A stretch of DNA of 39,143 nt from a virus: the IMG/VR virus record IMGVR_UViG_3300044591_002226, positions 1 through 39,143 of that record. One strand, written 5' to 3'. Below the pieces are notes generated by a model. That model saw only the letters and a program-made list of their open reading frames with translations. It did not search any database and was not told where the DNA came from. Position numbers and translations under genes: made by a program. Below are positions 1 through 39,143 of the stretch, piece by piece; position 1 is the first letter of the stretch; every line of letters begins with the position of its first letter.

Positions 1-669
1 GCCCAGTTCCTCGAATCGCCGACTGCTCAGAATGCTCTCGAAGAGATCAACGATGTCGAGGCGAAGAAGTGGCAAGATGCTTACAGCGATCTCCGCGTTC
101 CGATGCCTCCTGCGCTCGCAGAGGAAATCAGAAGCGGTGCCAAATCTCTGGCAGACGCTCTCGCTGAAATCCGCACGAGCTTTGATCAACGTGAGGCCGC
201 TTGGACTGCGTACCTCGACGAATCCAGAGCCCAGAACATTCTGGCCAAGCAGCGCAAGAAGAAGGACAAGTTCCTCGAAGAGCTCGACGCTCAGGAGGGT
301 CGCACGGCTGTTCTGACCACGGACGAGCTTTCCAAGATGAAGCCCGAATGGGCGAAGTCCGCCGCGGTGGTCGAGAAGCTGACCAAGCCCATCGATGCTC
401 CCACCGCACTCGACCGCAAGAAGATCACCACGGTGCTGCAGAAGGCTTTGGCGATTCTCGCCCAGCGTGGGATCAACTTGACCAACGCCGACCTTCAGGC
501 GACCATCTGGTATCCAGAGAAGGACATCTGGGAACGACTCAGCACCGGTAAGAAAGAATCCAGCCTCAAGCTCTCCTATGACTCCGAACTCCTCAAGATC
601 GCAGACGCCCGGGGAAAGGGTGATGCCGCTCGCGCCGCCATCCGAAAAGCTCGAATCGGTCAGCGTTGA
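1..669 (+). CDS. C-terminal part of a large phage protein, possibly an internal virion/ejection protein (5' end outside window)
   Basis: The frame is open from base 1 and reads 222 codons to a TGA, so the true start lies upstream. The visible part is charged and helical. It ends in a compact region, about the last 60 residues, containing ADLQATIWYPEKDIW followed by a lysine-rich tail. An ADLQ..WYPE..LW stretch is something I associate with the far C-terminus of very large phage internal virion or polyvalent proteins; this is from memory and not a confirmed family match. The gene precedes the endolysin and overlaps a 40-codon ORF, fitting the end of a virion-protein operon. The functional assignment is inference. 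Confidence 0.55.
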   Translation, partial: AQFLESPTAQNALEEINDVEAKKWQDAYSDLRVPMPPALAEEIRSGAKSLADALAEIRTSFDQREAAWTAYLDESRAQNILAKQRKKKDKFLEELDAQEGRTAVLTTDELSKMKPEWAKSAAVVEKLTKPIDAPTALDRKKITTVLQKALAILAQRGINLTNADLQATIWYPEKDIWERLSTGKKESSLKLSYDSELLKIADARGKGDAARAAIRKARIGQR

Positions 670-745
670 AGAACTCTCTTCCACGATCCCTGAAGGGAAG
701 ATGGAGGAGTTCGTCAAAGCCCTAATGGAGCTCGGCGATGAATGA
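623..745 (+). CDS. Small 40-aa protein between the virion protein and lysozyme
   Basis: This ORF starts inside the last 47 bases of the upstream gene and ends 8 bases into the lysozyme gene at an ATGAATGA junction. A purine-rich GGGGAAAGGGTG lies directly before its ATG, a good ribosome-binding site. The product starts MPLAPPSEKLESVSVEEL, is acidic and has an amphipathic C-terminal helix (KMEEFVKALMELGDE). The overlaps at both ends suggest translational coupling that feeds lysozyme expression. I recognise no family. It could be a non-functional leader ORF, but the ribosome-binding site and tiling favour a real gene. Confidence 0.5.
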   Translation: MPLAPPSEKLESVSVEELSSTIPEGKMEEFVKALMELGDE

Positions 746-1361
746 TTTCACCGTGAAGTTCAACGCGCCGGTCATGGCCGCTGCGCCCTTGGCCGGTGCG
801 ACCGTAAGCCCCAAGGCCGCGAAGCCCAAAGCCCAGCCGCTCGCCGCTGAACCGGCCCCGGAGCCCGACGAGGTGATCGTCGCGGCGCGTGAGTACATCA
901 AGGCCAACGAGGGCGTGAAGAACAGACCGTACAAGGACACGAAGGGCTTCTGGACCGTCGGTATCGGGCACCTCATGACGCCGCAGGAGATCAAATCGAT
1001 GGCCGGGCGCACGCTCTCGGATCAGGAGGTGAACGACCTCTTCGCCCGTGATTTGGCCTCGAAGGCCAAGATGGCCAAGCGCGAGCTGGGCAAGGCGTAC
1101 GACACGCTGCCGAAGGAGGCCAAGGTGGCCATCCTCGACGGGTTCTTCCGCGGCGACATGTCCGGCTCCCCCAAGGCACTCGAACTCCTCCGCGCTGGGA
1201 AGCTCCCGGAAGCGGCGGACGAGTACCTCAACAACAAGGAGTACCGGGAGTCCGTCGCGATGAACAAGCGCGGCGAGAAGCACGGAGTCGCTGGACGCAT
1301 GGAGCGCAACGCCGCCGCCATCCGCGCCGCTGCCAAGATTTCCAAGGCCCTGAAAAAGTAG
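738..1361 (+). CDS. GH24 (T4-type) lysozyme / endolysin
   Basis: This is a peptidoglycan muramidase of 207 residues. After an Ala/Pro-rich extension of about 45 residues comes the T4 lysozyme-type active site: ANEG (catalytic Glu near residue 59), YKDTKGFWTVGIGHL (catalytic Asp near 69 and Thr in WTVGIGH). A helical second lobe has the characteristic NKRGEKHGVAGRMER segment near the end. There is no signal peptide, so it would need a holin or act as part of the virion. The long N-terminal extension and its position right after a large virion-type protein leave open a virion-associated role. The start ATG overlaps the stop of the 40-aa ORF. The fold is clear; which lytic stage it serves is inferred. 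Confidence 0.93.
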   Translation: MNDFTVKFNAPVMAAAPLAGATVSPKAAKPKAQPLAAEPAPEPDEVIVAAREYIKANEGVKNRPYKDTKGFWTVGIGHLMTPQEIKSMAGRTLSDQEVNDLFARDLASKAKMAKRELGKAYDTLPKEAKVAILDGFFRGDMSGSPKALELLRAGKLPEAADEYLNNKEYRESVAMNKRGEKHGVAGRMERNAAAIRAAAKISKALKK

Positions 1362-1382
1362 TCGTATACTCATTACCCGTCA
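1361..1382 (+). promoter_or_regulatory. CGTATACT promoter with near-leaderless start
   Basis: AGTCGTATACT is immediately downstream of the lysozyme stop, with the -10-like TATACT at 1365-1370. The ATG of the next gene is at 1382, so a transcript starting about 7 bases after the -10 box would have a 5-base leader with no room for a Shine-Dalgarno. The same 11-mer occurs at 39117-39127, and close variants occur at 25161 and 37641. Confidence 0.7.
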
Positions 1383-1636
1383 TGATCGAGTACCGCGGAC
1401 AGCGTTTTTCTGGATACAACAAGCCCAAGCGCACGCCGGGCGAGAACAAGAAGTTCGCCGTGCTCGCGAAGCAGGGTGACGACGTGCGCCTCGTCCGCTT
1501 CGGCGACCCGAAACTCTCCATCAAAAAGCACATCCCCGGACGCAAGTCCAACTACTGCGCCCGCTCGGCGGGTCAGGGCAACACCTCGAACAAGCTGTCG
1601 GCGAACTACTGGTCCCGCCGTCAGTGGTCCTGCTGA
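1382..1636 (+). CDS. DUF5872-like small phage protein
   Basis: The 84-residue basic protein begins MIEYRGQRFSGYNKPKRTPG and contains KFAVLAKQGDDVRLVRFGD, a conserved KKHIPGRKSNYCARS segment and a C-terminal SANYWSRRQWSC. This order (YRG..GYNKPKRTPG, VRLVRFGD, RK..Y.AR, YW....W) matches the DUF5872 phage proteins I know, which have no established function and are often encoded near structural genes. It has its own CGTATACT promoter and an almost absent leader. Only 3 bases separate it from the next gene. Family recognition is by motif memory. Confidence 0.75.
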   Translation: MIEYRGQRFSGYNKPKRTPGENKKFAVLAKQGDDVRLVRFGDPKLSIKKHIPGRKSNYCARSAGQGNTSNKLSANYWSRRQWSC

Positions 1637-1639
1637 TTT

Positions 1640-2176
1640 ATGGCCGCTCCCCTCGACAACGCCACGATGATGGACAATCAGCCCGTGGCCCCGACCAACA
1701 CCCCGGTCGAGGCCGAGCTGCCCGCGCCCCTGCCTGACATCATCGCGGGGACGGTGCCCGGCATCCTCGTGCCGCCCGTCAGCGAGACGACGATGGGCGA
1801 GCCGGTCGTTGAGGCCGTCGTCCAGAATTTCGGACGACTCCCGGAGCTGGGGCTCGAAGTTTTCGAGCTGCCGGACATGTCAACCATCGTCTACAACCCC
1901 GATGTCCTGACGGAAGATGCCATCCTCGAAGCGCAGGCGAACGGAACCATCGAGCAGCTCGTTACCCCTGCCGTTGCCCAAGCGGCTGAAAACGCCGCTC
2001 CGGCGCAGGCGGCTGCTCCTCAGACGGCCCCGCTCGCGCAGGCCACGTTAACCGGTCCCCCGCCCGTCAACGAGTCCCGCCTCACGACGGCCCGTATCCA
2101 GAATTTCGCGCCGCGTCAGGTCTCGCCGATTGAACCGAAGCCAGTCATCAACGCGGTGAGCAAGCGGGCGATCTAA
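1640..2176 (+). CDS. Pro/Ala-rich phage protein, unknown function
   Basis: The product has 178 residues and is low-complexity at both ends. It has a Pro-rich N-terminus (VAPTNTPVEAELPAPLPDI), a more ordered middle (VVEAVVQNFGRLPELGLEVFELPDMSTIVYNP) and an Ala/Gln/Pro-rich stretch before the C-terminus (AAENAAPAQAAAPQTAPLAQ). No catalytic motif, signal peptide or membrane segment is visible. It starts 3 bases after the DUF5872-like gene, so it is co-transcribed from the 1365 promoter. Its last 4 bases overlap the end of the leftward operon. It could be a minor virion or assembly protein, but that is only position-based. Confidence 0.7.
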   Translation: MAAPLDNATMMDNQPVAPTNTPVEAELPAPLPDIIAGTVPGILVPPVSETTMGEPVVEAVVQNFGRLPELGLEVFELPDMSTIVYNPDVLTEDAILEAQANGTIEQLVTPAVAQAAENAAPAQAAAPQTAPLAQATLTGPPPVNESRLTTARIQNFAPRQVSPIEPKPVINAVSKRAI

Positions 2177-2805
2177 CCCTTCGGCTTTCGGACCCGACGG
2201 CTCCGCTTCTTTGGGGCCTCGGGCTCCGGGTCGTTGGGCTGTGGGTCGGCGGGCTCCGGGTCCACGGGCTTCGTGTCGCCGATGCCGTCGAACTCCTCGA
2301 AGGCGCGGTTGAAGTCGTCGATGGCCGCTTTGGGCGTGTCGCCCCACCCCTGCAGGACGTTGTTCGGGTCCACGGCCAGCACCCGGCCCGTCGAGGACCG
2401 GTAGAGCTTCGCACGCATCGCGTAGAACGGCTGGGCGAACATCTTCTTGAGGACGGCGTCCGCCTCCACCCGGTCGGCCTCGGTCTTCAGGAGTCGCTTT
2501 GCCGCGGCTTCCGCGTCGGTGTCGCTGATCGTCCAGCGCACCTGATCATCCACGAGGTTGTCAAGCTGGTGGAAGGTGGAGATGAGCGTACGCTTCGCCG
2601 CCTCCTTGACCTCCGGGTCAATGTCCACGGGCTCCTCGTTGCCCCCGAACGGGCTCTTCTGGGGCGTCAGGAAGCCCGCTGCGGCCTCCACGATGCCCCG
2701 GAGGATCGCGACCTGCGCCGCGGTCTTCTCGACGTGCGGGAGCGAATGGAACACGCCCCGCATGCGGCCCTGAGGGGTCTCCGGAGGTTCTGGCGTATCC
2801 AGCAT
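2173..2805 (-). CDS. Unknown protein at the end of the leftward replication operon
   Basis: The product has 210 residues. The N-terminal two thirds are helical (VEKTAAQVAILRGIVEAAAGFL; EAAKRTLISTFHQLDNLVDDQ). A short beta-rich segment then reads AKLYRSSTGRVLAVDP followed by GWGDTPKAAIDDFNRAFEEF, reminiscent of HicB-like small alpha-beta domains. It ends in a DPEPADPQPNDPEPEAP repeat and a basic tail (KKRSRRVRKPKG) that could bind nucleic acid. The start lies 2 bases after the read-through stop of the HNH gene, as expected for an operon. It converges tail to tail with the rightward gene with no terminator between. Function unknown. Confidence 0.75.
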   Translation of the reverse strand: MLDTPEPPETPQGRMRGVFHSLPHVEKTAAQVAILRGIVEAAAGFLTPQKSPFGGNEEPVDIDPEVKEAAKRTLISTFHQLDNLVDDQVRWTISDTDAEAAAKRLLKTEADRVEADAVLKKMFAQPFYAMRAKLYRSSTGRVLAVDPNNVLQGWGDTPKAAIDDFNRAFEEFDGIGDTKPVDPEPADPQPNDPEPEAPKKRSRRVRKPKG

Positions 2806-2806
2806 G

Positions 2807-3163
2807 TCAGAGCTTACGTCGTGCAGCCCGTCGTTCCGCGGTCGTTTTGGTCTTGTGACACGGCTTTCAAAGAATTTGGAGTTGGTCTGGCGTCGGGAAC
2901 AGGAGCCGTCGGGAGAATGGACCCACGTCCTCGAACGACTTCAGGCTACCGGCGGGCACGATGTGGTCAACGTGCGTTTCTTTTTCCGCAAACCAGCCAC
3001 CGCAGGCCGCGCAGGGGTACTCGTACTTGAGCCTCGGATTGTTTCCGGTGTAGGGGCGACGAACGGCGAGCCTGCACTCCCGGATCGACGGCATCTGCAT
3101 CGACAAGCGGCGCAAGACAGAGCGGATACGGGAGAGAATGTAAGCCTCGGTCCACGCCTTCAT
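2807..3163 (-). CDS. HNH homing-type endonuclease with an in-frame UGA at a conserved cysteine
   Basis: The frame starts at 3163 and codes 98 residues before a TGA at 2869-2867. It then continues in the same frame as KPCHKTKTTAERRAARRKL to a second stop at 2807. The protein has the zinc-ribbon CAAC at residues 51-54, the catalytic HVDHIVPAGSL at 64-74 and DQLQIL-(UGA)-KPCH. HNH nucleases of this type have LCxxCH here, so the UGA replaces the third zinc cysteine. The read-through stop falls 1 base from the next ATG, so the operon is spaced for the full-length product. It may be a nonsense mutation, a sequence error, or recoding. The start overlaps the sigma-factor stop. Confidence 0.75.
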
Positions 3164-3864
3164 TGTTTGCGGAAGAAAAACCTGATCGTTTTGATCGACT
3201 CATCGTAGATGGCGATGGCCCGCTGGCGGCTGATCTTGTACCGCCGTGCGAGTTCCGTGAAGGTCTTTGGTTCGGTCTGCAGGCGTCCTCGGACGATGTA
3301 CTGGGCACGCTCGCTCAGGCGGCTGATGGCTCGGTCCAGCTCCTCCTTCATCGAGTCGCGCTCCGCGTTCTCGTGCACGTCGTCGGGCGCGGCCACGTCC
3401 ATCTGCTCGCCTTCCGTATCCACGAGCCCGCTGCCGGTTGGCTGGAGGTGCACCTCCGCGTACACTTTCACTTCCTCCACCGTCAGCATCAGCTCCTGCG
3501 CGATCTGCTCGTCGGTGAGGCCCTGAGCCATGAGCTTCTGGACCTTCCGGCTGTGGCGCACCACGGCCACCGGTAGACGAACGACGTTCTTCGCGAACGT
3601 CCGCTCGTGCAGGAGGGTCTTGAGAATCCACCAGTAGGAGAATGTCGTGAAGGCCCCCTGCTTCGGCTCGTACCGCTTCAGGGCCTCGAACAGGCCCAGC
3701 AGGGCCGTGGCCACGGCGTCGTCGTACGAGAGGTGTGGTCCAACGTAGCGTCGTGCAATCTGGACGGCGAAGCCGTGGTGGTGCTTGAGGAGCTTGTCCC
3801 CGTCGTCTCGGCGACGAAACCAGCTAAAACGCCGATGTAGGTTGTCAAGCTCCTCTTGGGTCAT
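3160..3864 (-). CDS. Phage-encoded RNA polymerase sigma-70 family factor
   Basis: The 234-residue protein is complete for regions 2 to 4. Region 2 spans residues 45-97: LSYDDAVATALLGLFEALKRY is the core-binding helix and FTTFSYWWILKTLLHERTF the -10-melting/recognition helix, matching the FSTYATWWIRQAI signature of group 1/2 sigmas. Residues 107-135 form a region 3-like helical segment. Region 4 is at 177-230, with LSERAQYIVRGRL and the helix-turn-helix FTELARRYKISRQRAIAIYDESIKTIR. It would redirect host RNA polymerase to phage promoters. The start ATG overlaps the primase-helicase stop (ATGA), so it is expressed with replication genes before the late genes, fitting a middle-to-late switch. 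Which promoters it reads is not shown by the sequence. Confidence 0.93.
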   Translation of the reverse strand: MTQEELDNLHRRFSWFRRRDDGDKLLKHHHGFAVQIARRYVGPHLSYDDAVATALLGLFEALKRYEPKQGAFTTFSYWWILKTLLHERTFAKNVVRLPVAVVRHSRKVQKLMAQGLTDEQIAQELMLTVEEVKVYAEVHLQPTGSGLVDTEGEQMDVAAPDDVHENAERDSMKEELDRAISRLSERAQYIVRGRLQTEPKTFTELARRYKISRQRAIAIYDESIKTIRFFFRKQ

Positions 3865-6071
3865 CGTTGGTACTTGGGCGAGTTTGCACTCGCCGCAACG
3901 GCACGCTTGGCGTCCGGAGGACGTATGGTCCAACGGCGCAGCGCACCCATCGCGTCGTCGTGCTCGACCGCGAAACCCTTCCGCTTCATCGCGGAGAGCT
4001 GCATCACCACCTTGTCCAGCGTGAGCCCGCGGAGGGCCGCTGACTTGGCCGGGTCGCGGTGCAGCTCGACAAAGAACTGGTGCGCTGTGCCGCACCACGG
4101 CTCGCGGTGCTCGGCGAAGTAGTCGCTCTTCCAATCCTCCAGAATTTCGTGGAAGGAGTTGAGGCGCGACGTGAGCTGTGCGGTGCGCACGAGCGACTTC
4201 TCGTGGTACGAGACCACGCCGAAACGGCTGCTGCCCTTGCAGTGATCGGGCACCTGATAGTCCACGAGGTACCGGGCGAAGAACGGCATCTCGCGGTCGA
4301 TGGTCGCTTCCACCTCGCGGTTGGACGCGAACTTCATCATCCGGGTCGCCGCCTTGAAGATCATGATCTTGTCGAGGATGGAGATGTCGAGGTCCGGGAG
4401 GATGCGGATCGAGTCCTCGTCGGAGTTGGCCGTCACGATCACGCGGCCCTGCCACGAGACGCTCACGGGCTGGCGGAACTTGGCGTGGTACTCGAACGTA
4501 GTGTTCGCGGCCATACGCTTGATGATCGACGAGAAACGCTTGTGCGCGTTCGGGTCGTCGTTCGCCGAGGTGTCGTCCACCGTCCAGAGCGCACTCTCGA
4601 AGAGCTGCGCATTGAAGTCGGTCTTCCCAAGGAGGTAGTTCTCCGCGGGCGCGTGGCCCGCCATGAGCTTGGCCAAGAGCTTCGTGGAGAACAGCGTCTT
4701 GCCGGTGCCGACTGGTCCGACGATGAAGATGTTCTGACCGCTATCGAGGCTCAGGTTCATCGCCCCGACGTAGAAACGACGCAGCCACGAGAGCAGGTAG
4801 TCGAGCTGCTCGACGGGGTCCAGCATGCCCCCGATGTACTCCGAGATGAATGGGAACTGGCCGTTCGGCCCCCACTGCACCGGCTGGTCGTGGGGCATCA
4901 CGACGCGGCGCGTGTAGGTGTTCAGGATACGGTCGCCTCCGTCCAGCTCGACGATGCCCGTGGGGCGGAACGCGAACGGGGCGGCACCGATGATGTCACC
5001 CCAGTGGCGGACGTGCTCCAGCGCACGGTCCACCTCGGACGGCTCGTTTCGGCCCGCCTGCGAATTGAGGCCCTTGCAGAGACGCAGGTGCTGGGCGGTG
5101 TCCTCTTTAGTGTACGCACGCCACTTCCCGCGTCCCGTGGGACGCCAGTAGCTCTGGCCGTCGTGGAACATGCCCTCCACGGCGTTGCCCAGCACGCGGG
5201 TCTGGAAGTTGTCCACAAAGTTGGAGCCGAGAAGATCGCGCCACGACCACCACGGCTTCGTGGCGTGCGCGGAGAACGTATAAATGCCGTCCTCCTTGAC
5301 GATGGCCGACTTCGGGCTCGTGGACCCTTGGACGAAGAACGACGGACCCTGCGACCCCTCGACGAAGTCACCGTGCCACTCGACGCCCGGGTACTTCTTC
5401 TGCAGCTCGGCCCAGACCGTTTCGAGGGGAATCTTCGTTGTCCCCACCTGCTTGAAGGAGAACTTCTCCGCGACCTTCATCGCCCACCCGGACACGAGCG
5501 CGGACGGGAGCACGTTGTCGCTGACCTGCGCCCACTCGCAAGAATTCGTGTAGTACCGCTCCGGCGTTGTGAAGGCGGGCGTATCCAGACCTACGGCGAG
5601 GTACTGGAGCTTCATCTCCTTGAGGATGAATTCCAGCAGGGCCACGGCAAACGCACGGTTGGGGACAAGCAGCGGCTTCTCCAGCACCCAGACGAAGTGG
5701 CTGTATCCAGAAAGCGAACGCTCCTGCCACGTCGGGGTGAAGCACTCGCCGATGCGCTTGATGCCCGCCTGCAGGTCTTCTGGGCTCACGGTGGACTCGT
5801 AGTCGCCCACGATGGCCTTGAGCGCGTAAGGCGGATTGCCGTCGGTCGCCGAGTCGGAAAGTCGTAGGGACGGGGTCAGGCCCTCCCACCCGCTGAACGC
5901 GTTGTGCCGCGTGTTCGCGTCCTGCATCCACTGCGTCCTCGCCTTCTTCCCCGCAGTGCCGCGCACCGCAGGCGGGATCGTTCCTCGGAACGTCCACGGG
6001 CAAACCGGCTCCACGGTTGTGGAGATCAGGTTTGGAAGGGAGGGTAAGGTTAGGGTCACTACCGGATTCAT
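3861..6071 (-). CDS. Primase-helicase with C-terminal superfamily 3 (D5-like) helicase domain
   Basis: The 736-residue protein starts at MNPVVTLTLPSL; longer in-frame extensions run into the polymerase gene and are rejected. The N-terminal 300 residues have IVGDYES and GYSHFVWVLEKPLL, resembling archaeo-eukaryotic primase/prim-pol folds, though catalytic residues cannot be fixed by eye. The C-terminal half is an SF3 helicase: Walker A GPVGTGKT (452-459), Walker B ALWTVDDT (494-501) and the sensor VIVTANSDEDS followed by ILPDLD. It would unwind the fork and prime synthesis with the adjacent PolA. It lies 32 bases downstream of PolA and overlaps the sigma gene by 4 bases. Confidence 0.88.
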   Translation of the reverse strand: MNPVVTLTLPSLPNLISTTVEPVCPWTFRGTIPPAVRGTAGKKARTQWMQDANTRHNAFSGWEGLTPSLRLSDSATDGNPPYALKAIVGDYESTVSPEDLQAGIKRIGECFTPTWQERSLSGYSHFVWVLEKPLLVPNRAFAVALLEFILKEMKLQYLAVGLDTPAFTTPERYYTNSCEWAQVSDNVLPSALVSGWAMKVAEKFSFKQVGTTKIPLETVWAELQKKYPGVEWHGDFVEGSQGPSFFVQGSTSPKSAIVKEDGIYTFSAHATKPWWSWRDLLGSNFVDNFQTRVLGNAVEGMFHDGQSYWRPTGRGKWRAYTKEDTAQHLRLCKGLNSQAGRNEPSEVDRALEHVRHWGDIIGAAPFAFRPTGIVELDGGDRILNTYTRRVVMPHDQPVQWGPNGQFPFISEYIGGMLDPVEQLDYLLSWLRRFYVGAMNLSLDSGQNIFIVGPVGTGKTLFSTKLLAKLMAGHAPAENYLLGKTDFNAQLFESALWTVDDTSANDDPNAHKRFSSIIKRMAANTTFEYHAKFRQPVSVSWQGRVIVTANSDEDSIRILPDLDISILDKIMIFKAATRMMKFASNREVEATIDREMPFFARYLVDYQVPDHCKGSSRFGVVSYHEKSLVRTAQLTSRLNSFHEILEDWKSDYFAEHREPWCGTAHQFFVELHRDPAKSAALRGLTLDKVVMQLSAMKRKGFAVEHDDAMGALRRWTIRPPDAKRAVAASANSPKYQR

Positions 6072-6103
6072 AGAGTCTTTCTTAGGGTTTTTGTAAATGA
6101 GCT

Positions 6104-8110
6104 TTATTTCTTGAAACGATCTGAAATGGATACCTCGGCGTCCACCGGACACCCGGCCAGCCACTCTGGCGTGGTGGCCATGATCTGACGGGCCTTCTCG
6201 GCCTCCTCTGGCCCGGACACGAGGCACACGGCCTCGTCGTGCACCGACCAGAGCACTTGGATACCGGCCCGGTCGAGGGCCAGCATGTTGACGGAAAAGG
6301 CGTCCCGGGAGACGGCCTGCACGAGATTCTCGGCGAGGAGCCCACCGTAGAAGGTCGTCCGGATACCGTCCACGGACGCCTTCAAGACCGTCTTCTGGTA
6401 CGGCTTTCCGGTCTCGGGATCGGTGACGGTCTTCTTCTCCACCGTCACGGCCCGATAGGATAGCTTGCGGCCCGATGGCAGCTCCAGCTCCAAGTCCTTG
6501 CCCACGGACTCCTCCAGCGCGGCCTGCAGGCTCCGCCAGAGGCCCGTGACGAGCGGGTTCGCTTTGCGGAAGTCGGCCACGACGGCGCGGGAGTTGGCTC
6601 CGTACACTGACATCTTCACCCGTCCCCCGCGTGCGTCCTTGGTGTAGACAAACGGCTCGCAGGGCTCGCCCTTCTCGTCCCGTTCGTAGATGGTGCCGTC
6701 CATCGACGCCTCCAGCGCGGCCTCCCGGTCGCCCTCGGTGATGTCGATCCCGGCCATGAGTTGGGCCACGGTGATGAACTTCTGCCACCCGCAGCCGTAT
6801 CCAAGGCCCAGTACGCGGGCCTTCGCGAGCGAGTAGAGCTTCTCGTTCTCCTTCTTCAGCTTTCCGCCCTTCCAGCCCATCGAGCTGCGTGCGTGGGCCT
6901 CGTAGATCGGGAAGCCGTCACGGATCGACTGCAGCAGGGCCTCGTTCCCGACGAGGTAGTTGAGCACGCGTGGCTCGATCTGCGAGAGGTCCACCGAGGC
7001 GATCTGCTTGCCGGGCGGCGCGACGATGAGCCCGCGGACATCGATCACGGGCACCTCCACGGCGTCCGGGTTGTCCTTGAAAACGGCGAAGTGCTTGGCG
7101 AACTCCTTCGGGTCGTCGATCAGCCGGTGCTGCGTATCCACGAACATCGGCATGCGGTTGAAGTTCTGGAAGTTCAGCCCGGCCTCGCCCGCCCAGCGTC
7201 CGGTGTGTGCGCCGAAGTACTTCAGCGAGAATCCCATCGTGCCGTCCTCACGCCGCCGCTGCTGCATGGTCTTGAGCGTGGCGAGCATCTTCTTCGCCTT
7301 CCGCAGGTCTTTGAGGGCCTTGAGCCACGGCGTCAGGTGACCGTGTTCGTCTTCCCACGCCTCCGCGGCGTCCGCGTCGTGGGCCTTGATCGGCGGCGGG
7401 GGCAGGCCAGCGTCGCGGCACGCCTGAGCGATGGCCTTGGGGCTCGCTGCTGGACTGCCGTTGACGACCCACGGCAGACGGTCGATGCACGCGAGGACGA
7501 CGCGCTCTAGGGTCAGGATGCCCTGCTTGAGACGCTCCTCGTGGATGTGGACGCCCGCCCGGCCCTGCCTGCGGGTCAGGACCGAAAGCTCGCGCTCCCA
7601 CTCGGGCCACTGCCCGCTCCACTTGTCCCAGAGCCGCCAGCAGTGCATCGCGTCGTCGCGTGCGTACTGCAGGAGCTGCTCCGCCTTGCCCTCCTGCTGC
7701 GCGTCGGCCCACGACTTCCCCTTCATGTAGTTGCGCATCTCCTTCGAGACGCTCTCGCCGAACGCGTAGAAGATCGCGTCCGCGAGGCTGCGGCGATTGC
7801 AGATGTACGCGGACATGTCCGCGGTGCAGTGCCACGCCTTGTAGTTGATCTTCGGCCACAAGCCCTTCTCCAACTGAGCGAGGTACACCTCCTCGTCGAA
7901 TCCGGCGTTGTGCGAAAGTAAGGTGGCACCCTCCAGACTTGCAAAGTTGAAGTCCCGAGGGTGCCCGGCCCAGTGGTCCGTACCGTCGCTGACTGATACC
8001 ATGTAGCAGTCCGCTTTGGGGTGCCGAGCGTACTTCCAAGTGCCGAGCGGTTTAACGCTCACTTCCTTGTCGTAGTACAGCTCGGTATCGAGGGCGACGA
8101 TACGTTCCAT
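6104..8110 (-). CDS. Family A DNA polymerase with 3'-5' exonuclease domain (Leu at the 762 position)
   Basis: The 668-residue replicative polymerase has no 5'-nuclease domain. The DnaQ-type exonuclease occupies about residues 1-160: ALDTE (D8, E10), SHNAGFD (67-72) and YARDDAMHCW (Y149, D153). The polymerase motifs are A, VDLSQIEPRVLNYL (D374); B, LAKARVLGLGYGCGW (K430, L434, Y438); and C, WSVHDEAV (H624, D625). L434 occupies the position of E. coli Phe762, which is Tyr in T7. All catalytic residues are present. The gene is 8 bases from the upstream OB/ssDNA-binding candidate and 32 bases from the primase-helicase, forming the core replisome. Confidence 0.96.
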   Translation of the reverse strand: MERIVALDTELYYDKEVSVKPLGTWKYARHPKADCYMVSVSDGTDHWAGHPRDFNFASLEGATLLSHNAGFDEEVYLAQLEKGLWPKINYKAWHCTADMSAYICNRRSLADAIFYAFGESVSKEMRNYMKGKSWADAQQEGKAEQLLQYARDDAMHCWRLWDKWSGQWPEWERELSVLTRRQGRAGVHIHEERLKQGILTLERVVLACIDRLPWVVNGSPAASPKAIAQACRDAGLPPPPIKAHDADAAEAWEDEHGHLTPWLKALKDLRKAKKMLATLKTMQQRRREDGTMGFSLKYFGAHTGRWAGEAGLNFQNFNRMPMFVDTQHRLIDDPKEFAKHFAVFKDNPDAVEVPVIDVRGLIVAPPGKQIASVDLSQIEPRVLNYLVGNEALLQSIRDGFPIYEAHARSSMGWKGGKLKKENEKLYSLAKARVLGLGYGCGWQKFITVAQLMAGIDITEGDREAALEASMDGTIYERDEKGEPCEPFVYTKDARGGRVKMSVYGANSRAVVADFRKANPLVTGLWRSLQAALEESVGKDLELELPSGRKLSYRAVTVEKKTVTDPETGKPYQKTVLKASVDGIRTTFYGGLLAENLVQAVSRDAFSVNMLALDRAGIQVLWSVHDEAVCLVSGPEEAEKARQIMATTPEWLAGCPVDAEVSISDRFKK

Positions 8111-8118
8111 GTGGGGCC

Positions 8119-8922
8119 TTAGAACTGAGCTGCCAGAGCGCGGACATCATCCGGGGTCGCGTCGCCGAACTTAATCGACGGCACGGCGAACTCGGCGTTG
8201 CCCTTGCCCGACTGAATCTCAGGCAGGAACTCCACGAACTTGGAGCTGTATCCATCCTTCCGGAGTTCGCCCGTGGCCTTGGCCGTGGCGATGGTCTTGA
8301 AGAACGCATCGTACGCGAAGGACTTCACGGAGTAGATCGCCGGGGCGTAGCGGACACCGCCAGCCTCGAACGGGAAGTGGTCATCCGGCACGCCCTCGGG
8401 CTGGGCCACGAGGACGAGACAGTTGGCCACGGTCTGGAACCACGACTTCGTGGACGAGGCACGCGGGTTCTCGCGGGACTCGCGCCAGTCGGTCGTGCCG
8501 TTGAGCTGCTCGACCTCCACGAGGCTCGTCGCGTACCCAGCGGGGTCGCCGAACTTCTTCGGCTTCTCCGCGTAGGTCTTCGACAGGAGCTTCACGAACA
8601 CCATCTTCCCGGTGACCGCCGACTTACCGTCGAGAGCCGGACGAGCGAGGGTGATCGCGTCCTTGAGCAGCAGGGCACCGAAGCCATGCTGCTGGAGGAG
8701 CTTCTTGTCCGACGTACCCTGCAGGAGCTTGAGCTTCGGCAGCGTGATGTCGGACGGGTCAACGTCGTCCGCGGCACCCGTGGCGACGATCTGATTTCCG
8801 GGGATTCGGGCGAGACCAGCCGAGGGGTTCTCATCGACCTCGACCTCCTCCACGGTGGACGCGGCTGCGGGGGCATTCGCGTTGATGGCGTTGTTCTTGA
8901 ACGATACGGTTTTCGTAGGCAT
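8119..8922 (-). CDS. Conserved replication-module protein, possibly ssDNA-binding
   Basis: The 267-residue protein has a low-complexity N-terminus (about 60 residues, Ala and acidic rich). Then come DITLPKLKLLQGTSDKK, a beta-rich middle and YAPAIYSVKSFAYDAFFKTIATAK. The lead-in LPKLKLLQG resembles phage proteins found beside recombination nucleases and polymerases, some of which are annotated as ssDNA-binding. I cannot assign a fold from sequence. Its position between a Cas4/RecB-like nuclease and PolA supports a role in DNA binding or annealing, by inference only. A 51-base gap precedes it, holding one GTATCCA copy (8943), making it one of the few spaced junctions in this operon. Confidence 0.7.
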   Translation of the reverse strand: MPTKTVSFKNNAINANAPAAASTVEEVEVDENPSAGLARIPGNQIVATGAADDVDPSDITLPKLKLLQGTSDKKLLQQHGFGALLLKDAITLARPALDGKSAVTGKMVFVKLLSKTYAEKPKKFGDPAGYATSLVEVEQLNGTTDWRESRENPRASSTKSWFQTVANCLVLVAQPEGVPDDHFPFEAGGVRYAPAIYSVKSFAYDAFFKTIATAKATGELRKDGYSSKFVEFLPEIQSGKGNAEFAVPSIKFGDATPDDVRALAAQF

Positions 8923-8973
8923 GTTATGCGTGTTTGGGTTTTGTATCCAGCAGCGGGATGCTGCCGAAAGTGA

Positions 8974-10167
8974 TTAGATGTCCACGGCGTCTTCCGTCGC
9001 GGACTTGTCCTCGGTAAGGTAGGTGTAGGGGTTGCCCTTCTTGACTGCGCCCACGTCTTCCAACGCGGACTGGAACTCCCGAAGAACCGCTGCACCTTTC
9101 CCCCGAGGAGCGGTCTTTTTGACGAGGTCTTCCACCTTCGTCAAGGGAAGCGACAGACATTCCTCAAATTGTTCCTGCGTGATGCCGTGCTGCATGGCCA
9201 CGTCGCGGACGGTGGCGAGCGAGACGATCTCCCGGTCAGCCTTGGTCACGAGACGCATGCCCGGCACCTCCACGCCCTCGGTGAGTACGGCGTCGCGGAT
9301 GCGCGTCTTGACGGACTTGCAGAACTTCTCCAGCACGCCAGCGAGCTGGTGCACGCGGCGCATGTCCTCGGGGTTCGTGAGGTACGCGGGACGCACCTCG
9401 GCGGGCACCTCGACGGACTGGTACTTCTTCGAGACGACGGTGGCGATCTTCTGCACCGCGGGGCACGTCGCGAGGTGCTGGCACCAGATGCAGAGATTGG
9501 TCGAGGGGTTCGGACGAATCTCGCCCTCCCACCCGTCGGCCTTGGCCTTCTTCTTCCGCTCGATCACGAGACGCAGGACCAGCTCCATCTGCGGCATGTC
9601 CTTCCGCGTGAAGACTTGCGTGTACTCTTCGAGACGCTTGGCGACCTCGATGTGCGGGTGGAAGAACACCACCATCACTTCGAGCACCTCGGGCCAACGC
9701 TGCATGACGGCGAGCGCGTACGCGATGCCCTGCAGGTTCTCCGAGGTCGGCGTGACGAGCTGCTTGCCGAACTTCCAATCGAGAATCGCCGCGAGCGTAC
9801 CCTGCTCGCCCCGCCCGATGATGAGCGTATCCGGGTAGCCACCCGTGATGCCCTCCCAACCGGCGGTGGACTCGTCCGGGGCGACCGCGAGGTACTGCTC
9901 GCGGATCACCTCCACTTCGAGCCCGCCGTCCTTGAGGTTCTTGATCACGTCGTCTTCGAGGTCAATGGCCCGCTGGACGGCAGCGACGTGGGACTCATCG
10001 TCCAAGGTCGAAAGGTCGCGGGTCTCCGCGGCCTTGTGCTGCAGCGTCCCCGCGATGGAGGCCGCTGAGTCGCGGCTGGCGTTCGTGAAGAACGCGCATT
10101 GCGCGGAGCTCTGCAGCGATGATGGGCTGTCCGGGTGGTGGCCGCGTTCAGTAGTTGTCTGGGTCAT
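8974..10167 (-). CDS. Cas4/RecB-like PD-(D/E)XK nuclease with predicted Fe-S cluster
   Basis: The 397-residue protein starts at MTQTTTERG; a 13-residue longer start would lie deep in the upstream gene. The nuclease core is SLQSSAQC (C24), TLQHKAAE (H44), GGYPDTLII (D113), AAILDWKFGK (D130, K132) and NLQGIAYALAVM (QxxxY-type motif). One early cysteine plus CIWCQHLATC later is the Cas4/AddB arrangement of four Cys that hold a 4Fe-4S cluster. Such phage nucleases resect DNA ends for recombination-dependent replication. It overlaps the upstream 75-aa gene by 20 bases. Confidence 0.88.
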   Translation of the reverse strand: MTQTTTERGHHPDSPSSLQSSAQCAFFTNASRDSAASIAGTLQHKAAETRDLSTLDDESHVAAVQRAIDLEDDVIKNLKDGGLEVEVIREQYLAVAPDESTAGWEGITGGYPDTLIIGRGEQGTLAAILDWKFGKQLVTPTSENLQGIAYALAVMQRWPEVLEVMVVFFHPHIEVAKRLEEYTQVFTRKDMPQMELVLRLVIERKKKAKADGWEGEIRPNPSTNLCIWCQHLATCPAVQKIATVVSKKYQSVEVPAEVRPAYLTNPEDMRRVHQLAGVLEKFCKSVKTRIRDAVLTEGVEVPGMRLVTKADREIVSLATVRDVAMQHGITQEQFEECLSLPLTKVEDLVKKTAPRGKGAAVLREFQSALEDVGAVKKGNPYTYLTEDKSATEDAVDI

Positions 10168-10375
10168 TTTCGATTTTTTCGGGTTCGTGTGTATCCATCG
10201 CGCCAACTCGGTTGGCGACTTGGAGGGTGACGAGGTGCTCGCGGAGTTCGGTCATCTCGTGGGTGGGGTACTGATCCGTCGAGCACGGGTGCTCAATGGC
10301 CCGGATCAGCAGGTACGCGAGCTTCGGGTCGGTGGTGACCCGCTGCTCGAACAGCTTTCGGTTGATGATGTACAT
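10148..10375 (-). CDS. Small unknown protein, 75 aa
   Basis: The sequence starts MYIINRKLFEQRVTTDPKLAYLLIRAIEHP and ends in an acidic tail, EPEKIENDPDNY. It has a helical N-terminal half and no recognisable motif. It sits in the leftward operon 3 bases after the upstream gene's stop and overlaps the start of the Cas4-like nuclease by 20 bases, so translation is probably coupled. A GTATCCA copy (10191) lies within it, read as Asp-Thr codons. Function unknown. Confidence 0.7.
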   Translation of the reverse strand: MYIINRKLFEQRVTTDPKLAYLLIRAIEHPCSTDQYPTHEMTELREHLVTLQVANRVGAMDTHEPEKIENDPDNY

Positions 10376-10378
10376 GGC

Positions 10379-10588
10379 TTAGGGTTGTGGGTTCTCGGGA
10401 CGAGATTCAAATTTGACAAGCCCGAACCGAATCCAGCGTCGTACTTCGCGCTGCAGTTCGCGGGACATGTTGAGCCACCTGCCGGTCGAGACGAACCTCT
10501 GCGCGTGGGCGTGGAAGTCGTCGTGGCTGATGGTACGGGTCAGCACGGCCCGGACGAACTCGTCGTCACTCATCGGGTTGGGGGTCAT
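10379..10588 (-). CDS. Small unknown protein, 69 aa
   Basis: The chosen start MTPNPMSDDEFVRAVL lies 4 bases after the upstream stop. An in-frame longer version would be inside the nuclease gene, and a second Met lies five codons in. The product is helical with a basic C-terminal half (SRELQREVRRWIRFGL). No motif is recognised. The tight spacing on both sides supports an operon gene. Function unknown. Confidence 0.7.
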   Translation of the reverse strand: MTPNPMSDDEFVRAVLTRTISHDDFHAHAQRFVSTGRWLNMSRELQREVRRWIRFGLVKFESRPENPQP

Positions 10589-10592
10589 ACAC

Positions 10593-11072
10593 CTAGAAAA
10601 AGTGGGGCTCGAAGTCGCCGAACAGGCTGATCGGAATGTATCCGTTTTTTCGCAGGGCCTGACCTCCATTGCAGCTCCGCTTGGTCGCGGTGATGTCGCA
10701 GTCGATCTTGGCAGCGAGGGTGCCGTCTGGGTGCACGATGTGAGCGACGCAGACGGCTTCGTCGGGTATGCTGTAGAGCACGACGTAGCCGGGGACGTAC
10801 AAGGCGTGGGCCACGTCCTGCATGGCCTCGATCTTCGACCACGTCAGAATGAGCGAGCCGAACCGCTGGAAATCCTCAACCGTGTTCTCCCGGCACTTGA
10901 TCTCGGCGACGGCGTGAACCTGACCGTCGCGGATGGACACGATGTCCAACGCGGCGGGCGTGTGCAACGGCGTGTGGTACACGAACGAGCTGCGGTAGAG
11001 CTCCTGCATGTAAGCCACGACCTTGCGCTCTTCCTCGACGTACCGCTGGCCTCTTTCAGTTAGAATATCCAT
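10593..11072 (-). CDS. PD-(D/E)XK nuclease-like protein
   Basis: The 159-residue protein starts at MDILTERGQRYV. The fold signature is TPAALDIVSIRDGQ (Asp near 43), then AVAEIKCREN (Glu 58, Lys 60), the D...ExK active site of small restriction-type, VRR-Nuc-like or Holliday-junction nucleases. No specificity domain is visible. It begins inside the end of the SF2 helicase gene (17-base overlap), suggesting that helicase and nuclease work together on branched or damaged DNA. The active-site pattern is clear; the substrate is not. Confidence 0.75.
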   Translation of the reverse strand: MDILTERGQRYVEEERKVVAYMQELYRSSFVYHTPLHTPAALDIVSIRDGQVHAVAEIKCRENTVEDFQRFGSLILTWSKIEAMQDVAHALYVPGYVVLYSIPDEAVCVAHIVHPDGTLAAKIDCDITATKRSCNGGQALRKNGYIPISLFGDFEPHFF

Positions 11073-12153
11073 GGATGATGTACCCGAGGTCTTCGTAGAC
11101 CCGCAGGCGGGCCTTCCACTGCGCGTGCGCGAACGTGAGCCCACGGTCGGCGAAGTCGTAGACGATGCCGCAGGTCTTTCCCGCGTGCGGGCGCATCACA
11201 CGCCCGGCGCGTTGGATGGTCTTGGTGGCTGAACGCCCGCCCGCGGCGAGGATGAGCACCGAGGCGCGTGGGAAATCTGCGCCTTCGTCAAGGAGCGACG
11301 TGGCCACGGCGCACTTCAGCGAGCCGTCGCGCAGCGCGTCCGTCAGCTCCTTGCGCTTCTTCGCGCCGAGCTTGGAGTGGATACACGCTGCGCCGACGAC
11401 TGACTCTGCCAGATACTCGCCGTGCTCGATAGACCCCACGAGGATGATCACCGTCTCGCCCTTGGCCATCTCCTGCTCCGCGGTGCGGATGATGGCTGCG
11501 TTCCGCGCTGCGTCGTTGCGCAGGTGGTCGGAGGTGTACTGCCAGATGACGCGACGGCGGTGCTCGTGCTCCGGGATCGCTCGGAAGATGCGCGTGCGTC
11601 GCAGCACCTCGCGTTCGACCTGCGGCTCAATCTCGCCGTCGTAGCCCCGAGGCCAGTCGATGTCGAGGACGTGAACGTGGCCGGGCACGAGGTGTCCTCC
11701 GGCCATCACGTCGGCTCGGTCGATCTCGATGAACTCAAGGAAAGTCTGCTGGACCGACGTGTTCCGGTCCTTGTCGTCGGTCCACGGCGTGGCCGACAGG
11801 CCCCAGAGGTGGCGGGCCTTCGCGCTCGAATCGATCATGGCCCTCCACGTCGCCGCAGGCGAATGGTGGGCCTCGTCGATCACGACGATGGTGTATCCAC
11901 TCAGGTCAGGCTGGGCGGCGACGCAGGCGACCATCGGGTCTTCCACGCCAGCCCGCTGGAGCGCGGCCTCGGCCTGAGCGCACTGCTCCCGGGTGTTGGC
12001 GAGCCACGCAACGCGGTCGCCTGAGCGCAGCACCTTGGCGCACGCCGCAGCACCGATCACGGTCTTGCCGCTCCCGGCGGGCGCGATCACGAAGGCCCGG
12101 GATCGGTCCACGAGGAAATCGAGGGCCTCGACTTGGTAGGGGCGGAGGTTCAT
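11056..12153 (-). CDS. Superfamily 2 DNA/RNA helicase (RAD25/UvsW-like)
   Basis: The 365-residue ATPase has all main SF2 motifs: LRPYQ (Q-like motif, residues 3-7), APAGSGKT (motif I, about 24-31), VVIDEAHH (motif II, DEAH), GLSATPW (motif III), VATSLLDEGADFP (motif V) and QRAGRVMRP (motif VI). The compact size and LRPYQVEAL start resemble phage UvsW/RAD25-type helicases that remodel forks and R-loops. It overlaps the metalloprotease-like gene by 4 bases upstream and the nuclease gene by 17 downstream. Confidence 0.92.
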   Translation of the reverse strand: MNLRPYQVEALDFLVDRSRAFVIAPAGSGKTVIGAAACAKVLRSGDRVAWLANTREQCAQAEAALQRAGVEDPMVACVAAQPDLSGYTIVVIDEAHHSPAATWRAMIDSSAKARHLWGLSATPWTDDKDRNTSVQQTFLEFIEIDRADVMAGGHLVPGHVHVLDIDWPRGYDGEIEPQVEREVLRRTRIFRAIPEHEHRRRVIWQYTSDHLRNDAARNAAIIRTAEQEMAKGETVIILVGSIEHGEYLAESVVGAACIHSKLGAKKRKELTDALRDGSLKCAVATSLLDEGADFPRASVLILAAGGRSATKTIQRAGRVMRPHAGKTCGIVYDFADRGLTFAHAQWKARLRVYEDLGYIIHGYSN

Positions 12154-12578
12154 CGGCGGGCCTTTTCCATTTCAGCGAGGCAGCGGCGCACGAGCGAGTC
12201 GTGCAGGTAGGTGTAAGCCTCCTCGGTGTGCCGGTTAAAATTCAGGCCACGGCTCCGTAGCATGGACGCCGTGGTGTGGAGGCACTCGTGAGCGAGCGTC
12301 CCGATGTCGTCGGGGGTCCACTCGAACTTCCGGAGGCAGATGAGGTAGAGTTCGTGCTGCTTGTCCGAAAGTTCGAGGGACCACGCGCACCACGGGTCAA
12401 GCCGAGGGATCGCGCCGACGTACTCAGGAAACGTCCTCGCGATGTACGACTCCATGCCTTTTGTATCCACGTCCCAGCACACCTGCACGGTTGCGTTGTA
12501 CACCGGCTCCTCGAACCACCCGGTCCAGAATCGATGGGCACGCACGAAGTGCGGGCTGCTGAGACGCGGCGTTTTCAT
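12150..12578 (-). CDS. HExxH zinc metalloprotease-like protein
   Basis: The 142-residue protein has GTLAHECLHTTASML with HECLH at 97-101, the zinc-binding HExxH motif, followed by NRHTEEAYTYLHDSL. There an acidic residue at 119/120 could be the third ligand, as in gluzincins and ImmA-like peptidases. There is no signal peptide. Similar small HExxH proteins occur in phage early regions, where they may cleave host regulators; none is proven here. It overlaps both neighbours by 4 bases. The metalloprotease fold is a motif-based call and the substrate is unknown. Confidence 0.72.
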   Translation of the reverse strand: MKTPRLSSPHFVRAHRFWTGWFEEPVYNATVQVCWDVDTKGMESYIARTFPEYVGAIPRLDPWCAWSLELSDKQHELYLICLRKFEWTPDDIGTLAHECLHTTASMLRSRGLNFNRHTEEAYTYLHDSLVRRCLAEMEKARR

Positions 12579-13570
12579 CGGGCCGACTGGAGCATGCGGC
12601 GGCAGGTCAGCACCGCGTTGTTTAGGTTGGCGAACACGTTGTCGCGGAGCTGGGTTCCGCGGTTGGTGGCGAGCTTCAACTCGCAGATGTCGGCCACGAG
12701 GCGCGACTCGTCGAGGACGCGGAGTAACCTGTCCACGTCGGGCAACGCAGCGAGCTTCGCCTGACGGACCTCTTCCTCGGCCTTGGCGCGGGCCGCTTTG
12801 GCCGCTTCTTCGGCTTTACGGGCCACCTCAGCGCGGAGGGCCTCCTCGGCCTTGGCCTTGGCTTCCGACTCGATTCTGGCCTGCTGCTCGGCCTCCTCAC
12901 GGGCCTTCCGCTCGATGGCCAGACGTGCGTCCGCCTCGGCCTTGGCCTTGGCCTCCGCCTCGATCCGGGCCTTGCGTTCCTCGGCGAGACGAGCCTCCGC
13001 TTCGGCACGGGCCTTGGCCTCCGCCTGCTCACGCTGGCGGCGTTCCTCCGCGAGACGGGCCTCCGCCTCAGCCTTGACCCGTGCGACCTCCTGCCGCTGC
13101 GCGAGGATGGCCTGCGCCTGCTTGAGCAGGGCCGCGTAGTCGTCGTCCGACAGTTTACCGAGGTCCACGCCAATGGCCGTGTAATCGATCTGAGCCAGCT
13201 CGGCGGCGCGAGCCGTGGCACGGGCCTTGGTCTCGGCCTCGATGCGTCGGGCCTCGGCCTTCTCGATGGCGTCGAGGTGGTCCTCCAGCGGGATGATGGT
13301 GCTTTCGATGGCGCGAAACGCGGCGTCAATGGCCCGGCCACGGACGAGGATGTGCTCCTTCAGCTCGTCCTTCTTGTGCCCGGCCTCCACGCGAATTTTC
13401 TTCAGCGTGAGGCGCGAGGCGCGAGCGACTTTCGGGTCGGTCACTTCAGCGACCTTGGTCTGCCAGTCCATCGCCTGCAGCCAGAACGGGCGCAGGGCCT
13501 GCTTGATCGAGAGCTGGCCGTCATAGTCGAGGCCGCTCGTGTTGAGTACGAGTTCTAGGTTGGTGCTCAT
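12575..13570 (-). CDS. Long coiled-coil protein (TolA-like repeats)
   Basis: The 331-residue protein starts at MSTNLELVLN. The N-terminal 130 residues are helical (LTLKKIRVEAGHKKDELKEH). Residues about 165-285 are a continuous Ala/Glu/Lys/Arg coiled coil built from near-repeats of AEARLAEERK. The C-terminal domain (about 290-331) ends NLNNAVLTCRRMLQSAR. Phage proteins with this plan are usually annotated only as coiled-coil or DUF1351-like. The repetitive codons make the opposite strand also look open. A scaffold for replication complexes is possible but unsupported. Confidence 0.82.
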   Translation of the reverse strand: MSTNLELVLNTSGLDYDGQLSIKQALRPFWLQAMDWQTKVAEVTDPKVARASRLTLKKIRVEAGHKKDELKEHILVRGRAIDAAFRAIESTIIPLEDHLDAIEKAEARRIEAETKARATARAAELAQIDYTAIGVDLGKLSDDDYAALLKQAQAILAQRQEVARVKAEAEARLAEERRQREQAEAKARAEAEARLAEERKARIEAEAKAKAEADARLAIERKAREEAEQQARIESEAKAKAEEALRAEVARKAEEAAKAARAKAEEEVRQAKLAALPDVDRLLRVLDESRLVADICELKLATNRGTQLRDNVFANLNNAVLTCRRMLQSAR

Positions 13571-13575
13571 GGGAA

Positions 13576-14121
13576 TCAGTAGTTGTCGGGAATGCGGAGG
13601 ATGCGGTGCGCGATGTACTTGGCCCACCAGTACACGGTGAGACCGATGGATCGCCACCAGAGGTGTTTGGCGGGGGTGTCGATGAAAAGCGGCTTACAGC
13701 CCCAGCGGTAGCAGTAGGTGACGGGCTTGCCGTCCGTGGCGCGGACGTTGGTCAGGACGTTGTCGCGGCTCGTGTCGAAATTCAGGGAATGCCAATTCCC
13801 AAACTCGAAATCAACGGCCTCGCCGTGCGCTTCGAGGAGCCAGTTGGTGAACGAGTTGTAGTGGCTCCCGCCCTTACACGTCACGACGTACCGGCCCACG
13901 GGCTTCACCCGGAAATCAATCAGCAGGTTGGTGCAGGACTCGCGACCGAGGTCGAGCACGTCCTCCTTCGATCCGACGACGTAGAAGTCCTTGAACGTCG
14001 AGCTTGTGCATTGGAATACCTTCATCGTGTCGCTGTAGGTCGGTAGGTCTGGGACCAGTACGCCGTTCGCGACGGTGATACCGTCGAGGTTCTCGTAGGA
14101 GTGGTAGTTTTTGTCGGGCAT
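13576..14121 (-). CDS. Unknown protein, 181 aa
   Basis: The start is MPDKNYHSYENLDG; the longer in-frame extension would run through the membrane miniprotein gene. The product is mixed alpha-beta with a Trp-rich C-terminus (HLWWRSIGLTVYWWAKY) that could be membrane-associated. Several Cys are spaced CTSS, SCTN, TCKGG, YCYRWGC. No family recognised. It lies between the coiled-coil gene (5-base gap) and the membrane miniprotein (1-base gap), so it is clearly in the operon. Confidence 0.72.
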   Translation of the reverse strand: MPDKNYHSYENLDGITVANGVLVPDLPTYSDTMKVFQCTSSTFKDFYVVGSKEDVLDLGRESCTNLLIDFRVKPVGRYVVTCKGGSHYNSFTNWLLEAHGEAVDFEFGNWHSLNFDTSRDNVLTNVRATDGKPVTYCYRWGCKPLFIDTPAKHLWWRSIGLTVYWWAKYIAHRILRIPDNY

Positions 14122-14122
14122 G

Positions 14123-14308
14123 TTAAGCGAGGTAGAGGGCCAACCAGAGAGCGACACTGAGCACGAGTGCAGAGGTGGCACAAAGGGCCTTGAAAACAAA
14201 CTCACGCAGCGGTGCTCTTTCGAGGTAGGACTGGTAGGCGTCATCAACGAGGTATAAGGTCGCGCAGGACGCGAGGACGGACAAGACGAGAGTGAGTATG
14301 GGTAGCAT
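14123..14308 (-). CDS. Two-helix membrane miniprotein, 61 aa
   Basis: The hydrophobic N-terminal segment MLPILTLVLSVLASCATLYL and C-terminal segment ALCATSALVLSVALWLALYLA flank a charged loop (DDAYQSYLERAPLREF). Two transmembrane helices with both ends on one side is a holin-like or superinfection-exclusion-like plan. Its position near the start of the early leftward operon argues against a holin and for an early membrane function. Function unknown. Confidence 0.68.
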   Translation of the reverse strand: MLPILTLVLSVLASCATLYLVDDAYQSYLERAPLREFVFKALCATSALVLSVALWLALYLA

Positions 14309-14310
14309 GG

Positions 14311-14703
14311 TTACAGGTTATCTCTGAGGATGCGGCGACCGACACGCGTCAGTGTCCCGCGTGACACTCCGACCTCCTCGGCCAGACGCTCGGCCAGACC
14401 GGGCTGCAGGCGACGCTTGTCCTTTGGGGTCGTGGCCCAACGACGAGCGGCCTCGACGACGGCGGCACTGACGCGCATCCCGGGGATGAGGCCAGAGGTC
14501 GAGTCAACCCCCGCGCCGTGTGCGCCTTTGGGTCGTGGGGCGGCGGGTCGTTGGGGGTTGCGTTCGAGCTTGATCATGGAGCGGATGCCCTCGGCGATGA
14601 TCAGCTCTCTCTTGGCCCGTTCGCAGAATCGCTCGTAGTAGCGGGCGCACGACGTTTCGGGGCTCAGGCTCGACTCGGCGAATACAATGCGCGTGAACGT
14701 CAT
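14311..14703 (-). CDS. Putative HTH DNA-binding protein, 130 aa
   Basis: The C-terminal 35 residues read LAERLAEEVGVSRGTLTRVGRRILR, a clear helix-turn-helix with the AeevGVSrgTLtRv pattern. A basic Pro-rich linker (PQRPAAPRPKG) separates it from an N-terminal helical part. The gene overlaps the ribbon-helix-helix gene by 4 bases and is second in the leftward operon, next to the divergent control region, which fits a transcriptional regulator of the early switch. The target operator is not proven; the palindrome at 14976-14994 is a candidate. Confidence 0.72.
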   Translation of the reverse strand: MTFTRIVFAESSLSPETSCARYYERFCERAKRELIIAEGIRSMIKLERNPQRPAAPRPKGAHGAGVDSTSGLIPGMRVSAAVVEAARRWATTPKDKRRLQPGLAERLAEEVGVSRGTLTRVGRRILRDNL

Positions 14704-14933
14704 CGGCGGGTCTTCTTTGTGCTGCGCTTCTTCGTCTTCCCGGCGGGGGTCTCAGCCGCGTATCCACGGACGATCTCGCGGACCACGTCGGACATCGAGA
14801 GGTCACGCTCGGCGGCGAACGCCTTGAGCTTTTCAATTTGCTCCGGTCGGAGCACCACTGACATTTTCGTGTTCATCGGAGTCCACCCTGCACGCGGCCC
14901 TCGTTTGGGCACGCCTTTTCCGTTTGTATCCAT
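14700..14933 (-). CDS. Ribbon-helix-helix (CopG/Arc-type) DNA-binding protein
   Basis: The 77-residue basic protein carries TKMSVVLRPEQIEKLKAFA then ERDLSMSDVVREIVRGYA, a textbook RHH fold (one beta strand, two helices) that binds DNA as a dimer, with a Lys/Arg-rich tail. It is the first gene of the leftward replication operon, next to the divergent region. Autoregulation is therefore likely but inferred. The first ATG (14933) overlaps a GTATCCA copy; a second Met at 14876 starts right at the RHH strand and could be the true start. Confidence 0.8.
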   Translation of the reverse strand: MDTNGKGVPKRGPRAGWTPMNTKMSVVLRPEQIEKLKAFAAERDLSMSDVVREIVRGYAAETPAGKTKKRSTKKTRR

Positions 14934-14975
14934 CCTTCAATACAGAGAGTGTTTCGTAAGTCGTTGGTATACCGT

Positions 14976-14994
14976 ATTTTCCAGATCGGAAAAT
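14976..14994. promoter_or_regulatory. Palindromic operator candidate between divergent promoters
   Basis: ATTTTCC and GGAAAAT form perfect 7-base arms around AGATC. The site lies just upstream of the leftward TATACC box and 12 bases before the rightward promoter box, so a dimeric repressor here could control both directions. The RHH and HTH proteins encoded directly to the left are the natural candidates; binding is inferred. Confidence 0.55.
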
Positions 14995-15006
14995 TTCTGA
15001 AGTTTT

Positions 15007-15057
15007 TTGAAAATAGTGCTTGCAACAATCACTGGGGTCTGATCCACTCTGTCTCGT
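15007..15057 (+). promoter_or_regulatory. Rightward cassette promoter, copy 1
   Basis: TTGAAAATAGTGCTTGCAACAAT-type box (15007-15029), then 17 bases, then CTCTGTCTCGT (15047-15057). The next ATG is at 15077 and has no Shine-Dalgarno. The same two boxes with identical 17-base spacing recur at 17444, 19091 and 19642. Confidence 0.65.
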
Positions 15058-15076
15058 CAACCTATTACTCACTCCC

Positions 15077-15280
15077 ATGACATCCACCGTCACTACGCAA
15101 CGCACCCCAGTCCGCTACGCAACCATTCAAGACATTCCTTCGCGCTATAACTTCGCGGAGGCCATGCCCAACTCGACATTTCCGGAGTATTGGCATGCGC
15201 GCACCCGCTACGCAACGGCAACCCACCGCATTTTTCGTTTGTTTAACGGCAAAGTGCTCCGAGTAGTGCGTTTTTACTAA
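15077..15280 (+). CDS. Small unknown protein, 67 aa
   Basis: The start MTSTVTTQRTPVRYATI follows cassette promoter copy 1; the upstream in-frame ATG lies inside the promoter box and is rejected. The product is basic and aromatic with a strand-rich C-terminus (HRIFRLFNGKVLRVVRFY). There is no recognised motif and no Shine-Dalgarno. As the first gene to the right of the divergent region it is probably expressed early. Function unknown. Confidence 0.6.
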   Translation: MTSTVTTQRTPVRYATIQDIPSRYNFAEAMPNSTFPEYWHARTRYATATHRIFRLFNGKVLRVVRFY

Positions 15281-15317
15281 ATTTTCGTCTGAAACCATAA
15301 CCTGAATACATAATAAC

Positions 15318-16127
15318 ATGAACCTCGATACTGTCCGCCACCTCGCACCCGCAGCGTTCGCCATCACCCCGGACGCCAGCCTGTCTGACTCCTACAGCCA
15401 CGTTACCACTGCCCACGTCCTCGACGCCCTGCAGCAGGACGGCTGGACCATCACGGACGCCCGCCAGCCCCGCACCCGCACCGGCAGCGTGGACCACAAG
15501 AAGCACGAGATCAGCCTGACCCACCGCGACCTGCCGACGCACGCCGAGGGCTCCCCGCTCCTGCGCCTGAGCAACAGCAGCGACGGTGGGCACGCGTTCA
15601 GGCTCATTGGCGGCTTCCTCCGAGCGGCGTGCACGAACCAGCTCTACACCGGCATCAAGGTGGTCGGCGGCGTGTTTTATCACCGCGGCGGCGGGCTGGA
15701 GGACCGCATCGTCGCTGGTGCCCGCGAGGCCCGGGCCAACTTCGACAAAGTCATCTCCATCGTGGACCTCTGGCGGCAGATCGAACTCAACCCCGAGCAG
15801 CGTCGCGATATCGCCATCGCCGCCGTCGCGGCCCGGTGGCCGGGCGGGGCCGGGGCTCCCGTGTTCGCCGACTACCACGGCATGCTGCGGCCCCGCCGCT
15901 GGGGCGACGAGGGTCGTGACCTCTGGTCCACGTTCAACAGGGCTCAGGAGGCCGTCATGCGCGGCGGATTCGAGGCGTCGTTCGCCCGCTTCAACGACGA
16001 GGGCGAGCGTATCCCCGGTTTGAACACGCGGTACGTCCGCAAGGTGACGAGCCTCACTGCGACCCAGCGCATCAATACCCAGCTCTGGGACCATGCGGCC
16101 CTTGTCGCCGGGTCCATCACCGTCTGA
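15318..16127 (+). CDS. DUF932 family protein
   Basis: The 269-residue protein shows the DUF932 order: an N-terminal YSHVTTAHVLDALQQDGW; a HEISLTH segment; SNSSDGGHAFRLIGGFLRAACTN (the family's conserved S...G...A..RxxCTN core, about residues 90-115); H at YHRGGG; and the helical C-terminal half with WSTFNRAQEAVMRGGF. DUF932 proteins are common on phages and plasmids, sometimes near DNA metabolism genes, with no established activity. A 37-base gap separates it from the previous gene. It is followed by a strong terminator. Confidence 0.85.
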   Translation: MNLDTVRHLAPAAFAITPDASLSDSYSHVTTAHVLDALQQDGWTITDARQPRTRTGSVDHKKHEISLTHRDLPTHAEGSPLLRLSNSSDGGHAFRLIGGFLRAACTNQLYTGIKVVGGVFYHRGGGLEDRIVAGAREARANFDKVISIVDLWRQIELNPEQRRDIAIAAVAARWPGGAGAPVFADYHGMLRPRRWGDEGRDLWSTFNRAQEAVMRGGFEASFARFNDEGERIPGLNTRYVRKVTSLTATQRINTQLWDHAALVAGSITV

Positions 16128-16143
16128 CCAGCGTCATCACAAT

Positions 16144-16182
16144 GGGGGCGGGTCTGGCCCGTGCGGGCTCGCCCCCTTTTTT
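16144..16182 (+). terminator. Rho-independent terminator after the DUF932 gene
   Basis: GGGGGCG (16144-16150) pairs with CGCCCCC (16170-16176). The loop contains a second GCCCG-TG-CGGGC hairpin, and the stem is followed directly by TTTTTT. The DUF932 stop is 17 bases upstream. Confidence 0.88.
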
Positions 16183-16190
16183 CCTCTCCC

Positions 16191-16421
16191 ATGAAAACCA
16201 AGCCCCCAGTCCAGCCTGTCCCAGCCAAGCGCGGCCCCGGTCGCCCTCCTCTTCCCAACGCACGCGGGTCCATGATCCCGTGGCGCATCCAGCCGAAGAC
16301 GCTCGACGCCTTCCGGTTCCTCGCTTTCGCCGCGAATGTCCCACCGGGCAAGTTGCTCGATGAGATGCTCGCCGAAACTAACGTCCGCAACCACATCCGT
16401 CAGACTATCCGTAAAAAGTAA
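16191..16421 (+). CDS. AT-hook plus ribbon-helix-helix-like small DNA-binding protein
   Basis: The 76-residue protein starts MKTKPPVQPVPAKRGPGRPP, where KRGPGRPP is an AT-hook-like minor-groove motif. It continues IPWRIQPKTLDAFRFLAFA then VPPGKLLDEMLAETNV, which fits a ribbon-helix-helix strand and two helices. It follows the terminator by 8 bases, so it either uses read-through or a weak promoter overlapping the terminator; no good promoter is visible. A role as regulator or nucleoid-like protein is inferred. Confidence 0.65.
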   Translation: MKTKPPVQPVPAKRGPGRPPLPNARGSMIPWRIQPKTLDAFRFLAFAANVPPGKLLDEMLAETNVRNHIRQTIRKK

Positions 16422-16430
16422 CCCGTATCC

Positions 16431-16832
16431 ATGAGCACCGATACGTCCGCCACTCCAGTTGAACAGGCCCGCGAGCTGATCGTTCGCGCCCTCGAAATCC
16501 TCTCGACGGTTGAGCCGTCGAAGCCGAAGCGTCAGCACCCGTTCGACATCGTCATCGACCGTGTCGCCGAGGCGTTCCGCGTTGACCGCGCTCTCATCTT
16601 CTCCCGGCTCCGCACGGCGGAAGCTGCTCGGCCCCGTCAGGTCGCGCTCTACTTCTGCCACCAGATTGACCGCGACACGCTGAAGATCGCGAAGTACTTC
16701 GGTCGTCAGCGTGCGACCGTCATCTGGCACCTGAGCACCATCGAGCACCACCTGCAGACGGACAAGAAATTTCGGACCTGCGTGGAGAGCCTCAGTCAGG
16801 AGCTGGAGGCACTCGTATCGAAGACGCCGTGA
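16431..16832 (+). CDS. Stand-alone DnaA domain IV-like DNA-binding protein
   Basis: The 133-residue protein aligns along residues 38-128 with the C-terminal DNA-binding domain of DnaA: IVIDRVAEAFRVDRALIFSR (I..VA..F.V...DL.S), AARPRQVALYFCHQI (the RPRQiAmYL.RE helix), LKIAKYFGRQRATVIWHLSTIEHHL (the IG..FGGRDHTTVLHA..KI helix-turn-helix) and DKKFRTCVESLSQEL. There is no AAA+ ATPase domain. GRQRATV replaces the usual GRDHTTV that contacts the DnaA box, so altered specificity is likely. Its ATG is part of a GTATCCATG sequence. It may mark the phage origin or compete with host DnaA; this is inferred. Confidence 0.82.
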   Translation: MSTDTSATPVEQARELIVRALEILSTVEPSKPKRQHPFDIVIDRVAEAFRVDRALIFSRLRTAEAARPRQVALYFCHQIDRDTLKIAKYFGRQRATVIWHLSTIEHHLQTDKKFRTCVESLSQELEALVSKTP

Positions 16833-17152
16833 CGACGCTCAACTTCCCGCTCAAGACGAAGGCGACCCAGCGTACGCCGGGCGAGACGTGGGACATCCTC
16901 ACCGGCATCTCGATGATCGTGCCGACGACGGTGGAGCTGACCCACAACCTCACGGACGACACGAACGACTGGCTGCTCATCGTCGTATTGGACTACGAAC
17001 TACGGGACCACGAACTGTACCAGCTCGCGCTGGCCGCTGGCCTCGACTACGTCGCGGTCGATGATTCGATGGGCCTGCGGGTCGTGGGTCCGCGGGCCGC
17101 GGAGTGGCGACCGTTCCCGGAGTTAACGTTCGTGCGGCTCACGACTGCCTGA
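16829..17152 (+). CDS. Unknown protein, 107 aa, GTG start
   Basis: It begins with GTG overlapping the TGA of the DnaA-like gene (GTGA), so translation is coupled. The product is beta-rich and acidic in the middle (NLTDDTNDWLLIVVLDYELRD), ending VVGPRAAEWRPFPELTFV. No motif identified. Same transcription unit as the DnaA-like gene and the following Cys-rich protein. Confidence 0.65.
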   Translation: MTTLNFPLKTKATQRTPGETWDILTGISMIVPTTVELTHNLTDDTNDWLLIVVLDYELRDHELYQLALAAGLDYVAVDDSMGLRVVGPRAAEWRPFPELTFVRLTTA

Positions 17153-17159
17153 TCCTACC

Positions 17160-17447
17160 GTGGCCTTCCCGTGCACCTCCTGCGGCCTCTGCTGCAAAGT
17201 GGGACCGAAGTTGGTGCCGGGGTGGCCACTGCGTGAGGACGGCGCGTGTATCCATTTACACCACGACAACACCTGCAAAATCTACGCCTCGCGACCGCTC
17301 GTCTGCCGGGTCGATCAGATGCAGCGGCTCTCGGGAGCAACGGAGCGGGAGCACCACGAGGCCAACGCCGAGGTCTGCAACCGGCTGCAGGAGGAGGCTA
17401 AAATGGACCCGAAATACCGCGTCCAACTGCCCCCAAAAAATTCTTGA
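17160..17447 (+). CDS. YkgJ-like CxxCGxCC metal/Fe-S cluster-binding protein
   Basis: The 95-residue protein starts with GTG (MAFPCTSCGLCCKVGPK). The motif CTSCGLCC at residues 5-12 together with CIHL and NTCKIYASRPLVCR is the signature of the YkgJ/UPF0153 family, thought to bind zinc or an Fe-S cluster, with some members acting in protein modification. It is 7 bases from the previous stop and its end overlaps cassette promoter copy 2. Role in infection unknown. Confidence 0.8.
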   Translation: MAFPCTSCGLCCKVGPKLVPGWPLREDGACIHLHHDNTCKIYASRPLVCRVDQMQRLSGATEREHHEANAEVCNRLQEEAKMDPKYRVQLPPKNS

Positions 17448-17494
17448 AAATAATGCTTGCAATAATCCCTGAGGGGCCTTTTGCTCTGTCTCGT
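17444..17494 (+). promoter_or_regulatory. Rightward cassette promoter, copy 2
   Basis: Box 1 17444-17466 (variant ending TTGCAATAAT), 17 bases, box 2 CTCTGTCTCGT 17484-17494. It overlaps the last bases of the YkgJ-like gene, and the ATG is at 17516. There is no terminator before it. Confidence 0.65.
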
Positions 17495-17515
17495 AACACT
17501 CAAATCCTCACTCAC

Positions 17516-17989
17516 ATGACCTCCTCCATCCTCACCCTGAACGACGCCCGCTCCCAGAAGAACGCCGCTGACGCCCGGTCCGAAGCCAAGGACACCGCCG
17601 CCGCGGCCAAGCGTCGCGAGACCGCCGCGATCCTCCGGGCCTACCCGCAGATTGGCGTCCTCCAGCGCGGCACCAGCCCGGTGTACTACGCTCACGTCGG
17701 CGTCACCCGTACCTACGTCGAGCACCGCAACATCCACGAGATCGTCGCCGCCGTCGCGTCCGCCGTAGCCCGTGGTGAGGACACCGGCGAGGCGGAGTAC
17801 CTTGCTGCGGCCCAGACCAAGGCGGACCTCTGGGTGCCCGCTTGCGGGGGCAAGGAAGTCCCGACGGTGGCCAATGGCCGGACCTTGCTCTACTGCTGGA
17901 ATCACGCCCGCCGGGAGCACGCGTACATCGACCTCCGCAGCGACACCGTCCTCTCCGACGACGAAGCCTCCGCCATCTTCCGCCGCTGA
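17516..17989 (+). CDS. Unknown protein, 157 aa
   Basis: The start MTSSILTLNDARSQ lies 22 bases after promoter box 2; an earlier in-frame ATG would sit within the promoter. An Ala-rich charged helix (residues 10-45) is followed by VYYAHVGVTRTYVEHRNIHEIVAAV and a C-terminal strand region, ACGGKEVPTVANGRTLLYCWN. No family recognised. There is no Shine-Dalgarno (leader ends CTCACTCACATG). First of several small genes in a rightward string ending at the 19044 terminator. Confidence 0.68.
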   Translation: MTSSILTLNDARSQKNAADARSEAKDTAAAAKRRETAAILRAYPQIGVLQRGTSPVYYAHVGVTRTYVEHRNIHEIVAAVASAVARGEDTGEAEYLAAAQTKADLWVPACGGKEVPTVANGRTLLYCWNHARREHAYIDLRSDTVLSDDEASAIFRR

Positions 17990-18009
17990 ACCCTCAACGA
18001 CCTACTCAC

Positions 18010-18279
18010 ATGACCTACTCCATCCTCACCCGCGACCTCGTCGCTGCGGGCTTCGTGCAGGCTTACTTTAACTCCAACAACGCGTGGGGCTTCGGCGGTG
18101 CCGTCGGGTTCCGCTTCGACCGCGGCAACGTTACGGTCAAGATCGCGGAGGCGTACGTCCGCCACCAGCGGAAGCCCACTGCTTTCGTCACGGTAACCAT
18201 CAATGGCCGACGCGTATGGGACGAGGTTCCCAGCCGCTTCGCCTACACGAAGGCCCGTGACCTCGCCCTCGCAGCCTAA
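18010..18279 (+). CDS. Unknown protein, 89 aa
   Basis: The start is MTYSILTRDLVAAGF, with a leader ending CTACTCACATG like the cassette genes. It contains a beta-rich GFGGAVGFRFDRGNVTVKIAEAYV and a conserved-looking VTVTINGRRVWDEVP. No motif recognised. It lies 20 bases after the previous stop and has no Shine-Dalgarno. Function unknown. Confidence 0.65.
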   Translation: MTYSILTRDLVAAGFVQAYFNSNNAWGFGGAVGFRFDRGNVTVKIAEAYVRHQRKPTAFVTVTINGRRVWDEVPSRFAYTKARDLALAA

Positions 18280-18302
18280 TCCATCATCCATCATCTCCTA
18301 CC

Positions 18303-18503
18303 ATGAATATCACCCGCATGCGCCGCTACCGGATCAACGCGCCGTCCACCTTGCAGATAGATCACAACCTTGACCAGCGTTTGGTCCTCGCCCCCCGCGA
18401 CCTCAGTGTAGAGGACGGCCCCACCGTGACGGCGTACTTTCTGGATGACGGTCCCGTGGTCTCCCAGCAGGTCCAAAAGCTGACCCTCAGTCCCACCCAC
18501 TAA
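18303..18503 (+). CDS. Small unknown protein, 66 aa
   Basis: The sequence starts MNITRMRRYRINAPSTLQID and ends in a strand-rich VVSQQVQKLTLSPTH. It is probably a small beta protein. The leader is a C/T-rich run (ATCATCTCCTACC) with no Shine-Dalgarno. The gene is flanked by short gaps in the same rightward string. Function unknown. Confidence 0.6.
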   Translation: MNITRMRRYRINAPSTLQIDHNLDQRLVLAPRDLSVEDGPTVTAYFLDDGPVVSQQVQKLTLSPTH

Positions 18504-18514
18504 GCCTCTTCACG

Positions 18515-18784
18515 ATGTACACCGAAATCCTAACCACCGAGGAGGCCGTGCGTCTCCTCTCGACCCTCACGACCCGCGACCACGCTGGTCGCCACTACAC
18601 CGTCCTCCACCCGCCCGCGCATCTCGACGACCTCGAACAAGCTGGGTACATCGAGGTGTATCGGCCTATCCACCACACGGGCGTCCGTTACAGCGAGGAA
18701 CACTGGCAGGTCGATGTGACGGACAAGGGTCGCGACCTCGTGGAGACGCACCCGGAGTACTGGCCGGAGGAGGCTCGGTCGTGA
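18515..18784 (+). CDS. Winged-helix-like small protein, 89 aa
   Basis: Helical N-terminus TEEAVRLLSTLTTRDHAG, then LDDLEQAGYIEVYRPIHH and HWQVDVTDKGRDLVE. A helix, an LEQAGYIEV turn, a beta wing and the TdKGrdlVe end resemble the tail of winged-helix domains. It would be a DNA-binding protein if correct. It overlaps the next GTG start by 4 bases. Confidence 0.6.
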   Translation: MYTEILTTEEAVRLLSTLTTRDHAGRHYTVLHPPAHLDDLEQAGYIEVYRPIHHTGVRYSEEHWQVDVTDKGRDLVETHPEYWPEEARS

Positions 18785-19038
18785 ACTCGCGCACCGCCCT
18801 GTCCCACACCCTCGGTCTCGATGCCGGAGAATTGTCCGACTACCAATACCAGCCCGGTGTCTTTCCCCGGGCGATCTACGCCATCGACGACGCTTACTTT
18901 TGCGTCGGCAAGCGGCCCCCGGGCCCGGCCCGCATGGAGCACCTCGCGGGGCTCCGGTGGGAGCCTCACGCCGATCAGTTCTGGGCCGAGCGGGCCTCGA
19001 CGATGATCTGGCGGGCCGAGGCGCAACCTGCACCGTAA
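18781..19038 (+). CDS. Unknown protein, 85 aa, GTG start
   Basis: GTG overlaps the previous TGA (GTGA). The sequence is MNSRTALSHTLGLDAGELSDYQYQP then AIYAIDDAYFCVGKRPP and a Trp-rich end (RWEPHADQFWAERAS). No motif recognised. It is the last gene before a strong terminator 6 bases downstream. Confidence 0.6.
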   Translation: MNSRTALSHTLGLDAGELSDYQYQPGVFPRAIYAIDDAYFCVGKRPPGPARMEHLAGLRWEPHADQFWAERASTMIWRAEAQPAP

Positions 19039-19043
19039 CCAAG

Positions 19044-19072
19044 GCCCCGGGGAGCGATTCCCGGGGCTTTTT
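19044..19072 (+). terminator. Rho-independent terminator, cassette boundary 1
   Basis: GCCCCGG (19044-19050) pairs with CCGGGGC (19061-19067), followed by TTTTT. The loop GAGCGATTC is shared with the terminator at 19608, pointing to duplication of the cassette boundary. Confidence 0.88.
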
Positions 19073-19090
19073 CATGCCCCAAAAATCTCC

Positions 19091-19141
19091 CTGAAATTAG
19101 TGCTTGCAACAATGCACGCAGGGGCCTTTACTCCGACTCGT
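19091..19141 (+). promoter_or_regulatory. Rightward cassette promoter, copy 3
   Basis: Box 1 CTGAAATTAGTGCTTGCAAC.. at 19091-19113, 17 bases, box 2 CTCCGACTCGT at 19131-19141; ATG at 19160. It begins 18 bases after the previous T run. Confidence 0.65.
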
Positions 19142-19159
19142 AACCTAAATCCTCATCAC

Positions 19160-19588
19160 ATGAAAACACACACCGTCCGCTTCTCCAACGCCACCTGCCG
19201 CGATGCCGCGCTGCTCATCCCCGCCGAACCGGCTTCGCTGTACCAAGTAGCCAAGCTGATCACGCAGAGTTATCTCGACTACATGTTCTCGCGCCCATCG
19301 CTCATGTCCGACGAGGTGTTAGTGTCGTCCATCGGCAAGAACAGCTTCTTCGGCGGGGCTCTGGGCGGCTGGCAAACGCGCCTGAACGCGAAGGATTTCG
19401 CCGCTCTCGAGAGCCTGTTGGATGACATTTGGTTGGCCGTGGCCGTGGTGCGGTACCGCGACAGCTCGATCTCGCCAGCCGACGCCTACCGGATCGCCGC
19501 GAAAAACGAGGCCCTCTCCGAGGCTGACCGCAAGTCCTTGCGGGCGATGGCCGCATTCGCGGAGCGGGCGGCGGGGGTCAACGCCTGA
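19160..19588 (+). CDS. Unknown protein, 142 aa, single-gene cassette
   Basis: The start MKTHTVRFSNATCRD follows promoter copy 3 without a Shine-Dalgarno. The product is mostly helical: LYQVAKLITQSYLDYMF, then an SIGKNSFFGGALGGWQTRL segment and a C-terminal Ala-rich helix. No family recognised. The gene has its own promoter and terminator, so it is an independent transcription unit about 550 bases long. Confidence 0.65.
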   Translation: MKTHTVRFSNATCRDAALLIPAEPASLYQVAKLITQSYLDYMFSRPSLMSDEVLVSSIGKNSFFGGALGGWQTRLNAKDFAALESLLDDIWLAVAVVRYRDSSISPADAYRIAAKNEALSEADRKSLRAMAAFAERAAGVNA

Positions 19589-19607
19589 CCAGCCTCAACC
19601 TCATCAG

Positions 19608-19636
19608 CCCCGGTGAGCGATTCCCGGGGTTTTTTT
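19608..19636 (+). terminator. Rho-independent terminator, cassette boundary 2
   Basis: CCCCGG (19608-19613) pairs with CCGGGG (19624-19629), followed by TTTTTTT. The GAGCGATTCCCGGGG half is nearly identical to the terminator at 19044. Confidence 0.85.
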
Positions 19637-19641
19637 GTGCC

Positions 19642-19692
19642 CTGAAATTAGTGCTTGCAACAATGCCTCCGCGTTGATCCACTCTGTCCCGT
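19642..19692 (+). promoter_or_regulatory. Rightward cassette promoter, copy 4
   Basis: Box 1 at 19642-19664 is identical to copy 3 in all 23 bases. Then 17 bases, box 2 CTCTGTCCCGT at 19682-19692 and ATG at 19708. It starts 5 bases after the preceding T run. Confidence 0.65.
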
Positions 19693-19707
19693 AACAAACT
19701 TACTCAC

Positions 19708-20181
19708 ATGATCCACACACGCATCACGAACGAAAAGATCACCGCCGCCCGCGAGCAGCTCCGAGCCGCTGCCGAGAACCGCGCACGCATGATCGCGGAG
19801 TGCCTCGTCGAGGAACTCGACTGCGTCCGCACCATCAACGCCGAGCGGACCAACCTCGATGTCCTCGACGCTCAGGAGGCCCTCAACGCCGCTGACGGCC
19901 AGTGGACGTTCCTCATCCTCACCGACCTCGCAGGTCAGGAAGTCGATGCGTTCGAGGCCGAGGGCCAGTGGGGCTGGCGGTGGTGCGTCGAGGGTCAGTG
20001 GATGCCGCAGTACGGCACCCGCGACACGGCGCGTCGCCTCGCCAACCTCGCGGCCCGAGGTTACAAGTGGACCGAGGTGACGCTGCCCGCCGTGGTGGCC
20101 ACCGAGGCCGCTGGAAATCACCTCGACGTGACCTACCTCCCGGCGGACCGCAGGCCCCGCCGGATCATCCGGGCGGCTTAA
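19708..20181 (+). CDS. Unknown protein, 157 aa, single-gene cassette
   Basis: The start MIHTRITNEKITAAREQL lies 15 bases after promoter box 2. A long N-terminal helix (about residues 8-60) precedes a domain with GQWTFLILTDLAGQEVDAFE, WGWRWCVEGQWMPQYGT and ARRLANLAARGYKWTEVTLP. No family recognised. There is no Shine-Dalgarno, and a terminator follows within 12 bases. Function unknown. Confidence 0.65.
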   Translation: MIHTRITNEKITAAREQLRAAAENRARMIAECLVEELDCVRTINAERTNLDVLDAQEALNAADGQWTFLILTDLAGQEVDAFEAEGQWGWRWCVEGQWMPQYGTRDTARRLANLAARGYKWTEVTLPAVVATEAAGNHLDVTYLPADRRPRRIIRAA

Positions 20182-20192
20182 CCGCTCCACCG

Positions 20193-20222
20193 GCCCCGGG
20201 CCTCACGGCTCGGGGCTTTTTT
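20193..20222 (+). terminator. Rho-independent terminator ending the rightward cassettes
   Basis: GCCCCG (20193-20198) pairs with CGGGGC (20211-20216), followed by TTTTTT. TTTTTTGTGCCCTG after the stem repeats the sequence after the 19608 terminator. Confidence 0.85.
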
Positions 20223-20448
20223 GTGCCCTGCCGCCGCCGTCCTTTGGCCTATACGGCCCAATTTGTGCCTGACGGCACGTCCGGACGCCCTGCGCGTTCC
20301 CGGGCCGGAAAGGCGGCTTGACGGCGGGTCGGCGGGTCGTACGGTGGTGGTGCCGGACGCGGTGCTCACGCTGGTCCGGGTGTCGTTCATGTGCAGTATA
20401 GCTGGCCTCGGGGGCTTCCTTCCTACGGCCCGGGGCCAGCTCCTGCGC
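20223..20448. other. Noncoding gap between convergent transcription units
   Basis: No convincing gene is present. It contains a strong imperfect hairpin with arms GCTGGCC.CGGG and CCCG.GGCCAGC (20401-20440) just past the end of the leftward operon; it lacks a clean T run on either side. A minus-strand TATACTGCACATG (20403-20391) resembles the phage leaderless promoter class but leads only into a low-complexity ORF crossing the terminator. Confidence 0.5.
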
Positions 20449-20976
20449 TCAGCTCCGCTCGACGGAAGGGATCACGGTCTGCCGATAAAGGCCCGAGGGC
20501 GAGAACCCCGGGCGCATGAAGGAGCGGTCCCAGAACGCAATCTCGTTCGTGGCTCGAATGACCAGCCTGCCTGTATCCATCCACGCCACGACGAACTCCT
20601 TGGCCTGCTCCGGGTGCCGGGAGAACGCGTCGCCCACGGGGACGATGGTCGCGAGGTACGTCCCCGAGGGGCCGATGGGCAGACGCACCTGCAATCCCCT
20701 GAGGTAGTCGTACTCCACCACCTCGCACCGTTCGGAATAACAGTCCCAGAGTTGCAGGTCGGCGGGCCTGTGCGTGACACACTGTGTCACCTGCGGGTGC
20801 GAAAGATGGTGTAACGGTATATTCCGATACAAGGCTCCGTTGTCCAGCAGGACGTGCCCGCCGTACACGCCGCCGACGTTGCACTGGACGGCGAACCAGA
20901 CGCCGTGCTGCGGGCCGTCCGAAATCGCCCCCGCGTCCACGTTGACGTATTGATGAACTGGAAGATCAGCGGCCAT
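20449..20976 (-). CDS. Conserved-looking phage protein, 175 aa
   Basis: The sequence starts MAADLPVHQYVNVDAGAISDGP and continues HGVWFAVQCNVGGVYGGHVLLDNGALYRNIPLHHL. A C-terminal beta-rich half carries EYDYLRGLQVRLP and GTYLATIVPVGD. The composition is well folded and rich in aromatic and Gly residues, unlike shadow ORFs. I recognise no named family. It is the last gene of the leftward small-gene operon and overlaps the upstream gene by 11 bases. Contains a GTATCCA site (20573). Confidence 0.78.
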   Translation of the reverse strand: MAADLPVHQYVNVDAGAISDGPQHGVWFAVQCNVGGVYGGHVLLDNGALYRNIPLHHLSHPQVTQCVTHRPADLQLWDCYSERCEVVEYDYLRGLQVRLPIGPSGTYLATIVPVGDAFSRHPEQAKEFVVAWMDTGRLVIRATNEIAFWDRSFMRPGFSPSGLYRQTVIPSVERS

Positions 20977-21166
20977 TGTTGGGTAGTTTCTTGCGGTGCA
21001 GCCGCCAAAGCGGGCTCCACTGCTGGTAGCTCATGCACCATATCATGTTTCGGTTCTCGCGCTCCAACGATTCCAGCCGCTCCACCGCCCGCTGAACAAC
21101 AATCGCACAACAGGGGTGGTCGTCGGCGACGCGACGAAGCCCGTTGATCAGCTCCTCAGTCGTCAC
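20966..21166 (-). CDS. Small unknown protein, 66 aa, GTG start
   Basis: The GTG start (MTTEELINGLRRVADDHP) overlaps the upstream gene by 11 bases. It contains CCAIVVQRAVERLESLERENRNM, carrying the same LERENxx heptad as its operon neighbours, and a basic C-terminus WRLHRKKLPNNGR. Probably a short coiled coil. Function unknown. Confidence 0.65.
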   Translation of the reverse strand: MTTEELINGLRRVADDHPCCAIVVQRAVERLESLERENRNMIWCMSYQQWSPLWRLHRKKLPNNGR

Positions 21167-21362
21167 TCTCGGTCTCCTCCACGGTCCACGGGCCGTCTGG
21201 GTCGTGCATCCCGGCACGCTCCATCACCTCGCGGAAGTCGAACGCGTTGTGGACGATGATGTCGCCCTCGTCCTCTCGTTCTGTCCTCGGGACGCAAGGA
21301 CATTGGGTCGAACGGTCGTGGGGTTGCAGGTCGTGAAGTGGTAGGACGTGGATACAGGTCAT
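21156..21362 (-). CDS. Small unknown acidic protein, 68 aa
   Basis: The start MTCIHVLPLHDLQPHDRSTQ overlaps the stop of the membrane miniprotein (ATGA), so the longer ORF in this frame is rejected. Cys/His residues in the first 30 positions (CIHV, LHDLQPH, CPC) may bind metal. The rest is acidic (EREDEGDIIV, VEETESDD). No family recognised. Overlaps the next gene by 11 bases. Confidence 0.65.
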   Translation of the reverse strand: MTCIHVLPLHDLQPHDRSTQCPCVPRTEREDEGDIIVHNAFDFREVMERAGMHDPDGPWTVEETESDD

Positions 21363-21505
21363 CGGCGTGATTTCCAGTTGAGCCACCAACTGTACGCGAT
21401 CACCGCCCAGCACGCCGCGAGCAACCCGGCGAAAACCGCGAGGAGGACGTAGGCTACGCCGGATTCCCAAAGCCACTGCTCGAATGGATGTCGGTATCTG
21501 ATCAT
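21359..21505 (-). CDS. Single-pass membrane miniprotein, 48 aa
   Basis: This 49-codon ORF is bounded by a GAGGAC ribosome site 6 bases before its ATG and an ATGA overlap with the next gene. It encodes MIRYRHPFEQWLWESG, one transmembrane helix (VAYVLLAVFAGLLAACWAVIA), then YSWWLNWKSRR. The positive C-terminus suggests N-out, C-in or a short amphipathic tail. It fits its neighbours exactly and fills an otherwise unexplained 146-base gap. Holin, spanin-like or exclusion roles are all possible; none is shown. Confidence 0.72.
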   Translation of the reverse strand: MIRYRHPFEQWLWESGVAYVLLAVFAGLLAACWAVIAYSWWLNWKSRR

Positions 21506-21507
21506 GG

Positions 21508-21681
21508 TTAGTCCTCGTCCACCCAATTAACGTCGCGCTCAAGATCGTCGCGCAGCTCCTGAGACGCCTGCTTCAGAGCCTCACGTCGCCACTCGAAATC
21601 CTCGCGGCAGTGCACGATGGCCCGCTCGTCAATGCGGGCGTCGATGTACGCGAACAGTTTCTCCAGTTGTTCAGGTGTCAT
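21508..21681 (-). CDS. Small acidic helical protein, 57 aa
   Basis: MTPEQLEKLFAYIDARIDER is followed by EWRREALKQASQELRDDLER and VNWVDED. Almost fully helical and charged, probably a coiled coil. Its ATG overlaps the upstream stop inside the AAGGAGG coupling element, and its stop is 2 bases before the membrane miniprotein start. Function unknown. Confidence 0.7.
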   Translation of the reverse strand: MTPEQLEKLFAYIDARIDERAIVHCREDFEWRREALKQASQELRDDLERDVNWVDED

Positions 21682-21950
21682 GGCTGGGCCTCCTTGGCTC
21701 GGGCTATTTCAATCTCTCTGTCTAGGTCGCAGGTGCTGAACGCTACAAACGCCTCAAGGACACCAGCCACACGGGCGGAATCGCGCTTGATCCACCGATA
21801 CCGTTCTGCGTCTGCCCGCAGCGCGGCGTTCTCGCGTTCGAGTCGGTCGATGTGCTTCAGCACGAGAAGGCTCTCGTCGGGCAGAGGATTTCCGCGTACG
21901 TCGCGCAAGACTTCCCCCGGGGAGTAGTCAGCTAAGCTTGGGAAGCTCAT
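21678..21950 (-). CDS. Coiled-coil small protein with LERENAALR heptads, 90 aa
   Basis: After MSFPSLADYSPGEVLRDVRG comes LKHIDRLERENAALRADAERYRWIKRD, a coiled coil, and the end EIARAKEAQP. The LERENAALR segment is encoded by the GCGGCGTTCTCGCGTTCGAG repeat found in two other genes here. The last codons form the AAGGAGG element that drives the next gene. Function unknown. Confidence 0.72.
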   Translation of the reverse strand: MSFPSLADYSPGEVLRDVRGNPLPDESLLVLKHIDRLERENAALRADAERYRWIKRDSARVAGVLEAFVAFSTCDLDREIEIARAKEAQP

Positions 21951-23010
21951 GGCTGGCCCTCCTTGGCGCGTGCGGCGTCGATAGCGGCGTTCAAAGTCTT
22001 ATGCAGCGCGTCGTTCTCCCCCGTGAGGCGGCGAATCTCATCGCCCTGACTCTGCATCACCTCCTCGAACCGGATGCACTTCTCGCGCTCGCGCTGAAAC
22101 GCTTCGCCGAGCTGCTGCGCGTCGGCGTACCACGTCACGAGGCCGTGGAGGCCGGGCACGGCAACGGGCTTGCGGGCCTCCCGAAGCGAGAGGTTTTCGC
22201 GCTTTAGAGCCGTCACCTCGTTGTGGAGCTCCGCGTTCTCGCGTTCCATCTCATCGACAGCATCGCACCACTTGAACCCCTCGTAACTGTTCTCGGATGT
22301 GGGAGGGCACTGGTACACGTCGCGACGTAGCGCGGCGTTCTCGCGTTCGAGTTCGCGGGTGAATTCGGGGGAAACAAACTCTTGCGGCTCAGACGAAAGC
22401 CCCCAATGTCCGACAAAAGCAACGTCCACGTCTCGGACCGCTGCGTCAGTTCGTGGAGTGTCGCTCACGGCTGCGCCTCCTTTCGGGCTTTAATTAAAGC
22501 CGTATTTGCGATTGACGGACAATCGCAACCGTAAGGGCAAATGCCGTCTCCATGCGGTGAATTCTGATCATATTTGGCTATCGTCTTTAACGCCTCTAGC
22601 AGCGCGGAGTTTTGGTTCACAAGTACGCTTATCTCATCCCAACTGACTTTCATCTTTTCACGCAATGCCGCGTTTTCGCGTTCAAGCACCCCAAGACGAA
22701 TCTTGAGTTCCGCCGACTCCTGCGCCCACTCACGGTTGGACTCGCTCTGCTGTTTCTGCTGCGCGAAAAGAGCCGTACGCAACTCGTTGCGGTCATCGCG
22801 CAGCGCAGCGTTGTCGCGTTCGAGCACCTCGAAAGCATCGGACCACTTGAGCCCCTCGTATCCGTTTTCGGAGGTAGGGGGGCATTGGTACACGTCACGA
22901 CGCAGCTCGGCGTTCTCGCGTTCGAGTCGCTCCACCTTACCGAGCAGAGCGCACTCGCGCTCGCCGCCCTTTCCGAGCAGCACGCATTGCTCGGCGTTCT
23001 CGCGTTCGAG
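21823..23010 (+). repeat. Dispersed repeat encoding LEREN(A)LR heptads
   Basis: GCGGCGTTCTCGCGTTCGAG (or TCGG.. variant) occurs at 21823-21842, 22332-22351, 22907-22926 and 22991-23010, with degenerate copies near 22228, 22664 and 22806. It spans three adjacent genes, always in the frame that reads LERENA on the minus strand. Confidence 0.8.
21947..22468 (-). CDS. Coiled-coil protein with RRDVYQCPPTSEN motif, 173 aa, GTG start
   Basis: It begins MSDTPRTDAAVRDVDVAF from a GTG. It carries LERENAALRRDVYQCPPTSENS, then YEGFKWCDAVDEMEREN and further heptads (LKRENLSLREA, LTGENDALHKTLN). The 30-residue RRDVYQCPPTSEN-YEG-KW-DA block is shared with the next gene upstream, so the two are paralogous or have exchanged segments. 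It ends AAIDAARAKEGQP in the coupling element. MSDTPRTDAA-type starts are familiar from many phage hypothetical proteins. Function unknown. Confidence 0.75.
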   Translation of the reverse strand: MSDTPRTDAAVRDVDVAFVGHWGLSSEPQEFVSPEFTRELERENAALRRDVYQCPPTSENSYEGFKWCDAVDEMERENAELHNEVTALKRENLSLREARKPVAVPGLHGLVTWYADAQQLGEAFQREREKCIRFEEVMQSQGDEIRRLTGENDALHKTLNAAIDAARAKEGQP

Positions 23011-23328
23011 TTGTTGCACTTTCTGCAACAGTTCCTCCGACTCGTGGATACGAGAATCGGCCCACGGCTGGCTGGCCTGCGACACGCGCTCGCAGATGAG
23101 GTCGTTCAGCTCCTTGGCCTTCAGGACGAGCGGCTCCATCTTCTCGTGGACCGCTTTGAGCTGACGCTCGATGTCGCCGAAACGTGCGACCTCGTACCTC
23201 AGGCCGTTGGCCGCGTTGGTCATCTCGATCATCCGGGCGTGCACTTCCTTCGGCGTCCGCGTCTGCTGCGTGCGCTGCCTCGCGTCGTGCTCGGCGATGA
23301 TGTCACTGACAATCGTGTTCGTGCTCAT
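22465..23328 (-). CDS. Long coiled-coil protein with shared RRDVYQCPPTSEN block, 287 aa
   Basis: The start MSTNTIVSDIIAEHDARQ follows the AAGGAGG-type element of the upstream gene. Residues about 30-250 are heptad-rich, with four LEREN/LERDN units (QQLERENAEQ, ERLERENAELR, EVLERDNAALR, GVLERENAALR) and the RRDVYQCPPTSENG-YEGLKWSDAF block near the middle. A C-terminal ICPYGCDCPSI holds three Cys that could bind metal. Function unknown; a structural or tethering role is possible. Confidence 0.75.
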   Translation of the reverse strand: MSTNTIVSDIIAEHDARQRTQQTRTPKEVHARMIEMTNAANGLRYEVARFGDIERQLKAVHEKMEPLVLKAKELNDLICERVSQASQPWADSRIHESEELLQKVQQLERENAEQCVLLGKGGERECALLGKVERLERENAELRRDVYQCPPTSENGYEGLKWSDAFEVLERDNAALRDDRNELRTALFAQQKQQSESNREWAQESAELKIRLGVLERENAALREKMKVSWDEISVLVNQNSALLEALKTIAKYDQNSPHGDGICPYGCDCPSIANTALIKARKEAQP

Positions 23329-23723
23329 GGCTGGGCCTCCTCCGGGCGGGCGATTTCCTTGGCCAGCTTGCGGCACAAGTGATCGTAGGCGAAGCGGAAC
23401 ACGTCGAACTTGGACGATTCAATCGTCTCCGGCGAGAAGGCGTAATCAATCCGCAGGGACTTCCCGGCGCGTTCGCCGCAGACACTGATCACCACCGAGT
23501 GGATGGGCGGCTCGGAAGAACGATCTTCTCCCTGCGGCCACTTCAGCGCGTCCAACGCGGAAGCGAGATTGCGCTCCGCCCAGTACAGGCGCACCGACAA
23601 GGACTCGATCATCTCGGCAGCGTGACGTGCCGTCTGCGGCGCGGCGTCGCCGTTGCGCTCGTCCTCGGACTCCTGCATGATGCGGAGGTCGCGGACGAGT
23701 CTGAATGCGTCGGGGGTGCTCAC
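23325..23723 (-). CDS. Unknown protein, 132 aa, GTG start
   Basis: MSTPDAFRLVRDLRIMQESEDERNG comes from a GTG overlapping the previous TGA. HAAEMIESLSVRLYWAERNLASAL is helical and followed by IHSVVISVCGERAGKSLRIDYAF. It ends EIARPEEAQP in the coupling element. No family recognised. Second gene of the leftward small-gene operon. Confidence 0.68.
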   Translation of the reverse strand: MSTPDAFRLVRDLRIMQESEDERNGDAAPQTARHAAEMIESLSVRLYWAERNLASALDALKWPQGEDRSSEPPIHSVVISVCGERAGKSLRIDYAFSPETIESSKFDVFRFAYDHLCRKLAKEIARPEEAQP

Positions 23724-23962
23724 GACTTGTTCTCCTTCGCCTTTTTGATCTGCCTCTTCACTGCGATCAGCTCGGCAGCTTGGTCGGTGAGGACTTCGAT
23801 GGACGTGGCCCCGAGAAGAGTGAGCAACGAGTACACCTCGTCGTTCGTCTTGGCGACCCAGACGGTGCCGGGCTTGGATTCGGTGGACAGGTCGAGGATC
23901 ATGTACCCGTTCTCGACGCGGCGAAGAAGGTACGGGCTTTCTTTGGGTTTCTTTGAGGACAT
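23720..23962 (-). CDS. Unknown protein, 80 aa
   Basis: MSSKKPKESPYLLRRVENGYMILDLS and PGTVWVAKTNDEVYSLLTLLGA suggest a small alpha-beta domain with a strand-turn-strand start; it ends in a lysine-rich helix (AVKRQIKKAKENKS). It overlaps the next gene by 4 bases. Upstream lies a 37-base gap with CATACAGCACATG, faintly like the phage TATACT class. Function unknown. Confidence 0.68.
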   Translation of the reverse strand: MSSKKPKESPYLLRRVENGYMILDLSTESKPGTVWVAKTNDEVYSLLTLLGATSIEVLTDQAAELIAVKRQIKKAKENKS

Positions 23963-23999
23963 GTGCTGTATGGGTTGTGGGATTACTGGACGAAAAGGT

Positions 24000-24674
24000 T
24001 TAGCTCCGGCGGGGCGGCGGGACGGTGGGCTGCGGGATCGTGTTCACGGGCTCGTCACCGTCGTCCTCGTCCTCGTCCTCGGGAGGCGGCGTGGAGGCGG
24101 GCGTCTCGACAAGGTCCGCGTCGTCTTCCACCAAGATGTCGTTGACGTACCTCGGCTTGCGGACCGGCGGCGTGTCGCTGACCTCGGCGTCGTCCGCCTC
24201 GGGAGCCTCGAACGGGTCCAGCTCGTCCGACAGGCCCATGCGGTCGCAGAGCGTGCGGACCACGAGGCTCAGGTGATTGACCTGCCGCTGGAGGCGGCTC
24301 AGGTCGCCCTTCTTCGATTGTCCTCCCGGGCGGCGTCCCCGGGTAGCACGCGGGACGAGCTTCCAGTCAAACGGTCGGCCCTCGCGGTCCTTGAGGTGCG
24401 GGTACATGTTGCCGGAGAACAGTTGGCTCAAAAGGCTCGCTGAGACGATGCGCCGCGTGAGCCCGTACTCGTACATCTGCCGGGCGAAGACGCTCAGGGT
24501 TCTCGGGCCGGTGGGGCTCTCGGCTTCGCCGATACGGCAGAGGACGATCTCCCGGGCCTGATCCTCGTCCATCACGGGCTTGTACTTCGTCTTGCCCGCG
24601 GTGCGCCGGGAGGTAGCGGTGTCGGGAATACGCTGGTCCAGCGGGGCGGAGTGAAAGGTCTGGATGGGTGTCAT
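24000..24674 (-). CDS. Unknown protein with possible DNA-binding core, 224 aa
   Basis: First gene of the leftward small-gene operon: MTPIQTFHSAPLDQRIPD, a helical core (QAREIVLCRIGEAES; VFARQMYEYGLTRRIVSASLLSQLFSG) that looks helix-turn-helix-like, then a basic GRRPGGQSKKGDLSRLQRQ. It ends in a disordered acidic Pro-rich tail (PPPEDEDEDDGDEP). A regulator is plausible given its position beside a divergent region. Not assigned to a family. Confidence 0.7.
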   Translation of the reverse strand: MTPIQTFHSAPLDQRIPDTATSRRTAGKTKYKPVMDEDQAREIVLCRIGEAESPTGPRTLSVFARQMYEYGLTRRIVSASLLSQLFSGNMYPHLKDREGRPFDWKLVPRATRGRRPGGQSKKGDLSRLQRQVNHLSLVVRTLCDRMGLSDELDPFEAPEADDAEVSDTPPVRKPRYVNDILVEDDADLVETPASTPPPEDEDEDDGDEPVNTIPQPTVPPPRRS

Positions 24675-25174
24675 GCTCTTGCAATGACAGGCCCTCGGAG
24701 CCCCTGTCCAGCGGGTTTTTTCGGTCTTTGCGAATTTCCGACGGAATTATTTAGGGGTTTGTGCAGAGGTAAGTCGTTGGGACGTAAGGTCGTAGGAGGC
24801 GAGAACGGGTTATCGTCGATATGTGGAATGTTTGGCGGACAAGAGGTGGCGGGCGGCGGGTCCGGTCCCGAACACGCTCGGGAGCCGCTGCAGTTCCCCA
24901 GACTCTCTCTCTTTTTTTATTATATTAAGTATAAAAAGAAATAGAGATAGAAGTGGTTGGAGGACCGTGACTTAGGGTTTGAAACTTGTGTGTGGTTTGG
25001 GGCCTATTGTTTTAGGGCTGGGCTCCGCCTTCTCTTCGGCCCGCAGGCCCTGCTGCCCTTGATCCTGCGGGCTTTTCGTCGATGGGACGATGGGTCGGTG
25101 GGCTTTCGGGTCGTTCGGCCCGTAAACGCGATTCTTTCTGGTATTGCCCGAACGCATACCGTATACTGCAGCAC
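24675..25174. other. 500-bp noncoding divergent region with AT-rich hairpin
   Basis: It separates leftward and rightward operons and has no credible gene. It contains an inverted repeat GACAGG-N11-CCTGTC (24686-24708) followed by a T run at 24715; an A/T-only stretch with imperfect inverted arms (24904-24949) in an otherwise GC-rich genome; and the TATACT promoter of the terminase unit at the right end. It also has a 12-mer GTAAGTCGTTGG (24769-24780) that recurs in the other divergent region (14956-14967). A replication origin or control region is possible. Confidence 0.55.
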
Positions 25175-25175
25175 A
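25161..25175 (+). promoter_or_regulatory. CGTATACT-class promoter, leaderless start of the terminase unit
   Basis: CCGTATACT, with TATACT at 25162-25167; the ATG at 25175 is 8 bases after the box, so the predicted transcript has at most a one-base leader. This fixes the start of the downstream gene over a longer in-frame ATG at 25082. Confidence 0.68.
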
Positions 25176-25876
25176 TGGATGACACCCCCAACCCGCTGAC
25201 GACGTGGATCGAAGACCCCGCGGAAGGGCCAGCACCTCGGCGACCCAAGGTTTCGCTGGAGTCGGTCGATCAGGCCCGGGCGTGGATGTGCTACGCTGCG
25301 TTCTCGGGTGACCTCGAAAAGACCGCCATCGCTTCCAAGGTGCCGCTCGCTGCGCTCGTCGCCTTGGAGCACGACTTCAACTGGGTCGCCAAGCTCAAGC
25401 GTTTGAAGACCGGTGCGGGCGAGAGCGACGCCGAGCGCGTGGCCAACCGCGCCGTGAACTACCTGCAGGCACAGCGCATGCGCGACGTGCTGGAGGACGC
25501 ACTACGACTTCTTTCCGATCCCGAGGAACTTCTGCGGCAGTTGGTGAAGTTCAAGTTCGCTGCGGACGGTGCGGTTGAGCGGATCGACGTGAACCCGAAG
25601 GCCGTGCTCGATTTGGCCAAGGCGTTGGAGACGGTGCAGAACATGTCGTACCGGGCTCTCGGCGACAAGATTCCCACCGCCGCCGAGACCGTGAACTCCA
25701 GCGACCGTGGCACGAGTGCCGCGAGCGTGGTCAGCGTGCGCTCGGTCATCAGCGCACTCACCGAGATGCAGGAGCACGCCGAGGAAGAGAAGCGTGCACG
25801 CAAAGCGCAGCGGGCAGCGGAGAATCTTTCCGATGGTAGCCAAGAAAAAGTACCGGCTGTATTGCCTCAAGACTGA
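25175..25876 (+). CDS. Putative terminase small subunit
   Basis: 233 residues. A helix-turn-helix-like segment lies near the N-terminus (LEKTAIASKVPLAALVALEHDFNW). A long helical middle follows (AERVANRAVNYLQAQRMRDVLEDAL and LLRQLVKFKFAADGAVERID), then a C-terminal coiled region (ALTEMQEHAEEEKRARKAQ). This plan and its place before the large terminase suggest the small subunit that recognises the packaging site. The motif is weak, so the call rests on position and size. Leaderless start from the 25162 promoter. It overlaps the next gene by 44 bases. Confidence 0.6.
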   Translation: MDDTPNPLTTWIEDPAEGPAPRRPKVSLESVDQARAWMCYAAFSGDLEKTAIASKVPLAALVALEHDFNWVAKLKRLKTGAGESDAERVANRAVNYLQAQRMRDVLEDALRLLSDPEELLRQLVKFKFAADGAVERIDVNPKAVLDLAKALETVQNMSYRALGDKIPTAAETVNSSDRGTSAASVVSVRSVISALTEMQEHAEEEKRARKAQRAAENLSDGSQEKVPAVLPQD

Positions 25877-26264
25877 GTTCCGCGTCGAGGCCATGCGCCG
25901 ACGTGATGAGGTCCGCGAGATCGTCGCGTGGATGGACCGCACGCAGGGCGCAGGGTGGAAGAAGCGGATGCAGTACCTCGACCACTACATGGGCGAAGGG
26001 CTTCCTCCGCTGTGGGTCAACGGGCGCAGAGTGCCGACGCTTGAGTCGGTGAAGCGTCTCCGTGAATACGCCGAGCGTTTCGGATACGGGAAGATTTCTT
26101 CCGAACAGTATCGGACTCAGCCCTACAATAATGCTGGCGCGAATACGAACCTAACTACCGCGCAAAACGCCCTTAGCGAACTCGCTTCGCTCACCTCGGA
26201 CATAAAAGTTTCTGAGCCCTCCCCCACTCCGGCAGGGCAGGGGAGTGGTCCCGTAGGCCCATGA
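25833..26264 (+). CDS. Unknown protein between terminase subunits, 143 aa
   Basis: MVAKKKYRLYCLKTEFRVEAMRRR is followed by a helical middle (VREIVAWMDRTQGAGWKKRMQYLDHYM), LPPLWVNGRRVPTLESVKRLREYAERFGYG and a disordered Pro/Gly tail. The basic N-terminus could bind nucleic acid. It starts inside the small-terminase candidate (44-base overlap). Function unknown; it could itself be the small terminase. Confidence 0.65.
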   Translation: MVAKKKYRLYCLKTEFRVEAMRRRDEVREIVAWMDRTQGAGWKKRMQYLDHYMGEGLPPLWVNGRRVPTLESVKRLREYAERFGYGKISSEQYRTQPYNNAGANTNLTTAQNALSELASLTSDIKVSEPSPTPAGQGSGPVGP

Positions 26265-26538
26265 GCCCGACGACCCATCGTCCCGGAGTCGTGGACACGC
26301 GTAGTGGTCAGGTCGTTACGTTGGTACGACACGCTCCGACTAAACATAATATTTGTTGTGCGCAGACGGCCCACGTCGGCCCGCGTAAGTGCTTGGTAAC
26401 TACGGGTAGTGGGACCGCTGTGACGCGTAGTGGGCTGGCCACGACGGTCGCCGCACACCCCCGGGAGGGGGGGCCGCGCCCCGCAAAGCCGCTAAGTAGA
26501 CCCAGAGATTTTTATAAATTTTTGGCCATAGCGACCCG
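26265..26538. other. Noncoding gap before TerL with ACGCGTAGTGG iterons
   Basis: It contains ACGSGTAGTGG three times (26297-26307, 26402-26412, 26423-26433) and a related CGCGTAAGTG at 26382. There is a sigma-70-like promoter candidate (TTGGTA at 26331, 18 bases, CATAAT at 26355), a GC-rich palindrome (CCCCCGGGAGGGGG, about 26457) and an AT-rich TTTTTATAAATTTTT just before TerL. Repeats beside a terminase gene suit a packaging or regulatory site. Confidence 0.5.
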
Positions 26539-28410
26539 ATGACTACCACCGCTGCCCCCGATGCGGTGACGGACCTCGTGCGTCGCGTCGCCCACCAGCT
26601 CCACGAGCTTGACGACAAGAAGGCCGCTGCAGACCTCATCCTGCAGGTCAAGAGGGCGAACGCCCAAACGACCAGCGACGCGGAGGCGATTCAGATTCTG
26701 GTCACGTTCCGGCAGTGGCTGCTGGACCAAGGACGGTACGCCGACACCGCTGCCCTACTCTGGCCCGCGGCGACCTTTTCCCCACACCCCGGCAGCGTGC
26801 AGCTCATGTGGCAGGAGATCAGGAAGTCCAGCCAGCTTATGATCATGGGCGCGGCGTCCGTGGGCAAATCGTTCTCGCTGGGCGTCTGGCTGTACCTCGA
26901 TTGGCTCCGCGACCCGGAGTTCACGAACGTGAAAGTCGTTGGACCCAGCGAGGATCACCTTGAAAAGAATCTCTTCTCGCACCTCGTCAACCTTCACCAG
27001 TCGGCTGCGATTCCTAGCCCGGGCGAGTGTATTCGTCTGGGTATCACTCTTGACCCGCACAAGCGAGACGCGGGTATCTACGGCGTCATTGTTCCCATCG
27101 GCAAGAAGGCACCGGCGAAGTTGCAAGGCATCAAGGTAAAGCCACGTCCGAAGCCCCACCCTCTTCTGGGCCGCATGAGCCGACTGCGCATCATGCTGGA
27201 GGAAGCGGAGGACATCCCAGTGGGTATCTGGGAGGACGTGTCCAACATTCTGTCGAACACCGACGGTCTGGAGCAGTTCAAGATTTTCGCGGCCTTCAAC
27301 CCCAAGGACCAGAACGGTGCGTGCGGTGTGCGGTGCGAGCCCGAGAACGGTTGGGGGCACTTCGATCTGGACCACAGCATAACGTGGAAGAGCCGCAGAG
27401 GCTGGAACGTCGTGCGGCTCGACGGCATGCGTTCCGAGAACGTCATCGAGGGCAAGATGCTATACCCCGGCCTGCAGACGAAGACGGGCGTCGAGCGGAT
27501 CATCGCCAACGCGGGCGGCGTGAACACGCGTGGGTACTACACCTTCGCCCGTGGCGCGTTCCCGCGTGAGGGCTCGGACATCGTCATCATCCCGCAGGCC
27601 CTGCTGAACGAAGCGCAGGGGGAATTTGTTTTCGTGAACTCGACGCCGGTGGCGGGCGTGGACATTGCGCTCGAAGGCGACGACAACGCGGTGATGACCG
27701 TGGGACGCTACGGCCTTGCGTCCGGGTGGCGCATGCGCCCGACGAAGGAGAAGCCCGAGGGCGAGGTGAGAACATTCGTCGGCGAGGACGGCAGGCCGCT
27801 GCGGCGGAACGTCATTCAGATCGACCAGCAGTTCAAGCTGCCGAAGGCGGAGACGCTGGCGATGGCGAGGAGTATCCGGGAGACGTGCGAGAACGCGGGC
27901 GTGGACCCGGAGTGGCTGTGCGTGGACCGCACCGTGAACGGCGCGGGCGTGCACGACTACCTCAAGGCGACGTGGGGGCCGGTGAGGGGCGTGAACCCCA
28001 GCTTCTCCGCGTCCGAGATCAAGATTCTCGCGGAGGACACCGAGACGCCGTTCGACCTCTACGAACGTCTGGTCACGGAGCTGTGGTACGCCACGAGAAA
28101 GTTCTTCGAGCATAGTATCCTCAAGATTTCGGGCACGATGCCGACCGAGCGTCTGTTCCACGAACTCACGACGCGGCAGTTCAACACGTCGGCACGCGGC
28201 AAGATCAAGGTGGAGGCGAAGACCGAGTACAAGTCGCGTGGCAACAAGTCTCCCGACTTCGCTGATTCCTTGACGCTACTTATCCACGGCGTCAGGCTGA
28301 ACGTCGCTGGTCCGGTGGGCACCGCCGAAGTGGGCAACGCCTCCGACAGCGCGCTCTCACAATTCCGTCCACGCACCGATGCAACGAACCGCTTTGAGTA
28401 TATCGACTGA
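26539..28410 (+). CDS. terL: Terminase large subunit (packaging ATPase and nuclease)
   Basis: 623 residues. The ATPase domain has a Walker A-like MGAASVGKS (103-111) and Walker B RIMLEEAED (217-224), with KIFAAFNPKDQ as a coupling motif. The nuclease domain has VAGVDIALEGDDN (D375), CVDRTVNGAGVHDYL and the late GNKSPDFADSLTLLIHG acid typical of TerL. It pumps DNA into the prohead and cuts concatemers. No in-frame defect. Its last bases overlap the first glycosyltransferase gene by 32 bases, so the two are translated together. Confidence 0.93.
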   Translation: MTTTAAPDAVTDLVRRVAHQLHELDDKKAAADLILQVKRANAQTTSDAEAIQILVTFRQWLLDQGRYADTAALLWPAATFSPHPGSVQLMWQEIRKSSQLMIMGAASVGKSFSLGVWLYLDWLRDPEFTNVKVVGPSEDHLEKNLFSHLVNLHQSAAIPSPGECIRLGITLDPHKRDAGIYGVIVPIGKKAPAKLQGIKVKPRPKPHPLLGRMSRLRIMLEEAEDIPVGIWEDVSNILSNTDGLEQFKIFAAFNPKDQNGACGVRCEPENGWGHFDLDHSITWKSRRGWNVVRLDGMRSENVIEGKMLYPGLQTKTGVERIIANAGGVNTRGYYTFARGAFPREGSDIVIIPQALLNEAQGEFVFVNSTPVAGVDIALEGDDNAVMTVGRYGLASGWRMRPTKEKPEGEVRTFVGEDGRPLRRNVIQIDQQFKLPKAETLAMARSIRETCENAGVDPEWLCVDRTVNGAGVHDYLKATWGPVRGVNPSFSASEIKILAEDTETPFDLYERLVTELWYATRKFFEHSILKISGTMPTERLFHELTTRQFNTSARGKIKVEAKTEYKSRGNKSPDFADSLTLLIHGVRLNVAGPVGTAEVGNASDSALSQFRPRTDATNRFEYID

Positions 28411-29881
28411 CATCTTCTTGATGCTGGGCCGGAACGGGGACATCACGATTCTCCTTCCGGTCCTGAAACGTTACGCCGAGGAGCGCAAGTGCAAGGCACG
28501 TCTGTGCATATCCAAGGACTTCGCTCCGCTCTTGGAGGGAGTGAGCTACGTTGATCCGATCGTATGGCTCGGGCCGTTCGATACGGTGGCCGAGGCGAAG
28601 GCATTCCTCGGAAAGAAATACCCGGGCACGAACATCATCGATTGCTCCGTGCACGGCTCCGGGGTCAACTACGCTTTCGACATGCGGTCTTTCAGCCGGG
28701 AAATCTGGAAGCGTTCGCGCACCGACCTGCCGTTCGAGCGTCCGGTGCTGGTGTTCGACAAGCGCGACGCGGAGGCCGAGGCGGCGTTGCTTGCGCAACT
28801 AGGCCCCATCACGAAGCCGCTTGTTCTTTTCTCGGGCGCAGGGTGGACCGCTCCGTTCAAACAGGCTCCGGAGTTCTTCGAGCTGCTCAAGGCCGCGCTG
28901 CCGGGTTATCAGGTCGAGAACATCAGTGCCTACCGGAGCAAGCACCCGTACGACCTCTTGGCGTTCTACGAGAAGGCCGTGGGGCTCGTCACCATCGACT
29001 CGTTCCCGCTGCACCTCGCTGCCGCCGTGCCGACGATGAAGACGGTGGCCCTGCTGCCGGATCACAACGTCGAGTTCGGTTGGGCCGCGTGGCGGACTCA
29101 TCAGGTGCTGCGGTGCTTCTACAGCGAAGCGATCCGGCGCGTGGATGAGATTGCCCACGCCGTGACAAACGGCGCCTTGCCGGAGCTTCTCTTCGCGACG
29201 AACTACGGACCTGTGGACGGCGACAAGACAGCTGCACGTCTGGCGCGTGCCAAGCAGACCCGTGACGAGGAATTCAAGAATGGACCGTGGCGTGAGATTC
29301 GTTTCGTTCCGAAACGTGACGGACGCGAGCTTGGCGACAAGCCAGTGCCGTACATCCGCGATCTGATCGAGCAGGCCGTGTCCGAGGCCAAGGGCGACGA
29401 CTCCATCATCGTCCTCTGCAACGACGACATCGGGTTCAGCGCGGGGCTCACGGGCCAGATAGTCGAGACGGTGCAACGTCATGGGGCGGCTTACGCGCAC
29501 CGGTGGGACTATCACCACCCGCTCACCCTCCGCCTCCCGAAGGACGAGTACGACATCCGACGCGCCCAGTGGTACAGCGGGTGCGACCTGTACGCGTTCT
29601 CCGTGTCGTGGTGGAAGAAGAACGGCGGGCTATTCCCCGACATGCTCATGGGCCGCGAGTCGTGGGACAACGTGATGCGGAACCTCATTCGCCGGAACGC
29701 GCACGTCACGGGCTGCGAACTGAAGCACGCCATCTGGCACGAGTGGCACACGAGCTACTGGATCGCCAACCGCGCCACCGCCACGGGCAACGACCACAAC
29801 CGCCGTCTGATGAACGACTGGCTCGGAAAGTACGGCGGTCAGGAAGAGGACTGGCGCACCGCAACCCCCACCTACAAATGA
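28379..29881 (+). CDS. Two-domain glycosyltransferase (GT9-like N-terminus, GT-A-like C-terminus)
   Basis: 500 residues. The N-terminal 260 resemble GT9 heptosyltransferase-type GT-B enzymes: IFLMLGRNGDITILLPVLKRY, then LVLFSGAGWTAPFKQAPEF and GLVTIDSFPLHLAAAVPTMKTVALL. The C-terminal 190 look like a GT-A fold: DDSIIVLCNDDIGFSAGL (DD as possible metal site), AQWYSGCDLYAFSVSWWKK and HAIWHEWHTSYW. It probably transfers sugars to a virion protein or host glycan. It is placed between TerL and portal, an unusual position. Two further glycosyltransferases lie at 35859 and 36917. Confidence 0.78.
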   Translation: MQRTALSISTDIFLMLGRNGDITILLPVLKRYAEERKCKARLCISKDFAPLLEGVSYVDPIVWLGPFDTVAEAKAFLGKKYPGTNIIDCSVHGSGVNYAFDMRSFSREIWKRSRTDLPFERPVLVFDKRDAEAEAALLAQLGPITKPLVLFSGAGWTAPFKQAPEFFELLKAALPGYQVENISAYRSKHPYDLLAFYEKAVGLVTIDSFPLHLAAAVPTMKTVALLPDHNVEFGWAAWRTHQVLRCFYSEAIRRVDEIAHAVTNGALPELLFATNYGPVDGDKTAARLARAKQTRDEEFKNGPWREIRFVPKRDGRELGDKPVPYIRDLIEQAVSEAKGDDSIIVLCNDDIGFSAGLTGQIVETVQRHGAAYAHRWDYHHPLTLRLPKDEYDIRRAQWYSGCDLYAFSVSWWKKNGGLFPDMLMGRESWDNVMRNLIRRNAHVTGCELKHAIWHEWHTSYWIANRATATGNDHNRRLMNDWLGKYGGQEEDWRTATPTYK

Positions 29882-30228
29882 GCTTTTCAATCGTCTGTAT
29901 TTGTGTTCTACTACGTCGCATGATCCACTTCATCCGCGCCCTCGCCCTTCGCACTTGGGACCTCATCGTGTCGTTTGGTGCCGCCCCGTACAGCTACGAT
30001 GCCAAGGGCGATTTCACGACTCGGGACATTTACCCGACCACCTATTCGCTGAAGGAAGCTATTCAGCTCACGGAAATGGCGGTACTTCGTCCACTTCGTC
30101 AATACCGTCGCACGACCAAGCCGGTAAGATTTAAGACCGTCGCAATCAACCGACAGGAGTACCTGATCATGTACGTCAAGGGGCGTCCGAATTACCCGAC
30201 GGAAATCTCCAATCGCCTGTTCAAGTGA
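29878..30228 (+). CDS. Unknown protein, 116 aa, hydrophobic N-terminus
   Basis: The start overlaps the previous TGA (ATGA). MSFSIVCICVLLRRMIHFIRALAL is hydrophobic but broken by arginines; an internal Met (29920) is a possible alternative start. The rest is soluble (LKEAIQLTEMAVLRPLRQYRR and FKTVAINRQEYLIMYVKGRP). No family recognised. It overlaps the next GTG by 4 bases. Confidence 0.65.
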   Translation: MSFSIVCICVLLRRMIHFIRALALRTWDLIVSFGAAPYSYDAKGDFTTRDIYPTTYSLKEAIQLTEMAVLRPLRQYRRTTKPVRFKTVAINRQEYLIMYVKGRPNYPTEISNRLFK

Positions 30229-30803
30229 GCGTACCCAAGGAGCACATCATCCCGCCGGGCGGCTTCCACTTCATGGAAGGCGAACACCGCATCGAGAGCC
30301 ACAGCTATCAGGCCCTCGCGGACGCCGTGCTCCAGTACCGCATCAACAACAAGCTCCCGGTCGGCAACCCTCTTCGCGAAGTCTTTGACTATGTCTGCAA
30401 CAACCACCCCCACTTTTGCACCAGCCCAACTCTCCCCGTCCAAGGATCAAAACAGACTCTCGCCTCCCGGGTCGCGACGTGGATGGCGCACCTCTACCAA
30501 AGCAGCCGGTCGATCGCGATCGAGTTCGTGTTCGTCGAGCAAGGGGAAGCGGACCGGCGGGCGGCGATCTGCGCGAAGTGCCCGCTGAACGAAGACTGGC
30601 GTCAGGGCTGCGGTTCCTGTCGGGAGTCAACCAAGCAGATCGGCTTCACGTTCCGGGCCGGGAGGAAGTCGAAGGATGAGGGTGGGCTGATGGCCTGTTC
30701 CGTCACGGGGCAGGAGAATGCCACGGCGGTGTGGCTCAAGGCCCCGCCGTCCCTAAGCCCAGAGACCCACAACCAACTGCCCGAGCACTGTTGGAGACGA
30801 TGA
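30225..30803 (+). CDS. Cys-rich phage protein, 192 aa, GTG start
   Basis: It begins MSVPKEHIIPPGGFHFMEGEHRI. A middle region (LREVFDYVCNNHPHFC) precedes a likely zinc knuckle, AAICAKCPLNEDWRQGCGSC (CxxC...CxxC), and a further C in LMACSVTG. The second Cys-rich gene follows immediately, and both have the IC.KCP pattern, suggesting related metal-binding domains. Function unknown; translation is coupled at both ends by 4-base overlaps. Confidence 0.72.
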   Translation: MSVPKEHIIPPGGFHFMEGEHRIESHSYQALADAVLQYRINNKLPVGNPLREVFDYVCNNHPHFCTSPTLPVQGSKQTLASRVATWMAHLYQSSRSIAIEFVFVEQGEADRRAAICAKCPLNEDWRQGCGSCRESTKQIGFTFRAGRKSKDEGGLMACSVTGQENATAVWLKAPPSLSPETHNQLPEHCWRR

Positions 30804-31036
30804 GGATCAACGCCGATACGTTCCGCAGCCTCTGGGGCGCGTTCAAGCGGCAGGTGAAGCGTCGCCTGAACAAGAGCGGCCCGTTCCTCGCCGACGCGCT
30901 GGAGCGAGATAAGCGGCTGGACATCTGCAAGGCGTGCCCTCAGATGGAGCCGAACGGCCAGTGCCGTATCTGTACCTGCTTCGTGTCCCTGAAAACCATG
31001 ATCCGCGATGAGTACTGCCCAAAAAACTACTGGTAA
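30800..31036 (+). CDS. Small zinc-ribbon-like phage protein, 78 aa
   Basis: MRINADTFRSLWGAFKRQVKRRL starts at an ATGA overlap. The C-terminal half carries CKACPQMEPNGQCRICTCF and later CPKNYW, in a C..CP.....C..C.C..........CP...W order that I recognise from many phage hypothetical proteins with a presumed zinc site. It overlaps the P-loop kinase gene by 29 bases. Role unknown. Confidence 0.72.
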   Translation: MRINADTFRSLWGAFKRQVKRRLNKSGPFLADALERDKRLDICKACPQMEPNGQCRICTCFVSLKTMIRDEYCPKNYW

Positions 31037-31589
31037 CCCAGCCGTCGTTCTGTTCATCGGCCAACCGCGCCACGGCAAAACCACCGCTCGGAAGATTCTC
31101 TCCGAGATGATCGGTCAGCCGGGTGCCTCGTGCAGCGATGTCATCTACCCCCTGCTCGCGAAGCACCTCAAGATGACCGAGGCCGAGCTGCGTGCGATGG
31201 AGAAGGAGGAGACCCGCCCGATGCTCGTCGAGTTCGGCGACTACCTCTGCGGGAAGACGCAGCACCTGTCCGTTGTCCCCGGCGGCACGCCCGGACCCGG
31301 CGTCTACTTCCGCAGCCCGAGCACGCTCTTCCGTTCGCTGTACCTCATGGGCATCCGCATCATTGACGGCGTGCGACGCAAGGAGGAGCTGGACGAGATC
31401 AGGCAGATTCTGCACTGGCTGAACGTGCCGCTCGTCGTCTTCTGGGTCGAACGACCCGGGAACCCGCCGACCGGCGACAACACCGCCGTCACGTCCAAAG
31501 ACGCGGACGCCGTTCTTCTCAACGACGGCACGCCCACGCAGCTCAAGGAGAAGCTGCAGACGTGGCTCGACTCCCTGAAGCGTGACTAA
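31008..31589 (+). CDS. P-loop kinase-like protein (dNMP kinase-like)
   Basis: 193 residues with a Walker A GQPRHGKTT at about 18-26, SCSDVIYPLLAKHLKM, ETRPMLVEFGDYLCG, a middle MGIRIIDGVRRKEEL and VPLVVFWVERPGNPPTG. The arrangement (P-loop, substrate region, lid-like arginines) fits small phage nucleotide kinases such as deoxynucleoside monophosphate kinase. Substrate not determinable. It overlaps endonuclease VII by 8 bases at a GTG start. Confidence 0.72.
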   Translation: MSTAQKTTGNPAVVLFIGQPRHGKTTARKILSEMIGQPGASCSDVIYPLLAKHLKMTEAELRAMEKEETRPMLVEFGDYLCGKTQHLSVVPGGTPGPGVYFRSPSTLFRSLYLMGIRIIDGVRRKEELDEIRQILHWLNVPLVVFWVERPGNPPTGDNTAVTSKDADAVLLNDGTPTQLKEKLQTWLDSLKRD

Positions 31590-31998
31590 GGTTTGTTCCC
31601 ACTGCGGAACGGAAAAGCCCGTCTCGGAGTTCTATGTCTGCCACTCGGCCAAGAAGCCCTACCACTCGTCCCGGTGCCGCGAGTGCCATCGGAAGTACCC
31701 CCGGGACCGGATGGGCGACAACCTCCGGAACCGCTACGGGCTCTCCCGCGAGCAGTGGCACACCATTCGGGCCAAAGCGAAGCACCGGTGCATGATCTGC
31801 GGAGTACCCGAGCATACCCTCAAGCGGACCCTCATGGTGGACCACTGCCACCAGACCAAGCGCGTCCGCGGCGTCCTCTGCCAGCACTGCAACACCCTCC
31901 TCGGCATGGCCAAGGACAAGATTCGCGTCCTCCGGGCCGCAATCAAGTACCTTCGTACCAACCGGCGTGGGTACCGCTTCTTCAGTCGTAAGCTATAG
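31582..31998 (+). CDS. Recombination endonuclease VII-like (His-Me finger)
   Basis: 138 residues from a GTG. KVCSHCGTEKPVSEFY is a zinc pair, CRECHRKY the second, RYGLSREQWHTI the family's bridging helix and CMICG..., MVDHCHQTKRVRGVLCQHCNTLLG the His-Me finger active site with the remaining zinc ligands. T4 endonuclease VII resolves branched DNA before packaging; its position between terminase and portal fits this. All catalytic and zinc residues look intact, unlike the HNH gene at 2807. Confidence 0.9.
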   Translation: MTKVCSHCGTEKPVSEFYVCHSAKKPYHSSRCRECHRKYPRDRMGDNLRNRYGLSREQWHTIRAKAKHRCMICGVPEHTLKRTLMVDHCHQTKRVRGVLCQHCNTLLGMAKDKIRVLRAAIKYLRTNRRGYRFFSRKL

Positions 31999-32014
31999 GT
32001 AACTAGCCCCCGAC

Positions 32015-34156
32015 ATGGAACAAGCCTACCCAGACGTTTCGTCCACCAACGCCCTGATCCCGCCCGCCTCCGACGGCATCTCCGGCGGCACGGTGAACTC
32101 ACCGGACCTCGACCCGAGGACGATGAAGCCGAAGCGTCGTGCGATCTCGAACGTCCAGCACATCTTCGCGATTATTTCCACGCTGGAGGAGGCCCGCCGC
32201 GATCAGAACGAGAAGAACGGTCGCATCCTCGCCAAGTACAACGCCGAGCGTCCGTTCACGCGTGAGGAGCTGGAGGAGCACGGGCTGGGCTGGAAAAGCA
32301 ACTTCTCCACGAAGCCCCTGTCCACGGCCATCGACAAGGTGAGCCCGCGTCTCACGAAGGCCGTGCAGTCGGCGCGTTACCTCACGTCCGCGTCGTTCCC
32401 CGAGAACCACCCGGGCGGCAAGCAGAAGACGGAGCTGTTCCGTCGCAAGATCACGGACACGATTCGCGGCTGGGATGGTTGGGTCGATTTCCTGAACGAG
32501 GTGTCGCAGGAGAATGCGCTCTTCGGTTTCACCACCGTCGCGTGGCTGGACGAGTACTCGTGGCGTCCGACGCACTTCCGTCAGGATGAATTCTTCGTCC
32601 CCGACGGCACGAAGCAGAACATCTCCGGTGTCCAGCTTTGGATCGGCAAGCAGTACCTGATGATCCACGAGCTGGCCGCGTTCATCGAGAACAAGGACGC
32701 CGCCGAGGCCGCGGGGTGGGACATCGACAACACGGTGGCTGCGATCAACGCCGCGGCCCCGCGTTCCATCACGGGCGGTGGGAACTCGAACCCGTACACC
32801 GACTTCCGCACGTTCGAGGACGCGATCCGCGAGTCGAGCGTTTCGCTGTCGCTTCTCTCCGGCTCGAAGACGATCGAGATCTACCACCTGTACGTTCCTG
32901 AGTGCGACGGCAAGGTGAGCCACTACATTGTGGACGGGCGGGCCAAGAAGATTCTCTTCGAGAAGCTCGACCAGTTCGAGCAGATGTCCGACGTGCTGGC
33001 CCTCTTCTCGTTCCAGCAGGCGAACGGAAAGTTGATGGGCTCGAAGGGCATTGGCCGCGAGCTGTTCGAGATCGCCGCAGCAATCGACCGCGCACGCAAC
33101 GAGGTGGTGGACCGTCTGCAGCTCTCGGGCAAGATTCTCATTCAGGGCGAGGCCAAGCAGCTCAACCGCTTCGCGCTCGCCGTGCACGGCAACGCCGTGC
33201 TCATCCCGGCCAACTACACGATCTCGCAGCAGAAGGGCATCGACCCGAACGTCGAGGCGTTCGCCCTCCTCGACCGCCAGCTCGTGGCGTACATGGACCA
33301 GATCGCGGGCGGCGTGACCCCGAAGGAATTCGGCGGGGAGCGCACGACGGCGAGCGAGGTGAACCTCTTCGCCTCGCGTGAGGAAGAGAAGCGCGACGCG
33401 ATCCTTGAGCGTTTTCTCATTCAGGTCGGGAACATGATCGGCACCTGCCAGCGGCGTGTCATCAGCTCCAAGACCGACGACACCGAGGCACAGCAGGCCC
33501 GCGAGTACCTCCTCAACTACATGTCGCCCGAGGAACTCGACTACATCGCCAAGCAGCCCGCGCTGCGGACGGTGGACGACCTCACCGACCTCAAGGCCCA
33601 GCAGCTCGTCCTCTTTGCGAACGAGAAGCGCACGGACCCGCTGTTCGATCAGGCCAAGCTCCAGAAGATCGCTGCCGCTGCCCGCATTGACGCGGAGTTC
33701 GCGGAGGATGTCATGCTCGCCGAGGCCGACCCCACGGTGATCACGGAGCAGAGCCGCCAGCAGGAGCTGGAGAACCTTCTTCTCAGCGCGGGACGCGAGG
33801 TGCCGGTGTCTCCCCGCGACAACCATCAGGTCCACATCGAGACCCTCAAGCCCATCATCGCGGCGGCTGCGGAGCAGCTCGGCTCCGGCGACCCGGCACT
33901 CATGGCCTCGTTCCAGATCGCCCTCGGGCACTGGGCGCAGCACATCGAGGTGGCCGTCGCCGCGGGTGCCAAGAAGGACGAATTCGCTGAAGACCTCCGC
34001 CAGATTCGGGAAGCAGCTACCCAATTGGGGCAGCTCCAAGCTACCCTCGCAGCGCAGCAGGAGCAGGACGCTCTGATGGCCCAGCAGGGTATTCCGCCCG
34101 AGGCCATCGCCGAGGCCCAAGCGGCCCCCGCGGAACAGCCCCCACCTAATGTTTAA
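32015..34156 (+). CDS. Portal protein (head-tail connector, podovirus-like)
   Basis: 713 residues, helical and mixed, with the lead ISNVQHIFAIISTLEEARRD. A wing-domain region contains WKSNFSTKPLSTAIDKVSPRL, QENALFGFTTVAWLDEYSW and DEFFVPDGT. A stem-like MGSKGIGRELFEIAAAIDRARNEVVDRL precedes a long C-terminal helical region ending in Gln/Pro-rich residues. Size, position after packaging genes and before a scaffold, and the FVPDGT/KGIGRELFEI pattern point to a podovirus-type portal forming the packaging ring. Recognition is by pattern and context. Confidence 0.78.
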   Translation: MEQAYPDVSSTNALIPPASDGISGGTVNSPDLDPRTMKPKRRAISNVQHIFAIISTLEEARRDQNEKNGRILAKYNAERPFTREELEEHGLGWKSNFSTKPLSTAIDKVSPRLTKAVQSARYLTSASFPENHPGGKQKTELFRRKITDTIRGWDGWVDFLNEVSQENALFGFTTVAWLDEYSWRPTHFRQDEFFVPDGTKQNISGVQLWIGKQYLMIHELAAFIENKDAAEAAGWDIDNTVAAINAAAPRSITGGGNSNPYTDFRTFEDAIRESSVSLSLLSGSKTIEIYHLYVPECDGKVSHYIVDGRAKKILFEKLDQFEQMSDVLALFSFQQANGKLMGSKGIGRELFEIAAAIDRARNEVVDRLQLSGKILIQGEAKQLNRFALAVHGNAVLIPANYTISQQKGIDPNVEAFALLDRQLVAYMDQIAGGVTPKEFGGERTTASEVNLFASREEEKRDAILERFLIQVGNMIGTCQRRVISSKTDDTEAQQAREYLLNYMSPEELDYIAKQPALRTVDDLTDLKAQQLVLFANEKRTDPLFDQAKLQKIAAAARIDAEFAEDVMLAEADPTVITEQSRQQELENLLLSAGREVPVSPRDNHQVHIETLKPIIAAAAEQLGSGDPALMASFQIALGHWAQHIEVAVAAGAKKDEFAEDLRQIREAATQLGQLQATLAAQQEQDALMAQQGIPPEAIAEAQAAPAEQPPPNV

Positions 34157-34394
34157 GATTCCGACCGAAACCCCCACTTGGTCCTCCGACCAAGCCGCCG
34201 CGTTGCGGCAGTTCCTTAACACTCCCTCCGGGCAGATTTTTCTCCAGCGGATGTTCTGGATGCGTCCAAGCGTATCCACCATCACGCCGGGTGCGCTCTT
34301 TGATCCAGACCGGCGCATAGCCGAGGCGGATGTGCAGGCTGGATACGAGCTTGCATTGCAGGAGATGATCAGCCTTACTGCCTCACCAGAATAA
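34149..34394 (+). CDS. Small protein between portal and scaffold, 81 aa
   Basis: MFKIPTETPTWSSDQAAALRQFLNTPSGQIFLQRMFW, then ALFDPDRRIAEADVQAGYELALQEMI. Phages often encode such a short helical protein after the portal. It overlaps the portal by 8 bases and precedes the scaffold by 1 base. It contains two GTATCCA sites in opposite orientation (34272 and 34340). A head-completion role is possible. Confidence 0.7.
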   Translation: MFKIPTETPTWSSDQAAALRQFLNTPSGQIFLQRMFWMRPSVSTITPGALFDPDRRIAEADVQAGYELALQEMISLTASPE

Positions 34395-34395
34395 C

Positions 34396-35802
34396 ATGGC
34401 CGACGCACTCCAACCCGACCTGCCCTCTCGCTCCGCTGTGGCGGAAGCCGCGCTCAGTAACAAGAACGGCATCGTGCTCCCGCCCGACAATGTCGAGGAC
34501 GCGACGAGCGCAATGGACAGCCTCTTCGAGAACGAGTTGGGTCGTGCCCCGAACACGCTCGACAACATCGCCGACCGCGACCGCGACAAGATCACCGACC
34601 GCCAGATCGACACGGCGGAGGAGATGCCGGAGGCGGAGCCGCCCGTAACCGAGGAGGTCGTGACGAGCGAGATGGCCTCGAACGACAAGCCCGAGACGCC
34701 CGAGGACACGATTCAACCCGAGGCCCCTGCGCAGGAAGAGCCGCAGCCCGACGACCTGCTGACCAAGCTGCTTGGCAAGGAAGACAAGGTCGAGACCAAG
34801 CCGGAGACCCCGACGGAGGAAGACCCGTACGACAAGGTGAAGCTCCGCTCCGATGCGTCGGAGAAGACGAAGAACACGTTTGAAGAGCTGAAGCGCACCG
34901 CGAAGGAGCGCGAGACGAAGGCCCGCACGGAGGCCGAGCAGGCCCGCAAGGAATTGCTTGAGTTGCGTGCGAAGGTGGACGAGCTGTCGAAGAAGACGGT
35001 GCCGGACAACATCGAGGCCGAGCTGCGTGAACTGCGCGAGTTCCGTGCGACGTTCGACGCCGAGCGTGACCCGGAATTCCAGCAGAAGTTCTCCTCCCGC
35101 TTGGAGCAGAACAACGGCACGATCTTCGAGGCCCTCAAGCGCAACGGCCTGAAGGACGAACTCGTTGATCAGGTGAAGTCGATGCCGTACGACCAGCAGG
35201 TCGAGCAGATCGCACGCTGGGCCGAGAAGCTGAGTCCCCGCGACAAGCTCCTCATCACCGCACGACTCGCGGACAACGAGAACATCGAGTCCGACCGCCA
35301 GTCCGCGCTCCGGGACATTAAGTCCAAAGCGGAACAGATTCTTACCGAGAAGCGCAACGCGCCCGCACGCAGTCAGGACCAGTTCGTCGAGGAGGCCGTG
35401 CGGACGCTGAAGCCCGTGCTGCCGCAGGTTCCGTTCTTACACTCGAAGGAACTGCCCGCGAACGCGACGCCCGCCATCAAGGCGGAAATCGACCGTCACA
35501 ACGCTGCCGCGGCGGAGTCGCAGAAGATGCTGCTCTCTTTCCTGCAGGATGACTCGGCCCGGACGCGCAGCATCCTCGCGCTGGCCGGTGTCCTCGCGCC
35601 GCGCTATCAGGCCCAGCTCAAGGAGTCCGAGGGCCGCGTGAAGGCGTTGGAGAAGGAACTCTCCAGCATCCGCGAAGCCGGACGACTCTCCAAGACTACC
35701 CGTTCTTCTGCCACCGCTGACCGCGCTGCTCCCCGCGTCGATGTCTTCGACACGAACGCCGAGGACGCGATGGAAGAGGCTTGGAAGGCGATGCAGCGTT
35801 AA
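34396..35802 (+). CDS. Capsid scaffold protein
   Basis: 468 residues, strongly acidic. It has a disordered Glu/Pro-rich N-terminal third (TEEVVTSEMASNDKPETPED), a heptad coiled coil (ETKARTEAEQARKELLELRA, KVDELSKK), helical middle segments and a C-terminal helix ending in DAMEEAWKAMQR. Acidic, helical, portal-adjacent and upstream of the capsid gene is the usual scaffold plan; the C-terminal helix would bind capsid. No protease motif is seen. The capsid gene normally follows directly, but here two glycosyltransferase genes intervene. Confidence 0.85.
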   Translation: MADALQPDLPSRSAVAEAALSNKNGIVLPPDNVEDATSAMDSLFENELGRAPNTLDNIADRDRDKITDRQIDTAEEMPEAEPPVTEEVVTSEMASNDKPETPEDTIQPEAPAQEEPQPDDLLTKLLGKEDKVETKPETPTEEDPYDKVKLRSDASEKTKNTFEELKRTAKERETKARTEAEQARKELLELRAKVDELSKKTVPDNIEAELRELREFRATFDAERDPEFQQKFSSRLEQNNGTIFEALKRNGLKDELVDQVKSMPYDQQVEQIARWAEKLSPRDKLLITARLADNENIESDRQSALRDIKSKAEQILTEKRNAPARSQDQFVEEAVRTLKPVLPQVPFLHSKELPANATPAIKAEIDRHNAAAAESQKMLLSFLQDDSARTRSILALAGVLAPRYQAQLKESEGRVKALEKELSSIREAGRLSKTTRSSATADRAAPRVDVFDTNAEDAMEEAWKAMQR

Positions 35803-35820
35803 GGTCTGATATACCAGACC
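35803..35820. promoter_or_regulatory. Palindrome 1 before the HTH-glycosyltransferase gene
   Basis: GGTCTGATATACCAGACC, a near-perfect dyad (6-base arms GGTCTG/CAGACC plus partly symmetric centre), begins one base after the scaffold stop. With palindrome 2 it shares GTCTGATAYAYCAGAC; centres are 31 bases apart. Confidence 0.7.
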
Positions 35821-35833
35821 AAAACCCGAACAG

Positions 35834-35851
35834 CGTCTGATACATCAGACG
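35834..35851. promoter_or_regulatory. Palindrome 2 before the HTH-glycosyltransferase gene
   Basis: CGTCTGATACATCAGACG has 7-base arms around TACA and ends 7 bases before the ATG. An RNA hairpin sequestering the start is an alternative to an operator. Confidence 0.7.
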
Positions 35852-35858
35852 TAACTAT

Positions 35859-36920
35859 ATGTCGTACCTTCGTAACATCGTAAAGGCGAAGATCGTTGAG
35901 ATCGGCGACGACGCCGCGGCGAACTTCTTTGGCGTATCCAAGCTCCTGATCCAGCAGTGGCGCAACGGCTCCAAGGTGCCGAGCATCGCCGCCGTGGAGA
36001 AGGTGTTCGAGGTGAAGGAGGCGAAGCCCGTGGAGCGGGCCAACTGGGAGGGCAAGAAGGTCGTGCTCCTCCAGCCGTTCTACAAGGCCGTGCACCCGGT
36101 GACGCACTTCTCCATCCTCGGGCTCTTGGAGCGCGACAAGATGGGTGCCCTCATGCGGCACAACGATGCGTTCATCCACCACGCACGCAACGTCCTCGCG
36201 GATCAGTTTCTGGAGACGGGCGTCGAGTGGTCCTTCTGGACGGACGACGACATGGTGTTTCCGTTTGGGAATGCCGGTTGGTTTAATCACTTCACGGGGT
36301 TCAACCTTCCAGAAAAGTACGCGGGCAAGCACACGCTGAACGCGCTCCTTTCGCACAACAAGTCCCTCGTCGGCGCGACTTACTTCGGTCGCAACCCGAA
36401 CGGGCGTGCGATGTTCTACGAGGCGATGCTGAGTACCCCTGAGAGCGTCGCCGAGAACAACCGCGTGCACAACGGCCCCATTGACGAGCTGAAGCCCGTG
36501 AAGTGGTGCGCGACGGGTGCCCTGCTCGTGCACCGTCAGGTGTACCTTGATCTCCGCAAGACCTTCCCCAACCTCGCCCCAGCGCACCCGACGGAGTCGT
36601 GGCACTACTTCTCGAACGCGAACGACGCCGCGGTGAACAAGATCAACGGTCTGTCCGAGCAGGTCACGGGCGCGTACCAGCGCGTGCGCGAGGGGAAGCT
36701 AGACCTCGTGGAAGTTGAGCGTCTGTTCGACGACATCCGCACCCAGCTCGAAGAGACCAAGATGGAGACGGTGAAGAACTCGCGCCTGCAGCAGGGCGAG
36801 GACCAGACCTTCGGCATCCGTGCGGGCATCGCTGGGCACCAGTCGTACGTTGACCTCTCGGTCCACTGCGGGCACATCGGATTCGCCTGCTACGGCGCAC
36901 ACAACACGCGGGGGCGATGA
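35859..36920 (+). CDS. HTH domain fused to a GT-A glycosyltransferase
   Basis: 353 residues. Residues 14-50 (EIGDDAAANFFGVSKLLIQQWRNG, then KVPSIAAVEKVF) are a Cro/C1-type helix-turn-helix. The rest is a GT-A-like enzyme: KKVVLLQPFYKAVHPVTHFS, a DxD-type WSFWTDDDMVFPFG, KWCATGALLVHRQVY and EDQTFGIRAGIAGHQSYVDLSV, which places an acid-Gln-His cluster near the end. Fusing a DNA-binding head to a glycosyltransferase is unusual. Twin palindromes directly upstream suggest autoregulation. It overlaps the next glycosyltransferase gene by 4 bases. Confidence 0.8.
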   Translation: MSYLRNIVKAKIVEIGDDAAANFFGVSKLLIQQWRNGSKVPSIAAVEKVFEVKEAKPVERANWEGKKVVLLQPFYKAVHPVTHFSILGLLERDKMGALMRHNDAFIHHARNVLADQFLETGVEWSFWTDDDMVFPFGNAGWFNHFTGFNLPEKYAGKHTLNALLSHNKSLVGATYFGRNPNGRAMFYEAMLSTPESVAENNRVHNGPIDELKPVKWCATGALLVHRQVYLDLRKTFPNLAPAHPTESWHYFSNANDAAVNKINGLSEQVTGAYQRVREGKLDLVEVERLFDDIRTQLEETKMETVKNSRLQQGEDQTFGIRAGIAGHQSYVDLSVHCGHIGFACYGAHNTRGR

Positions 36921-37633
36921 TCGTCCTCTGCATGCAGTACTGGGAGGGCGACAAGCAGCGGGCTCAGTCCGTTGCCCGGCTCATCGCGGACCTGCAGCCA
37001 CAGAAGGACGACAGCTTCGCGTTCATGTTCCTGCGGCGTTTCGACGCGTCGCCCGTGGACGAGGAGACCCTCGGGTACGTTGGCCGCAAGTTCGACCTCT
37101 ACACGCACACCTGCCGACGCAAGGAGGTGGGGTGGCCCGCTGGGTGCAACGGCATGGCCTCGGACGCCTTCATGCTGGCGCAGGAGAAGTGGAACAGGGG
37201 CGAGTGGAAGCGTGTCACGGGAGTCTGGCTACTGGAGGCGGACATCCTTCCGCTGCAGAGGAACTGGCTCTACCGCATCGAGCGGGAGTGGAAGATGGCC
37301 CTTGAGGACAAGAAGCTGGTCATGGGAGCGTGGTCCGAGCACCACAGCCCTGTAGGGCACATCAATGGCAACATGTTGTTCCACCCGTCTCTCTGCGACC
37401 GCGTCCCCGGCCTTGAGGGCTCGGCCCCGCACATCGGGTGGGACGTGTACCACGCGCATCGACTGAGCCGCCACTGGTGGAAGAGCAACCAGATGCTCAA
37501 CCTCTACCGGGGCCAGAACGTATCCACGGCGGACCTCTATCGACCCGGGACCAAGTACGCGTTCGTGCACGGGATCAAGGACGACAGCGGGCTTCAGATC
37601 ATTCGCAGGCGTTTCTTTGAAAACGCTGCGTAA
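36917..37633 (+). CDS. GT-A-like glycosyltransferase, 238 aa
   Basis: MIVLCMQYWEGDKQRAQSVARLIADLQ fits the first strand-helix of a GT-A nucleotide-sugar fold. VTGVWLLEADILPLQRNW carries the acidic metal site (EAD), followed by VGHINGNMLFHPSLC and APHIGWDVYHAHRLSRHWW. Sugar and acceptor are not identifiable. The start overlaps the upstream stop (ATGA). It ends just upstream of the capsid promoter, placing it and its partner between scaffold and capsid. Contains GTATCCA (37520). Confidence 0.75.
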   Translation: MIVLCMQYWEGDKQRAQSVARLIADLQPQKDDSFAFMFLRRFDASPVDEETLGYVGRKFDLYTHTCRRKEVGWPAGCNGMASDAFMLAQEKWNRGEWKRVTGVWLLEADILPLQRNWLYRIEREWKMALEDKKLVMGAWSEHHSPVGHINGNMLFHPSLCDRVPGLEGSAPHIGWDVYHAHRLSRHWWKSNQMLNLYRGQNVSTADLYRPGTKYAFVHGIKDDSGLQIIRRRFFENAA

Positions 37634-37799
37634 AAAGTGCGTATACTAGGGCGAGCCTAAATTGGCCGGAGTGCTCAACCGTCCATCGACCCTAAAGACT
37701 GTCCGAGCCGCTGGTCTGGCGAAGGAGTAGCGTTCACTTCCCTTCTCGCCGCGCCGTGCCCAAGCACGGTGAGACCATCAATTCTTCGGGCATCTTATC
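37634..37799 (+). promoter_or_regulatory. Capsid promoter and structured 5' leader
   Basis: AAAAAGTGCGTATACT (TATACT 37642-37647) is the promoter. The leader from about 37654 to the ATG at 37800 is near 146 bases, long for this genome. It contains a bulged hairpin (37718-37750; arms GGCGAAGGAGT and ACTTCCCTTCTCGCC) and a perfect hairpin CCGTGC-CCAA-GCACGG (37754-37769). No Shine-Dalgarno precedes the ATG. Confidence 0.6.
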
Positions 37800-39035
37800 A
37801 TGGCTGTTTCTAATTGCTTCGGTCCTATCGCCGCTCGCGCTCTTGCGACGAAGGACACCAATCGCGTGCTTGGCCAGATCGCCAAGGCACTTGCTTACAA
37901 CTCCCCGTGGGTCAACGTCCTTGAGGGTGGTGTGTTCCCGTCCGGTATTTCGGATACGGTCCGCTCCGTCGTTCAGGATCAGGCCCTCCCGAATGACTCC
38001 CTCGTCCGCCCGACGTTTGCCACGACCGCGACCGTCTGCGGACCGGTTGACTCGCAGGACAACGTCGCCACGACCGAGTACAGCTACGCTCTCGGCACGA
38101 AGCGCGGTATCGGCCCCAAGGTGTGCGTGAAGAACGGCTTCGCGGCCTACAAGGGCTCGTACACGATGGCGGAGGACTCGCTGAAGAAGCTGATGGTTCA
38201 GTACATGAACACCGACGTGCGTGCGACCCTGCACGACCGCTCGGGCACGAAGTTCGTGGCTGGTCTGTCCAGCACCTACGGCTTCAGCCAGCTCTTCACC
38301 GGTGGTGAGGCTCAGATCGACATCCAGTACGCGAACATCCCGGCGGCCAACATCGGCCAGCTGACGTTCTCGGCCCTGCATGCGGTCGCTCGCTACAAGA
38401 AGGACACCATCCTCGATGAGATGTTTGCTGACGGCACGAACGGTGCCCACTACAAGTTCATCGGTTCGGTGGACATCATCGAGCAGTTCCGTCAGGAGGC
38501 TGGCGTCAAGGAGACCCTGATCGCCCTGACGACCGGTTCCTTCAAGTCCGGCGAACGCGCCCTCACGAGCTACTCGTGGGAAACGTTCGGCAACTACCGT
38601 GGCGTCAGCTTCGGTATCGACCAGCGTCCGCTGCGTGCGTCCGGTCTCGACATCAACGGCCAGCCGATCTTCGTCGAGCCGTTCATCGGTGTTGCGACGA
38701 CCAACGGCACCGCCGCTCGCGTCAACCCGGCTTGGGTCGCTGCCCCCTTCGAGGTCGGCTTCCTGATCGGTGCCGGTTCGTTCAAGCGTCTGGTTCCGGA
38801 GCGTTACACGGGCGAAGGCTCGTTCAAGTTCGCTCCGCAGCTGGTCATGGGCGAGCTCCAGTGGCACTACGAGCTGGACAACTGTGAGAACATGTACGGC
38901 GACTTCGGCTGGCACAAGTACGAGATCACCCGCGCCTACCAGCCGGTCCGTCCGGCGGCTGTCACGCCGATCCTGTACAAGCGTTGCTTGCAGTTCGAGG
39001 TGACCGCGTGTCCGGTGACCAGCCTCGGGCTGTAA
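37800..39035 (+). CDS. Major capsid protein
   Basis: 411 residues. MAVSNCFGPIAARALATKD and LEGGVFPSGISDTVRSVVQDQ make an N-terminal arm and E-loop-like strand, followed by a beta-rich body with STYGFSQLFTGGEAQID, IEQFRQEAGVKETLIAL, GVSFGIDQRPLRASGLDI and PVRPAAVTPILYKRC. Composition (Gly, Val, aromatic), size, its own promoter and terminator, and position after the scaffold all support the major capsid protein. No protease site or Ig-like domain is obvious. It is likely the most highly transcribed gene here. Confidence 0.88.
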   Translation: MAVSNCFGPIAARALATKDTNRVLGQIAKALAYNSPWVNVLEGGVFPSGISDTVRSVVQDQALPNDSLVRPTFATTATVCGPVDSQDNVATTEYSYALGTKRGIGPKVCVKNGFAAYKGSYTMAEDSLKKLMVQYMNTDVRATLHDRSGTKFVAGLSSTYGFSQLFTGGEAQIDIQYANIPAANIGQLTFSALHAVARYKKDTILDEMFADGTNGAHYKFIGSVDIIEQFRQEAGVKETLIALTTGSFKSGERALTSYSWETFGNYRGVSFGIDQRPLRASGLDINGQPIFVEPFIGVATTNGTAARVNPAWVAAPFEVGFLIGAGSFKRLVPERYTGEGSFKFAPQLVMGELQWHYELDNCENMYGDFGWHKYEITRAYQPVRPAAVTPILYKRCLQFEVTACPVTSLGL

Positions 39036-39043
39036 CCTACCCC

Positions 39044-39108
39044 CTCTGAGATAGTCCCTCAGAGCCGCCGCCCGCCCTTGGTTTCGACCGGGGCGGGCGT
39101 TTCTTTTT
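39044..39108 (+). terminator. Double hairpin terminator after the capsid gene
   Basis: A first stem CTCTGAG/CTCAGAG (39044-39064) is followed by a GC-rich stem CGCCCGCCC/GGGCGGGCG (39069-39099) and then TTTCTTTTT. This is a strong intrinsic terminator for the capsid transcript. Confidence 0.92.
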
Positions 39109-39113
39109 GCTCG

Positions 39114-39133
39114 GGAAGTCGTATACTTAAACC
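39114..39133 (+). promoter_or_regulatory. CGTATACT promoter, leaderless start
   Basis: AAGTCGTATACT, with TATACT at 39122-39127 and the ATG at 39134. The predicted +1 is the A of the ATG. AGTCGTATACT is identical to the promoter at 1361-1370. Confidence 0.7.
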
Positions 39134-39143
39134 ATGAAGTTTG
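39134..39143 (+). CDS. Start of a further late gene (cut by window end)
   Basis: Only ATGAAGTTTG (Met-Lys-Phe) lies in the window. Its leaderless promoter and terminator-isolated position mark the first gene after the capsid; tail or connector genes are expected here from gene order in similar phages. Nothing further can be said. Confidence 0.5.

Follow-up and report, generated by a model that had tools for sequence, protein, structure and literature searches.

The window, that is, the whole stretch of DNA analysed here, is a virus record of 39,143 nt with 62.9% GC, in which gene direction diverges near 15 kb. To the left lies a gene cluster on the minus strand (3160–14876), headed by the gene for an RHH (CopG/Arc-type) protein of 58 aa (14700–14876, minus strand), behind which follow genes for an HTH-like protein, a helicase, a PD-(D/E)XK exonuclease, DNA polymerase A, a DUF5906 protein and, as the last gene of the cluster, a phage sigma factor (3160–3864, minus strand), with unknown genes between them. 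Gene order and strand suggest that the cluster is transcribed as a single operon. The sigma factor carries Sigma70 regions 2 and 4 (region 4 scoring 23.7 against a cut-off of 24.1; likely start at 3864), and suggests that later promoters could be under phage control. The first rightward genes (15080–16832, plus strand) are an orphan (15080–15280) and those for a DUF932 protein (15318–16127), a GRPP-containing protein (16191–16421) and a DnaA_C-domain protein (16431–16832); the terminase is encoded farther right. The small GRPP-containing protein is RHH-like by eye, has no Pfam or PHROG match and is kept in the two relatives described below. Also among the rightward genes is that of a CxxCxxCC-domain (putative metal-chelating) protein (17160–17447, plus strand), and the intergenic stretch 35803–35858, ahead of the gene at 35859, holds GTCTGATATACCAGAC- and CGTCTGATACATCAGACG-like palindromes.

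The same locus occurs in two relatives, IMGVR_UViG_3300013126_000034 (60 kb; hereafter G1) and the more distant 3300034106_003862 (58 kb; G2), whose region is identical in 3300042298_003223. The RHH gene and the intergenic block are kept in all three phages, and the HTH-like, helicase, exonuclease and PolA genes follow in the same order, so that in each the RHH gene comes first with replication genes behind it. Only three lineages carry the region: a DUF932 scan gave seven loci, three of which carry it (L006, L007 and L012), and two of five records matched the region by DNA. Viral contigs were scanned with three DNA patterns and with RHH, HTH and helicase as queries, and no fourth lineage was found among the matches listed; one scan for relatives covered the best 80 of 182 matches, and two pattern scans covered those rows that met additional motif filters (21 in one of them). 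The stretch 12000–20200 had no near match among 50,697 phage records, in which the matches to DUF932, PolA and TerL (22, 1401 and 7 records, respectively) all lay below 60% identity, and genome contigs scanned with the HTH alignment gave no relative. Judged by these comparisons, the phages form an uncultured group without a close relative in the searched phage records. We claim no host, because GTAAGTCGTTGRTA followed by GCTTGC was found in 23 stretches against about 29 expected by chance (a rough hand estimate); a search of the literature on Verrucomicrobia promoters found no paper.

The RHH protein and its neighbour

The RHH gene probably starts at 14876 and not at 14933, since in G1 a TAA lies in frame three codons before the same Met, and the true intergenic gap between the leftward cluster and the rightward genes is therefore 14877–15079. 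An earlier reading of this DNA from its letters alone (the sequence-only reading) had placed two DNA-binding proteins, RHH and HTH, immediately left of a palindrome in this gap. The first of these is supported, with the RHH_1 profile scoring above its cut-off of 20.5 bits in two of the three records (31.2 in G2 and 20.6 in G1) and just under it in the window (18.7). The structural model of the protein, built on a three-sequence alignment, has a mean pLDDT of 71 and helices at residues 11–24 and 28–42, and as a monomer it has no assigned strand. Its top Foldseek matches are CopG and ORF56 folds (a CopG-family protein, ORF56 and CopG), with probabilities of 0.96–0.99 and weak E-values (best 0.12; no match at E ≤0.001); the names of matches 9kkd and 3ft7, the latter being ORF56, were taken from the sequence search. 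By sequence against solved structures, the protein matched ORF56 at E 0.035 and, very weakly, CopG at E 0.73, and it also matched Arc-like PHROG families weakly.

For the second protein, the gene does adjoin the RHH gene, whereas its assignment as HTH is weak. It encodes 130 aa (14311–14703, minus strand), overlaps the stop of the RHH gene and is kept in all three phages. A possible C-terminal HTH is suggested by an HTH_3 fragment at 12.6 bits, under the cut-off; the protein matched no PHROG at 0.1 and had no meaningful Pfam match. Its model (mean pLDDT 68) has a helical C-terminus, with a best fold match no better than E 0.65.

Palindrome and promoter-like sequences in the gap

The divergent gap is AT-rich (39–45% GC in 100-nt windows against 63% for the whole window), and the palindrome ATTTTCC-N5-GGAAAAT that the sequence-only reading had pointed out is perfect at 14976–14994. 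It reads ATTTTCC-AGATC-GGAAAAT and is a candidate operator with a core of TTTC[CT] (14978–14982) and [AG]GAAA (14988–14992). When as many as 3 mismatches are tolerated, the window still has a single match to the 19-nt pattern, the perfect one, where shuffles gave a mean of 0.42 and at least one match in 35 of 100. Of 2000 dinucleotide shuffles of the gap, 8.6–9.0% (P 0.086–0.090) contained perfect arms of at least 7 separated by a spacer of 0–10, and 1.2–1.4% contained such arms with a spacer of exactly 5. The lone palindrome is weak evidence and only mildly unusual by chance, and conservation therefore carries the case.

Overlapping it is a second dyad, TCGGAAA-A-TTTCTGA (14986–15000), which pairs at six of seven positions in the window and is a perfect 17-nt dyad, TTCAGAAA-A-TTTCTGAA, in G2, where an arm of at least 8 arises in 2.3% of shuffles. 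It adds a third half-site, and because the two dyads share one half-site we read the region as an array of three, TTTCC, GGAAA and TTTCT; from the coordinates, the centres of the first two lie 10 bp apart and those of the last two about 7. No further dyad copies were found in the window by the patterns tried, and dyad-like matches do occur elsewhere in G1 and G2. An RNA hairpin or terminator was considered and rejected, as on neither strand does the whole gap fold better than its shuffles (z 1.14 and 0.50); the palindrome itself folds slightly better than shuffles (z −0.94 and −1.20), and Rfam gave no match up to E 1 in 14500–15500.

The rightward promoter-like element (15020–15048, plus strand) starts 26 bp right of the palindrome and consists of TTGCAA (15020–15025), 17 nt and TCCACT (15043–15048). 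This box proved stronger than first claimed, with four copies in the window (15018, 17455, 19102 and 19653) and nine across the three phages, the others lying at 38025 and 40312 in G1 and at 35206, 37349 and 38244 in G2 (coordinates of the reverse complement of each record). The copies were picked by eye from matches to GCTTGC[AC] on both strands, and all nine face right. Each has TTGCAA or TTGCCA, a 17-nt spacing and a hexamer ending in T, usually followed by a CTCTGTCTCGTAA-like stretch. A matrix built from the nine copies finds them again at scores of 29–41, with the next best at 12.7, a recovery that is not independent because the same copies trained the matrix. Apart from its final T the −10 hexamer is poor, and a scan with the standard consensus missed the box. 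The −35 is immediately preceded by the AT-rich stretch TTTGAAAATAGTGC (15006–15019, plus strand), which is partly common to the copies (as a consensus) and may be UP-element-like.

On the leftward side, GGTATACC, read earlier as a −10, is present at 14966–14973, whereas that role was not borne out and the site is not conserved: the same place reads GGTATACT in G1 and GATAATGG in G2, and matches at up to 1 mismatch do not clearly exceed the chance level (7 against 4.2 expected, with 13 of 100 shuffles reaching 7). The leftward TATACC within it (14971–14966) is one weak −10 candidate, kept in G1 and replaced by ATTATC in G2. A weak alternative at 14941–14970 on the minus strand is ATACCA-17-CTCTGT, our own reading of a weak matrix match, or, shifted by one base, TACCAA-17-TCTGTA, which ranks second at low scores in the window (1.6) and G1 (2.5) and falls outside the best three in G2; TTTTCA-17-TCCGAT is another candidate. 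No leftward promoter was consistent among the window, G1 and G2, and the box matrix slid over the leftward strand gave weak, inconsistent matches. The span of 40 bases given earlier for the leftward −10, palindrome and rightward box was too tight, as the stretch that takes in both GGTATACC and the rightward −10 is 83 bases long.

An AT-rich, skew-switching region beside replication genes could also be an origin of replication with repeats as origin elements. The low GC of the gap agrees with this, as do a cumulative GC skew that reaches its maximum at 14–15 kb and three copies of CTACGCAAC a short way to the right (15093, 15115 and 15208). Set against this, the skew change coincides with the switch of gene direction, the repeat (15093–15216 in the window) lies inside the orphan reading frame and is absent from G1 and G2, and further copies of the promoter-like box stand at 17.4, 19.1 and 19.6 kb. 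A DnaA-box origin was rejected on the absence of an exact TTWTNCACA from the window. Because the repeat is missing from both relatives, no exact DnaA box is present and the skew follows gene direction, we treat the origin as a rival and not as the lead, and consider it improbable.

A side lead concerns GTAAGTCGTTG (14956–14966, plus strand), which is conserved in the window, G1 and G2 and is a single arm of a palindromic element of other phage contigs; across 197 other loci it was not generally in excess (one occurrence, where scrambled versions averaged 0.78). A pattern scan found 27-nt palindromes with GTAAGTCGTTG as an arm in 13 other IMG/VR contig stretches (L438–L450), where a dispersed 27-nt palindrome, GTAA[G/C]TC...GA[G/C]TTAC, is often paired across a GC-rich linker of 23, 31 or 33 nt. 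These stretches hold 42 GTAA...TTAC palindromes in 91,923 bp, all of 27 nt where 23–31 was allowed, against 0–1 for seven other end words, a density that is biased because the stretches were chosen for the motif and some repeat sequence (L438/L441; L440/L445 share copies); the 197 other loci hold 7 in 1.93 Mb. Eleven of 29 gaps between neighbours are 23 (7), 31 (3) or 33 (1) nt, and the arms differ between copies and match within a copy, although the search admitted only arms with no more than one mismatch in ten. The full 27-nt palindrome is absent from the window, G1 and G2. This palindrome has the look of a mobile or regulatory phage repeat made of paired hairpins; searching the literature for the motif letters gave no title that deals with it, and in PMC6050381 the matching passage is a primer table. 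A full GTAAGTCGTTG...CAACGACTTAC palindrome also occurs at two places (L305 and L322) of one bacterial chromosome record, the Verrucomicrobiae MAG OX638380.1, where an AT tract and a promoter-like GCTTGAC stretch follow downstream.

Conservation of the dyads in the relatives

Between the window and G1, 14977–15029 is identical at 53 of 53 positions, while the four-fold sites of seven genes are 60–81% identical. Within 14960–15060 the two differ at 14973, 14976, 15030, 15032, 15037 and 15042. Because the outermost base, 14976, is one of these, the perfect palindrome arms are 6 bp in G1 and not 7; four of the differences fall in 15020–15048, all inside the 17-nt spacer of the rightward box. The more distant G2 (four-fold identity of 41–61%) reads TATTTCTGGTTCAGAAAATTTCTGAAG where the window reads ATTTTCCAGATCGGAAAATTTCTGAAG. 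Its version of the first dyad (TTTCTG-GTT-CAGAAA) has lost two outer pairs, changed one C-G pair to T-A and gained one pair, which leaves six paired positions out of nine. When the six changes are placed at random, at least 6 pairs result in 7.6% of trials, and this symmetric retention, not significant alone (P 0.076), is suggestive only.

Conservation extends over the entire block as far as the rightward −35, so part of it may be unrelated to the RHH protein. Carried to its end, that thought leaves no operator at all: the block would be conserved for two promoters with their UP elements, and the palindrome would be a chance feature of A/T tracts. The shuffle frequencies of the palindrome and the P value for dyad retention are compatible with such a reading, and A/T tracts do adjoin the −35. 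The pattern of changes argues against it, as 14977–15000 is unchanged in G1 where the promoter stretch has its four spacer differences, and G2 changes symmetrically and holds the perfect 17-nt dyad; we regard it as quite unlikely.

Alternatively, the dyad may be real and bound by another protein, such as the HTH-like neighbour, the DnaA_C-domain protein or a host factor, with the RHH protein acting elsewhere or partnering something else. The HTH-like gene adjoins the RHH gene in all three phages, and the DnaA_C-domain protein is encoded about 1.4 kb to the right. Yet the HTH assignment is weak, the window lacks an exact DnaA box, and autoregulation by an RHH protein encoded first in its operon is a common arrangement. 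Binding by one of these other proteins therefore seems rather unlikely to us.

Proposed control of the replication genes

The sequence-only reading had proposed that the locus could be the early decision switch of the phage. In a lysis/lysogeny switch of this kind, two repressors would choose between leftward and rightward transcription, and the divergent promoters and the repressor-like gene beside the palindrome would suit it. The lambda-type CI/Cro switch likewise combines divergent promoters with a palindromic operator; unlike lambda, the present phages have no HTH_3 domain over the cut-off, no integrase and one operator array. None of the three records (the window and the 60-kb and 58-kb relatives) was found to contain a Phage_integrase or a Resolvase domain, with controls positive in 14 of 14 and 13 of 14 genomes; the search covered these two families, the window is a fragment and the virus records are possibly incomplete. 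A CI-like repressor over the HTH_3 cut-off, the one HTH family searched genome-wide, was likewise found in 0 of 3. The Arc repressor of phage P22 is also a phage-encoded RHH fold, but belongs to the immunity region of a temperate phage, whereas the RHH gene here heads a cluster of replication and sigma factor genes next to a single operator array in the window, and no integrase was found. We therefore do not uphold the decision switch and regard it as very improbable. Because replication proteins and the sigma factor follow the RHH gene, control of the timing or amount of replication gene expression fits better than a lysogeny choice, and a timed cascade is suggested instead by the place of the sigma factor gene, last in the cluster.

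The broader idea of a divergent control region held up, in that the palindrome core and the rightward promoter are conserved and the first leftward gene encodes an RHH protein. What the sequence itself shows is the gene order, the dyads with their conservation, the family of promoter copies and the place of the first leftward protein in the RHH family. On these grounds, the reading that we favour, and to which we give roughly an even chance, is that of a CopG/ORF56-like, RHH-autorepressed control region for replication genes, with binding by the RHH protein as a prediction. The locus would then serve a (probably virulent) phage as its divergent early control region, in which rightward transcription would start from one of several sigma-70-like promoters (−35 TTGCAA, 17 nt, weak −10) and leftward transcription from a weak promoter near the palindrome, which would drive the RHH repressor gene and then the replication genes and the sigma factor. 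RHH dimers may bind the half-site array TTTC[CT] / [AG]GAAA / TTTCTG (14976–15000) and, once bound, would repress their own operon, limiting replication-gene dosage as CopG and ORF56 do on plasmids; they may also act on the rightward promoter. Simple repression needs the operator to overlap the leftward promoter, an overlap that is conjectural because the leftward candidates are inconsistent.

In PMC5717011, CopG of pMV158 is described as auto-repressing the copG-repB operon, in which the gene for this small RHH protein is transcribed together with the replication gene behind it, and a title in the reference list of that paper refers to a symmetric operator element. The present locus resembles this arrangement, and differs from it in that the genes form a phage cluster including a sigma factor, with divergent promoters and an operator that is a candidate, and in that the sequence match to CopG is at E 0.73. 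ORF56 is named in PMC4234260 as the repressor gene in the replication operon (orf56/orf904) of pRN1, and here too a repressor gene and a replication gene would share one operon, in line with the sequence match at E 0.035 and the Foldseek match 3ft7; unlike that archaeal plasmid, the present element is a phage with sigma-70-like promoters. The likeness to CopG and ORF56 is one of control logic, and by this likeness the locus may belong among autorepressed systems. A more speculative extension, to which we give little credence, is that an integrase-less phage uses plasmid-style copy control, in which a CopG-like rheostat on three half-sites between two promoters would set the dosage of replication and sigma factor genes and so allow long-lived extrachromosomal persistence (as a phage-plasmid or in a carrier state).

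The control proposed here is thus probably of a familiar kind and not a dormancy switch. If the favoured reading is true, an uncultured phage group would gain a regulatory map with recognisable promoters, one operator, the protein that likely binds it and a sigma factor encoded last in the cluster, and the logic of plasmid CopG and ORF56, with the RHH repressor first and replication genes behind it, would extend to a phage replication cluster.
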